Below are positions 1 to 64,000 of a stretch of 64,000 nucleotides of DNA, in pieces (the stretch's first letter is position 1; the number at the start of each line of letters is the position of its first letter). A program made the translations under genes and the position numbers. This stretch comes from Peronospora farinosa (Eukaryota > Oomycota > Peronosporomycetes > Peronosporales > Peronosporaceae), in contig CANTFK010000713.1 of assembly GCA_947646735.1 (NCBI GenBank), positions 310,001-374,000 on the forward strand, written 5' to 3'. The notes under the pieces were generated by a model. That model ran no database searches, was not told where the DNA came from, and was given only the letters and a program-made list of their open reading frames with translations.

Positions 1-123
1 TGTGTGGTTGGTCGACTGCTTAAGCAGTCGTACCACCAGTTGTCTCTCGCTTAAGCGAGAGGGCAACGAACTTCTTACTTCTTAACAAGAAGGCACCGAC
101 GTCACGCAGAAGCTTTTCAGCCT
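1..123 (+). repeat. Left part of family-2 LTR, split by Gypsy insertion
   Basis: This stretch resembles 16190-16300 (+) and the reverse complement of 11430-11530. It joins to 8168 onward once the Gypsy element and one copy of its target duplication are removed; the junction around 'cagaagctt...ctcgtgcg' matches the uninterrupted copy near 16280. It carries two perfect 18-bp palindromes at 13-30 and 44-61. The repeat is probably the LTR of an old Copia-type element, and its beginning lies outside the window. Confidence 0.6.
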
Positions 124-585
124 TGTAACGGGGTGAGCCCGTTACATAATATTGACACTTATATGAAGTGTCAATAAAAATATTATTATAACTAATAATA
201 TTTTTGACAATATTACCTTTTCTAATAATATTGTTCCTAGATCTCCTTGAAGTTTGAGATGCCCTATCATTGGTTGATATGGGCCATCATATCAACCAAC
301 GCACTGACCAATGACCGATGGACGCGCGCAATGAGTGGAGGGCAAGTCGTCAACATACATAGTTGTAGTTTAATATAGTTAACACAGGTTATAACAGATT
401 AGTTTTATTAAGATAGTTAACTATATTAAATACAGTTTTCTTTTCCTCTACTTCTAAGCGTTTGTTTAGAAGTAAAGCTTCCTCTGCCTCTTGTGTAAGA
501 GAGGTAATTGAGGCACCTGCTTTCACTGTAATCGGTGAAAGTAGACTATATTGTAATCAGTATAGTCAAGGGGTGCCCCATTACA
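124..585 (+). repeat. 5' LTR of Gypsy copy 1
   Basis: A 462-bp LTR. It is AT-rich in its first 150 bp and rich in hairpins, for example arms 151-160/166-175. It ends in two adjacent hairpins with a shared TAAT-type loop near 528-567. Compared with the 3' LTR it has scattered substitutions and an A-A for G-G change near its end. Confidence 0.95.
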
Positions 586-587
586 CC

Positions 588-600
588 TGGTAGCACTTCG
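588..600 (+). other. Probable tRNA primer binding site
   Basis: TGGTAGCAC starts two bases after the 5' LTR. TGGTAGC is the complement of the 3' end of a eukaryotic initiator Met tRNA as I recall it, so priming by initiator tRNA-Met is likely. The same bases follow the LTR in copy 2 at 60925. Confidence 0.5.
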
Positions 601-632
601 TGGTCCGTTCAGCGACCACCGCACCACCCGCT

Positions 633-1735
633 ATGGAATCAGCGGGTGATGAACGTCATTACGCAACGCGTGATGATTTCCGCCATTTGAGTGACCTCGA
701 ATGGAATGCGGTTCAGCGTATGGCTGAAACCATCGGCAACCCTGCCGTTGGTGCCATTTTGCTCTCTCTTAGCGGAGACGACCAACATGCAACCATCGCC
801 AAGTTCATACAACATGAACTTGACGAAGTCGTAAAGAAACTCACCTTGCTACAGGAGCAAGGTTCTCAACAGGTTGAACTGTTGAGACAACAGCAGGCTA
901 GTGCTGTTGCTGCCGGGTCGACGTGTATACGCCGACCCGAGTCCTTGAAGATTGATGTCTCCAAGTACAAGGCAGTCGAAAGCGACTCCTTGTTGAGATG
1001 GTTCGTCGAACTCGACGATGCCATTGAGGCTCGTCACATCGATGACGATGCGATGAAGGTCAAGTTCGCCATGTCGAACTTAGCAGGACGTGCCAAAGCT
1101 TGGGCCTTAGGGCTCAAACTGCACGACCCATACGTTTTCCCAACGTATGACGTCTTCAAGGCGCGGCTCAAACACACGTTTGAACCGCCTCGCGCCGAAT
1201 TCAGGGCTCGGGCTGAGCTCCTGGATTTGAAACAGGGTAAGCGTGACATACACGCTTACGCCCAACACGTACGATACCTCGTTAGCTGTATCGTACTGAA
1301 CCCAATTGATGAACACACGCAGGTTACTGTGTTCATCAAGGGTCTGACAGATGGTCCTGTCAAGACCCACCTGTTCCGCTTGGAACTAGAATCGATGGAT
1401 CAAGCGATCTCTGCAGCGGAACAGTAGGACTTTAGCCTACAACAGGCTCACGTCCACTCGGGATCCTATCGTCCACCGAGACGACAGGAGGGCGGAGGTC
1501 CAGAACCAATGGACCTCTCCTATGTAGAAAGCGAGCGACCTCGCTCTCCAGGGTACAAGCGATTGCAAAAGTGCAATCGCTGTCAGAAGTTGGGCCACTA
1601 CGCTTATGAGTGTAGTGCCCCACGCCCAGTGTGGGAGTGACGATCGACCGTCTGCCAAGAAGGGCCAGAGACGTGGGTCCCACGTTGCTGCGAAATCGCA
1701 ACAACGTGGTGGACGATCAAAAAACGGTCGGGATC
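633..1735 (+). pseudogene. Gag with CCHC zinc knuckle (Gypsy copy 1), broken
   Basis: The Gag structural polyprotein binds and packages element RNA. The frame is open from the first ATG at 633 to a TAG at 1425-1427. Copy 2 reads GAG at the matching position, so this is a nonsense mutation and the same frame continues. The central part (about 960-1350) matches the retrotransposon gag domain: FVELDDAIEARHI, then KAWALGLKLHDPYVF, then the AEL-LDLKQG region. A CX2CX4HX4C knuckle (CNRCQKLGHYAYEC) follows at about 1574-1615. An 11-bp deletion relative to copy 2 shifts the frame soon after the knuckle. Copy 2 carries about 72 bp of extra CAA-type repeats near 61210-61280 that copy 1 lacks. Confidence 0.85.
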
Positions 1736-1849
1736 AGTAGGGGCGGAGCGCCCTACTGATCCAGCAACGTCAAGAGAGTTCGCAGGACTCTTGATGAGGG
1801 TTGCTCCCAACACACAGTCACTGTGTGTTGCCGCTCCCAGTGATGAGGT

Positions 1850-2991
1850 ATCCCTCATCACCTTAAAGATCGAAGTGACAAAGAACATGTCACTTCGGCC
1901 CTAGTTGATTGTGGGGCTTCGAACAACTTTGTTCGACGCCAATCGCTAGATGATCGTAGGCTCAAATATGTTGAGCGCGAGACCCCTCCAACGAGGATGA
2001 CGGTGCGCCTTGCAACTGGCGCATCCGTAACAGTAAAGAAAGTGTAGTGGGAATTCACTACACGCTTGAAGGCAAAAAGTACGATGATGATTTCATCGTA
2101 CTTGATCTGGATGACAAATTTGATGTCCTCCTAGAATTACCATGGATCAGAAGGTACGAGCCATGGGTCAGCTGGCAGCATCGAACCGTGAAGATGCTTG
2201 CCGCTTGTTCATCAGATGGCCATCTGATGAACGTCTTGGAGCGTTCACAAGCGTGTGAATGTACTACGAGTGAGTGTGATGGCCTCACTTGTGGTTCGGT
2301 CGTTAGTACGACTGCACAAGAACTCAGCGTGACAGACAGTCACGCTGTGGAGCAAGATGCCGGCGGCTGTGCACAAGCACAGGCAGCGCCGAAGGTCCAC
2401 CACTCGAATAAGTCGAGTGGACCGGGACATGAATGCTCGCCTAGAGGGCAGCATTCACCGAAAAGTAAACCGGTTGCCCAGAAGCGACAACACGGTAATC
2501 CTAGATCAACTGGAGAGTTGATCGTAGAGGATCTCGCTGTGGTTGCGCCACCACAGCTAGAGGAAGTCGATGGAACAAGTTTCATCGAGCCTGCGGGAAT
2601 AAGTCCCCAGGAAATAATCACTGAGGGAATAAGTCCCCAGTGCCCTGAGGAAATAAGTCCCCAGGAAGTAACCGAGACGTTGAAAGTCTTGGTTAATGAC
2701 GGATCAAACGTAGGCGCTTATATGCTTGATCTGATCGCGCCTCCGAAGTTGACTTCGGAGATAACTCAGTTGCCTACGCTAGAACCTAAAAGGTTCTTGC
2801 GTGATCTGCGTAGTGGCAAAGTCAAGCAGATCTGTGTGCTCGTCGCAGAAGACGAGTACATGACTGACATTTGGTCAGCAACAATTTTTGCCGAGAACGA
2901 ATGGGTTCTCAGCAGCTCATCAATGGACGAAAGTGTCCTTGATGAGAAGACTCGGATTGAACGATATACATCGCAATCTTGGGATCGCTGA
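1850..2991 (+). pseudogene. Retropepsin-like protease and linker (Gypsy copy 1)
   Basis: The aspartic protease domain would cleave the polyprotein. The active-site type motif DCGASNNF is encoded near 1909-1932 but lies in a frame disrupted by a small indel just upstream ('cttcggccc' here, 'cttcgcgccc' in copy 2). The clean open frame runs from about 2047 to 2991 and includes the YDDDFIVLDLDDKFDVLL stretch and a flap/C-terminal region (PWIRRYEPWVSW). It is followed by a low-complexity linker with three near-identical GISPQ/EISPQ units (about 2590-2665). The frame ends at a TGA (2989-2991) created by a short deletion relative to copy 2, which reads through into the RT. Confidence 0.75.
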
Positions 2992-4380
2992 AGTCAAATC
3001 CTTTGTACAAGGATTTGGTCGAATTCAAGGATGTAATCCCTGAATCCGTTCCGTGCGAGTTGCCTAAGGATAAGGCACTCGACACGAGATCGACCTTGTT
3101 CCTGGCACAAAATATTGTGTCATGAAGCAGTGGCCACTGCCTCAGGAACAGGTCGAGGCGATCGACAAGTTCTTTGTCGATCGCCTAGCAGCGGGCCATG
3201 TGAGGGAGTCAACTTCACCTCACAGCTCTCCGACCTTCTGTGTGCGCAAGGCCACAGGAGGGTGGCGGATAGTGCACGCGCTCAATAAGTTGAACGCTGC
3301 AACGATACCGGCACAAACTCCGATACCGAGAAAGGACGTAATCAGAGATGGTATGTCTAAGAGTACCATCTTTTCGTCCATGGATCTGATGGATGGTTTC
3401 TATCAGATCCTAATGCGTGAACGGGACATCCCGTACACAGCAGTGAGCACTCCCATTAATATGCTCTGGGAATGGTTGGTGATGCCGCAAGGGCTCAGTA
3501 ATGCACCAGCCACATTCAATAGATGTGTTTCACATCTATTGAGACCGGTGCGCGAACTCGCACCGAGTTACTTCGATGATGTGTTCGTCTATAGTCGAGC
3601 TATGGGCGGGAAAACAGACGTGGAAGTCCATAGACTCCACTTCCGTAAGGTTCTTACACTTATGCGCGAGCATAAGTTGTACGCCAACCTCAAGAAGTGT
3701 ATATTTGCAGCTAGCGAAATACCACATCTTGGGTGCATCGTCGGAAAGAACGGCGTACGCCCTGATCCAGAGAAGATCAAGGCGATCACCGACTGGCCAG
3801 TGCCAGTCGATGTCAAGGGACTAAAGAAGTTCCTTGGGCTAGCAGCGTACTTGCACAAGTATTCGCGCAACTACGCCGAAATGACAGTACATCTTTCTTG
3901 TTTACTCAAGAAAAATGTAAAGTGGAACTGGAACGCTGACTGTCAGCGTTCCTTTGAACGTATCAAGCAAAGCTTGATGCAATCGCCAGTATTGGCGATT
4001 GCAGATCAAGACAGACCATTTCATGTGGTCTGTGACGCCAGTGATTTTGCAATCGGCTGTGCACTGATGCAATATAATACAGACGGCGCAGAGCGTGTCG
4101 TCTGTTATCAATCGCGTCAGCTGCAACCGGCTGAGCGCAATTACCCGGTGCATGACAAGGAACTCCTTGCCATGAAGTATGCACTGGCTAAGTTTCGCGT
4201 CTATCTCTTAGGAGATAGACCGTTCATTGTGTATACAGACCATGCGTCACTACGCACGGCTGTAAATAGTCCACACCTCTCGCAACGAATGGCGAGATGG
4301 TTGTCGTTCTTCGCGAAGTACAACTTCTCCGTGTAGTATAAACCGGGACGACTTAACGTCGTCGCCGATGCTCTTTCACG
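2992..4380 (+). pseudogene. Reverse transcriptase and RNase H (Gypsy copy 1)
   Basis: RNA-dependent DNA polymerase plus RNase H, the replication core of the element. The open frame runs 3122-4336. RT landmarks in order: the SPHSSPTFCVRKATGGWRI fingers region, the FSSMDLMDGFYQI strand carrying the first catalytic Asp, the LPQGL-type motif (MPQGLSNAPATF), and the active-site YFDD at about 3569-3580. RNase H follows with VVCDASDFAIG and, later, the ELLAMKYAL and YTDHASL segments. A TAG at 4334-4336 interrupts the frame just before the conserved tail ending in ADALSRRPD, which continues in the same frame. The region before 3122 is frameshifted relative to copy 2. Confidence 0.9.
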
Positions 4381-6253
4381 TCGGCCTGACCTAGACCCGA
4401 CTGTGCAATCCGACAGTGATGTAAATACCACTGTCGCCACGCTGAGTACCAGCGTCTTGTCGTCGAGATTACTCGACGACATTAGAAGGGCATGCGCACA
4501 AGATAATGATCTTGTACGCCTGATGGAGTATCTCAAGGACCCATCCACGCAAGCAAAGAAGCGCTTGCCTGCCATGTATCGATCTTCTCTCGATCGATAC
4601 ACCGAACGGAACGGCTTACTGTACTATAAAGCCGTCAACAACGACACGCCTCGTGTCGTTGTACCGCCACAACATGATCTCAGGTTACGGATCATATTTG
4701 AATGTCACGATGCACCAATAAGTGGGCATCGCGGCCGTGAGAAGACCTACCTCACGGTCAGTCGCGACTTTTACTGGCCACGCCAGTATAAGTTTGTGCG
4801 CAAGTACGTGCGTGCTTGCGAGGTGTGTCAACGAGTAAAGCCTAGTCCTTCACTCCGTGCACCATTGCAGCCTCTACCTGTTCCGGCAGAGTGCTAGGAG
4901 TCCGTATCAATGGACTTCGTCTTTGGGTTTCCCAAAGACGCTCACGGGAATAATGGTATTCTCGTGTTTGTAGACAGGTTCAGCAAGATGGTACATCTTG
5001 TTGCTGTACCTGAGTCGATCACAGCAGAGGGCTGTGCTCGAGTGTTTATCGATACAATCTTTCGATTGCAAGGTTTACCCCGTGAACTTGTGTCCGATAG
5101 GGACCCCCGGTTCACGGCTTAGTTTTGGCGTTCCGTGTTCCAAACACTTGGAACACGGATCACAATGTCTACTTCTGACCATCCAGAAACTGATGGTCAG
5201 ACTGAACGCGCCAATCACGTCCTCGAAGAGATTCTTCGAGGGTACGTCCACTCGTTTACGAGTTGGAGTGAGTTCTTGTCGATGGTCGAATTCGCCATCA
5301 ACAACTCCGTGCATGCCTCCACGACGCATACACCGTTCTACGTGAATGGCCTTCGCCATCCACGTGTCCCCACCTTAGTAGAGGATGACTCTAATTTAAG
5401 GAAGGGAGGGACTCGCTCGAGCGAGAACCAATCTGGCTCTTTCTCATCACGCGACGACGTTATGGTCGACGCGAAAGTAACCGAAGTCGTACAATTCGAC
5501 TTCGGTGAAGAGGAAGAAAGTAAGAGCGATGACGCTCTTACTGATAACGATGCTGAAGATGTCAGCATCGTTCGAGGTATCACAAGTGAGAACAGTATTG
5601 TTCTCGCTGAATTAGTAACCGATATCTCTGCAGTGCATTCACATTGCACTGCAGCCAAAAGCAACGAGTCAGCTGAGGTTTTCCTGCAGACTCGTGAAGC
5701 GGTAGTCCGTTTCGTGCAAGATTCCATCGCGGAAGCGGTGGATAAGCAAAAACGAAACGCAGACAATAATGGAAGGGCAAATGCTCATACATTTATTGAA
5801 GGTGATTTAGTTTTACTGTCAACAGTAAACCTACCTATACATGTAGTGACTAACGTGGGCAGCAATAAATTGTTGCCCAAGTACATCGGCCCGTTTCGTG
5901 TATTGCACCGCCTAGGCAACGCATACACGATCGAGTTGCCACGCAGGATGCGTACGCATCCTACGTTTTACGTGGGACGTCTTCGTCCGTACGTTCAGTA
6001 CGCGGCTTCTTCGAACGACGAAGATAGCCATTACGCTCAAGAATCCCCTTCAGATTCTTGTTGTCACGAACCAGATTCGATATCTGGTCGTGTAGAGATG
6101 AGATCTTCCCATGATATTGGACGATCTCCTGACGAGCTGTCTCCAGCTCGTTACTCAGAGAATGAAGTCGCCGCTCATTCTCCAATAGTGCGACAGATTG
6201 TTCGCCCGAGACCTCTCATGGTCAACCCCAAGCTGTCGCACAATGTCCTCTAA
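4381..6253 (+). pseudogene. Integrase (Gypsy copy 1), with two internal stop codons
   Basis: DDE integrase, which inserts the cDNA. It begins with an HHCC zinc domain (HDAPISGHRGREKT then CEVCQRVKP, about 4707-4850). The catalytic core has MDFVFGFPKD (first Asp), the SDRDPRFT second Asp, and the ETDGQTERANH segment with the glutamate. In-frame TAG codons at 4895-4897 and 5120-5122 cut the core into pieces, but the frame is otherwise unchanged, so these are point nonsense mutations. After the core an acidic Ser-rich linker is followed by the GPFRVLHRLGNAYTIELP and THPTFYVGRLRPY segment typical of chromovirus integrase C-termini. Confidence 0.9.
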
Positions 6254-6369
6254 GCGGCGACGCTTATCCCGTTCGTGATCAACATCACAACGGAGCTCAC
6301 GAGTTACACGGGCAAACCCGTCTAACTCAGCAGCCAAGTCCGATGAAAGAATCGGACAGGGTTTTTCCT

Positions 6370-6645
6370 CCACCACCGCATCCGCTGGTGGACTCCCATG
6401 GTAGGAAGCGCTTCCTCGTGGAACGCTTACTAAAGCATCGCGAGGTGAAGGGACGTCGGACGAGTTATCTCGTCCGGTGGCGTGGCTATCTGCCTTCGGC
6501 GGATAGCTGATAACCTAGGGCCCAACTGATGGCCGACGTTCCCGGCCTTGTCGAACAATACGACAAGGGGCACACGATGGTGAAGGACCATCGGAAAACG
6601 AGCGCCCAGCGCGTTCGTAAAAGGATTGCAAAGTAGCAATCCCTT
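6370..6645 (+). pseudogene. Integrase C-terminal chromodomain
   Basis: In another frame from the integrase, 6380-6510 encodes a chromodomain-like stretch (FLVERLLKHREVKGRR, YLVRWRGYLPS). The two stops after SADS fall where a Trp-Glu pair is expected. Chromodomains target chromoviruses to histone-modified chromatin. The frame change between 6253 and here means this copy could not make it as part of integrase. Confidence 0.75.
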
Positions 6646-6767
6646 CACGCATTTCGGAAGAGATGCGAGCCCTCCACCAGGGCTCAGTAAGGAGGTACGC
6701 CTCCTTAGGCATCCGGTGCAAACGATAGCATGCACCGGACGTACTTCGTTTCTCAAACTTATTGCGG

Positions 6768-7604
6768 CTAGCGAAAAGTCTTTGAAACCAAGCCTCTTTC
6801 CCAACGTTTTAAAACGTTGGTGATAAACGCGTTCCAACATTTGAGGAACGCGTCGGTCTCACGCTTCTTGTGTGGGCCATACCATCGATGTTCAAGGAAC
6901 ACATCGATGTAATAGTCGTTCTCAGTGCGAAAGTTCTTCGCACTGGCGTCAAGGCCATGAAGCTTTGACGCATCAAACAACGGTATGGGGAACCGTTCGT
7001 TGGTCTTTCCAGACCAACGATCAAGCAGATGCTTAGGTAGCATCCATGGCTTGCGATCAGGAGCAAGACGCAATACGTTGCGGTCTAAAGCCTCCTGCGT
7101 GATGTCAACAGAAGTGACGACACCACGAGCATTAGTGTCAACAGAAGTACCGACACTATGAGCATTGATGTCAGTAGAAGCACTGACATCACCCTTACGG
7201 TCCCCACTCGAGTCACTATCCTTCGTCTCGTTTGGCGAGTCGTCTGATTCATCAGACGACCCGAACATTTCACGGTACATTGATTCACTCAATGTACCAC
7301 GATCCCTCTTCGTAGCATCAGACGACGAGGTATCACCCCGGGGAGAGCCCGGGAGTGACACAGGTGGCTTTGAGCCGGATGCGTCATCCGACTCACCAGA
7401 GTAGTCAACGACTAACTCTGAGTCAACATCTTCACGTGGCGAAGCGCTACGTGAACCTGCAACAGGCGTTGCAGGCTGATGATGAATTCCAGCAGACACA
7501 TTAGTGTCTGCTGGCTGAGGCTGTGAAGCCTCAGTAGCGGCTGCACACAGGCGTGCAGCCGAGCTCTTGGCTGCCTTAGCAGCAACGCGCATTGACTTTG
7601 TCAT
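6768..7604 (-). CDS. Antisense ORF inside the Gypsy element, 279 aa
   Basis: A fully open antisense frame lies between the chromodomain and the 3' LTR. I chose the ATG at 7602-7604; the frame also runs open upstream to about 7661 without another ATG. The N-terminus is Ala-rich and basic (MTKSMRVAAKAAKSSAARL). The middle is Ser/Asp-rich and probably disordered, with near-repeated SVDTN/STDIN units. The C-terminal 90 residues look folded (KPWMLPKHLLDRWSG, then YYIDVFLEHRWYGP, then FLKCWNAFITNVLKRW). I recognise no family. Unlike every sense ORF of this element it has no stop. Antisense accessory ORFs at this position are known in some plant Gypsy lineages; homology is not implied. It could still be chance, since hairpin-rich DNA has correlated strands. 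Confidence 0.5.
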   Translation of the reverse strand: MTKSMRVAAKAAKSSAARLCAAATEASQPQPADTNVSAGIHHQPATPVAGSRSASPREDVDSELVVDYSGESDDASGSKPPVSLPGSPRGDTSSSDATKRDRGTLSESMYREMFGSSDESDDSPNETKDSDSSGDRKGDVSASTDINAHSVGTSVDTNARGVVTSVDITQEALDRNVLRLAPDRKPWMLPKHLLDRWSGKTNERFPIPLFDASKLHGLDASAKNFRTENDYYIDVFLEHRWYGPHKKRETDAFLKCWNAFITNVLKRWERGLVSKTFR

Positions 7605-7690
7605 AGCGTATAATTGTTGGAATAAAATAAAATATAACAAGTGCTCCTTTCTTATAGTCACTAAACAGTCACTAATGTGACTGTTGGTTG

Positions 7691-7702
7691 AGGAGGGGGT
7701 GA
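7691..7702 (+). other. Polypurine tract
   Basis: AGGAGGGGG lies immediately upstream of the 3' LTR, as expected for the plus-strand primer of an LTR retrotransposon. Confidence 0.75.
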
Positions 7703-8162
7703 TGTAACGGGGTGAGCCCGTTACATAATATTGACACTTATATGAAGTGTCAATAAAAATATTATTATAACTAATAATATTTTGACAATATTAGCTTTAC
7801 TTATAATATTGTTCCTAGATCTCCCTGAAGTTGGAGATGCCCTATCATTGGTTGATATGGGCCATCATATCAACCAACGCGCTGACCAATGACCGATGGA
7901 CGCGCGCAATGAGTGGAGGGCAAGTCGTCAACATACATAGTTGTAGTTTAATATAGTTAACACAGGTTATAACAGATTAGTTTTATTAAGATAGTTAACT
8001 ATATTAAATACAGTTTTCTTTTCCTCTACTTCTAAGCGTTTGTTTAGAAGTAAAGCTTCCTCTGCCTCTTGTGTAAGAGAGGTAATTGAGGCACCTGCTT
8101 TCACTGTATTCAGTGAAAGTAGACTATACTGTAATCAGTATAGTCGGAGGGTGCCCATTACA
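7703..8162 (+). repeat. 3' LTR of Gypsy copy 1
   Basis: A 460-bp LTR, TGTAAC...TTACA, followed directly by the AGCCT target duplication (8163-8167). It contains clean hairpins such as 8122-8131/8136-8145 (10-bp stem, 4-nt loop) and 8027-8035/8044-8052. Confidence 0.95.
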
Positions 8163-8167
8163 AGCCT

Positions 8168-8546
8168 CTCGTGCGTGGTGCGTATGTTTAAGCAAATTCA
8201 AGACTGAGCTATATTTAATTAATTATAACTAAATATATACTTAACTACTGATTGGATATATATTTATATAGATCGGATACGCGACTCTTTAGAAGCGTAT
8301 CCTGTCGCATGAACTTAAGTCTAGATTTAAGATCGCAACTGACGTCCTTCTGAGACGTCGTGATGCCTAGCTTCAACTAGCGTCATCCCTTCTCATGTGA
8401 ATCCATCATTGGATATCACATTCACGAGGGTGGATCACATTTGTGTATCGCACCCAAGTGACAAGTCAAAAGTAATCATGGATACTTTTAGACCAAACAT
8501 TAAGTATATTACTTTATGCTTACGTGTAACTAGATGCCCTGTTACA
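8168..8546 (+). repeat. Right part of family-2 LTR
   Basis: This is the continuation of the repeat at 1-123 beyond the Gypsy insertion. It matches 16295-16570 (+) and the reverse complement of 11070-11430: shared landmarks are CTCGTGCG, AAGCAAATT, GATCGGAT, GACGTC and the block CACATTCACGAGGGTGG. It ends at TGTTACA like an LTR. Confidence 0.6.
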
Positions 8547-8581
8547 TTCGGGCTCTACGTGAGGCTTCATTCTCTCATTGT

Positions 8582-9145
8582 CTGAAGCTGCAACACACAG
8601 TGACTGTGTGTTGGTAAAATATTCGTCAGGAGTCTCGCAAACTCTCTTGACATTGCTGGATCAGTAGAGCTCTCAGCCCTTACTGACCTCCAAATATTTT
8701 TTAAGGGTCCATCACGTTGTTGTGATATCTCAGCAGCGTGGGAACCACGTCTATAGCTATTCTTGGTAAGGACGATCTTCAATCACATTGCGACGAGACA
8801 CTGGGTGTAAGGCATTACACTCATAAGCGTAGTGACCTATCATCTGACGGCGATTGCAGTTTTGCAATGGCTTGTATTTTGGAGAGCGAGTTCGCTCGCT
8901 CTCTACATAAGAAAGGTCCATTGAATCTGGACCTTCGCCCTCCTGTCGTTTCGGGTGAACGATAGGATCCTGAGTGGACACAAGCCTTCTGCAGGCTGTA
9001 GTCTTCCTTTTCCGATGCAGAAACCGCATGGGCAAGCGACTGTAATTCTAAGTGATACTGGTGATTCTTGAGAAATAGATACGCAAGAATCTTGATGAAC
9101 ACTATGTTCGTCGATTGAAGCCAGCACGATATAAATAGCGAGGTA
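8582..9145 (-). mobile_element. Inverted diverged Gypsy gag/knuckle fragment
   Basis: On the minus strand this matches the end of gag and the zinc-knuckle region of the Gypsy element (about 1250-1835 in copy 1). The stretch PDSMDLSYVESERTRSP corresponds to the gag C-terminus, and CNRRQMIGHYAYEC is a knuckle whose second Cys has become Arg. The reading frame breaks outside 8757-9035. It sits between a family-2 LTR and Copia pol debris, so it is an older insertion or rearranged piece. Confidence 0.85.
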
Positions 9146-11060
9146 TCGTGCGTGTTCGACAGAGTTGGCGGGATTATCTACTCGGACCTGAAAGATCCAA
9201 TGAAGCCGCAAGACAGGCAAGGCAGCCGCTACTTGGCCGACTTCGTTGGCCACGAGTCAAATTAATCTTGCGTCTTCCTCGCGCGCACGATGCTAGCAGC
9301 AGCGAATCAATTCGAAGCTTTCCTGTTTTTTTAAAAAAGCGTTTCGAGTTCCGCATTCATGTGCTGCGCACTGATAGCGGTGGAATATACGCCAATGCTG
9401 TTCGACGCACAGAATGCGCAGCTGCAGCAAGCGATGGGCGACGATGACAAAGACGATAAATAAGATGATTCGACACCAGCACTGACGTCAAAATTGAGAT
9501 TAGCAATCAACAACAGCGGTTCCGATAACAAGACGGCTCGTAAGAAGAGTTAGGAGTCGTGCGCATGGAAGTCAAAAGGCACGCGCGGCGCATTAAAGAG
9601 CGCGCAGGAGACCGCACCTCAGGAGGGGAAGCTAGCGAGTTGCATCGTCGCGAATGCTGCTTTCGAGCACGGTCCCATGAGGCAATGCGCAGAGACACTC
9701 GCGGCGGCTGGATTAAAGAAATGAAAAAAAGAGATCGCGACGCTCCAGAATAAAACGTCTGGCAAGTCGTCAAGCGCACCCTGGCTTAAACTACTTGCAC
9801 ACCAAGTGGATCTACAAGACCAATACTGACGCGCGGGGTAAGATTTAACGGCTGAAGGCGCTACTTGTCTTTAATGAAAAAGAAGAATTTTTGGATGTCG
9901 ATACACCCTCAGATTTGCCACTGTCACTGACCTGTCGACTGTGAAGGTTATACTGGCTCTAGCTTCCACATGGAGGGGGGGGGGCGACTGCCAATCATGG
10001 CGCCATTTACAATGCATATGTCAAGTCTGACAAGAAAGATAAGCTGTAGATCTATCTCCAGCTGCCGCGCGGCATTAGAAAGCTTAACGAGACGCTGCAA
10101 GAGCACGGCGTCGAAAACGCAAACGAGCTAGGACTGAAGCTTCGCAAGAGCCTCTATGTACACAAACAGGCTGAGTGACTATGGTGTCAGCTATTGCACT
10201 CGTGCCTTGTCAAATTCGGATTCCAGCGCTGCGAAAGTGACATGTGTTTCTACTGGAATTGATATGGGTAAACCTCGTCGTCGTTGGTGTTAACGTAAAT
10301 AATTTTCACGCAACATGTACAACGCATAAGCAGTCGATCGTTTCTCTAAAAGCCTCGCGTCATTGTAGATCAAATATCTTGCCTAATTTGCAAGTTTCTC
10401 GGAATGCAGATCGAGCTGGACGGCATCAGCGGTTATTCTTTGGACAGGAAAAAGCAATTAGCGACCTCATTTGCACAAACGGACTGGCGAACGCCAACCT
10501 GACACGCGCACCGATTTATGCGACTGCCACGATGCACAGTCGACGACGAAGAACTACTTGGTTCTTTAAGTGCTCCCGCTAGGCCAAAGATCCGCGAATC
10601 TTAGTCACTCGTGGGCATCTTAATGTGTGTCGTGCGCTACACACGACCCGACATGGCTTTTGCGGTGCATAAAGCCACGCGACAAACGCATGCGACGCGC
10701 TTGATCGACTAAAATCTTTCAGTGATGCTGACTTTGCGGCTGATAGAAATTCGATAACTGGAGGCGTGCTAAGACTCAACGGTAATGTAGTAAGCTGGGC
10801 GCGCGTAAGCAGAGTGCGTGTCAATGTCGACTATGGAGGCCGATTTCGCCGCTGCCTCAGAGATTACACGTGAAATGCTAAGCCTCCACGAAATGATAAA
10901 AGTGAAGTAGCCATCGCATCGGCTGTGCCGATGATGCTCCACGTGTAAGGTGGAATAAGTGGAGAAAGAGCGTAAGGCGTATTCGAGGATGGGGGTTGCA
11001 ACCAAATTGTTAGGGACATGGACTATCTTTCGGTGACAGGAAAAGGCATATGCAACGCGA
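9146..11060 (+). mobile_element. Decayed Copia-type pol (integrase, RT, RNase H)
   Basis: No open frame survives, but conserved Copia landmarks appear in order across shifting frames. The integrase shows YSDLKDPMK, RYLADFVGH and HVLRTDSGG (about 9165-9395). The RT shows LLHTKW-type residues and KTN-DARGK (about 9790-9845), LQLPRG (about 10060), LGLKLRKSLY (about 10130) and VGVNVNNF at about 10280-10302, where the catalytic YVDD has decayed to VN-NN. RNase H shows DADFAADRNSITGGV at about 10725-10770. The order identifies Copia rather than Gypsy. It is presumably part of the element whose LTR ends at 8546. Confidence 0.75.
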
Positions 11061-11068
11061 TCAACACC

Positions 11069-11729
11069 TGTAACGGGATATAGGTTACACGGCTATTTAA
11101 GTAATCGATACCTAACGGGCAGGCCTAATGGGTACGAGGTACCTACTTGGGTGTGGCACATCAATGTGACCCACCCTCGCGAATGTGATATCCATGGATG
11201 AAGTCACATTCAACGGGGATGAAGCCAGTTGGGACTGGGCGTCATGGTGACGCTTCAGACAGACGTCATCAGCTAGCTTATATATTGTAAGCTCGCACGT
11301 AAGGATACGCTTTTAAAAAGATGCGTATTTATCTTTGCATAATTATACAATCAGTGGTTCGATTTATAGTTGCTTCATTTCTATCAAATATAAGTCAGAC
11401 TTGACTTTACTAATTACCGTCCACTGCGCACGAGAAGCTGTATAAGCTTCTGCGTGACGTAAGTAATGCACTTGTTAGTTGTTCGTTGCGCGGACCGCTC
11501 TAAGCGGCCGACCAACGCAACCACCACCGCACGCAAAGGTAAGACGGTTTAACCGCTTCCTCGCGCTGCTTGACTGTGTACGTGGCAGCTACTTTCCGAA
11601 GCGCCCGTATACAACCACCGCACGCGGAGGTAAGACGGTATAACCGCTTCCTCGCGCTGCTTGAAGGTGTGCCCGCGTAGTACGTGGCAGCTTCTTTACG
11701 AAGCACCCGTCTAAACCATGTCCCCAACA
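11069..11729 (-). repeat. Family-2 LTR copy, reverse orientation
   Basis: On the minus strand it begins TGTTGGGG, a common Copia LTR start, and ends CCCGTTACA (661 bp). It shares the GAGGGTGGG, GACGTC and GCGCACGAGAAGC landmarks with 8168-8546 and 16040-16600. I see no matching 5-bp duplication at the ends (ACACC left, ATCCA right), so it may be rearranged rather than a simple solo LTR. Stem positions seen in the other copies recur here. Confidence 0.55.
11524..11716 (-). repeat. Approximate two-unit tandem repeat (about 91-102 bp) inside the family-2 LTR
   Basis: Two units start CCACCGCACGC (11524 and 11615) and share GGTAAGACGGT, AACCGCTTCCTCGCGCTGCTTGA and ACGTGGCAGCT. The second unit has about 12 extra bases. 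A single related unit occurs at about 16085-16170 in the opposite orientation, so the duplication is specific to this LTR copy. Confidence 0.75.
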
Positions 11730-12600
11730 ATCCACTTCAAACACGATCAATGGTGACAAGATGAAGCTGTGTTGACTAATACGCACATTCAAAGAGTGTG
11801 AAAGTGGTTTGGCTCAGCAATGAAGCATCTCGCAGGATGTCAAAAGCTCTGCATTCAGTAAAAACACATTTCCGACCCTAGCTTAAGGAAGAGACATACT
11901 TCGAAGACTTGCTAGCCTTAGTACGGCACCAGTAATGCACATAAAGTAATTTTATCAGAGCCCGTCAAGTATATTACGTTATTTCCACTTAACTAATCGC
12001 TTTATTTCTAAAACCTCGCAGCCTCTCCTCAATTTACCGACTTTGATAGGAAATTGGCAGTCCATAAGTTCTCGATAAACTTAATTTTTGTTTTCGAGCT
12101 TGACAGTCTGCGAAGAACTGGAATATTTGACAGAAGCATCGGGGATAGTAACATGCAAAGGCCCATTGATTTGAGCCGCTATTTACTCAAGGATACATTA
12201 TTCTATCGAAGCTCCTTTTCTCAAGGAAGATTTCTCGCTATTCCAAGGTGCTCGTATTTAAAAATAATAAAAAGACTTTGCTGAGAACTGGCCTACCTTC
12301 GATTTGCTGTTAAAATGTAGCCGGCACGTAGACGTCCAAGACTTATTCGAAGCGAGGAGTGATCGAATTCATAGCAAGGCCAACTGAAAACATAAAGGCC
12401 ATGTGCAATGTCGACAGGATGTCATGCCCCTACTGTCTAGATAAAATCAAGTTACTACGTCTACCTGAATGCATTTTTCTGGAAGTGTTCAAGATCTTCG
12501 TGTTAATGGAATGACTAGTGGGCTTCGAGCACGTTCAGAGAACCCTTCATTATCCTAAAGATTTAAGTGAAAAACAACATGTAACTTTTGACCTAGTAAA
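11730..12600. other. No recognisable gene
   Basis: Short interrupted frames only (longest about 76 codons). I see no conserved motif. It is probably old repeat debris between retroelement fragments. Confidence 0.6.
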
Positions 12601-12604
12601 CTTT

Positions 12605-13265
12605 AGAAGGTCGAACAACTTAGTCTAGCGCTAGTCGCTAAAATAATAATAGGCTTATATATGTTTATCGTGGGGTCTCATCAACAAGGATGACGGTGCG
12701 CCTTGAAACATGCACATCCGTAAAGGTACAGAAGCGGTAGTGGGAATTCACCGCACGCTTGAAGGAAAAGGGTGCCATGATGCGTTCATCGCACCCGATC
12801 TGGATGACAAATTTGATTTCCTCTAGGATTACCATGGCTAAGAAGGGTACAAGCCATGAATCAGCTGGAATCATCGACCCCTATAGATGCCTGCCGCTTT
12901 GTTTATTAGATGGCCTTATGATGAACGCATTGGAGCGTTCACAAGAGTGCAAATGTACTATGAGTGATGTGCGATGGCATCACTTGCGGTTGAATCGTTA
13001 GTATGCTTGCACACCAACTTAATGTGACAAATATCCACACTGTAAAGCAAGCTGCCGGCGGCTGTGCACGAGCACTGGCAGCGCCGAAGGTCCATCACAC
13101 GAATAAGGCGAGTTAACCGGGGCATGGATGCTCGCCTGGAGGGCAGTATCTAAAAGAGAAGAAACCAATTACCTGGAAGCGGCAGCAATGTAATTATAGA
13201 TCAACTAAAGCGTTTTTCATAAAGGGTCTCGCTGTGTTTGCGCTACTACAGCTATGGGGAGGTTG
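12605..13265 (+). mobile_element. Diverged Gypsy protease-region fragment
   Basis: Collinear with about 1920-2560 of Gypsy copy 1 (shared landmarks: ACAAGGATGACGGTGCGCCTTG, GTGGGAATTCACCGC, GATCTGGATGACAAATTTGAT, GCTGCCGGCGGCTGTGCAC), with many substitutions and several frame breaks. It is clearly an older relic than copies 1 and 2. It matters because its inverted repeats can be compared with those of the young copies (see findings). Confidence 0.9.
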
Positions 13266-14300
13266 AAGGAATACTATTCACGAACTTGAGGGTCAATATC
13301 ACCGTCTTGGTGATCTATAACACGATAAAATCATCTGCAGCCGAAAATTCCGCTTCTTTGGCAGCGGCGCGACGTCCCAGGTTTTTCTCTTGCGCGGCGT
13401 ACCACACTCCAAGTAACACGCGTCTTTACACTATATTGATTTGCTGTTTTTTAGCCATCAGTATCTTAGTAGGCAATTCCACTAAATTCACGACCTAAGC
13501 AGCGTCAATGCTTGAGCTTTTGAGCTGCTGCTGTCATCTTGTTATGATTCTGGTGTCTTTTGTACGACGTGGACTGCTTGACGCCTGTATTTTAGCTGCA
13601 TTTTTCAACGACTAAGTTCGCTAGTGCCTTTTACTGCCGAATTCGCTATTTCTATTTTGCGTAGTTTCATTTTCATCTTCTAATTCCGAACTTTGATCCG
13701 TCGCCTCTTCATCTGCGCTGACCACTGTGCTTTGACATTAGTCACATCTTTCAGTATTGACGACATTTGTCATAATTTTCGGGTCGTTTTAGGGGTCCCC
13801 CTGGTGCCTCGGATAAGCACATTGCATATATATATCACAAACATAACTAAACAATTTATTTGTCGGCAGGTGCTGTGTTTGAATATCGGGCACAGCGTGG
13901 CAATTTATTATTGTTTTTTTCATTGGGACCTAAGACCCGATATGGATCAGTGATAAATTTGCCTGAAACTGAGTGGTTTCGAAAGGCGAGAACACGGTCT
14001 TATTTGTTACGACTATATATTATTTGTGATAAGCACGAATTAAAGATAAATAAAAATCAAAGCTTAATCTACTTAGTACCTACTACTTGGGCTTGAGTTT
14101 TCCTTAAACGCGCGTGTAGGCTAGTAACGATCGTTCTGGCCCCTTACAGTAAGCACCGGCCTGTGTCGTAAGTAGCGCAGATCCAAATCTATCCTCGACC
14201 AGCCCAAAGTACGAAAACAATGTTGCTTACACTACCCTCATTGGTAACCTCATGAACTATGGTCCCAGTGAGTAAGACCTTTTGAAGAAGCATGAAACAC
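13266..14300. other. Unresolved retroelement debris
   Basis: AT-rich DNA with no open gene. A minus-strand stretch near 13610-13760 encodes an acidic SADEEATDQSSELEDENET-like segment that could be the integrase-RT linker of the Copia relic at 14300-15170. The match is too weak to assert. Confidence 0.3.
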
Positions 14301-15170
14301 CCAAACAGAATAGTTCGGGCTATTCGGCATCCAGAGTATCCGGCAGAACCGCCCGTACTGGACCGGCTGGACCTTCAACCAAAACAATGATTTGCTCGTC
14401 TTCATTCACTAATGAGCAACGAGCTGTACAGCTTCCTGAATCTATACGCTTTACGCGTGCTGCCCGAGCATCGAGCTTAAATGTATAAAGAAAACGTATA
14501 AATGGCATCTAAATACCTTTCGGCTTGCTGGTATTGGCTTCGTCCCTGTCCAAACTTTGTGCGGCAAGTATTATGGTTGACGACGCGTTTAAAACGCCGA
14601 TTGCGTAGGAACACAGCATTCATCCTTGCTTTGCCCCATTGACAGCCCAGCATTATCCATCATGCTACGCGCGCACTCCACCAAAGTTCGGTTCATCCGC
14701 TCGGCAACCCGTTCAGCTGGAGTGTGTAAAGTGGTGTGAAGCTTTGCATGATTCTTCGGCGCTGCAAAACCTTGCTCATCGATGGGAAGTATATTCGACC
14801 CCGTTGTCACTTCGGACTGTCTTCACCCGTTTACCCGTTTGCGTCTAAGCGAGCGCAACAAAGTCGGCGAACGTGCTAAGCACTTAAGGCTTCTTCCGCA
14901 CACATCGCTGTGAATGACTTCCAGAACTTGCTTTGCGTGTTTTGGCGACAACATGCTGTAGCGCAGTCGAGTTTTTATACCAAGTTAGCACTCACACACG
15001 TACCAGTGCTTCACTGACCGATTGATAATGTCAATAATACTTTGTTATGACAATGGCATCGAGATCATCATGACCAATATGACCAAGTCGATGGTGCCAG
15101 AGCTACGAAGTGGTGTCCAGTTGCTAAATAGGCTGAGGAGTTGAGGCGATGACATTTTCCTTCCGTGTGA
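14300..15170 (-). mobile_element. Decayed Copia integrase, minus strand
   Basis: On the minus strand conserved Copia features follow in order: LWHHRLGHIGHDDLDAI (pre-integrase domain, about 15060-15110), VIHSDVCG (about 14905-14930), KTVRSDNGVEY (about 14790-14825), and HTPAERVAERMNRTLVECARSMM (about 14640-14725). A post-core region with residues KLDARAARVKRI follows near 14450. Frames are broken between blocks. This is a second, separate Copia relic from the plus-strand one at 9.1-11.1 kb. Confidence 0.75.
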
Positions 15171-15407
15171 AACCTAGCGTATTTTACCAGCAATGATTAG
15201 ATACTTAAAAATGTTGAAATAGCAAAATATTTGTTACTTTAAAGTCAAATCGATTTACAATCTTAATTACATATTCTAGCTTAATGAACTGTTTGACCAA
15301 TCCACTAGCCATTTTATATCAGCCATTCGCTTTATTCCTGCGAATAAGTAAAGTAAACGCTTGCTGCACCTTCCTAATGATGTCTACTACTTGTATGTTG
15401 CTTACGG

Positions 15408-15969
15408 AACAATATTACCTCTGATAGGACATCTCCAACTTCAAGGAGATCTAGGAACAATATTATAAGAAAAGGTAATATTGCCAAATATTATTGGTTA
15501 TAATAATATTTTTATTGACACTTCATATAAGTGTCAATACTATGTAACGGGGTGAGCCCGTTACACCGTTGGTTGATATGATGGCCCATATCAACCAATT
15601 AGAGGGCATCTCCAGCTTCAACCTAGATCTCCTTGAAGTTGGAGATGCCCTATCGTTGGTTGATATGGGCCATCATCTCAACCAACGCGCTGACCAATGA
15701 CCGTTGGACGCGCGCAATGAGTGGAGGGCAAGTTGTCAACGTACATAGTTGTAGTTTAATATAGTTAGCATGGGTTATAACAGATTAGTTTTATTAAGAT
15801 AGTTAACTATATTAAATACAGTTTTCTTTTCCCTCTTAACTAAGCGTTTGTTTAGTTGATCGACTTCTCTGCTCACGTGTACGTGAGGTAATTGAGGCAC
15901 CTGCTTTCACTGTAATCAGTGAAAGTAGACTATACTGTAATCAGTATAGTCGGAGGGTGCCCCACTACA
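15408..15969 (+). repeat. Rearranged Gypsy LTR with inverted 5' portion
   Basis: 15408-15567 is the first part of the Gypsy LTR in minus orientation, ending at the LTR terminus TGTAACGGGG-TGAGCCCGTTACA. Next comes a short minus-strand piece (about 15568-15625). From CCTAGATCTCC at about 15626 the sequence is plus-strand LTR through to the normal end at 15969. The LTR subfamily differs from copies 1 and 2 in several hairpins. No element body adjoins it, so it is a solo LTR remodelled by inversion or nested insertion. Confidence 0.75.
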
Positions 15970-16039
15970 CTGTTTGCTTTTATATGGTACAGTGGTCGCG
16001 TTGTTCAGTGCTTGCGTTGTTCAGTGCTTGCACGCTCAA

Positions 16040-16600
16040 AGATACGGGTCTTGGGAAGGACAACTAGTTGTACCAAGTGTAGACGAGTACTTAGAAGAAG
16101 CTGCCACGTGCTACTAGCACACACCTTCAATCAGCGTGAAAGAGGCATTTATACCGTCTTACCTCCGTGCGCGGTGGTGGCATGTATGGTTGACCGCTTA
16201 AGCGATCGTATAACAAGTTGAAGGTCGTTAAAGCGAACCGCGTAACGAGTTTCTAACAAGTGCTTCGCTTGCGCCACGCAGAAGCTTATTCAGCTTCTCG
16301 TGCGCAGTGTACAATGTTAAGCAAATTAAGACTGACTTTTAAATAACAGAATTTTTCTACATATAGCTAACAACTGATTGGTTAAATGTAACGATCGGAT
16401 GCGCGTTTCTTTAGAAGCTTTTCCTACAAGAGAGGTTAAATATATTTAAGCTCGCTGATGACGTACATCGGTGACGTCATCATGACGTCTAGTCCCACCT
16501 GGGGGCCTCATCCCCGTTGAATGTAAATACATCCATGGATTATACATTCACGAGGGTGGTCACATATACAACTGAACTTGTTTAACTAGTACTGTGAGGA
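16040..16600 (+). repeat. Family-2 LTR fragment
   Basis: Plus-strand copy matching 1-123 plus 8168-8470, uninterrupted by the Gypsy insertion: GACCGCTTAAGCGATC at about 16190, CACGCAGAAGCTTATTCAGCTTCTCGTGCG-type junction near 16276-16305, and the CACGAGGGTGG block near 16550. It serves as the 'empty site' comparison for Gypsy copy 1. Confidence 0.6.
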
Positions 16601-16892
16601 CGCTAACGTTCTATTAAATTGTAAGATTTATTATATAAGACCGGTACGAAAAAATTGCTAGTCGCCACTCGAGACAAAGCTATCCAAAAATATTATGAAG
16701 GTTACTATTTTATGGAGGATTAGCTTAGACAAGTTCTACCTCTTGCAGCTAAATTACAGTGTGATACAAACCTTTGTCCAGCAAAAATATCTGTCCACCT
16801 ACCGGACCGGCAACAAGCATAAGAAATAGCATTCAAGCAAAACAGTTTATTAACGTTCTGGCATATGTTGATTCAATCTGTGCTACTCCCTG

Positions 16893-17756
16893 TTACATTG
16901 TAGGAATCTGTACTTTATAGCCCATTCTAGTGTTAAAGAGACCAAAATGCTTTTCATATTCCGCGCCCGAGTAACTGATAGACGAATCGTACGCCATAAA
17001 CCAGCAGCCTTCTTTGCGAGCGACCCAAATGACAAAGTCATTCAAGTACTGCTGCATATCGCTGACCGACGCCTCGTTGCCCGCAAAGTTATAACCACCC
17101 TCGGATGGCCAACCAGTCTCCGTAAGGCGGAGCTTTTCTGGGCCGTACATTGACTCTAACTGCTCCCACTGAGCCTGCAGCTTCTGCACGGCCGGCTGCG
17201 TGCCTTGCGTAAAAAATGGGTAGATGTTAGCACCAAGGACGGATGAAAAACTCGCCAGCCTGTTCACGTCGGGGGCAGTCAGCCACTCATTGATGCGTTG
17301 CGCTGTTCCGACAGGCGTATTTGGTCCTACGCAATTCCGGACTCGGCCTATATAGTAAATCAGCTCATCGACCGAGTACTGGCCAAAGTTGCCGTTCCGG
17401 ACATTTTCATTACCGACTAAGACGGCCTTAACAGCCCAGGAGTTGCGGCTGTAGCCCTCGCATACCGCCTGAATTTCCTTCTCGATCCCGTTCCGGTCAC
17501 CCATCTGCACACTCACCGAGACAAAAAGATTGGCTGCAGCCGCCATGTCAATAACGTTTACTCCGTTAAATAGCGCGTGGTACGTGCGGATGCTTGTGAA
17601 GTGCTGATTCAACTGATTCATGTCATTTTGCAGCGTTGTCCAGTCTACGACATCGTGATGCCACGGTGAGAGGCAAGTGCACGTGTTAAATGGTAGGGCT
17701 TCGGTGACACTGGCGGCCAAAACGATGGCAACGGCCAAAGTGGTCGCAAGCTTCAT
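16893..17756 (-). CDS. Secreted GH17 family glucan endo-1,3-beta-glucosidase-like protein
   Basis: Glycoside hydrolase family 17, predicted to hydrolyse beta-1,3-glucan, the main oomycete wall polymer and also plant callose. 287 aa, single exon, ATG at 17754-17756. Residues 1-20 form a signal peptide with probable cleavage after TEA. GH17 landmarks: SIRTYH (about 55-60), VGNEN with the acid/base Glu117, NIYPFF (178-183), and LTETGWPS with the nucleophile Glu213. Length is close to the catalytic domain alone, without a carbohydrate-binding or GPI tail. A good oomycete core promoter lies about 60-75 bp upstream. It is the only apparently intact gene between retroelement debris on both sides. 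It could act in wall remodelling or at the host interface; the sequence does not decide which. Confidence 0.9.
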   Translation of the reverse strand: MKLATTLAVAIVLAASVTEALPFNTCTCLSPWHHDVVDWTTLQNDMNQLNQHFTSIRTYHALFNGVNVIDMAAAANLFVSVSVQMGDRNGIEKEIQAVCEGYSRNSWAVKAVLVGNENVRNGNFGQYSVDELIYYIGRVRNCVGPNTPVGTAQRINEWLTAPDVNRLASFSSVLGANIYPFFTQGTQPAVQKLQAQWEQLESMYGPEKLRLTETGWPSEGGYNFAGNEASVSDMQQYLNDFVIWVARKEGCWFMAYDSSISYSGAEYEKHFGLFNTRMGYKVQIPTM

Positions 17757-17813
17757 CCTTGATGTAGTAGCTGCAGAAAGGTCCAGAGTTGTGACGAGGA
17801 TATTGAGCTCAAC

Positions 17814-17833
17814 AAAGCAGATTGAGAAATGAA
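17814..17833 (-). promoter_or_regulatory. Oomycete core promoter (Inr plus flanking region) of the GH17 gene
   Basis: On the minus strand TTCATTTCTCAATCTGCTTT fits the oomycete initiator TCATTYYNC followed by the AWTTT flanking motif with one mismatch. It lies about 60-75 bp upstream of the ATG. Confidence 0.6.
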
Positions 17834-18048
17834 CTCTGGTCCGCTACGTGGTGAGGCACACTGGAATCGGTTTGCACAAAATAAAATTCGAGTAAAAGCT
17901 TGACACGGCTGAGCTTTTTCCTCGAACTTGACCGCATGAGCCATGTGGAGCTTTCTAGGTGAGGTGAGAAGGTGAGGTATATTTAAGTACGCGTACGACC
18001 CATTATATCCTGTCGACAGGTAACAGAGTTACCGTGGCGACTTCTACT

Positions 18049-18795
18049 TTAAGTACTAGGTATAACTAGTCCTCGGACAGCCGAGAGTCGTCGCGCAGAG
18101 TCTTGTCTCGAGATGATCAGGTTCCGTGGCGTCATAGCGGGTCCCTGAGGTTCGTAGTTGTCGGCTTGAGAGGCCTCCAGCCAGTGGTTGACATCATGGT
18201 CAAGGAATGCCGAAGCCTCCTTGACAACACCTTCCTCAGCGGAAGCGTGCACTTGAATTGAGGCTCCAGTGTCCATAGCGATATTCGCGAGTCGATCCGC
18301 CATTTTGTTGTATGAGCGATAGTGATGTCCCCAGCTGGAGACATCGATATCGTCAGCAAGTGCTCTTGCCTCTCGGAAAAGAAGGGCCAGGTGTGGCTTG
18401 CGTGGAGGATGGTGCGTCCGAAGCTGCGAAAGCACGAGCGCACTGTCCCCCACGACATGGAGAGGTGAGTAGCCGCTAACCTTCGCTTGTAGAAGCCTGT
18501 GCACGATCCCCCAGTATTCAGCGACATTGTTCGTGGTATTTGCAGAATCGTAAGCCATGCTCGATACCCACACGACGCATGCTGCGTGCGTCTGAATGTG
18601 AAGTTGGACAATGACGGAACCTGCTCCGCCCGGTCCAGGATTTCCTCTTGACCCCCCGTCGAAGAAGAGCAGGTAGAAAACCCCAGATAGAGTGTCAAGC
18701 GGCAGCGCTCGCAAGGGTGGAGGATTGTCAAAGCCGATGAGGGTATCAGCAAGCGCCGACCGTACTCGTGCGAATAGGTATCCGTCTACCCCCAT
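18049..18795 (-). pseudogene. RNase H domain of the LINE
   Basis: Type I RNase H with FFDGGSRGNPGPGGAGSV (catalytic Asp), NNVAEYWG (catalytic Glu), VVGDSALVLSQL (catalytic Asp) and a final Asp in the KMADRLANIAMD segment. The catalytic set is intact although the ORF is cut off from the RT part by stops. An RNase H placed after the zinc finger is known from several LINE clades. Confidence 0.8.
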
Positions 18796-18990
18796 GTCCG
18801 ACTAATATGTTGAGCTTCGAAACCGTGTAACCGCTCGTCGAAATTGTGTCCTTGCTCTTGCGTCGTGTACTTCCTGTGGCAAAAGTGAGTCTTCCAAGCG
18901 GCGGAGACGCTCAGCCCAGATGGAATGTAGTGTCGTAGAAACGAGAAAACGCCAGAGCTCACGCGTTGCTGGAGAAACGGCGTCCTTCGC

Positions 18991-20370
18991 TCAAGACAAA
19001 TCTACACTGGGTTCGATAGCGTTTTTAATGGCATTCCATGCAGAACTCGGAATACTCGGAAGGTCCATGCCAAACACCCAGACGTGAAGGTCCGCCTCCT
19101 CCAAATCGCCTAGCTTTCGCCACCGTTCAAGTAGATAACCCCAATGACGCCGAGCGCTAGGGCAATTCCAGAATACATGACTAGCCATGGCCAGTAAGGA
19201 TGTCGGACACGCTGGGTCGGGGCAAGATAGATCTTGGTTAGCCCAATTCCATAGCGGGAAGCTGTTACTCTTCAGACGATAAAGCGTCTGCGCGTTGGTC
19301 GGGAAAGAAGCCCGTATTTTACGGATGTCTCTCCACTCGATCAGAGATGTACCTGCTGCAATCACTTGGAAGTCCGGCTTCTTCACGCGTTCGTCGCAAA
19401 TGCGTTTGCCTTCATCACTTCGCCTGCGGGAAATGATCTTTTTGAATTTTCGTCGTTGCGGACTCCATCTTCGACGGCCAGCCCATAGGTGTACAACACG
19501 CGTAAGCGTTGGATGCGCACCAAAGTGGACAGTAATTCCACTGTCCAGACACGCTGCGGTATCGCAAGCAGCCATAGATGAGACTGTAGCCACCCCACCC
19601 GCTATACCCGTGTCGAAGTGCGATACCGATGTACCGTCTCGGTCGAGGAGCCAAGTATGATATTGGTGGACCTTTGTCGAGTACGCCAACAATGCCCCCG
19701 ATTCAAACGACCTGTATACGAGTGCTGGAAAATTGTATAGAAGGGCAAGGCAGAAGTTCCCAAAATGCCGACGCTTCGCCATAGAGTGGGTAGCCATGTC
19801 ACGCTTGGGCGAAAATCGGACGATACCACTCTGAGTCGTCTTCCAGGTGAATATGTCGCCAAGGTACTTGTGCCCCCTCGCAAAATCCGCTCCATTCAAA
19901 GTATAAGCCTTGCCTCTGCGATCCCTCAGCCACGACATGTCCGTCAGCGTTGCGTGTACGATCCATCTGGGTTCAAAACGACCTGATGTCGCTACTTCAG
20001 CTCTCATCCCGGCCCGCAACTTGTCATCAAGTATACGGCGGACATCAATTGTGACACTACCGTCTCCATTATAGTCGATTAAGGCTCTTGATGTAAATGA
20101 GGCGGCCCTTCGGCAGACCTCCTGGACCTCTCCTTGGCGGGCATGTCGAGCAGCTGAAAGCCCAACAATTTTAGAACTGGTTAACCATAGCGTCACTTGG
20201 AGTCGAGGCTCCTGGTCTTGGGTCCAACATGGCGTGATGTAAGCCGGACCCGAATCAGTAGAGCCCCATAGAAAGTCTCCGATCAGTAAATTTCTCGAAG
20301 AAGCTGTAGCTGCCCACTGTCCAACAGCGGTTGCCGCCATAGTCATTAATTCCGTACGAATACACGGCAC
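18991..20370 (-). pseudogene. LINE ORF2 C-terminal region with RVT-type zinc finger
   Basis: A 459-codon open frame. It contains the zinc-binding motif CPDPAC...HVFWNC (about 19150-19225), typical of the domain after the RT in non-LTR elements, followed by RRHWGYLLERWRKL. An upstream TAG and the downstream TGA at 18988 mark it as a fragment of a larger ORF. The residues after the TGA (starting AKDAVSPATRELW) continue the same protein. Confidence 0.75.
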
Positions 20371-20525
20371 CGATAGCCCACCTTGCTATATCGGTAGTGA
20401 AGCCATCTCTGAAGGGACCCACGGTCGGGACCTCTTGCCATCATGGACGCCCCATACAAAGTCCATAATTAAGCCCTCCAATCTATTAATCATGGCGGGA
20501 GGTGGCCAGCAGTGCCGTGCTAAGT

Positions 20526-23500
20526 AGGTAATTTTGGGCACCGCGAGTGGAGCTTTCTATACCTGTACAGTGTTTGATTGTCGCGCTGTCTTCGGATCTG
20601 TTGTAGTCCCGATTACGTCGACCGAAAACGGTTCAGCCAGCATGACATCAAAATGGCTGGTAATCACCATTCTCATGTCTATCTTACAAGTGCAGTCCAA
20701 AACCACGTGGTTGCATGCCTCGACGTTAAATGTTACAGTTCAGTTCATATGCCGATACAAGCACATGTAGTTTTTTTTCTAAATCTCATACTTTTTCGTG
20801 TCGGCATGCTGCGGCTTGTATGATATTGTCTGCTAGAGCCATTCTTTACCCTACAGTATTGTACTGTAAAGCGGCGGAGGACGAATGCAGAAACATTCGA
20901 TCGCAAATGTTCAGCACTGACGTGCCAGATCATCGACGGTATGCAGTAATACAGCTGCTCGACCTATGTCCTATGTCACCATCGCTTGCCACCGATGGTT
21001 CAAGGGTGCATAAGTGACTCCTGACGGTGGCGTGACGACAATGTCTGGATTTTGGTGACGCTGTATCCAGTAGGAGAAAGACCCGCTAGAAGTGTCACAT
21101 CGATGTCATCACGGGTATTACACGTGCACAGGTACAATAAGGATACAGACGTACTGGTACAAGTAACAAAGTTGTATGTTTTACTTATTGGCCTAGCATC
21201 CAAATTACGGGCCTTATTTCAATCACATTGGAGTACTCGATGAGAGCTTTACGGTTCGTGCACACGATGCCCAAAGCTTTAAACGCTGTCGTCAAGGATA
21301 AAGTCGAAAGACTAGCTTGACGTGTCCATTATTTTGCCTCTTTTTCAACGTCGTATCGTTGTCTTGTTGTGAGGAACCGCATTCTCAAATTTTACAATCA
21401 AGCTCAAGCCAGTCCAGGTCTCAGCCCTATCACCCTTCTATGAGCATCCTTTCTCGGGGTCATGTCTCGGGCATGCATGTCGCGCGGCCACCGGCTGGTA
21501 ACGTCCCCTCTCCACGCGTTAATGGTCAAAAGTCAGTTCGCCGGATCACGCAAGCGGTCATAAAGGGGCTACATCCCAGCGTAGGAGCAAACAGACATTC
21601 TGCAACTTCTAAATGCATACAAACTTGTACAACTCTCAGTCGATTTGAGTTCGACTTAGCTCATAGACGATAGAAATGCCACGACCCATTCCGAGCTTGT
21701 TGTTGTAGCCGAACGCAGGCAGACGAGTCTATATACCCGTTTGTGTTATGTGATGTTACGTATCAATTGGCTAAACAGACTTAAGTTCAGTTTGGAACTG
21801 CGACAATATGCATAGATGATTAGAATACTTATGCCGTATTCATCTTGTCTTTTCACGATGAACCCGCACAGATAGTCGTCTTAGCGTAGCCCTATTTGCA
21901 CAACCGCACCAATGTATCAATGAGAAACACGATCTGGTGTTGTACTTTATCTATTTCACCAAGAAGATACGAATCATTCCATCATTAGCCACCATTATCA
22001 CTTGTAACAACCTAAGAACTCGCCGAGCCGTGAATCTGCATTAGCTGTTTATGTTAAGAGGCTGCGCGTATCCTTGCATGGTGACAAGTAGCACGTGTTT
22101 GATGTGAAAGCTTACGGTTCGCTTGATGAATACTCTAAAACTACCCTCAACCTCATTCATTGCTCTCATGAATAGGTGAGACAGAAGCTTAATGTGCTCT
22201 TAGCAGGATATTTGTTACCCTTACTATTAAAAATGGTGTCACAAGCGCCTCTCATCATAAGTTCAAGGCGTCATCAGTTTTGGTCCTTGCTCTAAAGGCG
22301 ACATATCACCTGACGAGGTTCATACAACGTGAGGACATGACAAACATGAGATATTTATTCGCTTGCCACTCGTTTTTCGGCGTCATAGCGATATCAACTT
22401 GTGATGTCGAGGTGTCTCCGATAACAATTGCTGCACATGACAGACACCTCGACATCACAAGTATTCTATTTAATCAAAATCATAATGGAGAAGAGTCATA
22501 CAAATGATATCTCCTAACATGATACTTAGACATTAAAATGGGAGACAATCATTCCATCATGGATCTGTCTATTCAATGTTCAGTAAGTGATACGAGAGAT
22601 ATCATCTAAAGACAAAAGATCGAATGCTCTGACGGCATGGGCGTGTTTCATGTAGAATTTGTTTCAATTCACTATAGTATGGCACAGTGTTATTAAAAGT
22701 CTACATCGAACTGCATGTGACGTTAACAGTGTAGCAAAAGAATTTACGTAAGCCCAAGACGATAAGCGCTCGGGATCTACAATTGTGGGGACTGTGTGAG
22801 TCGAATGCCAAGGATGTTCACTGCCAAATCGATTGCAACAAGCCGTCGGTACATTTTAACTTACATCGCAAGTTGATTGACCTCCTCACTCGACTTGTCC
22901 AGCAAGTGGGACATCGCATTGTAGGTTGTACAACTTGTTTCGACCTACTGGAGGAGAAAATCGCTGTCACTTAAGTACATGCTCAACATTTTCCTCAGCC
23001 TAAAAAACATCTTGGCAATTTTTAGGCCAAGTCAGGAACAATTATCTTGGAGGCGACAAACCCTATTTAGTAAAGGTCTCGGTTGTAATCGTGTGTAACA
23101 TGCACAAGTGTATTGTTGTTGTTGCAGCAGAAATGCCGTTTGGTCGTACTGCAGGTATTTTTGATATCTCGATTAGAATGTCTGTCGTGGTTTGTTAAAG
23201 CAACTGCGTTGAGCTCACTCTGCTTTCGATAGCCCGATACTGTCGCCGACATGATGTAAGCCTTGTGTCCAGGATCTATTGATACAAAGTCTAGTGGCCT
23301 TTGACCGCATACCTTTTTAGTAAATCGGCATAGGATCGATGGCAAGTATTCTGTGTAAACATCGTCCACTCTCATTCGGCTGTAATGCTTGAAGAGAGTA
23401 TAGCGCTGCTATATATATTATTCAATAAAGCTTAGTTCCTTCTACAAAAGTCCGTCGTTCTGAACTCTTAGTAGTCAGCACGTCAATAGATATTAGTGCT

Positions 23501-23617
23501 ACAGTCTCCAATACGTCAGTCGTCTTTCCAGCGTTGAAATTCCACCAAGAGACGACACGACACCTATAAAAAAATACTAGAGAGATATGTACAGCGTGTA
23601 GTTTTTTTTCTGTCTTG
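20526..23617. other. Intergenic, no recognisable gene
   Basis: No frame longer than about 118 codons with coding character. The 21673-ending frame (+) and the 23067-23375 frame (-) have no recognisable motif and lack a convincing start. One strong inverted repeat at 22397-22462 is listed separately. This region presumably contains the upstream region of the large ABCG gene. Confidence 0.6.
22397..22462. repeat. 21-bp perfect inverted repeat, 24-nt loop
   Basis: The arms 22397-22417 and 22442-22462 are exact reverse complements (arm begins ACTTGTGATGTCGAGG). The loop is 24 nt. It is not part of any retroelement I recognise here. Confidence 0.9.
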
Positions 23618-23624
23618 TCATTCC
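23618..23624 (+). promoter_or_regulatory. Initiator-like element of the giant ABCG gene
   Basis: TCATTCC, the oomycete Inr core, occurs 71 bp before the ATG at 23695 and after a T-rich run. Confidence 0.4.
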
Positions 23625-23694
23625 TGAAAAAAGGTTGTCGGTCAAACAAGTCCGACATTGCAATTCATCAGATCAAATTAGCTCTCTAGAAACA

Positions 23695-26600
23695 ATGGCT
23701 GACTCGATTCAAGATACCGATCAAGCAGTTGAAGTTGGTATCAACGCTACAATCAATACACAGAGTATCTTGCTCAAACGGAATCCTCATTTGCGTGAAA
23801 ACAGTCAAACGTCGTCTCCTGCGGGTTTCGGAGGTCTCGGTGCACGTCAAAATGTCCTAAAACAATTAATGACTCCAGGCTCCGCGACGTCTGCTTCGTC
23901 ATTTGAAGAAGGCGCGTCGTACGATGGATTATTTGATACTGGTACCCCAGCGTCGGATCGAGGTTCCATGACCAAGTCAACTAGGACGGAAAAGATGCCA
24001 AGGCTGACCAAACAACCGACTAAAAAGTTATCGTCTCCAAGTCGAGAGTCTCTCATGAGACGTCTCGTGAATGATGAAGAAAATTCTTGTCGAGTTGATG
24101 GAGAGGTAGACGATTTTCTTCCTAGTGCCATACTTGACAACCTTGTGGTCAAGCGTGTGCCAACCATTTATGCCGAAGATGAAGCCAAAGCTTTGTCGAC
24201 CTCAATACCCTCGTCAACATCTCCGTCGGCCAAGCTGACACGACGGATAGTGGTGCCGCCACGCAAAAACATGCGGCGTGTTGTGGTACGTAGCACTGGT
24301 GCAGATGGACAAACTCATGAACAAGTACGATATATGGAAGCTGACGGACAAGTTGTCCAACAAAGTGGCAATGCTGCTGAAGATGTGACGGACGAGACCT
24401 CAACAATTTCTGTAGGAAGATCGACAATTACTGGTTATGCTTCAACACCGGCGATGACTCTGCGACGTGTTGTAGTCCGTAAAACTGGAGCGGACGGACA
24501 GGTCCATGAAGAAGTACAATTTGTGGATGTTAATGGAAATGTCGTTGACGGTGAAGGGGTCGCTCTTAATGTCACGACAAGTACTATGACCCCCACGCCG
24601 GTCACCACACAGCAAATCGTAACACCAAGGAAACTGACGCAGCGTACTTTGCGTCGTACTGGAGCTGACGGCCAAGTTCACGTACAAGTGCAGTATCTTG
24701 ATGTCGATGGAAACATCGTACGGACGGAAGGTGAAGATTTTGATAGTATCTCTGGCTCGTCAGCAGTGACAAGACGAATTGTTACCCCCGGCAAGACCAC
24801 TCGACGAGTTGTCGTTCGTAGGACGGGGGCGGATGGTCAAGTTCATGAAGAAGTGCAGTACATGGATGCGGATGGCAACGTCGCTCAAAGGAACGGGACT
24901 GCACTGGCGACGACTAGCGGAAGCGCTACAAATGTTTTTAGTTCCGGCCGCACTACGATAACTCGACGTATCGTGTCACCCGGACAGACATACGCTAGTA
25001 TCGATAGCGACATGTTACCGCCATTTCGTTTGGACGGCACTAGAGACTCGGTCGAACAGCATATCGGCGGAGATGGACAGACGTTTGAAGATGAAGGTCG
25101 CTCTTTTTCGAGCGTAGGGAGCTTCTCGGGTAGCGTCAGCAGTGTCACGAGTGATACTTCCACTACGACTTCCTCTCGACGCATTGTTACTCGTCGACTG
25201 ATGACATCGCCAAACACAGTACCGGCAGTGCATCGCAGTCTTGTGCACAAAGCCGGCTCCAGTTCTGACGCCCAATATGAAGAAGATGTGCAGTATGTGG
25301 AGTCGAAAGACGGCGATCTCACTACCAAAGTCGTTACTAGTCAGAATGGTCCAGGTCGTCGGGTTACTACTCGTCGGGTAGTAACCCCACAACGTGTGGT
25401 TCGGCGCATGGTTATTCGTAAAGGAACTGCTGGCTCAGGCACAGAAGCTGTGAACGGATCGGTTATCGACGCGGGTTCTGCTCAGAACGAAGACAACGCT
25501 AGCAGCGACGAATCGCTGGGTGGATCTAGTAGTGGCCGATACTCCGTGTCGGATCGAACCGTGATTCCGTCAAAAACTCGACGAGTAATTTCTCGTACAG
25601 CATCTCCTTCCGACAAGTCGCAAAAGAATCTCGATGAAATTACTGTGACCGATGCATCCCTGAGCGAGAAATTTGAGACCACTACGAGCTTGAGTGATGA
25701 GGAGAACGCGTCTTTTTTTCGATCACGTGACGGATCTACTTGCACTAGTGCAGCATCTAAAAGAGCTGACGTTGACAGCACGAAAGTTGATGGTGACAGC
25801 CAGGAAACGCTGAAGGCTAGAGTTGTAGCGACTGTGGCTGGTGCTGCTGTCACGGCGTCTGCTGTCGATGGCGATAGTAATAGCTTTCAAAATGAGATTG
25901 AGGGAGTGCTTGCTGTTGATGAGCGAGCTACGACGGTAACAAACGACATTGCTGAAGCTGAAAAGGACGAAGAGCCATTTGTTGTTGGTGGATCCTGGAA
26001 GATATTCGGTAAGACGGAAACGAAAATGGCTTGCTCAGAGGCATCATGTAGCGACGATAAAGAACCAACTACATCAAAATCGGTTGTTGCCCCACACAAT
26101 GAAAAGCTTGTCGATGTACCTGAAGCTGCCAAGGCTGACGCGTCCAATGTGGTTGCTGACTTTAATCGTCAAAGCGAGCCTAAGCTTTCTTCATACCAGA
26201 ACAGTGATACTGTCGCTGAAAACCCACGCGTTAGCGATGTACCTAAGACTTCTGACGTAATCGCTGATGCGTCGATGATGGCACCAATGGAAGAATCTTC
26301 ACAGGGTCGTAGCGATTCAACCGTGGACGCTCTTGTGTCACAATATAGTGGAGTCAGACCGTCGTTTGCGGCCCGCGAAGCCCCCCAAAAGCTACCGACA
26401 CCTGAAGAAAACGAAAATGAGCAAACTGCTGCGCTTCACGAGATCAGTACTCTGCATGAAGACAAGACACCCGTTTTACCTGCTGAAAACGTGAGCGTTG
26501 AGGTTCCGGGGCCCCACGCAGCGACAAAGTCGTTTGTTGTTTCGCCAGTGTCTCCACGTGAGAACGACTTTGTTCAATTATCTGCAGTTATTGGTGCGGC

Positions 26601-29600
26601 AGGAGTGGCAAGTGTGGTGGAGAATGACCCCAAAGAGCCTGAACCTTACTCTTCTACTGATCTTGCGAAGACTGCAGCTACTTTAGAAGAATCTCACGCC
26701 GCAGTGGCAACCACTGAAGAGGATGTATCAAATATGCCGGACCGAAAGACTAAGCGTAGCTTTTGGAAGTTGTGGGGCCCTAACAAGTCTAAAGCTTTTC
26801 GTACTGAAGACGAGAAGCTTCGTGACATGGGTGAACGTGAGGAAAGTTGTGTTGCTGCTGGCGCTGAAATGGCTGACAAGATTGGATCGCCTGTCATACA
26901 CGATCAAGGTGCTGTTGTTGCGTCTCCGCTAGCTGGTATAGCACGGCTGGCACATACAATAGTTGAAGTAGAGGAAGGACTTGAGCCGGGGCACTTGGAT
27001 TACAATACTGCTGCGTCTGCGTTCGACATTACCACAGCTGATGATAGTATTGTGTCTCCAGAGTCTCAACAGTTTGAAGAGCGTAAAAACTCTGGGCGCG
27101 AAGAGCTCATGGAAGTTAAGCCTGAGCGAGCTGGTGGTTTGTGGGGTTTCTTCGGCAACAAGTCCAAATCTGCTGCAGTGATGACCTCTCTTAGCTCAAG
27201 TAATAAAGTCAGCCGGGTCATCGAAGGTGAAGACGACAAGATGACACCCGACATAACTACACATAACAACGAGATCGCCGCAGTTGATCAGGTAGAACCT
27301 ATCCGCCATTGCATCCAGTCCGATAGCATTTTGACGAATGCTGCTGCTCCTGTGGCCTCATGTGGAAGGACTGTCCGAGACAGTGAACGCCGTACGACCG
27401 AACTCATTGATAGCATTGAGCCTGATATCGAATTGGACAATCACTACGTTAGCATTGCAAGTCCTCGCCGAAGCAGTCCACCCGATGATTATGAAGTATG
27501 GACTGTCAAGCCTTGTTCATTGGCGTGGAGCAACCTTTGCCTGAATCGCAAAAGCTGGAAGACTTTCTTGGCGGGTACTGCATTTTCAGGTAGCGATGAA
27601 TTTGTGCTGAAAGATGTAAGTGGAACGGTGAAGGCTGGTGAGTTCTTGGTCATTACGGGCCCGTCAAGGGATGAAAGTCTTGCTCTGATGTCTTGTCTTG
27701 CCGGGTTTGAAGATGCCATGGAAGGCAATGTGACGGTCAATGGCCACGAATGGAGTGAAAAGATGAACCACTACACTGGCTACGTTATGCACGAAGACTT
27801 GTTCTATGAGACGTTGACCGTGCAGGAGCATCTAATTGCTCAAGCTCGCCTTCGTATGCGCCGCACGCACACGGATGAGATGTGCTTGAAGCGAGTGGAG
27901 CATGTCATTGCGGAGATGTGCCTCTCCGGTTGCCGTGACAAGTTGATTGGTGGTGGTCTTTTGGTGCGTGGAATTACCCGGAGTGAGCGGAAGCTACTCG
28001 CCCTTGCTACAGCTCTGCTGACTAACCCATCGATTCTTTTCGTTGAAGAACCCACTGACAATTTGGACACCTTTGGCGCCGAGAAACTTGTTGCCAAGCT
28101 GCGTTGGCTTGCATTCGAGAAGGGATTGACAGTAATCGTGACCCTGCATCACCCGTCCTCGCACTTTTATAGGCTTTTTGACGTGCTGTACTTGGTTGCT
28201 GACGCCTCATGTGTGTATGACGGCAAGGCGGCTGATTGCATTGCTTATTTTTCTGCGATCGGATACCAGTGTCCGGAGTACATGAGTCCAATCGACTACT
28301 TCATGCTTCAAATGGTCGTTGGCGATCGAGAATCTGATAACGAAGGTGTGGCTCGAGTCGATGCACTGAAGCGCGAATGGAACCAGCGTAAGGCTGCAAT
28401 ATATGCTGGGAATCCTGCTCATGTTGCAGCAATGAGTGAGGATGTAGTCGTGGATGAGCACGACCAGAAAAACTGCTACAACCGCATGGGGTGCTGCGGT
28501 CAGCTATGGCTCTTGTGGGATCGCCACATTCGTCGACTTTCACGCTATGGGTTTGTGTTTCAATGGCACTTACTGGCTGCGCTTTTGATCGGCGTGGTGT
28601 TTGGACTTGTCTATCTCCAGATTGATCTTAAGGACGAACACGGAATCCAGAATTTTGCCGGTGCCTTCTTCTACCTAGTGGTGGTGCAGATGCTCTTCGC
28701 CGCTTACCGGACTTTTGTGTTTATGCCGCGAGAGACTGCTATCGCCTTGCGTGAACGACAAGAGTCTTGCAGTGACGCGTACTCGATGACTCTGCTGTGT
28801 TGGTACTTGACCAAAATCGTTGCGGAACTACCAGCCCTCATCATCCTTTCGATCGTGCTGTTTGTGCCAGTATTTTTGCTCGTCGGTATCGGCAACGGCT
28901 TCATGATGTATGTCTACATGCAGATCGTGATGGTGCTAGCTGGATGGACTGCTGTTGGCTTGGCTTTCGCAACTCTTGGTGTTCTACGCCATGTTACGCT
29001 TGCTCTCTTCGTGTACACCATACTGTTGATGCTTTTCGGTGTGTTTGGTGGTCTCCTTATCAACGTGACAGATATTCCCGACTGGTTCGTGTGGTTGCAC
29101 TACATCTCGCCTATCAAGTACAGCTACGAGTCCATGATGAAGATCTTTTGGAAGCGTGTCGACAATATTGATTGTGATCGGACTCTGAAAGGCTGCATCG
29201 CTTTCACTGGTGACGGCGTGCTCGAATACTACAGCATGGAGAAACGGTCGGTATTGAGTGACTCGTTGATTCTGCTGGTCATTTGCTTGTCTCTCTTCTT
29301 CGTAGCGTTCTGGTTCCTTTTGGCACTCGCAAACAAACGTATTAGCAGGATGCAATGGCGCTATGACTGGGACTTTAAGGGGCCACTGGGCCACCGCCAA
29401 CAGCGAATCGCTAGTTCTGTTAAGAGGAAGGCTGCCACGAAAAGCAGTATGCACCACATCATTGACCAAAAGAGCCAACATAACTCTTCCGCTGCTGCGG
29501 AACGCAGTATTGTCGTCGAAACAGGGAATCACTACATTTCCGTAGAGACTCCGCGTGCTGGTGGTCGTGGAATTTGTGATGCACCGAGTATGACTCTGGG

Positions 29601-31476
29601 CTGGAGCAGCTTGTGGCTGAAAGCTCCAATTGACAAGAAGCCGAAGAGCAACAGTGACATGCAGCATTTGCTTTGTAATGCTAGCGGATCGGCCAAGTGC
29701 GGAGAGCTGGCTCTGATTACAGGTCCTTCAGATGACTCGAATGTGGCGCTGTTGGAGAGTCTTGGTGGGCTACGGAAAACGATGGATGGAAAAGTGACGC
29801 TCAATGGTGTTGTATCAGCAGCATTAAAGCTTTCACACCACGTTGCGTACGTGGCTCGTGATGATCTGTTTTACGAGACGTTGACCGTGGAGGAACATCT
29901 TTGCTTTCAAGCTCAGCTGGTAGCTGGCAACCGCTCAAACGAAGGTTGTGGCTTGTGCTGTGGAGCTGACACTAGCGATGTGGAGGCTGAACGAGTGGAA
30001 CAGGTTCTTGACGATTTGGAATTGACTTCAAAGCGTCACATTCTCATTCGGTACCTGTCAAAAGATGACACTAAGCTACTCGCTGTCGCGACTGCTCTAC
30101 TGGATAATCCTTCGGTTCTTTTAGCTGAGGAACCCACATGTGGTATGGACTTCTACGCGTCACAACGCGTTGTTTTAAAGTTACGCCAGCTCGCTCGTAG
30201 AGGACGTACCGTCGTGGTGACAATGACGCACCCGTCGTCGCATTTGTATGCTCTGTTTGACACATTGCACCTTCTTGCAGGTGGAGCTGCGGTTTATCAC
30301 GGCAAGGTGAGAGAGGCAGTATCATATTTCTCATCACTTGGGTACCAATGTCCACAGTACATGAGCCCTGTGGATTACTTTGTTCGTCAAGTTTCTGCTC
30401 GAAAGAACGACAACGAGACGGGTGATGTTCAGGCTGCACTCTTTAAGGAAGCCTGGTCTACTCGTTACTCGGAGTTGTGCCTCGCCGACAATATGGACGA
30501 ACCAGAATCACAAGATGGAGAGGTTTTTGGTCGCCTCCGTGTTAGATGGTGTGACCAGCTTTTGCTTCTGTTCCGACGCCATATTCTTCGGCTTGCACGA
30601 TACCGTGCTGTCTTTGGATGGCATTCGTTCTGGATGATCGTTGCAAGCGTGATCTTTGGTCTCATTTTTCTGCAACTTGATCTAGACGACCAGCAAGACA
30701 TTCAAAACTGGGCTGGTGCCTTCTTTTTCATGATCATACTGCAAATGCTAGTGATGGCGTACCGGACGTTTGTTTTTCGTCCTCGTGAAATGGCAATTGT
30801 CGAACGAGAGCATCGCACTGGAAGCTACTACCTCGTATGCTGGTATTTGACGAAAGTGTTGACTGAGCTGCCTGCAATGCTGGTTTTGTCAGTGCTGCTG
30901 TTTGTACCTGCCTACTTGCTAATTGGTATCGGTCACGGCTTCAAGTTGTACATCTACATGCAGATTGTGATGTGGCTAGTAGGTTGGAATGCCATAGGCT
31001 TGGCTAGTCTACTGCTTGATGTTTTTCATCATGTACGCGTTGCTCTGATCGTGTACGTGTTTCTACTGAGCCTTTTTGTGATCTGCGGTGGTCTACTACT
31101 CAATGTTGACGACGTGCCCAACTACTTCATTTGGCTACACTACATGTCACCGGTAAAATACGGCTACGAAGCTTTGATGAAGCTCTTTTGGGGCCACATA
31201 GGATTTCTCGCTTGTGGTGGTAGCGATGGCAGTGGAAGTGAGAATGATGGCGTTATGCTGGCTACAGTGGGTGATAATAGCTATGGGTCTAGCTCATCCA
31301 AGGACGATGATGGCTGCATTGCCCACTCTGGGGACGAAGTACTGACTTACTACAGTATGGACATGACCCATAGCTCTCGCAGCGATAGTTTTATCTTGCT
31401 GGAGCTGACACTGCTGTACTTTTCCATTGGTTGTGCCATTCTATCTCTACGCTGGTATCGAAACAAACGGCACTGA
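23695..31476 (+). CDS. Giant two-unit ABCG-like membrane protein with degenerate ATPase sites and long N-terminal repeat domain
   Basis: Single-exon frame of about 2593 aa from the first ATG (MADSIQDTD). Residues 1 to about 1275 are hydrophilic, Ser/Thr/Glu-rich and probably disordered, with degenerate repeats RRVVVR-TGADGQ-H-QVQY-D-GN and three W/F-K-x-x-G...K-S/T-K patches. Two ABCG half-transporter units follow, each nucleotide-binding domain then a six-helix membrane domain (about 1620-1885 and 2300-2590). Both nucleotide-binding domains lack key residues. The P-loop is GPSRDESL (about 1322) and GPSDDSNV (about 2010) instead of GPSGAGKST. The signature is TRSERKL and SKDDTKL instead of SGGERKR. 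Walker B reads VEEPT/AEEPT; the switch region keeps one His (LHHPSS, MTHPSS). The membrane domains look well conserved. It therefore probably cannot hydrolyse ATP normally. Its unit order and sequence resemble the intact ABCG gene next door, suggesting duplication and fusion. Confidence 0.88.
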   Translation: MADSIQDTDQAVEVGINATINTQSILLKRNPHLRENSQTSSPAGFGGLGARQNVLKQLMTPGSATSASSFEEGASYDGLFDTGTPASDRGSMTKSTRTEKMPRLTKQPTKKLSSPSRESLMRRLVNDEENSCRVDGEVDDFLPSAILDNLVVKRVPTIYAEDEAKALSTSIPSSTSPSAKLTRRIVVPPRKNMRRVVVRSTGADGQTHEQVRYMEADGQVVQQSGNAAEDVTDETSTISVGRSTITGYASTPAMTLRRVVVRKTGADGQVHEEVQFVDVNGNVVDGEGVALNVTTSTMTPTPVTTQQIVTPRKLTQRTLRRTGADGQVHVQVQYLDVDGNIVRTEGEDFDSISGSSAVTRRIVTPGKTTRRVVVRRTGADGQVHEEVQYMDADGNVAQRNGTALATTSGSATNVFSSGRTTITRRIVSPGQTYASIDSDMLPPFRLDGTRDSVEQHIGGDGQTFEDEGRSFSSVGSFSGSVSSVTSDTSTTTSSRRIVTRRLMTSPNTVPAVHRSLVHKAGSSSDAQYEEDVQYVESKDGDLTTKVVTSQNGPGRRVTTRRVVTPQRVVRRMVIRKGTAGSGTEAVNGSVIDAGSAQNEDNASSDESLGGSSSGRYSVSDRTVIPSKTRRVISRTASPSDKSQKNLDEITVTDASLSEKFETTTSLSDEENASFFRSRDGSTCTSAASKRADVDSTKVDGDSQETLKARVVATVAGAAVTASAVDGDSNSFQNEIEGVLAVDERATTVTNDIAEAEKDEEPFVVGGSWKIFGKTETKMACSEASCSDDKEPTTSKSVVAPHNEKLVDVPEAAKADASNVVADFNRQSEPKLSSYQNSDTVAENPRVSDVPKTSDVIADASMMAPMEESSQGRSDSTVDALVSQYSGVRPSFAAREAPQKLPTPEENENEQTAALHEISTLHEDKTPVLPAENVSVEVPGPHAATKSFVVSPVSPRENDFVQLSAVIGAAGVASVVENDPKEPEPYSSTDLAKTAATLEESHAAVATTEEDVSNMPDRKTKRSFWKLWGPNKSKAFRTEDEKLRDMGEREESCVAAGAEMADKIGSPVIHDQGAVVASPLAGIARLAHTIVEVEEGLEPGHLDYNTAASAFDITTADDSIVSPESQQFEERKNSGREELMEVKPERAGGLWGFFGNKSKSAAVMTSLSSSNKVSRVIEGEDDKMTPDITTHNNEIAAVDQVEPIRHCIQSDSILTNAAAPVASCGRTVRDSERRTTELIDSIEPDIELDNHYVSIASPRRSSPPDDYEVWTVKPCSLAWSNLCLNRKSWKTFLAGTAFSGSDEFVLKDVSGTVKAGEFLVITGPSRDESLALMSCLAGFEDAMEGNVTVNGHEWSEKMNHYTGYVMHEDLFYETLTVQEHLIAQARLRMRRTHTDEMCLKRVEHVIAEMCLSGCRDKLIGGGLLVRGITRSERKLLALATALLTNPSILFVEEPTDNLDTFGAEKLVAKLRWLAFEKGLTVIVTLHHPSSHFYRLFDVLYLVADASCVYDGKAADCIAYFSAIGYQCPEYMSPIDYFMLQMVVGDRESDNEGVARVDALKREWNQRKAAIYAGNPAHVAAMSEDVVVDEHDQKNCYNRMGCCGQLWLLWDRHIRRLSRYGFVFQWHLLAALLIGVVFGLVYLQIDLKDEHGIQNFAGAFFYLVVVQMLFAAYRTFVFMPRETAIALRERQESCSDAYSMTLLCWYLTKIVAELPALIILSIVLFVPVFLLVGIGNGFMMYVYMQIVMVLAGWTAVGLAFATLGVLRHVTLALFVYTILLMLFGVFGGLLINVTDIPDWFVWLHYISPIKYSYESMMKIFWKRVDNIDCDRTLKGCIAFTGDGVLEYYSMEKRSVLSDSLILLVICLSLFFVAFWFLLALANKRISRMQWRYDWDFKGPLGHRQQRIASSVKRKAATKSSMHHIIDQKSQHNSSAAAERSIVVETGNHYISVETPRAGGRGICDAPSMTLGWSSLWLKAPIDKKPKSNSDMQHLLCNASGSAKCGELALITGPSDDSNVALLESLGGLRKTMDGKVTLNGVVSAALKLSHHVAYVARDDLFYETLTVEEHLCFQAQLVAGNRSNEGCGLCCGADTSDVEAERVEQVLDDLELTSKRHILIRYLSKDDTKLLAVATALLDNPSVLLAEEPTCGMDFYASQRVVLKLRQLARRGRTVVVTMTHPSSHLYALFDTLHLLAGGAAVYHGKVREAVSYFSSLGYQCPQYMSPVDYFVRQVSARKNDNETGDVQAALFKEAWSTRYSELCLADNMDEPESQDGEVFGRLRVRWCDQLLLLFRRHILRLARYRAVFGWHSFWMIVASVIFGLIFLQLDLDDQQDIQNWAGAFFFMIILQMLVMAYRTFVFRPREMAIVEREHRTGSYYLVCWYLTKVLTELPAMLVLSVLLFVPAYLLIGIGHGFKLYIYMQIVMWLVGWNAIGLASLLLDVFHHVRVALIVYVFLLSLFVICGGLLLNVDDVPNYFIWLHYMSPVKYGYEALMKLFWGHIGFLACGGSDGSGSENDGVMLATVGDNSYGSSSSKDDDGCIAHSGDEVLTYYSMDMTHSSRSDSFILLELTLLYFSIGCAILSLRWYRNKRH
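24238..24900 (+). repeat. Four in-frame GADGQ repeats in the giant ABCG N-terminus
   Basis: Four copies of a roughly 33-residue unit with core R-T-GADGQ-H-x-x-V-Q/R-Y/F-x-D/E-x-D/N-G, starting near 24271, 24463, 24640 and 24799, separated by variable Ser/Thr-rich spacers. Weaker relatives occur near 25190-25320 and 25370-25450 (RRVVTPQRVVRRMVIRK). The DNA has diverged between units, so the repeats are old. Confidence 0.8.
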
Positions 31477-32413
31477 AAAACTCTGGACGATCGATACTAC
31501 AATGCCGGTTTCATGGTTATAAGCATTGTTTGGTACAGTTGGAAAGTTTGATCGTTCAATTCATTCCTAAGAACCACTGCACGATCATTTCTCTATGTCA
31601 CATCGGCAAAAGTGTCCAACATAGCATCAAGTTACGTCTTTGGCTATTATATAACAGCAAGGACATTCGATGGTTGAATGCTTCAAGAAGATGCATTGGA
31701 AAGCAGCAACCCGATTGCTTTGCTACTTTTTATAAAGACTACAAGCGAGCATGGGATGATATACAGCAGCAATCATGGACAGATCAAGAGAGACGAGCTC
31801 ACAGATACGGCATTTCTTATGAGCGCCGCTCCGTATGGAGGATCATGGTAGTGATCGAGAAATTACCTGTCGCGATCGTGCACAACCTATTGGATGCCAA
31901 CATGTAAGACACGCATCCCTTCAACGTTCGTTTACTCGTGCTTCTCGCTCTACTGGCCACGAACGGACTTGTGCGGACGAACACGCACCATTCATGTTTC
32001 TAGTCACTGCCCCAACAGATTGTATTGATTCAGTATGGCTAGGCGATCATAGCGTACGGCGTCGAACTACAGCATAGCTTTTCAATCCATACGGCTACTG
32101 CTTCTTTTGAATGTCATGTTCTGTACTACGGCCTCGTTTCAATCGCATATCAGCTGTGCTTGAAAAAGTAACAAGTCGACAAGACACAGCAGCGATAGCT
32201 TTGGTGCAAGCTAAGTTCCGTCTGGTTCGAATTCTCGTATTGTGGTAATGCAGTCGATATCGCAACCTGAAATAGAGACCAGCTCGAGTAAGTCAACTAA
32301 TGCAAGTTCAAGAACCTCTGTTCGGAAGACGTACATCGAGATAAAGCTGCGCTTCAGTATTTCGTGAAGCTGATGTCTATACTGATGATAGACCCAATGG
32401 TTATGAATCTCGT
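31477..32413. other. Tail-to-tail intergenic region
   Basis: Lies between the 3' ends of the giant ABCG gene (+) and the canonical ABCG gene (-). Only short frames without motifs; it must hold both 3' UTRs and polyadenylation sites. Confidence 0.6.
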
Positions 32414-34288
32414 TTATCCTTGCTTACGTAAATTTTGCCACAACCCGAGGAACCCGATGGTACGAAAGCCAATGTTGATAGCTATCAGGATGATACCGTC
32501 AACGAATGCCGATCGTGACCCCATGCTAAAATTCTTCAGCACGTCTGATCCTGAGCGAGCGGTACAATTTTCAATTGCATCATTGCAAGCAATCGACGGA
32601 ACCTGTTTCCAGAAAATCGTCATCATAGCTTCAAAGCCGTATTTGATCGGGGACAAATATTGAACCCACACAAAGTACACGGGAGCGTCATCCGAGTTAA
32701 TGAGCAGTCCTCCGAATAACAAGAATGGCAGAATAATGACAACTCCAATGATCGGGGCGATTTCGACGCGACGAACCAAGCAGGAAACCATGTAGCCGAG
32801 TCCCACAGCGCAACTGTTGACCAGGATCATGATTATTTGCTGGTAAAAGTAGACGTCAAAACCATGGCCAATGCCAATCAAGAAGTAAACCGGGACGAAG
32901 AACACGATAGGCAAGAAAATTTGCATTGGTATCTCGCTGATGTTTTTCGAGAGATACCACGAGAAGAGATAGTATAGTCCTGCCTTGTACTCGCGAATGA
33001 TAATCGCCAGTTCGAGCGGCACAGAGACGAACACTGGATTGGCAGCGCTGAATGTCTGGTTGACGATGAGGAAGAAAAATCCACCCGCGAAGTTCTGAAT
33101 TCCTTTTTGATCAAGCTTGAGTTGCAAGTAGATTAGACCTACGACGATCGCGATGAAAATTGTTTGGAATATTGCTGCACGGAAACCAATACGATCACGT
33201 ACAAGGCGGACGACATTCCGATGCGCTAATACCCCAACTTGTCCAAACAAACCCAGCCGTGAGTCTTGATGTCTTTCTGCTATAGATCTTTCATCGGATG
33301 CGTCAACTTGAGGCAGTAGCTGACGCTGTGCCCATTCTTTCTTAAGCGTCTCCACGCGTTCAACACCTGCCGGATCGGTAGCTTTGTCAATCACGACTAG
33401 CTGCTTCATGAAATAGTCGGTTGGATTCATCATTGGCGGACACACGTAACCCAAGGACGAAAAATATTCAACAGAGTCTAGAGCTTTGCCTTGATAGACA
33501 GGAGTACCATCCGATAATAAGTACAACTGGTCGAACAATGCAAACACCTCCGAGGAAGGTTGATGAATCGTCGCAATGACCGTCCGACCACCACGAGCAA
33601 TCCGTTGAAGCTGCATCACGACCGTTTCTGCCATAAAGCTATCCAAGCCCGATGTCGGCTCGTCCACAAACAAAATCGACGGATTTGTCAAGATCTCTGT
33701 TGCAAATGAAAGTCGCTTGCGTTCTCCACCCGAAATGCCTCTCAATGATATCCCGCCAATCAATGTATCCCGACACTTCATGAGTCCCAATTCCTCCATC
33801 ACCTCGTCTACACGATTCATATACTCTTCCTCCGTAAATGTCTTGCCCATGCGTAGCTTGGCTTGAAACACCAGGTGTTCCTTCACCGTAATTGTCTGAT
33901 AGAATAAATCGTCCTGCATGACGTAGGAAGCCAATCGTTTGCTCGTGTCACTCCACGGATGTCCATTCAATGTAATTTCTCCATCAACGGCACTGTTGCG
34001 TCCAGAGATACAGTCCATAAGGGTACTTTTACCTGCACCCGAGGGTCCCATGATGACAAATAACTCGCCGGGGGTGGCATAGCCACTTACATTGGAAAGA
34101 ATCACCTTTTCTTCAACTACTTTCGTGTTGGGATTCGAAACCAATGTCTTGAGACTCAAGTTCCGCCATTGCAACGTGTATTGTGATGCAACGCATGGTA
34201 CAACTTTGGTCTCTCTCTCATGCTTTGGAGTCGTAATCTGTACGAAATGATGATCGTGAGGTCGATCAATCGAAGAAGTCGAAGACAT
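32414..34288 (-). CDS. ABCG (WHITE-type) half-transporter
   Basis: ATP-driven exporter subunit, expected to dimerise at a membrane and move lipids, sterols or xenobiotics. 624 aa, single exon, ATG at 34286-34288. The nucleotide-binding domain comes first, as in ABCG: Walker A GPSGAGKST (81-89), ISGGERKR signature (185-192), Walker B ILFVDEPTSGLD (205-216) and switch His in TIHQPSS (240-246). The membrane domain follows (about 345-620). All catalytic motifs are intact. The protein aligns by eye with each unit of the giant neighbour (YVMQDDLFYQT vs YVMHEDLFYET; PIKYGFEAMM vs PIKYSYESMM), so they share a recent ancestor. Substrate unknown. Confidence 0.93.
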   Translation of the reverse strand: MSSTSSIDRPHDHHFVQITTPKHERETKVVPCVASQYTLQWRNLSLKTLVSNPNTKVVEEKVILSNVSGYATPGELFVIMGPSGAGKSTLMDCISGRNSAVDGEITLNGHPWSDTSKRLASYVMQDDLFYQTITVKEHLVFQAKLRMGKTFTEEEYMNRVDEVMEELGLMKCRDTLIGGISLRGISGGERKRLSFATEILTNPSILFVDEPTSGLDSFMAETVVMQLQRIARGGRTVIATIHQPSSEVFALFDQLYLLSDGTPVYQGKALDSVEYFSSLGYVCPPMMNPTDYFMKQLVVIDKATDPAGVERVETLKKEWAQRQLLPQVDASDERSIAERHQDSRLGLFGQVGVLAHRNVVRLVRDRIGFRAAIFQTIFIAIVVGLIYLQLKLDQKGIQNFAGGFFFLIVNQTFSAANPVFVSVPLELAIIIREYKAGLYYLFSWYLSKNISEIPMQIFLPIVFFVPVYFLIGIGHGFDVYFYQQIIMILVNSCAVGLGYMVSCLVRRVEIAPIIGVVIILPFLLFGGLLINSDDAPVYFVWVQYLSPIKYGFEAMMTIFWKQVPSIACNDAIENCTARSGSDVLKNFSMGSRSAFVDGIILIAINIGFRTIGFLGLWQNLRKQG

Positions 34289-34478
34289 TTGAAGATCAGT
34301 GGAAGCTTTTTGTGCTCGAGACGACTGCTAATTGTTTAATGAAATGATAAGAGGCGTAACGCAAAGCTGAGAACTTGAATGTCGCTGGTCGCAATGGTTG
34401 CGTTTCTTTCTATTTTTTGCATCCATTGCAATGACGTAACGTGATTCCTCGACTGCAGTAGATACAATCATCATGTGT

Positions 34479-34552
34479 TCCAACTGTAGTCTCTTGTACT
34501 TGACCTTCATTGAAGCTCAAGTGAAGGTCAAGTAGTAGAGACTACAGTTGGA
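34479..34552. repeat. 31-bp near-perfect inverted repeat upstream of the ABCG gene
   Basis: Arms 34479-34509 and 34522-34552 pair at 29 of 31 positions around a 12-nt loop; the two mismatches are adjacent in mid-stem. It sits about 190 bp upstream of the ABCG start codon. It could be a tiny MITE, a small-RNA precursor or a regulatory hairpin; the sequence alone does not say. Confidence 0.85.
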
Positions 34553-34699
34553 CCCATGAAGATAGCACTAGCAGTGCACCCTATTGTGTGGTCTTGATGA
34601 ACAACTGACATGCTGCAATGAGATAGGAAAGTCATTCCGATTTCTTACAAGCTTCTTGATGACCGATTTGGTGGACGCGATATCTGAATTCAACTCAGT

Positions 34700-35130
34700 G
34701 TTGTCGCGACGGATTTAAGATTGAAATGTGTGACGTCGATACAGCGTTTCTCGTACGAAGACCATTTGACCATGGCCGTCAAGCTTCAGATCGATAAAAT
34801 CAAGGCGATGCCTTGCGGATCCGTTGTTTAAAGCCTCATGTACCTGTCCTGCAGGATACGACCTGACATTATGTCACCGTCACCAGATTGAACCGCTTCC
34901 TGGCTACGCTGATTTGTGATATCCATAAGCTCATTAGCACTCACACGGATCATACGGTGCTGTCTTTGCTACCATTGATTCCTCTACTATCGGTTTCTCA
35001 TATCCTTGCTTCACTTGACATCCAAAGTTGCGCTCTTAGCGCACAGAAAGCTTATTGTACGGAATGGTAATGATGTGGCATATATTCCTACAAGACTAAC
35101 TATGCGTCCTTGGATATGATCGAGCTTATT
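34700..35130 (+). mobile_element. Possible Copia RT debris
   Basis: The stretch MCDVDTAFLVRR near 34726-34760 resembles the Copia RT motif with DVxTAFL, and VRNGNDVAYIP near 35055-35090 resembles the region before YVDD. There is no open frame. Weak, two-motif evidence only. Confidence 0.35.
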
Positions 35131-35439
35131 GAGGCTCAGCTTGCTCACTAGGTGTTACGGGGAACAATTCCTGAAAAGCTGACACATCGTTCAGACGAAA
35201 CGCTTTAGCAGTGGAATTGCACAGAAGAACTCGTCTGTTGAATGCAGCGCTAGTATCTAATATACACTTGGGCTCAATTCGCTTACCATTGACCGCGTTG
35301 TTCTCGGTTGAATCAAGCAGAGACCCGACCATGTTGTTAAGTCGTTACTTGATGTGTGTTTGCAGGACCCGAAGCTATCGGTTCCTTCTACGTAGTAGTC
35401 AGCAAAATTTTGGGAAGGGCCAGAGGATGACTGATCAAT

Positions 35440-36050
35440 GAAGTGCATCTAGGGCTCTGCAAGTCTTCACGCGCACTTCCCAATTCGCGCCTTCGAGCAA
35501 CAACGGCCAAAGACGAAGACCTTCAAAGAGCCGGTCAACCGGCCCCTCCGACCAGGGCGGGAAGTCCCTCCAACGGGAGGCCCAGGATAAGAGGGGGAGG
35601 TTTTCCCTCTGCTGCGTGCGCTATGGGGGGCAAGCGCAGCGTGCGAACCGTAAGGGGAGCACCAACCCTGTTACCCCCGGGGGGAGAGGATCGACGACCG
35701 CGGTTATTATTCCCTCTTTCCCCAATAGTTCCTGCTATTCTACGTCAGCCTTCAAGACGCCGATTCGATCGCTGAGCGCGAATCTCGGTCCCACGAAGTG
35801 AACTTGCCAAGAACGTGAATTGATCGGCCCCGTCCAGGTGCATCAGCGGTCGATCGGGACTGATCGGTGTGGTGCCCGGCGCTTGTTGCGATCATTGAGC
35901 CACTATTTACACCTCGGGCTGGATACCCGATTCCACGTGCCCTTTTCGGAGTGTCCCCCGTGACGCCCGACGTCTCGAGCCAGCAGATTGAGCCAGCGAG
36001 GCGAAGAATGACGAAGTCCTGGTAGAAGCACTCCAGACATCTTACCAATC
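35440..36050. other. GC-rich, hairpin-rich block of unknown origin
   Basis: Base composition rises sharply relative to both flanks, with G and C runs (GGGGGGCAAGCGC near 35625, CCCCCGGGGGG near 35675). Short inverted repeats recur, such as GCCGGTCAACCGGC near 35533 and CTGCG.../...CGCAG near 35610-35640. Frames of 98-115 codons exist on both strands but none is recognisable. It may be a fragment of another hairpin-rich retroelement. It ends just before the MFS gene. Confidence 0.4.
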
Positions 36051-36207
36051 CTTAATGTTTGAAAATAGACGGTCTGTTCTTCTCGCAAGTCTTCACGATC
36101 GATGGTGCAGTGCAAAATATTTTGTTCCACATCTCGCTTGCTTTGCACTACGGGAGCTTGATATTCATTTGCAAATTGTCTTACGACGTTGTAAGCCCGA
36201 TCAACCG

Positions 36208-37728
36208 ATGGAATCACCCCGTAACGGATACGCCGTCGTCCAGACGCCACCTCCTTTCATGGATGAAAAGCCTCATCTTAGCATCACACAGCGATCGATT
36301 CGACCGACGTGGATCCTTTATTCATCCGTCGGTATCGCTATGCTTGAAGCCTTCCACTATGGATGGTCCAATTCGCAAATCAACCTTAGCACCTTCAACA
36401 ACTCCGAAGCCTGCAACATGCGACCAGTCAAGGAAGGCACGTGCCTCATGTTTCCTGGACATACCAAGACAACGTGGACATTACTCGTCAATGCGTGGAT
36501 CGTTGGTGGTATGTTCGGCAGTTTACTATCGGGCTTTCCATCGAACAAGTGGGGCCGTCGTACGACACTTCGCTTCAATGCGATCATCATGATACTCGGG
36601 TCTTTAATCCAAGTGTTTGCCAGCACCCCATTTTGGTTCGCAGCGGGTCGCTTCGTGACGGGTATAGCAAACGGCGTGGCCATGGCCGTGGTCAACACGT
36701 TCCTTAATGAGATCTCGACGCCACACAATCGACACGCACTTGGTACAAACACGCACTTGGCTGCAACGTTGGGCATCTTTGGAGTGGCGACTACATTTTG
36801 GTACTGGAATACAACTTCTGGCTTTCGTTGGATCGCTGGGATGCCGATCGTATTTGCTCTTGGGTTTGTAGTCCTCTCGTTCTTCTTCATGGTGGAAAGT
36901 CCAGTCTGGTTGGTTGCAAATGGTGACAATGAAGAAGCCGAGAAGGAAATAGGACGTCTCTATGGCCAAGATAATGTCAGTATCTTGATGGGATGGATTC
37001 AAGTAAACGACCGCAGATCCGAGTTGCCGGCGAGGTTGAGTGGTGAGTCTGAAAAGGTCCACGCCGAAACAAACTGGACGATCCTGACTAACAAGAAGTT
37101 TCGCAAGCCTTTAGTAATCGCACTAGGCTTGACGTGCATCAACCAACTCGTCGGTATCAACGCTGTCTTCTTCTACGCTTCCTCTATTTCAACGGACGCT
37201 GGCATTTCAGACTCACGACTCGGCCTCATGATCATTGATATCTTGAACATTGTACCCGTGCCGATTGCCGCTGTATTGACGAAGGTCATGCGCAAGCGCA
37301 CCATGCTAATCTCCGGTATATTCGTGATGGCGTTGTGCTGTATCGGTATGACCTTTTCACTAGTGCAAAGTGTGGGTTGGCTATCCATCGTCTTCCTGGG
37401 GCTCTTTGTGGTGGGCTTTGATTTGAGCATTGGTCCTTTGCTGTGGCCAATTGTAGCTGAGCTCTTTGCCGATTCCGCTCGTGGTGCCGCTGTTGGCATT
37501 TGCATTACGATGAAATGGATCTGTTCACTTATTGTAGGCATTGGATTTCCATACGTCGAGGACGCCATCACGAACTACAGCTTTATGCCGTTCTTGGGCA
37601 CGACCACCCTTGCTATTGTCTTTATCTACTTTATGGTACCTGAGACATCCAACAAGACCATTTCCGAGATTCAAGAAGAATTTCGCAACGATTGCAGTGT
37701 ACAATTGACAAGCAAAGGTCAAGTGTAG
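36208..37728 (+). CDS. MFS hexose transporter (GLUT/sugar porter family)
   Basis: Facilitative or proton-linked sugar carrier of the plasma membrane. I take the ATG at 36208 (MESPRNGYAVVQ), giving 506 aa; the upstream in-frame start at 36055 would add 51 residues lacking family similarity. Sugar-porter landmarks: NKWGRRTT after helix 2 (113-120), VESPVWL (229-235), QLVGINAVFFYASS (313-326) corresponding to the QxxGIN glucose-binding motif, and the C-terminal PETSNKTISEIQ (from about 478). Twelve hydrophobic segments are apparent. It is intact, and stands between ABCG genes with a retroelement-like GC-rich block directly upstream. Confidence 0.9.
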   Translation: MESPRNGYAVVQTPPPFMDEKPHLSITQRSIRPTWILYSSVGIAMLEAFHYGWSNSQINLSTFNNSEACNMRPVKEGTCLMFPGHTKTTWTLLVNAWIVGGMFGSLLSGFPSNKWGRRTTLRFNAIIMILGSLIQVFASTPFWFAAGRFVTGIANGVAMAVVNTFLNEISTPHNRHALGTNTHLAATLGIFGVATTFWYWNTTSGFRWIAGMPIVFALGFVVLSFFFMVESPVWLVANGDNEEAEKEIGRLYGQDNVSILMGWIQVNDRRSELPARLSGESEKVHAETNWTILTNKKFRKPLVIALGLTCINQLVGINAVFFYASSISTDAGISDSRLGLMIIDILNIVPVPIAAVLTKVMRKRTMLISGIFVMALCCIGMTFSLVQSVGWLSIVFLGLFVVGFDLSIGPLLWPIVAELFADSARGAAVGICITMKWICSLIVGIGFPYVEDAITNYSFMPFLGTTTLAIVFIYFMVPETSNKTISEIQEEFRNDCSVQLTSKGQV

Positions 37729-38143
37729 GAAGGGTCAATGATTAATCAAGCATGATCTGACTTGTGCTGCAGTACTACTAGGCTACTTATGTCCCATCTA
37801 ATCGCTTCTTGTCGAGTATTGTTTTGTCGTACATGGTCATGAAACTGACTTGTTAGATCATCATATGCTTCTGATGGGACACGCTTCCACTGAACTTGTA
37901 GGACAGAATCAGCATCAAAGACCCGATGGATGTACTATGTCTTTCGTTCGTACCTACCTACCTACCTACGTACCTCCATTCATTCCAAATACCGTACAGG
38001 TCATGTACAGGCAGATCCCCAGCTTCCATTCCTCCTCCTCCGTACATCGCATAACGCTTTTTTGTGCGCTTGAGTGAGACTGAAGTCGATTCCCTTTGTC
38101 AAAACCTCTCACTTGTCTTTTTCTTCGTGACATCACATTGTAA
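37729..38143. other. Intergenic, probable promoter of the ABCG gene at 38144
   Basis: Contains a CTAC tetranucleotide run (TACCTACCTACCTACGTACC near 37953) and pyrimidine-rich segments (TCCATTCCTCCTCCTCC near 38025, CTTGTCTTTTTCTTCG near 38112) that could include the initiator. Confidence 0.35.
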
Positions 38144-40927
38144 ATGAGACCCCTTTACATATCCGTAGCATTGGCACTTGTGCTCTCGATAGGTTCAGCT
38201 TCTACCTCGCGTTCTTTTTCATCTAGTGTCACAAGCACAACATGCGACTCAAAGTATCAACAAGTCGATGCATCCGGTGACTGTCAGTGTCTTGATGGCT
38301 TTAGTGGTTTGGGCTGCCGCATGTGCTCAGTGAAAGGTGAAAGTGACGCCTGCTCTGCTCTAGGCTCTGACTACTCATGTGTCACTGGGTTCACGTACGA
38401 CTCCACCTCGTTCAGCAAAACATACACTTGTACGCTTTCCAGCGACCTGCAAGCACTTTTCAAAGACGGTGCTTTAGCTGTGAGTTGTGACCGTAATGAA
38501 CAAGGGACAGCGAACTGCACTGCCGCCGTCTACAAGTCCTCGGACACTGTTGACGGCGATCACGCGATTGAATGTGCCATGACACAGTGTTCCTTTGCTA
38601 CGGGCAGTGCAAACGGAAAGTGTGGCGCGATCACTTGCAAGTGCGGCGCGGCATGCTCAGCAATAACCAAGTCTCTAGTGGAGGGATCACTGAGTGGTAA
38701 ACCTGCCAAGATTCAAGTGGCCGACGGAACGCAGGAGCTCACTCTCTTGATCGAAGGCTCGCCGCTTCCGTTGTCTGCAACCTGCAAAGCGTCAGGCTGC
38801 GAACGCACGAATGGAGGCACAATCGACATTAGTAGTACAACTACTAGTTCTGACGAGGACACGAGTGATACACGTGGACTGTTGCTAGCTGTTGCAGCTT
38901 GTGCACTCTTGGCTGCAATGTTATTGTTGGGTTGCTGTGCTTTCTGCTGCATCTGTCCGGTGGGCACTCGCCATGAGGAGGAGGTCCTGGAAGCGGAATT
39001 GCTGACAGTGACCTCGCGATCAGTGAAGACACTCGAGTTTCGCAACGTTAGCTGCTTTGCTGGCGATGACAAGCAGACGGAGACCAAGTGTATTCTTGAC
39101 AAGATTTCGGGAAGTGTGTCACGTGGACAAGTGCTTGGTCTGTTGGGGCCCAGCGGTTCAGGCAAGACGACCTTGCTCAACGCACTTGCTAAGGTCCAAA
39201 ACGGCAATTCCAGGTTTGCTGGTGAGCTATTAGTTGACAGCCACAAGGTGACGAAGGAGTACCGTCGTATTGCTGCCTATGTGCATCAGGATGACACATT
39301 GTACTCTACTCTCACTGTCCGTGAAAGCATTGCGTATTCTGCTCAACTTCGTCTTCCCATGTCGATGACAGATGCTGCTAAGAGCGCCATGGTGGATCGT
39401 GTCATTGTTGAGCTGAATCTTGACCACATTGCAAAATCTCGGATCGGTTCGGTGGGAGGAAGCACCTCTGAACGAGGCATTTCCGGCGGCGAGAGACGGC
39501 GTGTGAGCATTGGTATGGAGCTTGTGACTTCGCCCCAGATTCTCATATTGGACGAACCCACGTCCGGACTAGACAGCTCATCTGCTCATTCAGTCGTGAA
39601 ACTCATTAAGGAATTGGCTAGTCACGGTCGCATCGTGGTGCTCAGCATTCATCAACCAAGTGCACGCACCTTTTTACTACTTGACAAGATAATCTTGCTT
39701 GGAAAGGGCCAACTGCTTTACAATGGAGCACCAGCGGACGCAAAGGGATCGTTTGAAGATGTGGGATTCAAGTGTTCTGACAATGAAAATATTGCAGACT
39801 TTATTCTTGACATTGCGACCGACGTGGAGAATCTACAGGCGATTAGAGCTCGTCGGGGCAGTGGAGACTTTGAGAAAAATACGGCGTTCTCGGTACCTTC
39901 CAGCTCGCAACCTCACCCGGACAATTTTTCTTCAAATATCCCCATGAACAGTCCTTCTGCGTACGAACCACAATCATCGCCGTTTATGATGAAGGAAACG
40001 TCGAAATCCAATAGCTTGGTCGCTTCGATCCAATTGACGATGCTTGAGATTCGCGTGCTTTTCAAACGAACTGCTCAGAACATTCTTCGTCTCCGATCGC
40101 TGTTGGTATTGCACGTCGTGCTAAGCTTAGCGTTAGCGCTATTTGGTGGATTGATCTTCAACAATGTCACGGACGACCTCGCGGGATTTCAAAACCGCAT
40201 GGGTGCTTTCTACTTCACCTTGACGTTTTTTGGTTTTGCGAGCATGAGTTCCATGGACGTGTTCATCGGTGAGCGTCAGATTTTCCTCCGCGAGACTGGA
40301 GCCATGTACTATGGCGCATTTAGCTACTTTCTTGCCAAGACGACATTGGACACAGTATTTCTACGAGTTTTACCTGCATCGCTCTTTGCGTGCATCTTTT
40401 ACTGGATTATGGGACTACAAGCTGCAGTGGATCGTTTTCTACTTTTCTGGCTTACTGTGGTGCTCTTTAATGTTGCGGCGGGCTCCATTTGTCTCCTTGC
40501 GGGAGTACTCGCAAAACGTGTGGGTACCGCGAATCTCGGTGCTACCGTTGTGCTTTTGATTATGCTATTGTTTGGTGGCTTCCTGCTTAACTCTGGAACG
40601 ATGCCAGGATCGGTTGGATGGTTAAAACACCTGTCCATTTTTGGGTATGCGTTTGAAATCCTCATGGCAAATGAGCTCGAGGGGACTACTTTATCTTTCA
40701 ATGCACCGGGATACCCAGCTATTCCCGTGTATGGTGAAGTATATCTAAAGACATTGGGCATGGACTACACTCAACGATACTACGACGTGGCGGCACTTGC
40801 ATTTATTGCTATCATTCTGCAGGTTTTTGCCTATTTTTTCTTATTGCATCAAGTGCCATCGCAACGCGATATGGCGGATTTTGATACACATGTTGGGGCT
40901 GTCAATTCGACACGTAAGGAAGAATGA
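38144..40927 (+). CDS. ABCG half-transporter with Cys-rich extracellular N-terminus
   Basis: 927 aa, single exon. Residues 1-22 form a signal peptide (ALVLSIGSAS). A Cys-rich ectodomain follows with an EGF-like stretch (CDSKYQQVDASGDCQCLDGF, then CRMC), up to about residue 240. An extra helix (about 246-270, LLLAVAACALLAAMLLLGCC) precedes the nucleotide-binding domain: Walker A GPSGSGKTT (from 335), ISGGERRR (446-453), Walker B ILILDEPTSGLD (about 467-478), switch IHQPSA (about 502). The six-helix domain follows (about 640-905). This layout is that of yeast Adp1 and the plant ABCG24/28 subgroup. All ATPase motifs are intact. Substrate unknown. Confidence 0.92.
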   Translation: MRPLYISVALALVLSIGSASTSRSFSSSVTSTTCDSKYQQVDASGDCQCLDGFSGLGCRMCSVKGESDACSALGSDYSCVTGFTYDSTSFSKTYTCTLSSDLQALFKDGALAVSCDRNEQGTANCTAAVYKSSDTVDGDHAIECAMTQCSFATGSANGKCGAITCKCGAACSAITKSLVEGSLSGKPAKIQVADGTQELTLLIEGSPLPLSATCKASGCERTNGGTIDISSTTTSSDEDTSDTRGLLLAVAACALLAAMLLLGCCAFCCICPVGTRHEEEVLEAELLTVTSRSVKTLEFRNVSCFAGDDKQTETKCILDKISGSVSRGQVLGLLGPSGSGKTTLLNALAKVQNGNSRFAGELLVDSHKVTKEYRRIAAYVHQDDTLYSTLTVRESIAYSAQLRLPMSMTDAAKSAMVDRVIVELNLDHIAKSRIGSVGGSTSERGISGGERRRVSIGMELVTSPQILILDEPTSGLDSSSAHSVVKLIKELASHGRIVVLSIHQPSARTFLLLDKIILLGKGQLLYNGAPADAKGSFEDVGFKCSDNENIADFILDIATDVENLQAIRARRGSGDFEKNTAFSVPSSSQPHPDNFSSNIPMNSPSAYEPQSSPFMMKETSKSNSLVASIQLTMLEIRVLFKRTAQNILRLRSLLVLHVVLSLALALFGGLIFNNVTDDLAGFQNRMGAFYFTLTFFGFASMSSMDVFIGERQIFLRETGAMYYGAFSYFLAKTTLDTVFLRVLPASLFACIFYWIMGLQAAVDRFLLFWLTVVLFNVAAGSICLLAGVLAKRVGTANLGATVVLLIMLLFGGFLLNSGTMPGSVGWLKHLSIFGYAFEILMANELEGTTLSFNAPGYPAIPVYGEVYLKTLGMDYTQRYYDVAALAFIAIILQVFAYFFLLHQVPSQRDMADFDTHVGAVNSTRKEE

Positions 40928-41158
40928 TACGGCGGCGTGAAGGGCTCAGGCCGTGTGGGCTGATTAGTGCTTTTAAAGCTAAGAATTAGCATAAAGTACG
41001 CTTTTCAGGTGGAATTGCTTATGGTTGGTACTTAACTCTATCCTTTTATCGTGGCAGCGTATAGTAGATAAACCTTTCAAATAGCATACATGTACCCATC
41101 TTTAATTACCACTTTCAAATACGTCACGTGTGGCTGGCTGTCAATCAATCACTTCTCC

Positions 41159-41521
41159 ATGGCGTCATCGGGAATGCGATTCCTTGAGGCTTTTACACGA
41201 GCTTCCAAGCGGCAGCATGTATCTGGACGTGCCCAACGTGGTCTATTTGCTGGTCGTGATAAAGCATTTGGTAACAATGTATCGTTCTCGAAGCGTCGTA
41301 CACGTCGTGCTTGGAAAGTGAACCATCAATGGAAAAGTTTGTACTCCGAGACATTGGATGAGAAAGTGGGACTCAATGTAACGACGCACACATTGCGTTG
41401 TGTGGATAAAATTGGTGGTCTGGACAATTATCTACTGAGTATCAAGGACGAACGCGATCTCGGCATCAAGGGGCTTAAGACACGGGACCGTATTTTAGCC
41501 GCTACCAAAGCTCAAGTCTAA
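41159..41521 (+). CDS. Mitochondrial large-subunit ribosomal protein bL28
   Basis: A basic protein of about 120 aa from the ATG at 41159 (MASSGMRFLEAFTRASKRQ); an earlier in-frame start at 41090 would add 23 residues without family character. Family landmarks: RGLFAGRDKAFGNNVSFSKRRTRR, corresponding to the bL28 core (G..V..S..R.T.R.W..N), then W-K-x-L-x-S-E and the LRCVDKIGGLDNYLL segment. The C-terminal extension with LGIKGLKTRDRIL is usual for mitochondrial forms. Short intergenic distance to the ABCG gene upstream on the same strand. Confidence 0.85.
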   Translation: MASSGMRFLEAFTRASKRQHVSGRAQRGLFAGRDKAFGNNVSFSKRRTRRAWKVNHQWKSLYSETLDEKVGLNVTTHTLRCVDKIGGLDNYLLSIKDERDLGIKGLKTRDRILAATKAQV

Positions 41522-41630
41522 AATAGGCATGTGGCTAAACCTAAATTTCGTTTATTTAGGCAGCTTATGTCTAAATAATTTAGAACGACTGAAACAGACA
41601 GTTAGGTTACAAAAATACAATAGGGTTTAG

Positions 41631-43973
41631 CTAAATGTCACCTTCACTCAGTGTCGAGTCCTCGGACCGGTCGGAGGTTGTTGAAAGATTCTCATCTGGA
41701 TCTTGAGGAGATTGTGAAATTGAGTTGCCCTCGATCGAGATGAAGCTATCATTAGTACTTGAACTCAATTGAGTAGTAAAACTCTCGGTAAAGCTTCCAT
41801 CGACGCTATAGTCATCGCTTATACGGCTCAAATCGCTCTTGTCACTAGTACGTTCCGATATCTCGGACATTGACAATGGCACCGCAAATCTGTTCAGCCC
41901 TTGAGAAGTCAGACAGGAGGTGCTATCGTTCAACGATACGTTTAAGACGGAATATCCGCTACTGGATCGTTCCGTTCGATTCGTAGTTCCGGAACCTTCT
42001 TCGAAAATGGATGACTGACTCGATGAATATGATGGCGCAATGCTACCAATGGATACGGAACTCGTGTCCGAATAGGCTGAATCGTTGAATATCGCAGTGT
42101 CAAATGAGACGCTCGACGATTTCGAACCAGTGAACGAATCGTACTCGTTGCCATCGTAATCATCCGTCGACGTGTCGATACTGGTCGTGCTATTTAACTG
42201 GGTGTTTCGGTCTAAATCTTCAGCTTCAGACTCTTCGTTGGGCATTGATGTCTTTGAACGAGACCTTTCTCCAAATACCATTGTCACAGGAATATCGTCG
42301 CGAGGAGTGAGTGGCTCGGCGTTGGACGATAGAGCAGCCACCCGAGCTACTGTCACGCGATTTTGCCAGAAAAATGACTCCAGAGCACGTTGTGAAAGCG
42401 TGCCACGGGAGCGTCTATTTGCTGCTGCAGTGCGTTTATGCCGCATATGCATAAAGAATATTGACGCCACCACGGCGCATACTGCACCTATAATCACTAG
42501 CACGACTTCCCAGTCGTCGAGCGTTTGCGAATGAGACGAGGATGTGGACGCGTTGGTTGGGGCGGAGTCGCTCTCGTTGTCATTGGTAGCAGCATCGACA
42601 GAGTCGGTTTCAGTGTCAGTATCGGTATCGGTGTCGGTGTCTGTATCATCCGGCAAGATCGGTGCAAGTGTAAGTAACCCTGAGGGTCGTTCAGTGTCGC
42701 CGGTCGGCGTACCTGCGACACTGTCGTCACCCGACTCCTGGGTCGCACCTGCAGACTTAGACTTCGAGTCGGTGCCTGAGGATTCTGTTGTTTTTAACTT
42801 GGAAGTGTCAGAGGAAGGCATAGGGGGATTAACGGTCGGAGTGTCTTCAGTATGGGTAGATGTCGGGGGAGTAGTCGCTGGAGTCTTAGTTGTTGGTTTC
42901 GGGGCGATCGTTGCTGGTACCGGCAAAGGGGGAGCAGCTATCGTGTTAGAAGCTGCTGTAGGGGCTTGAGTTGTTGCAACTGGGTCCGGCATTGGTACGG
43001 CTGGTGGCAATGGAGCCAATGCAGGAGTAGTCGTTGAGGGGTTAGTAGCCACAGAAGCTGCTGTTGGCACTTCGATAGCGTTTGGAGGAGTTATGAGTGC
43101 TGGTGTTGCAACTGGAGGGGTTATTGGCATCTCACCGACGACTGGAGCTGGAGTCGGCACCTCGGTTGTTGGTGCTCCTGCGGTAGACCCGGTATTAGCA
43201 AAATCAACTGCCGCTGGTGCTTCTGCTCCTGCGGTAGACCCAGTATTAGCAGGATCAACTGCCGCTGGTGCTTCTGCTCCTGCGGTAGACCCGGTATTAG
43301 CAGGCGCAGCTGCCGCTGGTACTTCTGCTCCTGCGGTAGACCCGGTATTAGCAGGCGCAGCTGCCGCTGGCGCTTTTGCTCTTGCGGTAGACACGGAATT
43401 AGCAGGCGCAACTGCCGCTGGTGCTTCTGCTCCTGCGGTAGACACGGGATTAGCAGGCGCAACTGCCGCTGATGCTTCTGCTCCTGCGGTAGACACGGGA
43501 TTAGCAGGCGCAACTGCCGCTGGTGCTTCTGCTCCTACGATAGACCCGGTATTAGCGGGCGAAACTGCTGGTGATACTGGTCCCGTTGCAACTCCTGGTC
43601 CCGTTGCAACTCCTGGTCCCGTTGCAACTCCTGGTCCCGTTGCGACTCCCGGTTCCGCTGCAACGGGAGGTGTTGTTGACGGACTACTCGTTGCCGGAAG
43701 TTCTGTTGCCGTAGCCAACGTCGGCATGACCGCATTTGCCGACGAAGACGCCGCGTCGTGTTCTTGAGCTGGGGCCACAGTCGCCGGCGTCACGCCCGTC
43801 GATACCAATGCGTTTGCACCCAATTCGTTTACTGAATCTGCAATTGATGTCGGTATGACCACCGGGCTCTCCTCTGCCTGTGCGGCCGTGGCCGTGGTGA
43901 ATATCATTAGCACCGCAAGCACGAGCAACGACGACCAAAAGCGTGACGCATGAGTTCGTCGAGATCGTTTCAT
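41631..43973 (-). CDS. Mucin-like single-pass membrane protein with tandem repeats
   Basis: About 780 aa from the ATG at 43971-43973; the frame is open a further 49 codons upstream, but this start gives a proper signal peptide (MKRSRRTHASRFWSSLLVLAVLMIFTT...). The ectodomain is Pro/Ala/Thr/Ser-rich with eight 17-residue GSTAGAEAPAAV-PANT-type repeats and four GVATGP repeats, then a DTDTDTDTDT run. Such sequences are usually heavily O-glycosylated. One transmembrane helix (about residues 487-511, VVLVIIGAVCAVVASIFF) leads to a Ser/Thr/Asp-rich cytosolic tail of about 270 residues. No enzyme domain. It could be a wall-anchoring or wall-sensing protein; function is not shown by sequence. Confidence 0.8.
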   Translation of the reverse strand: MKRSRRTHASRFWSSLLVLAVLMIFTTATAAQAEESPVVIPTSIADSVNELGANALVSTGVTPATVAPAQEHDAASSSANAVMPTLATATELPATSSPSTTPPVAAEPGVATGPGVATGPGVATGPGVATGPVSPAVSPANTGSIVGAEAPAAVAPANPVSTAGAEASAAVAPANPVSTAGAEAPAAVAPANSVSTARAKAPAAAAPANTGSTAGAEVPAAAAPANTGSTAGAEAPAAVDPANTGSTAGAEAPAAVDFANTGSTAGAPTTEVPTPAPVVGEMPITPPVATPALITPPNAIEVPTAASVATNPSTTTPALAPLPPAVPMPDPVATTQAPTAASNTIAAPPLPVPATIAPKPTTKTPATTPPTSTHTEDTPTVNPPMPSSDTSKLKTTESSGTDSKSKSAGATQESGDDSVAGTPTGDTERPSGLLTLAPILPDDTDTDTDTDTDTETDSVDAATNDNESDSAPTNASTSSSHSQTLDDWEVVLVIIGAVCAVVASIFFMHMRHKRTAAANRRSRGTLSQRALESFFWQNRVTVARVAALSSNAEPLTPRDDIPVTMVFGERSRSKTSMPNEESEAEDLDRNTQLNSTTSIDTSTDDYDGNEYDSFTGSKSSSVSFDTAIFNDSAYSDTSSVSIGSIAPSYSSSQSSIFEEGSGTTNRTERSSSGYSVLNVSLNDSTSCLTSQGLNRFAVPLSMSEISERTSDKSDLSRISDDYSVDGSFTESFTTQLSSSTNDSFISIEGNSISQSPQDPDENLSTTSDRSEDSTLSEGDI
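43177..43584 (-). repeat. Eight 51-bp tandem repeats (17 aa each)
   Basis: Units start CCTGCGGTAGAC at 43177 and recur every 51 bp to 43534, with few substitutions, so copy number is probably polymorphic. They encode the Ala/Pro/Thr repeats of the mucin-like protein. Confidence 0.95.
43570..43655 (-). repeat. Four 18-bp tandem repeats (GVATGP)
   Basis: CCCGTTGCAACTCCTGGT-type units repeat four times just upstream in the protein of the 17-residue repeats. Confidence 0.95.
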
Positions 43974-46940
43974 AAACACCTGCCGTCTATGTCCAAAGAG
44001 CTTTATGATGGAGAACAACGAAATGTGCACTTGTGCATCCGTCCTGTTCCACCAAGGACCCGAGGATTTCCACACTATAACTGTTTGGCATGACATTGTC
44101 CAGTTCCCCTCGACCGACAAACGCTTGTAGCTTCACTGTCGGTTCAAATGGGGAACCACTGTCGGTGCAAACGGAGAACGGCCAGTGTCCCTCTTTTTGC
44201 ACGTCAGTAGGATAGCCGGAAAGCCGGCTGGTGGCTGGTAGTGTATGTAGGCTCTTTACAGAATTCGGTGCTACTTGTTCACACACGGTCTCACATCGTA
44301 TGAAACCAGCTGAACAAACAAAAGCCGTCGTCGCTTTGTTTGCTGATCTCTATTGTATTCATTTTTGTACGACCGTCTCTGCAAGTGAACCTGGCTTGAA
44401 ACGCACAATGTAAACGACCACTGATGAACCCTTTTGTCTACGAGGCCGAACGTATTCAATCATCGGAATCGACAGCATCCGAGTCATCAATGTCGTTGAG
44501 TCATTCGTGGCTGAATGTCGCCTATTGAGGCAATATGAACATCGGGCTCAAGGCTACTGAACTGCCGGACAAGCGGTATTGTGACCTTCCCCATCCCAAA
44601 TGGAGTGCATGGCACTTTAGTAGTTTCTGACATGTCAACAAACACGTGGCAGTGTTGTTACACTCAAGGTGCTAAGCACGGACTGCTACAATTTATACCA
44701 TGTACAGCCAACGGACATTCCGGCGGTAATTGCTGCATCGTGACAATGCAAATGCAGACTCGCGAGCATGTGAATCCATTTTATCCGTAATCAAAGACTT
44801 GGTTCCTTTTTTGATCTTGCATACGATGTCAACACGACTCATTAGACATGCTCGTAACGCCTGTGAGTCCAATCCTTCTGGTTTCAGGATCGTAATCAAC
44901 TGCGCACAAAGTTCAGTTTACCGGCTGCCGACACCACCTCTTGTTGCTTACAATCTTGTCTTGTAATGCTGCATAAAAGCTTCTTCATTTACGACGACGG
45001 GCTCATGAAACTCGTGGCTTTTGCACAGTACAGCCGTTTGGTAGGCGTGAATTCGTTCCATGTCGTGAAACCGTTATCGTTGGGCTCAGTAAACGGTGTA
45101 AACACGGATGGAGTTGTATGTTTCAACACCAGGTCATTCGGGGAGCTTTGACAATGCTGTTGCAATTGCGTTTCGTGGGTCTCCAAGTTCATGTTGCTGG
45201 TAGCTTTAGCAAGCACACCATGTACACCGTGTGCGAAGTCTTTCGTCCAGATTTTATCGAGTTGGAAAGATGCCGTTGAAGGACTTCCTTGGTGGGCCTG
45301 GACACGCTGGCATTAACGTACTATGGATGAAGCTGTGGCGCTTATGGGAAATGTTCGAGCTCGTCGAGCATGGAAGTACCCAATGTGATTGGTGTCTCAC
45401 CAACATAACAAAGCTCCATGCTCTCAAACGATTGATCAGCGACATACCACGCTGCATTGAACAGCAGTTGTCAAAAGTTGAAGCGCGTACTACCCACATA
45501 CCGCGCGCGTACTACTCCGCGCCTTAAGGATGATCGTTCATGCGGGAGCTGCTAAGCAGGTTTAGCTGTCACTTAGTGCCCTGCAATGGCCAAATAGTGT
45601 ATGAGTTCGACCACAATTTCCTGGGGTCACAGATGGCAAACAACAAGTCGGAAAGATCAATCTTCTTGAGAAAGCACAACATGTTTTTGGTGCTGCTTCA
45701 CCTTGTAGTATCGACAGTCGGCTTCTAGCCGCACCATGCGATATATAGAGTCCAGACCGTTGTCAAGCTCCGTGACAGAAAGGTGCAAGCCAACAAAGCC
45801 ACAACCTGCTCACGCATCGAGACGTATAACTCTCATGATCATCATTTTTCACCTGGTTTAACTCAAGCAATGACGAGATCACAACCTCAATTAGCACGGT
45901 GTAAGTTGTGGCTTTTATCGCGCTCCTGTTGGAAGCGTAGAAGTCAGCATACGGCCAAAAGCTTTGTTCAGTATTTTGTTGAGTCTTTCGTCCGTCAAGT
46001 TGATGTTGGATGCACCTTGGTACGAACTGCTGTAGGGATACGAAGCAGATGGAGAGGTCAATTTGTAATACATGAACTCACGCAGAGGTTCCTGTGCGTC
46101 GGGATCTGTGAACACAGGGCTCAATCAGCGAGCGGAAAGCCGTCATTGTATATGCAGCAGCCTCGCCACTGACGTGACAACAACACCCAAGTGGGTTTTA
46201 CTCATCAAGTTGATCGACATAGTGTATGGTAGTAAGCGACGAGCACATGTTCCCTCTATCTTTGCAACATAGGTGCAATATAGCTGCCAGCCTCTCTTGA
46301 TTCGGCATCTACCAGATTAGCAACGCAGCACAAAGCAAGAGAGTCTCGTGTGCTTTGAGATCGTTGCGAATAAAGTTAATGACAAGCATCATGAGCTTGT
46401 ACAAAACTTTCAGCAAGATGGACATTCTAACGAGTACTCAAACCTCGACATGAGACGGATGATCTGGACATGGCGCTGTAGATCAACATGGAAATGTCAT
46501 GAACTTCTACACATACTTCTTGCAATGCCGGATCGCGATGAACATTTGCCAGAACATTGCTCTTCTCCTTGTCCACGCACTTCTGCTCCTCTACATGTGA
46601 TTTACAAGCCACAACTCACCTGAATAAGCTATTGAGCCTGCAAGCACTGAACATTGCAATGGTAGACAGATCAGGGTGGTTTGAGTGAGACAAATATCGT
46701 AGCAGTGAAAGGGCAAAGTCTACAGCAGCACCACTACCAAAGGGTCAGCAAGCTCTAGATCGAATAAAACCCCGAATCCAATAGTTCACACTAACTCATG
46801 AGAATCTTCAAGCTTATGATTGTCAATTGATAACGAAAGCTCTGCTCAAGCATCTTCTTCGTCCTACTACGCGTTTGAACCTCCCTGTCATCCTTTCTCT
46901 CTGTCTCATATCACGTCCAAGAGAGTGTCACTTGTCCACT
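43974..46940. other. Intergenic, no intact gene
   Basis: Frames up to about 129 codons on both strands with no recognisable motif and no convincing start. I read both strands for retroelement motifs and found none I could defend; decayed repeats are plausible. The first few hundred bases must hold the promoter of the mucin-like gene. Confidence 0.5.
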
Positions 46941-47867
46941 TTACAGGATAAAGGGAATAATGGCATTACGCCGCAACTTCTTGTAATTGTCACCGTAATT
47001 CTTGAGGTATCCGCGATGTTTCTTCAAGGCCCAATCAGCCATTTGGAGAAAGCCCACGGCTGTAAAGACATAACTGGCTGCCACTTGTGTAAAGAGCGAA
47101 AAGCCAACCCATCCAAGCACTTCAAACGTGTAATTGGGACACGAAACAAGAGCAAAAAGTGGACCCTTTGGAATCGGCCGTTCCTTGGATCCTTCAACTG
47201 GGCGTAAGTTGCGCAATTGAATGTGAACACACAAGTTCAAGAGCTCAGAGATGATCATGAGCGCCAAGCCGACCTGGATCTGCACTTGAGATGTCGGGCC
47301 TGTGTACAGTGGATGACATAATGGATAGCCCACGACAGCTCCAAAAGCCCAGTAATAGCTGCAGTTCTTGAACAAATTATGGAGCGGCATTGTCGGGCGA
47401 CTGAAGCGATGGACAAAGACAGTCTCAATCTCTCTCTTGAGGAAATGCAGCGTCCAGGCAACGACGCCCAGTAGTGCGGTAGCGCTCCATGGCTGCGATG
47501 CGGCGTCCGGGCCATAAATAACGCCCGGACGAATTGCATAGCCCAGTACAAAAAGCAATGGACCCAAATATTCGGCTACAAAGACGGTACGGTACCCAAT
47601 TTGAGGTCCAAGGTCTCGGAACACGAGCGTATCGCCGTGTTTGATGCCGTAATCAACGAGCAACTTTTCATCGTCAACAAGGGCTACGAGGGTCTTGTCT
47701 TGCTGCAACTTTAAACTTTGACGATACCGAGATACATTTGCATGGGTTTCAAAGGCAGCTTTGAGATCTGAGACAGTAGCGGATGAGACAGTAGCGGATG
47801 AGCCAGATACGTCAAGCGAGCCGTAATCTTTTGCGTGTTTACCCGCTTTAATCACTTTGACAAGCAT
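46941..47867 (-). CDS. TECR: Very-long-chain enoyl-CoA reductase (TECR/Tsc13 family)
   Basis: Catalyses the last step of each very-long-chain fatty acid elongation cycle, reducing trans-2-enoyl-CoA with NADPH in the ER membrane. 308 aa, single exon. The N-terminal about 85 residues form the ubiquitin-like domain of this family, here with a small TVSSATVS repeat encoded by a 15-bp duplication (about 47775-47810). Membrane segments and the steroid 5-alpha-reductase C-terminal domain follow, with LVSCPNYTFEVLGWVGFSLFTQ-like core (split: LVSCPNYTFEVLGW, then GFSLFTQ) and a C-terminus ending NAIIPFIL, both close to the animal enzyme. Divergently arranged with the L1-domain gene, sharing 188 bp. 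A core promoter lies almost at the start codon. Confidence 0.93.
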   Translation of the reverse strand: MLVKVIKAGKHAKDYGSLDVSGSSATVSSATVSDLKAAFETHANVSRYRQSLKLQQDKTLVALVDDEKLLVDYGIKHGDTLVFRDLGPQIGYRTVFVAEYLGPLLFVLGYAIRPGVIYGPDAASQPWSATALLGVVAWTLHFLKREIETVFVHRFSRPTMPLHNLFKNCSYYWAFGAVVGYPLCHPLYTGPTSQVQIQVGLALMIISELLNLCVHIQLRNLRPVEGSKERPIPKGPLFALVSCPNYTFEVLGWVGFSLFTQVAASYVFTAVGFLQMADWALKKHRGYLKNYGDNYKKLRRNAIIPFIL

Positions 47868-47868
47868 C

Positions 47869-47886
47869 GGGAAGAATGAGGAATGA
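47869..47886 (-). promoter_or_regulatory. Oomycete core promoter of the enoyl-CoA reductase gene
   Basis: On the minus strand TCATTCCTCATTCTTCCC fits TCATTYYNC plus AWTTT with one mismatch and ends one base before the ATG, implying a very short 5' UTR. Confidence 0.55.
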
Positions 47887-48055
47887 CGTCACATGGTGAA
47901 AAGGTACGCAACATTTACATGATAAGCAACATTGCCGCAACTATACATGTATACTTTCTTTTTTATCCAATAGTTTTATCCGAGTAGTTTCAACCAATCC
48001 GTGCAAAGAAGCATTCCCAGCCAGCCAAAAAGTGCTTGATCTGCGTCATAAAGTG

Positions 48056-49170
48056 ATGGTCGAGGTGATGATTAGAAAAGGGTTACGTAACCCGCTAGAT
48101 GAAGCTCAGGTGCGTCGTGCTGTCCTAGCATTGCACACGTTCGTAGCTAAGAAAAATGAGGAGCGGACCAAGACGCCGCTCGTCGAATACATTGAATACT
48201 TGTCGTGCATTGTGACACGCAAATTAGTACCGGCCAAGACGTCGCTGAAGCCTATTCCAATGTAAGAAATACTGGTATTATCTTCCTTAATGCTAGCTCT
48301 GTATTTTGCAATAGTTTGCATCTTATTCTGACATCTGTGGACGTTGCAATCACCATTAGTACATTGCCTCATGCGCTATACGACGAGTCGGCAGAGATTT
48401 GTCTGTTTGTCAAGGACGACGACAAGAAACGAATCAAAGAGGCACTGGAGAAGGACCCTGTCCAAGGTGTGACGAAGGTCATGACGGTGAAGAAACTACG
48501 CAAGAATTTTTCGCGTTTTGAGGACAAACGCGCTCTTGCTGCTGCCTACGACATGTTTTTGGCTGACGATCGTGTGCTGCCTTATCTGAAAGGCCCACTA
48601 GGCACCACATTCTTTACCAAGAAAAAGGCACCTGTGGCTGTTCGGGTGTCCCGTAAAAATGTAGCTACGAGTGTACGACTGGCTTCGCGTCGGACGGCTT
48701 TTCATGTGAGTGCTGGTGTGTGCAATAACGTGAAGGTGGCACGACTTGACATGACAACCGAGCAGATTGTGGACAACATTATGGTGGCCGCAAACAGCTG
48801 TGCCAGTCTTATTCCTAAGGGCTGGAATGGCGTGCAGTCGATTTGTATTAAGACGAATAATTCGGTCGCTTTGCCCATATACAACGCACTGGCTCCTCTT
48901 GCCAAGCTGCCTCCAGTTGGAAAGACTGCAAACTTGAAGAAACGAAAGCTCGATGAGTACGTTGCTGAGGCAGAAGAAGTGGAGAAGGAGACACAGGACA
49001 TGAAGAAGGTTGTTAAAGAGAAGGAGGTGTCAAAGACGAATACAAAGGCTGTGAAGATGATTGAGACAGCAGAGAGGACGTCCAAGAAGCAGAAAAGCAA
49101 ACCTGCAAAGACCACGACACCTCCAGCAAAAAAGAAGGCTTTGGTGAAGAAGAAAGTGGCAAAGAAATAA
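48056..49170 (+). CDS. Ribosomal L1-domain nucleolar protein (UTP30/RSL1D1-like), two exons
   Basis: About 338 aa, predicted ribosome biogenesis factor. The start is the ATG at 48056 (MVEVMIRKGLRNP). Exon 1 ends at 48261, intron 48262-48359 (GTAAGA...TTAG, with CTGAC branch-like sequence near 48327), exon 2 from 48360; splicing restores the frame as KPIPI-TLPHALYDE. The L1 core includes EICLFVKDDDKKRIKEAL and LPYLKGPLGTTFFTKKKAP, the latter being the L1 family's L.G..F motif. The C-terminus (from about 48940) is Lys/Glu-rich, then strongly basic, as in nucleolar L1-domain proteins. An AG at 48314 could serve as an alternative acceptor adding 15 residues in frame. Confidence 0.85.
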
Positions 49171-50079
49171 GCTTTTGTTCTTTGCAGGCCGTTTCGTGGA
49201 TGGTGTAGATAGATGATATACATATACGTGCCATTCAGCCCGTGATCTCTTTTTTTGTCCTACGAAGTTGACGCTGAGATTTTGCTTTATCTCGTCCAGC
49301 CCACTTCAAAGTGCTTGCGCAAGCTCACGCAATAATGCCAATAGCCTCTTGGGACTTCAGCTTTTGTACATCGTAGCTGTTCACGACGAGGTCAACACAT
49401 TGAAGCTTTGACTCTACCGCTGCCAAGAACTATGCGTTACTTGAAAGTTAAGTTCTTGAAACCTTTTTCAGCGGCAGATCACGTATCATCCACATAGATG
49501 GAGCCGAGGTCCAATGAGTGCACACGGCCAACGAATGCCTAGGCAATGTCACAATCGGAAGACACATTCCATATTGGTCTGGTTTGTTAAGAGTGCTGAC
49601 CAGCAACAATGGATTACAGCAAACCGAGTGCTCAACTACTTTAAGTCTCGCGGAAGTACTGAATCATCTGTGGCTTAGGACATTATCATGGACAAATATG
49701 TGGGAACTATGGACCAGCTCGTGGACAAGGTTACAATGCATTAGGCACCAAGCGTCTCCAGTACCTGGCCTAGGTACGCGATTGATGTAAAGAATTTCAC
49801 ATTAACTTAGCTTTTCCCCGGGGCAGGTTTGCTTTACGAAAAAACTGACAGGACTGCTTTGTCGATATATATGGTTTCAAAGCGCTACCTGTTCTGCGGA
49901 CTATCTAAAACTCAAGTACCTACATATGTTCATGTAGCTCTATGCAAGTGCAAATGCAGGTGCACATACCCAACACTTGGCAGAACGAATGGCAACGATA
50001 TACGTCAAAACGTTAACGATAATTTCTTTAGTGATCTACTTGAAGTGATAGACCGTTTCAAATTGCACCGACATTCATG
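49171..50079. other. Intergenic, no recognisable gene
   Basis: Convergent gene ends on both sides. Only short frames without motifs. Confidence 0.6.
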
Positions 50080-51297
50080 CTACTCCTTCATCTTTTTCCA
50101 TCTTATATGTATCAGCTGGACGCGTTCTTCTAGTATCTTTAAGACGTCACTTGGTAGTTGCTCACATAGAGTTGCAAGCACGTCGTCCGAACCACCACCT
50201 AAGTCCAACACCTCGGCCCAGTCTTGCTCAAAGCAGCCTATGTTGTTCATCATCACATTCGCCACCATTCGATAGCAAAGCAATTTCTTGCGATGTACTA
50301 CGGAGAGATGGTCCATGGTCAGAATTTCGGTAAAAGCTTTTACAGCTTCGTTATACCTCTCAGCATATAACTCAACTAGTCCCTTCTCCATTTTCGACGG
50401 AGTTGCTGAGGTTATCTTCCATTCATGACACTGTAAGCTCATTTCATCGAGAGGACGGTACGTCCTAGTGACAGCATCACGACGAGATCCGTCAGATGCT
50501 TCCATGGGAGAAGACAGGACCGTGTCGGTACTGGCATTGTAAATTGAATAGTTCTTCCCTTCAAGCTTCACTAATCGCCAGATTCCAGCAGCGTCCGGCA
50601 AACCTTTTTCATAGCGCGGCATAAGAGCTCGTTTCATTAAGCAATCATCGTTTTCCGTTGTGATACTGGAACTTGAGACATAGAGATACGCGTCTGCATA
50701 CACATTCATGATATAGAAATCGGACGACCCCGTTAAGGCTGGAACAAACCGCCACAGCTCTTTCTTGTTGTCTGCTGTCCATTGTTTTGTCCAGCAATAG
50801 ACAGACCGATTGTTTTTGTCGTGTGCGTATCCATCTCCCGCGACGTATAATAGATCGTCTCCAACTGCTGACGCAATAGTAACTGTTGCGCTGCTAGCTA
50901 TTGCTCGGACTCCGAAATCGAGACGTTGAATCCAACAACTCTCTGCCAACATGAGCGTTTTTCCTGATGATCGGGACATGACTTTGCGAAGTAACACTGC
51001 TATCGCACACTTATCCCAAAGCCCAGATCCGCGGAGCATTACGTCGCAAGCAAAGATAATCCAATCGGGTTGAGGAAGTGATTCCACGAATGTCAATATC
51101 GCCTCTGAAGAAACTCGCTGTTGTACGCGCTCCAAGCTAAGCAATGACGTTAACGCCTGCTTCACATTAGGCGCCGACTGCAGGAAAAGATCCCGAGCTT
51201 TTTGCTGTCCACGTTCCACCTCTATCAGATGGTCGAGCACCTTCTCCCACAACTCTTGAGGTGACATCTTGGTCCAAACAAATTGCAAAATGAACAT
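50080..51297 (-). CDS. Uncharacterised protein, possibly beta-trefoil-like centre
   Basis: 405 aa, single exon; ATG at 51295-51297, with an alternative ATG ten codons later (MSPQELWEKVLDHL). The N-terminal about 130 residues are helical. The middle (about 150-300) has repeated strand-like units with a W-x-x-x-x pattern (GDDLLYVAGDGYAHD, KELWRFVPAL, DAYLYVSSSS, AAGIWRLVKLEGKNYSIYNA, CHEWKIT). This resembles ricin-type beta-trefoil repeats, but I cannot show the QxW motif. The C-terminal about 90 residues look like a TPR-type helical hairpin (GLVELYAERYNEAVKAFTEIL). No family recognised. No signal peptide or membrane segment. Confidence 0.75.
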   Translation of the reverse strand: MFILQFVWTKMSPQELWEKVLDHLIEVERGQQKARDLFLQSAPNVKQALTSLLSLERVQQRVSSEAILTFVESLPQPDWIIFACDVMLRGSGLWDKCAIAVLLRKVMSRSSGKTLMLAESCWIQRLDFGVRAIASSATVTIASAVGDDLLYVAGDGYAHDKNNRSVYCWTKQWTADNKKELWRFVPALTGSSDFYIMNVYADAYLYVSSSSITTENDDCLMKRALMPRYEKGLPDAAGIWRLVKLEGKNYSIYNASTDTVLSSPMEASDGSRRDAVTRTYRPLDEMSLQCHEWKITSATPSKMEKGLVELYAERYNEAVKAFTEILTMDHLSVVHRKKLLCYRMVANVMMNNIGCFEQDWAEVLDLGGGSDDVLATLCEQLPSDVLKILEERVQLIHIRWKKMKE

Positions 51298-51880
51298 GAA
51301 TACTTCAAAGTCGAGTCACGATGGGTTCCATCCATCATGTCAAAACCTATCGGAGTCTACATACCTTCTATCATCTGACAGCAAAAGTGGAGTATGACTA
51401 TTCTGGTAAAGATCGGATGGAGTCATTGGCTTTGAGCCTATACAGTTGCAACATCTTCGCTCCTGAGGCTACTACACAACTTCGATAGCATTGAGTCACA
51501 CCTGTTACAATAAGCCTATACAGACATCAGCGTCTGCTTTTGCTCTTGCTTTTGCATCCGCTTTGACAATATCCCATACGAGATTTGTCCATGCTAAGCC
51601 TCTGAACTTGTTACACCCGCCAGCTTATCTGAGCTTCGAATGACCTCCACCTTGTCTTTTCATGCGCTTGTACCATGCACTTTAACAACATATCCATCAA
51701 GCTATGGTTTTGGTTGACTCATCCATGGTTCGGCTAGGTTAGTCGCCTCTCAAAACGTTGTCCCTACTTCCTATACTATTCATCTATGTCCCACTTCGCG
51801 GTTCTGTAAGCAACAACTTCCCAAGTCACACCGTGTAGTAATCTTGTTGCTGTGTGCGAGCATCACTACGTCAGCTCTTA
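51298..51880. other. Intergenic
   Basis: No ORF of note. Upstream region of the 50080-51297 gene and 3' region of the FHA-PP2C gene, which is on the same strand. Confidence 0.6.
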
Positions 51881-54173
51881 TCACTTGAGGTCCTTAGGCT
51901 CTTTAAACATCACTACTACACATGTCACGTTATCCGTCGAGCGCTGATGGAAGATAGCGTGCTCCACAATAGCCTGCATCGAAAACAACGTTAATTGCCA
52001 CTACGACTAAGAAATAATATAGGCCGCAAAGAAAGAATAACGCACCTCCACTGCACGCTGAACGTCTCCAAGCTGCACTATCTTCTGACGCATGAAGTCA
52101 ACAGCCTCCTGATCCTTGAGAACGTCGTACAGTCCGTCACTGGCTAACATAACGAACTCACAGTCGCCTGTCAGCTCTGTGATTGTAAACTCGGGTGTAG
52201 GGATGACTAACGGGCCCTTCAAGATGTCGTTTGGGTTCACAGGCAGCTCCTGCGAATCGTAATCACTACGTGGCTTTGAGTCAACATCTTCTTTTGGCGG
52301 CTCTGGCAAATCAAATGTCTTGAATGGTGCATCTCCAAACGCGCGTGAAACAGCTAGCTCTCCCATAATACGTCCGTGAATCACAAAGCCGCCAGTGTCG
52401 CGAATACGCTGCGCCTCGTCCTGCCGACTCGGCTTGTGGTCGTTCGAAAGACGCTCGGCCTTACCTGCGCGACTCAATACTGTCCGGGAGTCACCAACAT
52501 TTGACACGAACATGTACTTGCCTGCGACAAGCACAGTCGTCGCGGTGCTACCAGCCTGTGGACGCTCCGATTCATTCAGAAATTCATCGTCCGTTTTCTT
52601 AAAGGTATCCGTAAGTCGCTTTGTGATCATACTTTGAAGCTCCTCCGGCGACGTGTTGATCAGCGGCTTCAGCTCTGCCTTCTTCATGAAAAAAGTGTCA
52701 ATAATGTTATGATGCAGCACTTCGCCCAAATACGAAGAAGCCTCCTCGCCACCATGTCCATCGTAAACAGCAAAGTACGACTGCGGATGTAATCCTAAGC
52801 GGCTCAGCGACTCAATGCATAAATCCTGGATTATCGTATGCGCGTCCTCCATGTGTTTGCGTGCACCCATATCCGCGTGAGCACCAACGTCAAAACGGTT
52901 CACAGTCAAGCAAGTCTGTGCAACCAGCAAGTCATCACCGATTTCAAGACGATACGGCTCCTGATAACTCCCCACAAGCTTCATAAACGTTCCGTTCGTC
53001 GAGTTCAAGTCGACAAGATAAAACTGATTCGTTAATTCATCAAACCAGATTGCAGCGTGTTTGCGCGAAAGTTCACCGTCTCCCGTGTGAATTTTATTTT
53101 CCGCGGACCGTCCAATTCCTGCACCTTCCCGTCCAATCGTAAATTGTGTTCCTGCTAATTTACCACTCAATGCCAATACTTCCAACGTCTGCGATGGTTC
53201 ATGAAAAGCTGTTACTATGAAATCCGATTTACCAACTCGGAATGACACTTGAGGTTCCAATGGCCATTGCATCCGATCTTCCATCTCATTATCACCTCCA
53301 TCACATGGACTTAGTCGAACAAATGTATCACTTGAATTGTCTCCATTGGCTAAATAAAACCGTCCACCATTGTAAAGAATGCGTGCATGGTCTTTCTCCC
53401 CTAGTAATTTATCAGCTGGAATACTTGCAACATTTTCCACACCACTGCCAATACCTCCTCCATTAACATCAAACAAGAAGCTTGTCACTGCATCTTCTTC
53501 TGAAAATGCCGTCATCTTCAACACCACATGAGTCCATTTCGGTTCCACATATAGTGGAAGTCCATCCTCTTCATCTGCTGCTCCAGTAGACGAGACAATT
53601 GATTTCAATCTTGATTCCGACTCAATTAATGATGATGGAAGCTCACCTCCATTTCCATTTCCTGCTTCAGTTACTTCCGTATCCAGTTCATCGTCCTCTT
53701 GGCGTGTAGATTTACTGCTGCTAGGAACACTTTTACTCTTACTGCTCTTGTTACTCTTATGACTAGAGCCATTTACCGATATGCCACCGGTACTACTGGT
53801 TGTTGACCGAAGGAGACGGTTCACACCGGACGTACGAGCACGCAAAAAAGACGTTGCTTTCCGGACATCTGATTCTGATACCAAAAAGGTTTAATACAAT
53901 TGCAAAAACAGTATAAAAAACACACGGATGACTATTAGACCACCTAGCACACAATGTCGAGTACTAAACAGACGTACGAGGAGGTTCAAGACGTAAAGTA
54001 GCGGACCGACGACGTTCATAATCCTGGTCATGTTTTCTTGCGACTAAAAAACGAAAAAAACACGCGAAACCAACCCAAATACCGGTAAGTACCTTTTTTA
54101 ATTAAATAAAAAACACGAGTAAAAAACGGTTACCTTTCATCTTAAGGGTCTGTACGTCTTGGGCGTCCGACAT
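51881..54173 (-). CDS. FHA domain-PP2C protein phosphatase fusion, four exons
   Basis: Metal-dependent Ser/Thr phosphatase coupled to a phosphothreonine-binding FHA domain. Exons on the minus strand: 54173-54134, 54043-53978, 53874-52046, 51973-51881; introns 90, 103 and 72 bp, all GT-AG. The joined length is 2028 nt, exactly 676 codons. The first exons give MSDAQDVQTLKMK, then a basic stretch. The FHA domain shows FTIGR, GELSRKHAAIWF and DLNSTNGTF. The PP2C domain shows GARKHMEDAH, FAVYDGHGG, GSTATTV, NVGDSRTVL, GELAVSRAFGD and LASDGLYDVL. The last metal-ligand motif STDNVTCVVV lies in the final small exon, which supports that splice. The fusion resembles plant KAPP in parts but not in order or membrane anchor. 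It would dephosphorylate partners recruited through FHA. Confidence 0.9.
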
Positions 54174-54777
54174 GATGCTGCTGAGTGTACGAGTGTATTA
54201 CACGATGATACTGTTGGTCTGTATTTCCTGTGTTTTTATACTGTATAATGGTCTTGTATTCTCCCTTTCTTCTCGTCCTTCTATGACGTACTTTACCAGA
54301 TGCAGTGGGAGGCAGCGTCTCTGCCGCCGGCTCCTCGGGAAGGAAGATGGTATTACCGGTATTGAAACCGAACGTCTCGGTCGGATAACAGATGGATAAA
54401 TTATACGATCTTACAGGTTCGAGATCGAATCACATGCGAACTTAATGGAACTAACTTCATCAACAGCATGCTGCAAATTACAAATGTACCCATCTTGTCA
54501 TGCTTAGCTAACTCATAAATTAGTTTCCATTCATTTTTCGACGCTACTTAAGATGAAGACGAAAGCTTTTGGTTGCGTTCACCACAAAAAGTACCAAATC
54601 TTCATGCTCAAGATGTTTCTCCCACTTTTTTGAACGCGCTCACTCACTTTCTTCTCTTGCTTTCGCTCTTTTTTGTTTCATCCATCCATCGGGTCTCGAC
54701 ATTTGTCATGGGGTCGATCACTTAGTGGCTCACTTTTTAAGTTAGCTGATAGTTGCATTTCTTAGGGAGCTATAGTC
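54174..54777. other. Intergenic
   Basis: Upstream region of the FHA-PP2C gene and 3' region of the next minus-strand gene. No recognisable gene or RNA. Contains pyrimidine-rich tracts near 54640-54690. Confidence 0.6.
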
Positions 54778-56727
54778 TCATTTGTATGCTGCATCTGTAA
54801 AACGAGACTCCTTTGTTCGATATAATGAAGTCGAGTCACTGCCACGATTGCGAGGAGGGGCAGCATATTCACTATATCCGCTGCTTGTAAACCTCTTTCC
54901 ATCAGCATATCTGCTCTCGTAGCCACTATCACTTGCGGCAAAGCTTTTGTCATAGCCACTATGGCTAGCATTAAAGCTGCTGTCAGAACCACTTTTACTA
55001 GAGGCAAAGCTGCTATCGTAGCCGCCGCCGCCCACTTGACTGTTATCATAGCCCGTCGACATACGGTACTCCGTATACTCGGAGTCCTTGAAGCGATTCT
55101 TGCCATTGTAGTCACTTGCCGACGTAGAGCGAGAATCACTAGGATCGAATCGCGAATCTATCCCGCTGGCTGCTGGACCTCTTCGATTCGAAGATTTCCA
55201 CTTGTTTGCCGCGTATGACATATCCTGGATGGTATCGCCTTCGTAATCGCTTTCATCTTCAGACCCACTATCGTTCCTCCCCTTGCCCCGCCTTCTCGGG
55301 TAATTCTTAGCATCCTGACTCACAGATGAAGAAGCTGCGCTGTATCCGCTGTTGCCATAGAAATCTGACTGCGCCGTGAAATTGGAATATTGACTGCTGG
55401 CGTTGCTGTGACCACTATGAGCCATGGGCGGCAACGACATTTGCGAGTGCGCGAGCACGATTTGACTTCGCGGTGTAAGCACACCAACGACCGAATCGCC
55501 ACAACTGGCTGAGTTGCCGTGGTGGTGCTGGTCGTACTGACGATCGTGATGCTGGTTCTTCGAGTAGTAGTTGTCGTCATTGTAGTTCATTGGCGACATG
55601 TCGTTTTCGTGAAAGTCAGAAGCCACCGTTGACGATTGCACTGTTCCCTTGTTTCTGTCCTGACGTACTGACCACAGGATAGGGTCTATCTTTTCGACGT
55701 CCTCTTTTTCTCGCGTCTTGACGTAGACGAAGACTGCAACGAGCATCCCAAGTGCTATTGCGATTCCCATCATGAGTCCGAGCATTACAGTGTTTGACAT
55801 ACCTCCTGTCTCTGCATTAGCAGAGTCTGTCAGGACGGAGGTTGGCGGCGAAGAAGATCCAGTATCTGACGCCGGACTCGCCTCAGATTCCGTCGAGTGC
55901 ACGTCTTTCGTCGCATCAGTGTCCTGAATTTCGGACGGAGTCTCGTTCTGCTCTATGTTGGTCGGTTCGAGCGTGGGCTCTTGCTTGATTGGCTTGGCCG
56001 ATTTCAAGCTCGACTTGGACGGTGACGCCGCATCCGATCCCAATGTCGTGTCCAACGATGTCTTTGGGGTCCTGGATGGCAATGACCCGGCCTCGTCAAG
56101 TTCTGAATCACCACCGGCAGGGGGCACTAAATTCTTCTTCTCTTTTGTCTTCGCCGCTGGGGACCCTGATTCATCAGACTCCGTCTCTTTCTCAGACTTC
56201 GTCTCTTTCTCAGACTTCGTGTCTTTTCTAAACTCTTTCTCTTCTTCCAAGTTCTTCTCTTTTTCAAACTCTTTCTCTTTCTCAGACTTCTCCTCGTTTT
56301 CCGACTTCCCGGATTCGACCGAAGACTTACCAGAAGTCTTAAGGTCGGCAATTGTTTCCTCCACATTTGAGTCTAAAAGGGTGTCCCAATCCAGAGACTG
56401 CTGGTGCCGTAACCGCATTTTACTTTCACTAATTTCTGGTGGCGTCTCATTCGGATTGTTACTTGTAGGTCGTGGCGCACTTTCCATCTCTGGTAAGGCA
56501 AGCGTATGAGGTGCTTTTGCGGGAGTTTCATCCGTCTCTGGTGGTGCGTCTGTCTTCGCAGTTGGCGTCGAAGTTTTCATGTTACTGAGATCCTTGCCGG
56601 TGTCCAAACTCGATTTGGAGTCCTCTCCAAGGTCACTCCGCATCGTGTACACCTGTGTATTCGCTGGTTTTAACATGAGCACAATCGTGACAAGTGCTAG
56701 CTTGAGCCACCGTCGGCGGACCTTCAT
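54778..56727 (-). CDS. Single-pass membrane protein with charged ectodomain and Tyr/Ser-rich tail
   Basis: 649 aa, single exon. The signal peptide is MKVRRRWLKLALVTIVLMLK. The ectodomain (about 25-305) is disordered with a Lys/Glu block of EKE/KSEKE repeats (about 140-185). One transmembrane helix (about 313-335, VMLGLMMGIAIALGMLVAVFVYV) is followed by a cytosolic tail rich in His, Ser, Tyr and Gly; its C-terminal part repeats GYDSSFASS/GSDSSFNAS/GYDKSFAAS/GYESRYAD units. No enzyme domain recognised. Its topology matches the mucin-like protein at 41.6-44.0 kb (signal, disordered ectodomain, one helix, long disordered tail) without obvious sequence identity. The Tyr/Ser units look like candidate phosphorylation sites, which is inference. 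Confidence 0.8.
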   Translation of the reverse strand: MKVRRRWLKLALVTIVLMLKPANTQVYTMRSDLGEDSKSSLDTGKDLSNMKTSTPTAKTDAPPETDETPAKAPHTLALPEMESAPRPTSNNPNETPPEISESKMRLRHQQSLDWDTLLDSNVEETIADLKTSGKSSVESGKSENEEKSEKEKEFEKEKNLEEEKEFRKDTKSEKETKSEKETESDESGSPAAKTKEKKNLVPPAGGDSELDEAGSLPSRTPKTSLDTTLGSDAASPSKSSLKSAKPIKQEPTLEPTNIEQNETPSEIQDTDATKDVHSTESEASPASDTGSSSPPTSVLTDSANAETGGMSNTVMLGLMMGIAIALGMLVAVFVYVKTREKEDVEKIDPILWSVRQDRNKGTVQSSTVASDFHENDMSPMNYNDDNYYSKNQHHDRQYDQHHHGNSASCGDSVVGVLTPRSQIVLAHSQMSLPPMAHSGHSNASSQYSNFTAQSDFYGNSGYSAASSSVSQDAKNYPRRRGKGRNDSGSEDESDYEGDTIQDMSYAANKWKSSNRRGPAASGIDSRFDPSDSRSTSASDYNGKNRFKDSEYTEYRMSTGYDNSQVGGGGYDSSFASSKSGSDSSFNASHSGYDKSFAASDSGYESRYADGKRFTSSGYSEYAAPPRNRGSDSTSLYRTKESRFTDAAYK

Positions 56728-59700
56728 CGGCCTTGATCAGGCCAGCCCAAGCGAACCTGCTTCGTTTCTCGCTCACAAGTCAAGTATAGCGTAGCGACAG
56801 GTCTTGTCGTACGTCCAATGGGGCGTCGAAAATTGCTGTTAACGATCAATTTCTACTTGTGGGGCAAATGCGGCTGTAGGCCTCTGAAAAGGTGAGAGTC
56901 AGCTGAAGAAAATAAACGTTAGTCGATGCCATGCACAATGTACGACTTGCTTCTGTACGCTAGTGATCGTCTTTAGTGATCGGTCAAACCAGCTGGTGGC
57001 GATAAAACACCGATAGTCGAATGTTCACGTCGTTCGAAAGTAGTAATTTTGCAAGCTTAGGAAGCTGGGGCGGAACACGACTATTTGTCTTCGTGCTATG
57101 ACACGAAAGGGTCAACTTGGCCAACAAGTTTGCACGAGATTCAAGCAGCTAAACAATAAACGGACAGCAGTTGGTCCTATAGATTTCAATGCTTTCAAGT
57201 CATGCGCAAGTGAGACCAAAACCAAGAGAAGTACCACATGCTGTCTACATTTTTTCGTACATACGAAACCAGGTAGCAGTGTATGGTCGAAAAGCTACGT
57301 AGGAAACGTTTGTCTCTAGCCAGACCATGAATGAATACGATGTATAAATGTGCAAGTACTAGCTCGATCATACATGTATCATTACGGATTATTATTGTAT
57401 TAGTATGACAGCGTTTACCTCCGGGACATGTTGACTTTTCAAGCCGGACAAGTGGGAGCCACAAAGCAGTAAGTGGAAAGACGGAACTGTTGGCCTGGCA
57501 TTAATATCGCTTACTTGTTTGACCAATTGCAGCCTACAATGGTGGTGTTTCACTATCCAAAGGAGATAGGAGACGGTTCAGCGAACAACGTTTCGACAAC
57601 TATTATCGTCTTTGTTGGAAAGAATGCGATTGAAAATCCTGCACTTGCATTGTTCAAAGCACGCTCACTGATCTTTGTCATTTATTGTAAAGTTTCTATA
57701 GTTCTTCTAGGCCCTACTACATCATCATCTGTGATCAGGCACACTGAACTGCGTGGATTCAGCCATTGTTCCTGAATGTGGGTACTACGCTTGATGGCGA
57801 TTCGACATGTTTTCGCTGTTGACGTTGTACTGTGTCCATGTCTATAAGGGTTGCCATCCCGTCAGCAGCCATGAGAATGTTGTCGCACTTGCATCACCAT
57901 ACACGATGGCATGCTGGTGCAAATATATTGGGCACTTTTGACGTAACTTAGATGCCAGGTTTTAGAGCAGCTGTGGCTTGGTGCACTCTCTGCTGTAAAG
58001 AGACTGGAACATAATGTGCTGCTCATGTTTAGAGTGTCAAACAGTCTATTCCGCTGTCCGTGCTTGCTCCACCAGCTCCTTCGGGACCGCATGGATGCAG
58101 ATACGCATCGAGTCGTGTATTGCTTGCAGGTTTATAGACGATAAAAATTGACCACCAGCAAGACATCCACCATCGAGAAAAGTGGCGAGTCGATACAAAT
58201 GTTTGATTCTTGAAAAAGGCGATGGTCGACGGCGACCAAACGACGACTTTCGAACCTGTGGAACTACTTTGTGGTGTCACTGGCATCAGGTATGAGCTTC
58301 TTAAGCACAAAGAGTACCTCCCACTGATCCGAAGCGAAGACCTTACGGTCTCACGACGCGAGGGGGTCATACTACACCTCGTACAGCGGAATAAAGCATT
58401 TTGACAGACGCCAAAGGTAAAGATGCGGGCCATCCACATGGTCTCCAGCTATAAGTGCCGGTATCGTACCAGACAACCGATGGGGATGTCAATACATGTC
58501 ATGCCAATGACTTTAAGCGAGACTGGTGACAAGTGACTTATAAACTTAAGGTCACTATTTTCTCGCATCCTGAGCATCTTAAAACTTCAAGCAACAAACT
58601 GGCAGCTTCTAGTTTCATCAACGTCCGCTCAAAATTTGTGTCGGCCGAGCGCGATGCGACGCTGCAATCATTCACGAGTGCCCATTCTGATATCAACGAT
58701 TGACAAGCGTGAGGTTGATCCAGATCTATCGAGCCTCTTATGAAAAGAGACGTGTCGCCACGCATTGACAAATTGTGGCGTTTCGTTTATCTCGGTTACC
58801 GGCTTGAATGGCATTCACGTTGAAGCTGGATTGGACTAGAAGTTCGGTGGAGTTAGATACGTCAGCAACCATGGTCGGCTTTGGCAACATCACGTCCAAG
58901 GTCTGTAGGTACCTCTGCTTAGAGCTTCGCTCGTGGATGTCCTGAGCCACATTAGAAATTTGATGGTCAGGTCGCAATCACTGCTTATGTCCATAGTCGA
59001 AGTGACCCCGCTATCGTTGTCGTTCGATCAAGAAGTTGCGATCGTAAGAGCTCCAGAATCTCCCTAGATCATCGAATATCATCCCATGCAGCCGCCGCAG
59101 TATCAAATTCAGCTCCGAGTACATCACGTGATGCTCTAGCTTAGTAGTATTATCTTTAACCCAGCACTGCAGCCGATCCGGTTTATGTCTTTTGTTAACC
59201 AGTTCTCATTTGAATTTGTCCCGCACTTTTGTAAAGAAATTGATTACTCCGGTACAGACATCAGAATGGGCTAAACGCATTCACAACTTTGTCACTTGGC
59301 TTGAGCTTTGTTTATTCATTATCTCAATTTTGTATATCCATTACCCTCAATTTCTACATCTTACAGCAAAAAAGTGATAATTTTTCTCAAAATTGACCAA
59401 AAAATATATTTTGCATGGACATGCAGAAAAATTCATCAAATTTGCCATTTTGAGTAGCAAACCGAATACACTTCTTAGACCTCAATAGTGCTACATAACC
59501 GATGCAATCACGTATGAGATGGGCGCAACCCTTGTGTGATTGTTACGGGTACAATTTGTAAGATAATATGCAATATGAAGGGATTGCATCGACCTAAGCT
59601 ACTGAATTATTATGTAAATGGGCGAGACACAGGGGCCTCTGATTGGTCAACACCATCAAACTATGTATTACACAGCGCGTATATAACGCAACAATTCTAA

Positions 59701-60105
59701 GTAAGTTGACATGGTAATAAACGGCAAAACGTTCGGGTTGATTGACCGGTCGTATAATACTCTGTCGTTTTGATACAAAGGAACTGTAGACCAAAGGTGT
59801 TTGCTACATCGCAATGATTAAGTAAATGGGCATTTCTGTACACGGTAATAAACATGGTCTTATCTAAAATTACACATGCCCTGTATTCGATCTAACGTCG
59901 CTCCTATTTTAGAAAGTACACGAGTTTCTACCTGACGTGGCTCGTGGCGTTGGAGCCGCAGATGCTAACTCAAAGTAAGTCTTTCGTAATTAAAAAGCAA
60001 CATGTTTTATACAAAATACAAGATTAAATCACCCATGTTGAAAGTTAGCTTGATATTGATAGCACTGCATTATACTGCTGGTAACAGCTTTCGATGTGTC
60101 AATTA
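56728..60105. other. Intergenic, no recognisable gene
   Basis: Frames up to 136 codons (minus strand 58029-58439) but no motif I recognise. A neighbouring minus-strand frame at about 58090-58200 encodes a fairly protein-like stretch (LATFLDGGCLAGGQFLSS, then MRICIHAVPKELVEQ) ending in stops, so a decayed gene is possible there. The rest is AT-rich without signal. Confidence 0.5.
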
Positions 60106-60463
60106 TGTAACGGGGCACCCTCCGACTATACTGATTACAGTATAGTCTACTTTCACTGATTACAGTGAAAGCAGGTGCCTCAATTACCTCTCTTACACAA
60201 GAGGCAGAGGAAGCTTTACTTCTAAACAAACGCTTAGAAGTAGAGGAAAAGAAAACTGTATTTAATATAGTTAACTATCTTAATAAAACTAATCTGTTAT
60301 AACCTATGTTAACTATATTAAACTACAACTATGTATGTCGACAACTTGCCCTCCACTCATTGCGCGCGTCCATCGGTCATTGGTCAGCGCGTTGGTTGAT
60401 ATGATGGCCCATATCAACCAATAAGAGGGCATCTCCAACTTCAAGGAGATCTAGGAACAATAT
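60106..60463 (-). repeat. Gypsy LTR, minus orientation, interrupted by copy 2
   Basis: Begins with the LTR 3' terminus on the minus strand (TGTAACGGGGCACCC) and runs through most of the LTR until GGAACAATAT, where copy 2 starts. The remaining roughly 130 bp of this LTR should lie beyond the far end of copy 2, outside the window. If AATAT (60459-60463) is the target duplication it should recur there. Confidence 0.85.
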
Positions 60464-60922
60464 TGTAACGGGGTGAGCCCGTTACATAATATTGACACTT
60501 ATATGAAGTGTCAATAAAATATTATTATAACTAATAATATTTGACAATATTATCTTTTCTTATAATATTGTCCCTAGATCTCCTTGAAGTTGGAGATGCC
60601 CTCTTATTGGTTGATATGGGCCATCATATCAACCAACGCGCTGACCAATGACCGATGGACGCGCGCAATGAGTGGAGGGCAAGTTGTCAACATACATAGT
60701 TGTAGTTTAATATAGTTAACATAGGTTATAACAGATTAGTTTTATTAAGATAGTTAACTATATTAAATACAGTTTTCTTTTCCTCTACTTCTAAGCGTTT
60801 GTTTAGAAGTAAAGCTTCCTCTGCCTCTTGTGTAAGAGAGGTAATTGAGGCACCTGCTTTCACTGTAATCAGTGAAAGTAGACTATACTGTAATCAGTAT
60901 AGTCGGAGGGTGCCCCGTTACA
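60464..60922 (+). repeat. 5' LTR of Gypsy copy 2
   Basis: 459 bp, TGTAAC...GTTACA. Followed by the same primer-binding bases (TGGTAGCAC from 60925). Its hairpins at the 3' end are perfect, as in the copy 1 3' LTR. Confidence 0.93.
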
Positions 60923-60969
60923 CCTGGTAGCACTTCGTGGTCCGTTCAGCGACCACCGCACCACCCGCT

Positions 60970-62172
60970 ATGGAATCAGCGGGTGATGAACGTCATCACG
61001 CAACGCGTGATGATTTCCGCCATTTGAGTGACCTCGAATGGAATGCGGTTCAGCGTATGGCTGAAACCATCGGCAACCCTGCCGTTGGTGCCATGTTGCT
61101 CTCTCTTAGCGGAGACGACCAACATGCAACCATCGCCAAGTTCATACAACATGAACTTGACGAAGTTGTAAAGAAACTCACCTTGCTAGAGGAGCAAGGT
61201 TCTTAACAGGTTGAACTGTTGAGAGTACAAGGCGCTCAACAAGCTGACTTGTTAATGCAGCAGGGTGCTCAACAGTCTGAACTGTTGAGACAACAGCAGG
61301 CTAGTGCTGTTGCTGCCGGGTCGACGTGTATACGCCGACCCGAGTCCTTAAAGATTGATGTCTCCAAGTACAAAGCAGTCGAAAGCGACTCCTTGTTGAG
61401 ATGGTTCGTCGAACTCGACGATGCCATTGAGGCTCGTCACATCGATGACGATGCGATGAAGGTCAAGTTCGCCATGTCGAACTTGGCAGGACGTGCCAAA
61501 GCTTGGGCCTTAGGGCTCAAACTGCACGACCCATACGTTTTCCCAACGTATGACGTCTTCAAGGCGCGGCTCAAACACACGTTTGAACCGCCTCGCGCCG
61601 AATTCAGGGCTCGGGCTGAGCTCCTGGATTTGAAACAGGGTAAGCGTGATATACACGCTTACGCCCAGCACGTACGATACCTCGTTAGCTGTATCGTACT
61701 GAACCCAATCAATGAACACACGCAGGTTACTGTGTTCATCAAGGGTCTGACAGATGGTCCTGTCAAGACCCACCTGTTCCGCTTGGAGCTAGAATCGCTG
61801 GATCAAGCGATCTCTGCAGCGGAACAGGAGGACTTTAGCCTGCAACAGGCTCACGTCCACTCGGGGTCCTATCGTCCACCGAGACGACAGGAGGGCGGAG
61901 GTCCAGAACCAATGGACCTCTCCTATGTAGAAAGCGAGCGACCTCGCTCTCCAGGGTACAAGCGATTGCAAAAGTGCAATCGCTGTCAGAAGTTGGGCCA
62001 CTACGCTTATGGTGTAGTGCCCCACGCCCAGTGTCTCGAAACATTGGGAGTGACGATCGACCGTCTGCCAAGAAGGGCCAGAGACGTGGGTCCCACGTTG
62101 CTGCGAAATCGCAACAACGTGGTGGACCATCAAAAAACGGTCGGGGTCAGTAGGGGCGGAGCGCCCTACTGA
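60970..62172 (+). pseudogene. Gag with damaged zinc knuckle (Gypsy copy 2)
   Basis: The same frame continues from the ATG at 60970 to 62172, interrupted only by a TAA at 61204-61206 (CAA in copy 1). About 72 bp of Gln-rich repeat (QGAQQADLLMQQGAQQSELL) absent from copy 1 follows the stop. The knuckle loses its last Cys because of a 1-nt deletion: CNRCQKLGHYAYG. After that the frame is shifted. Confidence 0.88.
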
Positions 62173-62203
62173 TCCAGCAACGTCAAGAGAGTTCGCGGGA
62201 CTC

Positions 62204-62935
62204 TTGACGAAGGTTGCTCCCAACACACAGTCACTGTGTGTTGCCGCTCCCAGTGATGAGGTATCCCTCATCACATTGAAGATCGAAGTGACAAAGAATA
62301 TGTCACTTCGCGCCCTAGTTGATTGTGAGACTTCGAACAACTTTGTTCGACGCCAATCGCTAGATGATCGTAGGCTCAAATATGTTGAGCGCGATACCCC
62401 TCCAACGAGGATGACGGTGCGCCTTGCAACTGGCGCATCCGTAACAGTAAAGAAACGTGTAGTGGGAATTCACTACACGCTTGAAGGCAAAAAGTACGAT
62501 GATGATTTCATCGTACTTGATCTGGATGACAAATTTGATGTCATCCTAGGATTACCATGGATCAGAAGGTACGAGCCATGGGTCAGCTGGCAGCATCGAA
62601 CCGTGAAGATGCCTGCCGCTTGTTCATCAGATGGCCATCTGATGAACGTCTTGGAGCGTTCACAAGCGTGTGAATGTACTATGAGTGAGTGTGATGGCCT
62701 CACTTGTGGTTCGGTCGTTAGTACGACTGCACAAGAACTCAGCGTGACAGACAGTCACGCTGTGGAGCAAGCTGCCGGCGGCTGTGCACAAGCACAGGCA
62801 GCGCCGAAGGTCCACCACTCGAATAAGTCGAATGGACCGGGACATGAATGCTCGCCTAGAGGCAGCATTCACCGAAGAGTAAACCGGTTACCCAGAAGCG
62901 ACAACACGGTAATCCTAGATCAACTGGAGAGTTGA
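62204..62935 (+). pseudogene. Protease region (Gypsy copy 2)
   Basis: Open frame with the retropepsin core, but the active-site region reads DCETSNNF where copy 1 encodes DCGASNNF; loss of the Gly-Ala would be expected to inactivate it. YDDDFIVLDLDDKFDVILGLPW is shared with copy 1 (written here as its two halves: YDDDFIVLDLDD and KFDVILGLPW). A 1-nt deletion near 62860 ends the frame. Confidence 0.8.
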
Positions 62936-64000
62936 TCGTAGAGGATCTCGCTGTGGTTGCGCCACCACAGCTAGAGGAAGTCGATGGAACAAGTTTCATC
63001 GAGCCTGCGGGAATAAGTCCCCAGGAAATAATCACTGAGGGAATAAGTCCCCAGTGCCCTGAGGAAATAAGTCCCCTGGAAGTAACCGAGACGTTGAACG
63101 TCTTGGTTAATTACGGATCAAACGTAGGCGCTTATATGCTTGATCTGATCGCGCCTCCGAAGTTAACTTCGGAGATAACTCAGTTGCCTACGCTAGAACC
63201 TAAAAGGTTCTTGCGTGATCTGCGTAGTGGCAAAGTCAAGCAGATCTGTGTGCTCGTCGCAGAAGACGAGTACATGACTGACATTCGGTCAGCAACAATC
63301 TTTGCCGAGAACGAACGGGTTCTCAGCAGCTCATCAATGGACGAGAGTGTCCTTGATGAGAAGACTCGGATTGAACGATATACATCGCAATCCTGGGAGT
63401 CGCTGAAGTCAAATCCTTTGTACAAGGATTTGGTCGAATTCAAGGATGTATTCCCTGAATCCGTTCCGTGCGAGTTGCCTAAGGATAAAGGTACTCGACA
63501 CGAGATCGACCTTGTTCCTGGCACAAAATATTGTTTGATGAAGCAGTGGCCACTGCCTCGGGAACAGGTCGAGGCGATCGACAAGTTCTTTGCCGATCGC
63601 CTAGCAGCGGGCCATGTGAGGGAGTCAACTTCACCTCACAGCTCTCCGACCTTCTGTGTGCGCAAGGCCACAGGAGGGTGGCGGATAGTGCACGCGTTCA
63701 ATAAGTTGAACGCTGCAACGATACCGGCGCAAACGCCGATACCGAGAAAGGACGTAATCATAGATGGTATGTCTAAGAGTACCATCTTTTCGTCCATGGA
63801 TCTGATGGATGGTTTCTATCAGATCTTAATGCGTGAACGGGACATCCCGTACACAGCAGTGAGCACTCCCAGTGGTATGCTCTGGGAATGGTTGGTGATG
63901 CCGCAAGGGCTTAGTAATGCACCAGCCACATTCAATAGATGTGTTTCACATCTATTGAGACCGGTGCGCGAATTCGCACCGAGTTACTTCGATGATGTGT
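62936..64000 (+). CDS. Linker and reverse transcriptase (Gypsy copy 2), partial at window end
   Basis: An uninterrupted frame runs to the last base of the window, covering the ISPQ-repeat linker, the VEFKDVFPESVPCELP / TRHEIDLVPGTKYC segment that precedes Gypsy RTs, and the RT through PSYFDDV, where the window ends at the active site. In copy 1 this junction is frameshifted; here it is intact. Confidence 0.85.

Follow-up and report, generated by a model that had tools for sequence, protein, structure and literature searches.

A Ty3/Gypsy retrotransposon of Peronospora farinosa is tiled with short perfect hairpins, possibly the product of hairpin-templated copying

The window, the whole 64,000-nucleotide stretch of Peronospora farinosa DNA that was analysed, contains at 124-8162 an element that is a Ty3/Gypsy LTR retrotransposon, with TG...CA LTRs, a target-site duplication and the gene order Gag, RT-RNase H and integrase parts typical of Ty3/Gypsy (Table 1). 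Pfam domains were matched for Gag, RT, RNase H, the integrase zinc-binding region and an SH3-like domain. The integrase catalytic core was found in none of the ORFs searched, where integrase is represented by the zinc-binding and SH3-like parts. The candidate primer-binding site may resemble the end of an initiator tRNA. The antisense ORF has relatives in the same genome, with at least 150 matching rows when 132 of the 366 candidates were scored. The RT shares 94% identity with a protein of Peronospora effusa across 62% of its length, and no DNA relative beyond the own genome was confirmed in the databases of viral contigs and genome contigs.

Table 1. Features of the window, with the evidence for each
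Feature	Position	Strand	Evidence and remarks
Ty3/Gypsy LTR retrotransposon, with short perfect inverted repeats along its whole length	124..8162	+	84 stems of at least 8 bp; domain matches
Target-site duplication AGCCT (5 bp), left copy	119..123	+	read directly
Target-site duplication AGCCT (5 bp), right copy	8163..8167	+	read directly
5' LTR, TG...CA ends	124..585	+	6 perfect stems of at least 8 bp; 97.0% identity to 7703-8162
Candidate primer-binding site, just inside the 5' LTR	588..594	+	position read from sequence
gag ORF piece	600..1427	+	PF03732; 9 stems vs 0.43 codon-shuffled
ORF without Pfam match	2047..2991	+	8 stems vs 0.36 codon-shuffled
Perfect 26-bp palindrome inside an ORF	2207..2232		
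RT and RNase H ORF piece	3122..4336	+	PF00078, PF17919, PF17917; 10 stems vs 0.25 codon-shuffled
Stem of 13 bp, loop 5	3156..3186		13 bp in this copy only; mismatch in the other copies examined
Stem of 12 bp, loop 3, in RT	3516..3542		
RT hairpin site	3789..3811		a stem in each of the window family, L038/L074 and L075
Integrase zinc-binding piece	4403..4897	+	PF17921; 4 stems vs 0.14 codon-shuffled
ORF piece with SH3-like (Tf2-1 type) domain	5135..6253	+	PF24626; 12 stems vs 0.34 codon-shuffled
Conserved antisense ORF, 297 aa	6768..7661	-	homologues found; 12 stems vs 0.49 codon-shuffled
Purine-rich tract preceding the 3' LTR	7690..7702	+	read from sequence
3' LTR	7703..8162	+	LTR-LTR comparison
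Diverged relative (75%), with compensated stem pairs	8586..9156	-	
Diverged relative (78%), decayed	12544..13271	+	0 perfect stems of at least 8 bp remain
Second copy of the family, cut at the window edge	60464..64000	+	97% identical; 42 stems

A sequence-only reading of the window had described inverted repeats about every 40-60 bp in the LTRs, the sense ORFs and the antisense ORF. All 15 hairpins that it listed are exact: the 13 arm pairs are perfect over 9-13 bp, and so are the two palindromes of 26 bp and 20 bp. A scan for stems with perfect arms of at least 8 bp and a loop of 0-12 found 10.45 stems per kb in the element, and the arms take up 19.8% of the bases. In 100 dinucleotide shuffles of the element the mean was 1.22 stems and the maximum 6. 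The tiling is blind to the region, covering the LTR and all six ORFs, the antisense ORF included, and the stems exceed the shuffles in each of them. The 5' LTR alone has its 6 stems against 0.15 in shuffles. In the six ORFs together 55 stems were counted, where codon shuffling gave means that add up to 2.0 (100 shuffles each, no more than 3 in any ORF). Host DNA behaved differently, since the stretch 16500-60000 contained 12 stems (0.28/kb), where 20 shuffles gave 7.95, and 11 host CDSs contained 6 against 3.9 when codon-shuffled. The predicted excess over both kinds of shuffle and over the host was observed, and the second copy was hairpin-rich as well (11.9/kb). Direct repeats showed a far smaller excess in the element, 10 against 2.8 expected.

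The claimed spacing did not hold for perfect stems, which occur about every 96 bp at 8 bp and every 69 bp at 7 bp; the earlier count included near-perfect ones. When loops of up to 20 nt were allowed, 38 of the 87 stems had loops of 4-5 nt, the peak of the distribution, and 82 had loops of no more than 10 nt. The flanks also contained hairpins, 2 stems in 1-123 and 6 in 8163-9200, because the element sits in or beside a diverged relative.

Hairpins were present in all 28 family copies examined, at 9.62/kb pooled and 5.9-11.2 per kb in the single copies. Chance, composition or an assembly artefact can practically be dismissed as the cause, as the dinucleotide and codon shuffles, the 28 copies on many contigs and the protein homologues in other records refute it. 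The 29 non-Gypsy PF00078 loci, which are LINE-like, had 0.20/kb and the 15 Copia loci 0.73/kb. Two further Gypsy families of the same genome showed a weaker form of the pattern with mostly different hairpins, and a third showed no hairpin pattern. The proposed restriction to this element has to be widened to take in these two Gypsy families. When the RTs were aligned, most of the RT hairpins were not common to other families. The stem at 3516..3542 is absent from the aligned RTs L038, L074, L075 and L076, and at the site 3789..3811 L074 and L075 differ by one compensated pair.

Both strands were folded in 63 tiles of 120 nt, and the element was far more strongly folded than the host. The mean z was -4.4 (RNA) and -5.3 (DNA) for the plus strand and -4.8 and -5.4 for the minus strand, whereas four host stretches ranged from -1.3 to +0.7. 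The strands did not differ clearly in folding energy, the gap being 0.76 (se 0.70) for RNA and 0.33 (se 0.26) for DNA. The stem pairs are at background GC (348 of 716 are G-C or C-G), with no preferred closing pair, no common tetraloop and a balanced orientation (G-C to C-G 182:166, U-A to A-U 172:196). The orientation bias reported for RNA stems in PMC8794818, G-C and U-A over C-G and A-U, is therefore not seen in the element, and in the relative at 8586-9156 taken alone T-A leans the opposite way (3:14, p 0.013). The lack of this bias is compatible with plain copying and does not exclude it; the bias depends on wobble intermediates.

Selection for structure of the sense genomic RNA, serving packaging, stability or shielding as in RNA viruses, would account for the very strong folding bias across the whole element and for compensated changes. 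However, G-U pairs, which are free in such an RNA, are not favoured: among 52 stems with one mismatch, G-T on the sense strand is no commoner than A-C (14 vs 21). The stems also lack GC richness, preferred closing pairs and common tetraloops, and the RT hairpins are mostly specific to their family. The mismatch spectrum and the absent GC enrichment ruled this explanation out as first choice, and we regard it as quite unlikely; of the causes that had been suggested, folding of the sense RNA fits poorly.

The mismatches also bear on selection for a folded single-stranded minus-strand cDNA or antisense RNA, for example for nuclease or deaminase shielding or for the control of strand transfer. In the longest stems, with at least 10 matched pairs, 24 of 28 internal mismatches belong to types that the minus strand tolerates best, where the spectrum of shared variants would give minus-strand-stable mismatches a share of 0.568 (p 0.001). 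The effect depends on the threshold, since with at least 8 matched pairs it is 41 of 69 (p 0.38), and mismatched stems are few in the other families. The similar folding energies of the strands and the background GC also speak against this possibility, to which we assign a small probability.

The reading had also proposed that the hairpins feed or evade small-RNA silencing, here as direct Dicer substrates. Phytophthora produces 21-nt RNAs from inverted repeats, according to PMC3804510. Against this, perfect stems in the element reach no more than 13 bp with loops of up to 20 nt and 15 bp with loops of up to 60 nt, where about 20 bp or more are needed, and the stems are separate rather than one long foldback. 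A role as Dicer substrate is therefore very unlikely.

The codon shuffles support the earlier claim that a process unrelated to the protein shapes gag and pol. Its influence probably reaches past codon choice to the amino acids, judging from RT conservation and codon-phase tests. The RT stems lie at residues that are less conserved among 120 homologues, and no circular shift gave a value as low. The stem residues depart from the commonest residue of the relatives in 31% vs 22%, which is not significant (p 0.11). Wobble positions stand face to face in 8 of 36 stems of at least 9 bp, against 7.3% of the stems that synonymous choice makes available to shuffled proteins (p 0.004) and 8.5% for the real ones (p 0.01). 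In the three phase classes, the element proteins exceeded their own shuffles in stem potential with 496 vs 394 (sd 35), 69 vs 42.8 (sd 5.8) and 246 vs 152 (sd 26), whereas six host proteins pooled showed no clear excess (890 vs 883, 65 vs 100 and 395 vs 334, sd 37). Protein by protein the picture is uneven: gag, the antisense ORF and the zinc-binding piece have a raised potential, and the 5135-6253 piece does not. Of three host proteins that were examined individually, one (52007-53884, z 2-3.4) has a raised potential too. Although this picture is uneven and the residue departures are not significant, the phase classes and the stem potential disfavour a purely synonymous formation of the hairpins.

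Mutations were then considered by the number of copies that share them. The 677 private mutations completed 15 stems vs 18.3 expected (sd 4.2) and broke 124 vs 121 expected (sd 9). They are random relative to the stems, so correction by the host after insertion and chromosomal replication were rejected as makers of the hairpins. Private mutations probably arose after insertion and hence have small bearing on template switching. The 206 variants found in at least two copies showed no excess of completions of 7-bp stems (12 vs 10.3, sd 3.3). The 88 variants in at least three copies broke fewer 7-bp stems, 17 vs 25.3 (sd 4.1), which hints at selection; the deficit vanishes at 9 bp (15 vs 14.7). 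Shared variants were commoner in loops than in stems (p 0.036). Between subfamilies, 13 of 15 doubly changed pairs remain Watson-Crick (p 0.0004-0.004). Inside the family only 1 of 461 pairs has two Watson-Crick states, and the recent burst is therefore uninformative. Only one linked double change creates a stem that was not there before (L072/L073), and its two changes are divided between the arms instead of lying together in one of them.

These shared variants and compensated pairs would also suit selection on both strands, in which dense hairpins in sense and antisense RNAs slow their annealing to long dsRNA and shield the element from silencing. Sense and antisense RNAs may coexist, given the conserved antisense ORF. 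Only Watson-Crick pairs help both strands, because a G-U pair on one is an A-C mismatch on the other, and the element shows no preference for G-U while its two strands fold equally well. Arm co-adaptation across species is weak in the antisense ORF, where the relatives' own arms fit slightly better than swapped ones in 9 of 12 stems; it is not seen in the RT proteins, with 5 of 10 stems above swapped arms. However, the stems are not GC-enriched and their closing pairs and loops are not optimised. In addition, L074 and L075 bear hairpins with no relative of the antisense ORF nearby among the matches listed (132 of 366 candidates scored), although another antisense gene is possible. Selection on folded nucleic acid, perhaps of both strands, is the chief competitor of the explanation given next; we give selection on both strands a modest probability and consider it rather unlikely.

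The explanation that we favour, to which we give an even chance of being correct, is that the hairpins have accumulated through hairpin-templated (quasi-palindrome) copying that recurs whenever the element is reverse transcribed. The cDNA would be made by the reverse transcriptase of the element itself, and the new strand, presumably the nascent minus strand, would fold back with about 4-10 nt in the loop. At its 3' end, synthesis would follow the opposite arm for a while before going back to the true template. Such a brief template switch within one strand would turn an imperfect inverted repeat into a perfect one. Repeated over many cycles, this could tile the element from end to end. Copying events harmful to a protein would be eliminated and the stems would gather where the protein tolerates them; the bias would be mutational and not selected.

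The density of the stems, their indifference to the region, their occurrence in some Gypsy families and in none of the other sampled elements, the less conserved RT residues, the compensated pairs and the random private mutations speak for copying, as do the loop peak at 4-5 nt, the codon-phase results, the absence of a G-T preference on the sense strand and the mostly different hairpins of the families. The background composition and the lack of an optimised closing pair or tetraloop are as expected from copying, unlike from selection for stability. The element contains short near-identical inverted arms with small loops, as in template-switch products. PMC8794818, PMC8604942 and PMC3820800 report that the quasi-palindrome or template-switch mechanism is established for DNA polymerases, that it is able to alter amino acids and to produce compensating changes in both arms, and that its products in RNA genes are enriched in four-nucleotide loops. 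Hairpin-templated correction, which had been among the suggested causes, thus fits most features, with no event caught in the act. Against copying speak also the lack of excess stem completions among the shared variants, the fewer 7-bp stems broken by variants in three or more copies, the greater number of shared variants in loops, the minus-strand mismatch types of the longest stems, the uneven stem potential of the proteins, the p of 0.11 for the RT residue departures and the L072/L073 change in both arms. Copying leaves the absence of the pattern from LINE-like elements, Copia and one Gypsy family without explanation.

More generally, and somewhat more tentatively, we propose that in a Ty3/Gypsy clade of downy mildews the reverse transcriptase may often copy its own folded product, so that genome and proteins drift towards a chain of perfect hairpins as a mutational attractor. 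Should the cause be mutational, the reverse transcriptase rewrites its own genome, proteins included, with a bias of a strength for which we found no description, and analyses of codons or of dN/dS would give misleading results for such elements. If it is selective, the retrotransposon carries a genome-wide structural code, perhaps against sense-antisense pairing. With either cause, the family is a natural high-copy system for testing the birth and upkeep of hairpins, an open question in RNA-gene evolution according to PMC8794818.

The element resembles other oomycete Ty3/Gypsy elements (Metaviridae) in its TG...CA LTRs, the 5-bp target-site duplication and the order of gag, RT-RNase H and integrase. 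It differs from them by the hairpin tiling over the whole length and by the conserved antisense gene before the 3' LTR. None of the best-ranked matches in the open-access literature, bioRxiv preprints excluded, was seen to describe an LTR retrotransposon tiled with hairpins, or an oomycete Ty3/Gypsy element with such an antisense gene. In the genome-scale ordered RNA structure of RNA viruses, the folding energy is far below that of shuffled sequences throughout, coding regions included. The element matches this along its sequence and differs by its discrete short Watson-Crick hairpins, which neither prefer G-U nor are enriched in GC. Foldback transposons, MITEs and palindromic repeat insertions carry one repeat sequence that is common to the copies or terminal. 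They are alike in having inverted repeats in mobile DNA, whereas the hairpins of the element differ from each other in sequence and lie in coding DNA. In template-switch mutation, imperfect inverted repeats become perfect short hairpins, as they would have done in the tiling described here. In PMC8794818, PMC8604942 and PMC3820800 this is described for DNA replication and for particular loci, whereas here about one fifth of an 8-kb element lies in stems and the copying enzyme would be a reverse transcriptase.

The region 124-8162 is an integrated Ty3/Gypsy retrotransposon with features as listed in the table. Its RT shares 94% identity with a Peronospora effusa protein across 62% of the RT length, and the host is probably a downy mildew close to Peronospora. 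The flanks at 1-123 and 8163-9200 were also rich in hairpins, and the element seems to be inserted within a relative, since the downstream flank contains antisense gag from such a relative.

Features of the element, its copies and other parts of the window
Feature	Position	Remarks
LTRs	124-585, 7703-8162	97.0% identity between them
5-bp duplication AGCCT	both sides of element	read directly
Gag, RT, RNase H, integrase zinc-binding and SH3-like domains	within 124-8162	frames broken
Motif of about 15 bp, three times	2594-2665	in ORF 2047-2991; read directly
33-bp repeat unit, 2.4 copies	7102-7180	inside coding DNA of the antisense ORF
Antisense gag	8586-9156	from a diverged relative
LTR	15422-15970	rearranged
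ORF of 2613 aa with ABC transporter domains	23635-31476	best ABC transporter stretches among those listed all past residue 1324
51-bp repeat (7.8 copies), then 18-bp repeat (4.9 copies)	43173-43664	within ORF 41631-44120, minus strand
LTR fragment	60106-60468	head to head with 5' LTR of second copy
Second copy of the window family	60464-64000	

The sequence-only reading had described the element as tiled with short perfect hairpins that host genes lack, and all 15 of its examples were exact. Counting perfect inverted repeats of at least 8 bp with loops of 0-12 nt, we found 84 stems in 124-8162 (10.45/kb, against 1.22 in shuffles). The six ORFs of the element held 55 stems versus about 2 after synonymous shuffling, and folding gave a mean z of -4.4 to -5.4 per 120-nt tile on each strand. 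Host DNA gave no comparable signal in stem density, codon-shuffle or folding tests.

The distribution of the stems was then analysed in the genome (46.9 Mb, 274 contigs). The 28 copies analysed, taken from the 40 best DNA matches to the RT (40 scored of 1134 candidates) and including both copies in the window, contained 1232 stems in 128 kb, or 9.62/kb (5.9 to 11.2 per copy). For a control, the 29 best-scoring non-Gypsy PF00078 loci among the matches listed (at least 150), classed as LINE-like from a long RT match and frames without finer division, had 0.20 stems/kb. The 15 best PF07727 (Copia) loci had 0.73, a figure partly inflated by adjoining pieces of the window family or its sister at L040 and L042. 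Four of the many other Gypsy loci were compared. L038 and L074 are one family (97.7% alike) and L075 is 75% identical to L074; their stems of at least 7 bp numbered 16, 6 and 8, versus 2.5, 0.7 and 0.6 in shuffles, counts reached by 0 of 200 shuffles. The fourth, L076, had no excess (1 versus 0.6). Most RT hairpins of the other Gypsy loci sit elsewhere than those of the window element. At 3789-3811, however, L038/L074, L075 and the window family all have a hairpin, and a single pair there is compensated between L074 and L075. The stem at 3382-3410 persists in L038/L074 at a length of 7 bp, its loop spanning 13 nt.

Loop lengths peaked at 4-5 nt. Within 124-7702, 348 of 716 stem pairs (48.6%) were G-C or C-G, close to the 50% of the whole element, and pair orientation was balanced. 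Neither a closing-pair preference (G-C or C-G in 31 of 67) nor a common tetraloop was observed there, 17 of the 18 different 4-nt loops occurring only once.

Among 677 private mutations of single copies, stems were neither completed nor avoided, so nothing visible acts on the hairpins after insertion. We then compared the element with three diverged stretches (75%, 78% and 82% identical) at 285 pairs in stems of at least 7 bp, some of which, in the AT-rich LTR, come from overlapping stems. Unchanged were 196, 66 were broken on one side and 8 were lost to gaps. Both sides had changed in 15, and 13 of these were still Watson-Crick and 2 broken, where the transition share predicts roughly 41-50% matched by chance (p 0.0004-0.004). 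The stems were therefore probably kept or remade during replication of the lineage. Separately, at the place of 3508-3530, L072 and L073, two copies of the family, share two linked changes, one per arm, giving an 8-bp stem that is absent from the other copies.

Two results could reflect selection on structure. The 88 variants common to at least three copies broke 7-bp stems 17 times versus 25.3 expected (sd 4.1), two sd low, a weak hint of selection; for 9-bp stems the same variants showed no deficit (15 versus 14.7). A further hint lies in the mismatch spectrum. On the plus strand, 52 one-mismatch stems with at least 9 matched pairs had 21 A-C, 14 G-T, 14 pyrimidine-pyrimidine and 3 purine-purine mismatches; with at least 10 the numbers were 15, 3, 9 and 1. 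Against a share of 0.568 expected from the shared-variant spectrum, minus-strand-friendly mismatches were significantly enriched at 10 or more matched pairs (24 of 28, p 0.001); with at least 9 the enrichment was borderline (35 of 52, p 0.08), and with at least 8 it lacked significance (41 of 69, p 0.38).

The evidence for amino acids having been altered by hairpin formation is good, though not final. Synonymous freedom strongly disfavours the wobble-facing-wobble phase (7.3% of the stems that shuffled proteins could form), which made up 8 of the 36 actual stems of at least 9 bp (p 0.004; p 0.01 against the 8.5% potential of the real proteins). When pooled, the six element proteins had stem potential above shuffles in all three phase classes, and six host proteins showed no clear excess. 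Tested singly, the proteins were uneven: the 5135-6253 piece was without excess, and host protein 52007-53884 had one too. The relatives were themselves less uniform at RT stem residues (mean top frequency of 0.73 versus 0.83, and no circular shift gave so low a value); departures of the window RT from its relatives at these residues were not significant (31% versus 22%, p 0.11).

The antisense ORF at 6768-7661 (minus strand) is a real and conserved gene of the retrotransposon family, shortened in the window and open for about 600-660 aa in several other copies. Its 139 homologues (120 of them listed) include P. effusa proteins at 83% identity and P. matthiolae proteins at about 40%, and a P. 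destructor relative matches a third of its length. At least 150 matches came from the best 132 of 366 candidates in the same genome; a Pfam search gave no match. With such a gene present, hairpins on both strands might protect the element by hindering sense-antisense RNA annealing and hence silencing. This is the best selective rival, and we regard it as unlikely. None of the matches listed from those 132 candidates lies near L074 or L075, a result that weakens the idea without removing it.

Whatever makes or keeps the Watson-Crick-perfect arms acts during the element's own life cycle and regardless of how stable the pairs are; it affects the LTR as much as sense and antisense genes, and protein tolerance restrains it. 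Copying of a folded cDNA arm by the element's own RT during reverse transcription would satisfy all these features, and we give it about even chances. It is weakened by the fact that no such event was caught among the private or shared variants, and by the hints of selection in the shared variants and the mismatch spectrum.

We recognised no description of an LTR retrotransposon tiled with hairpins in the open-access literature searched, and 'hairpin', 'inverted', 'antisense' and 'stem-loop' are absent from the main text of an oomycete-retrotransposon study (PMC5348765). Template-switch hairpins as such are already described from DNA replication (PMC8794818, PMC8604942, PMC3820800).
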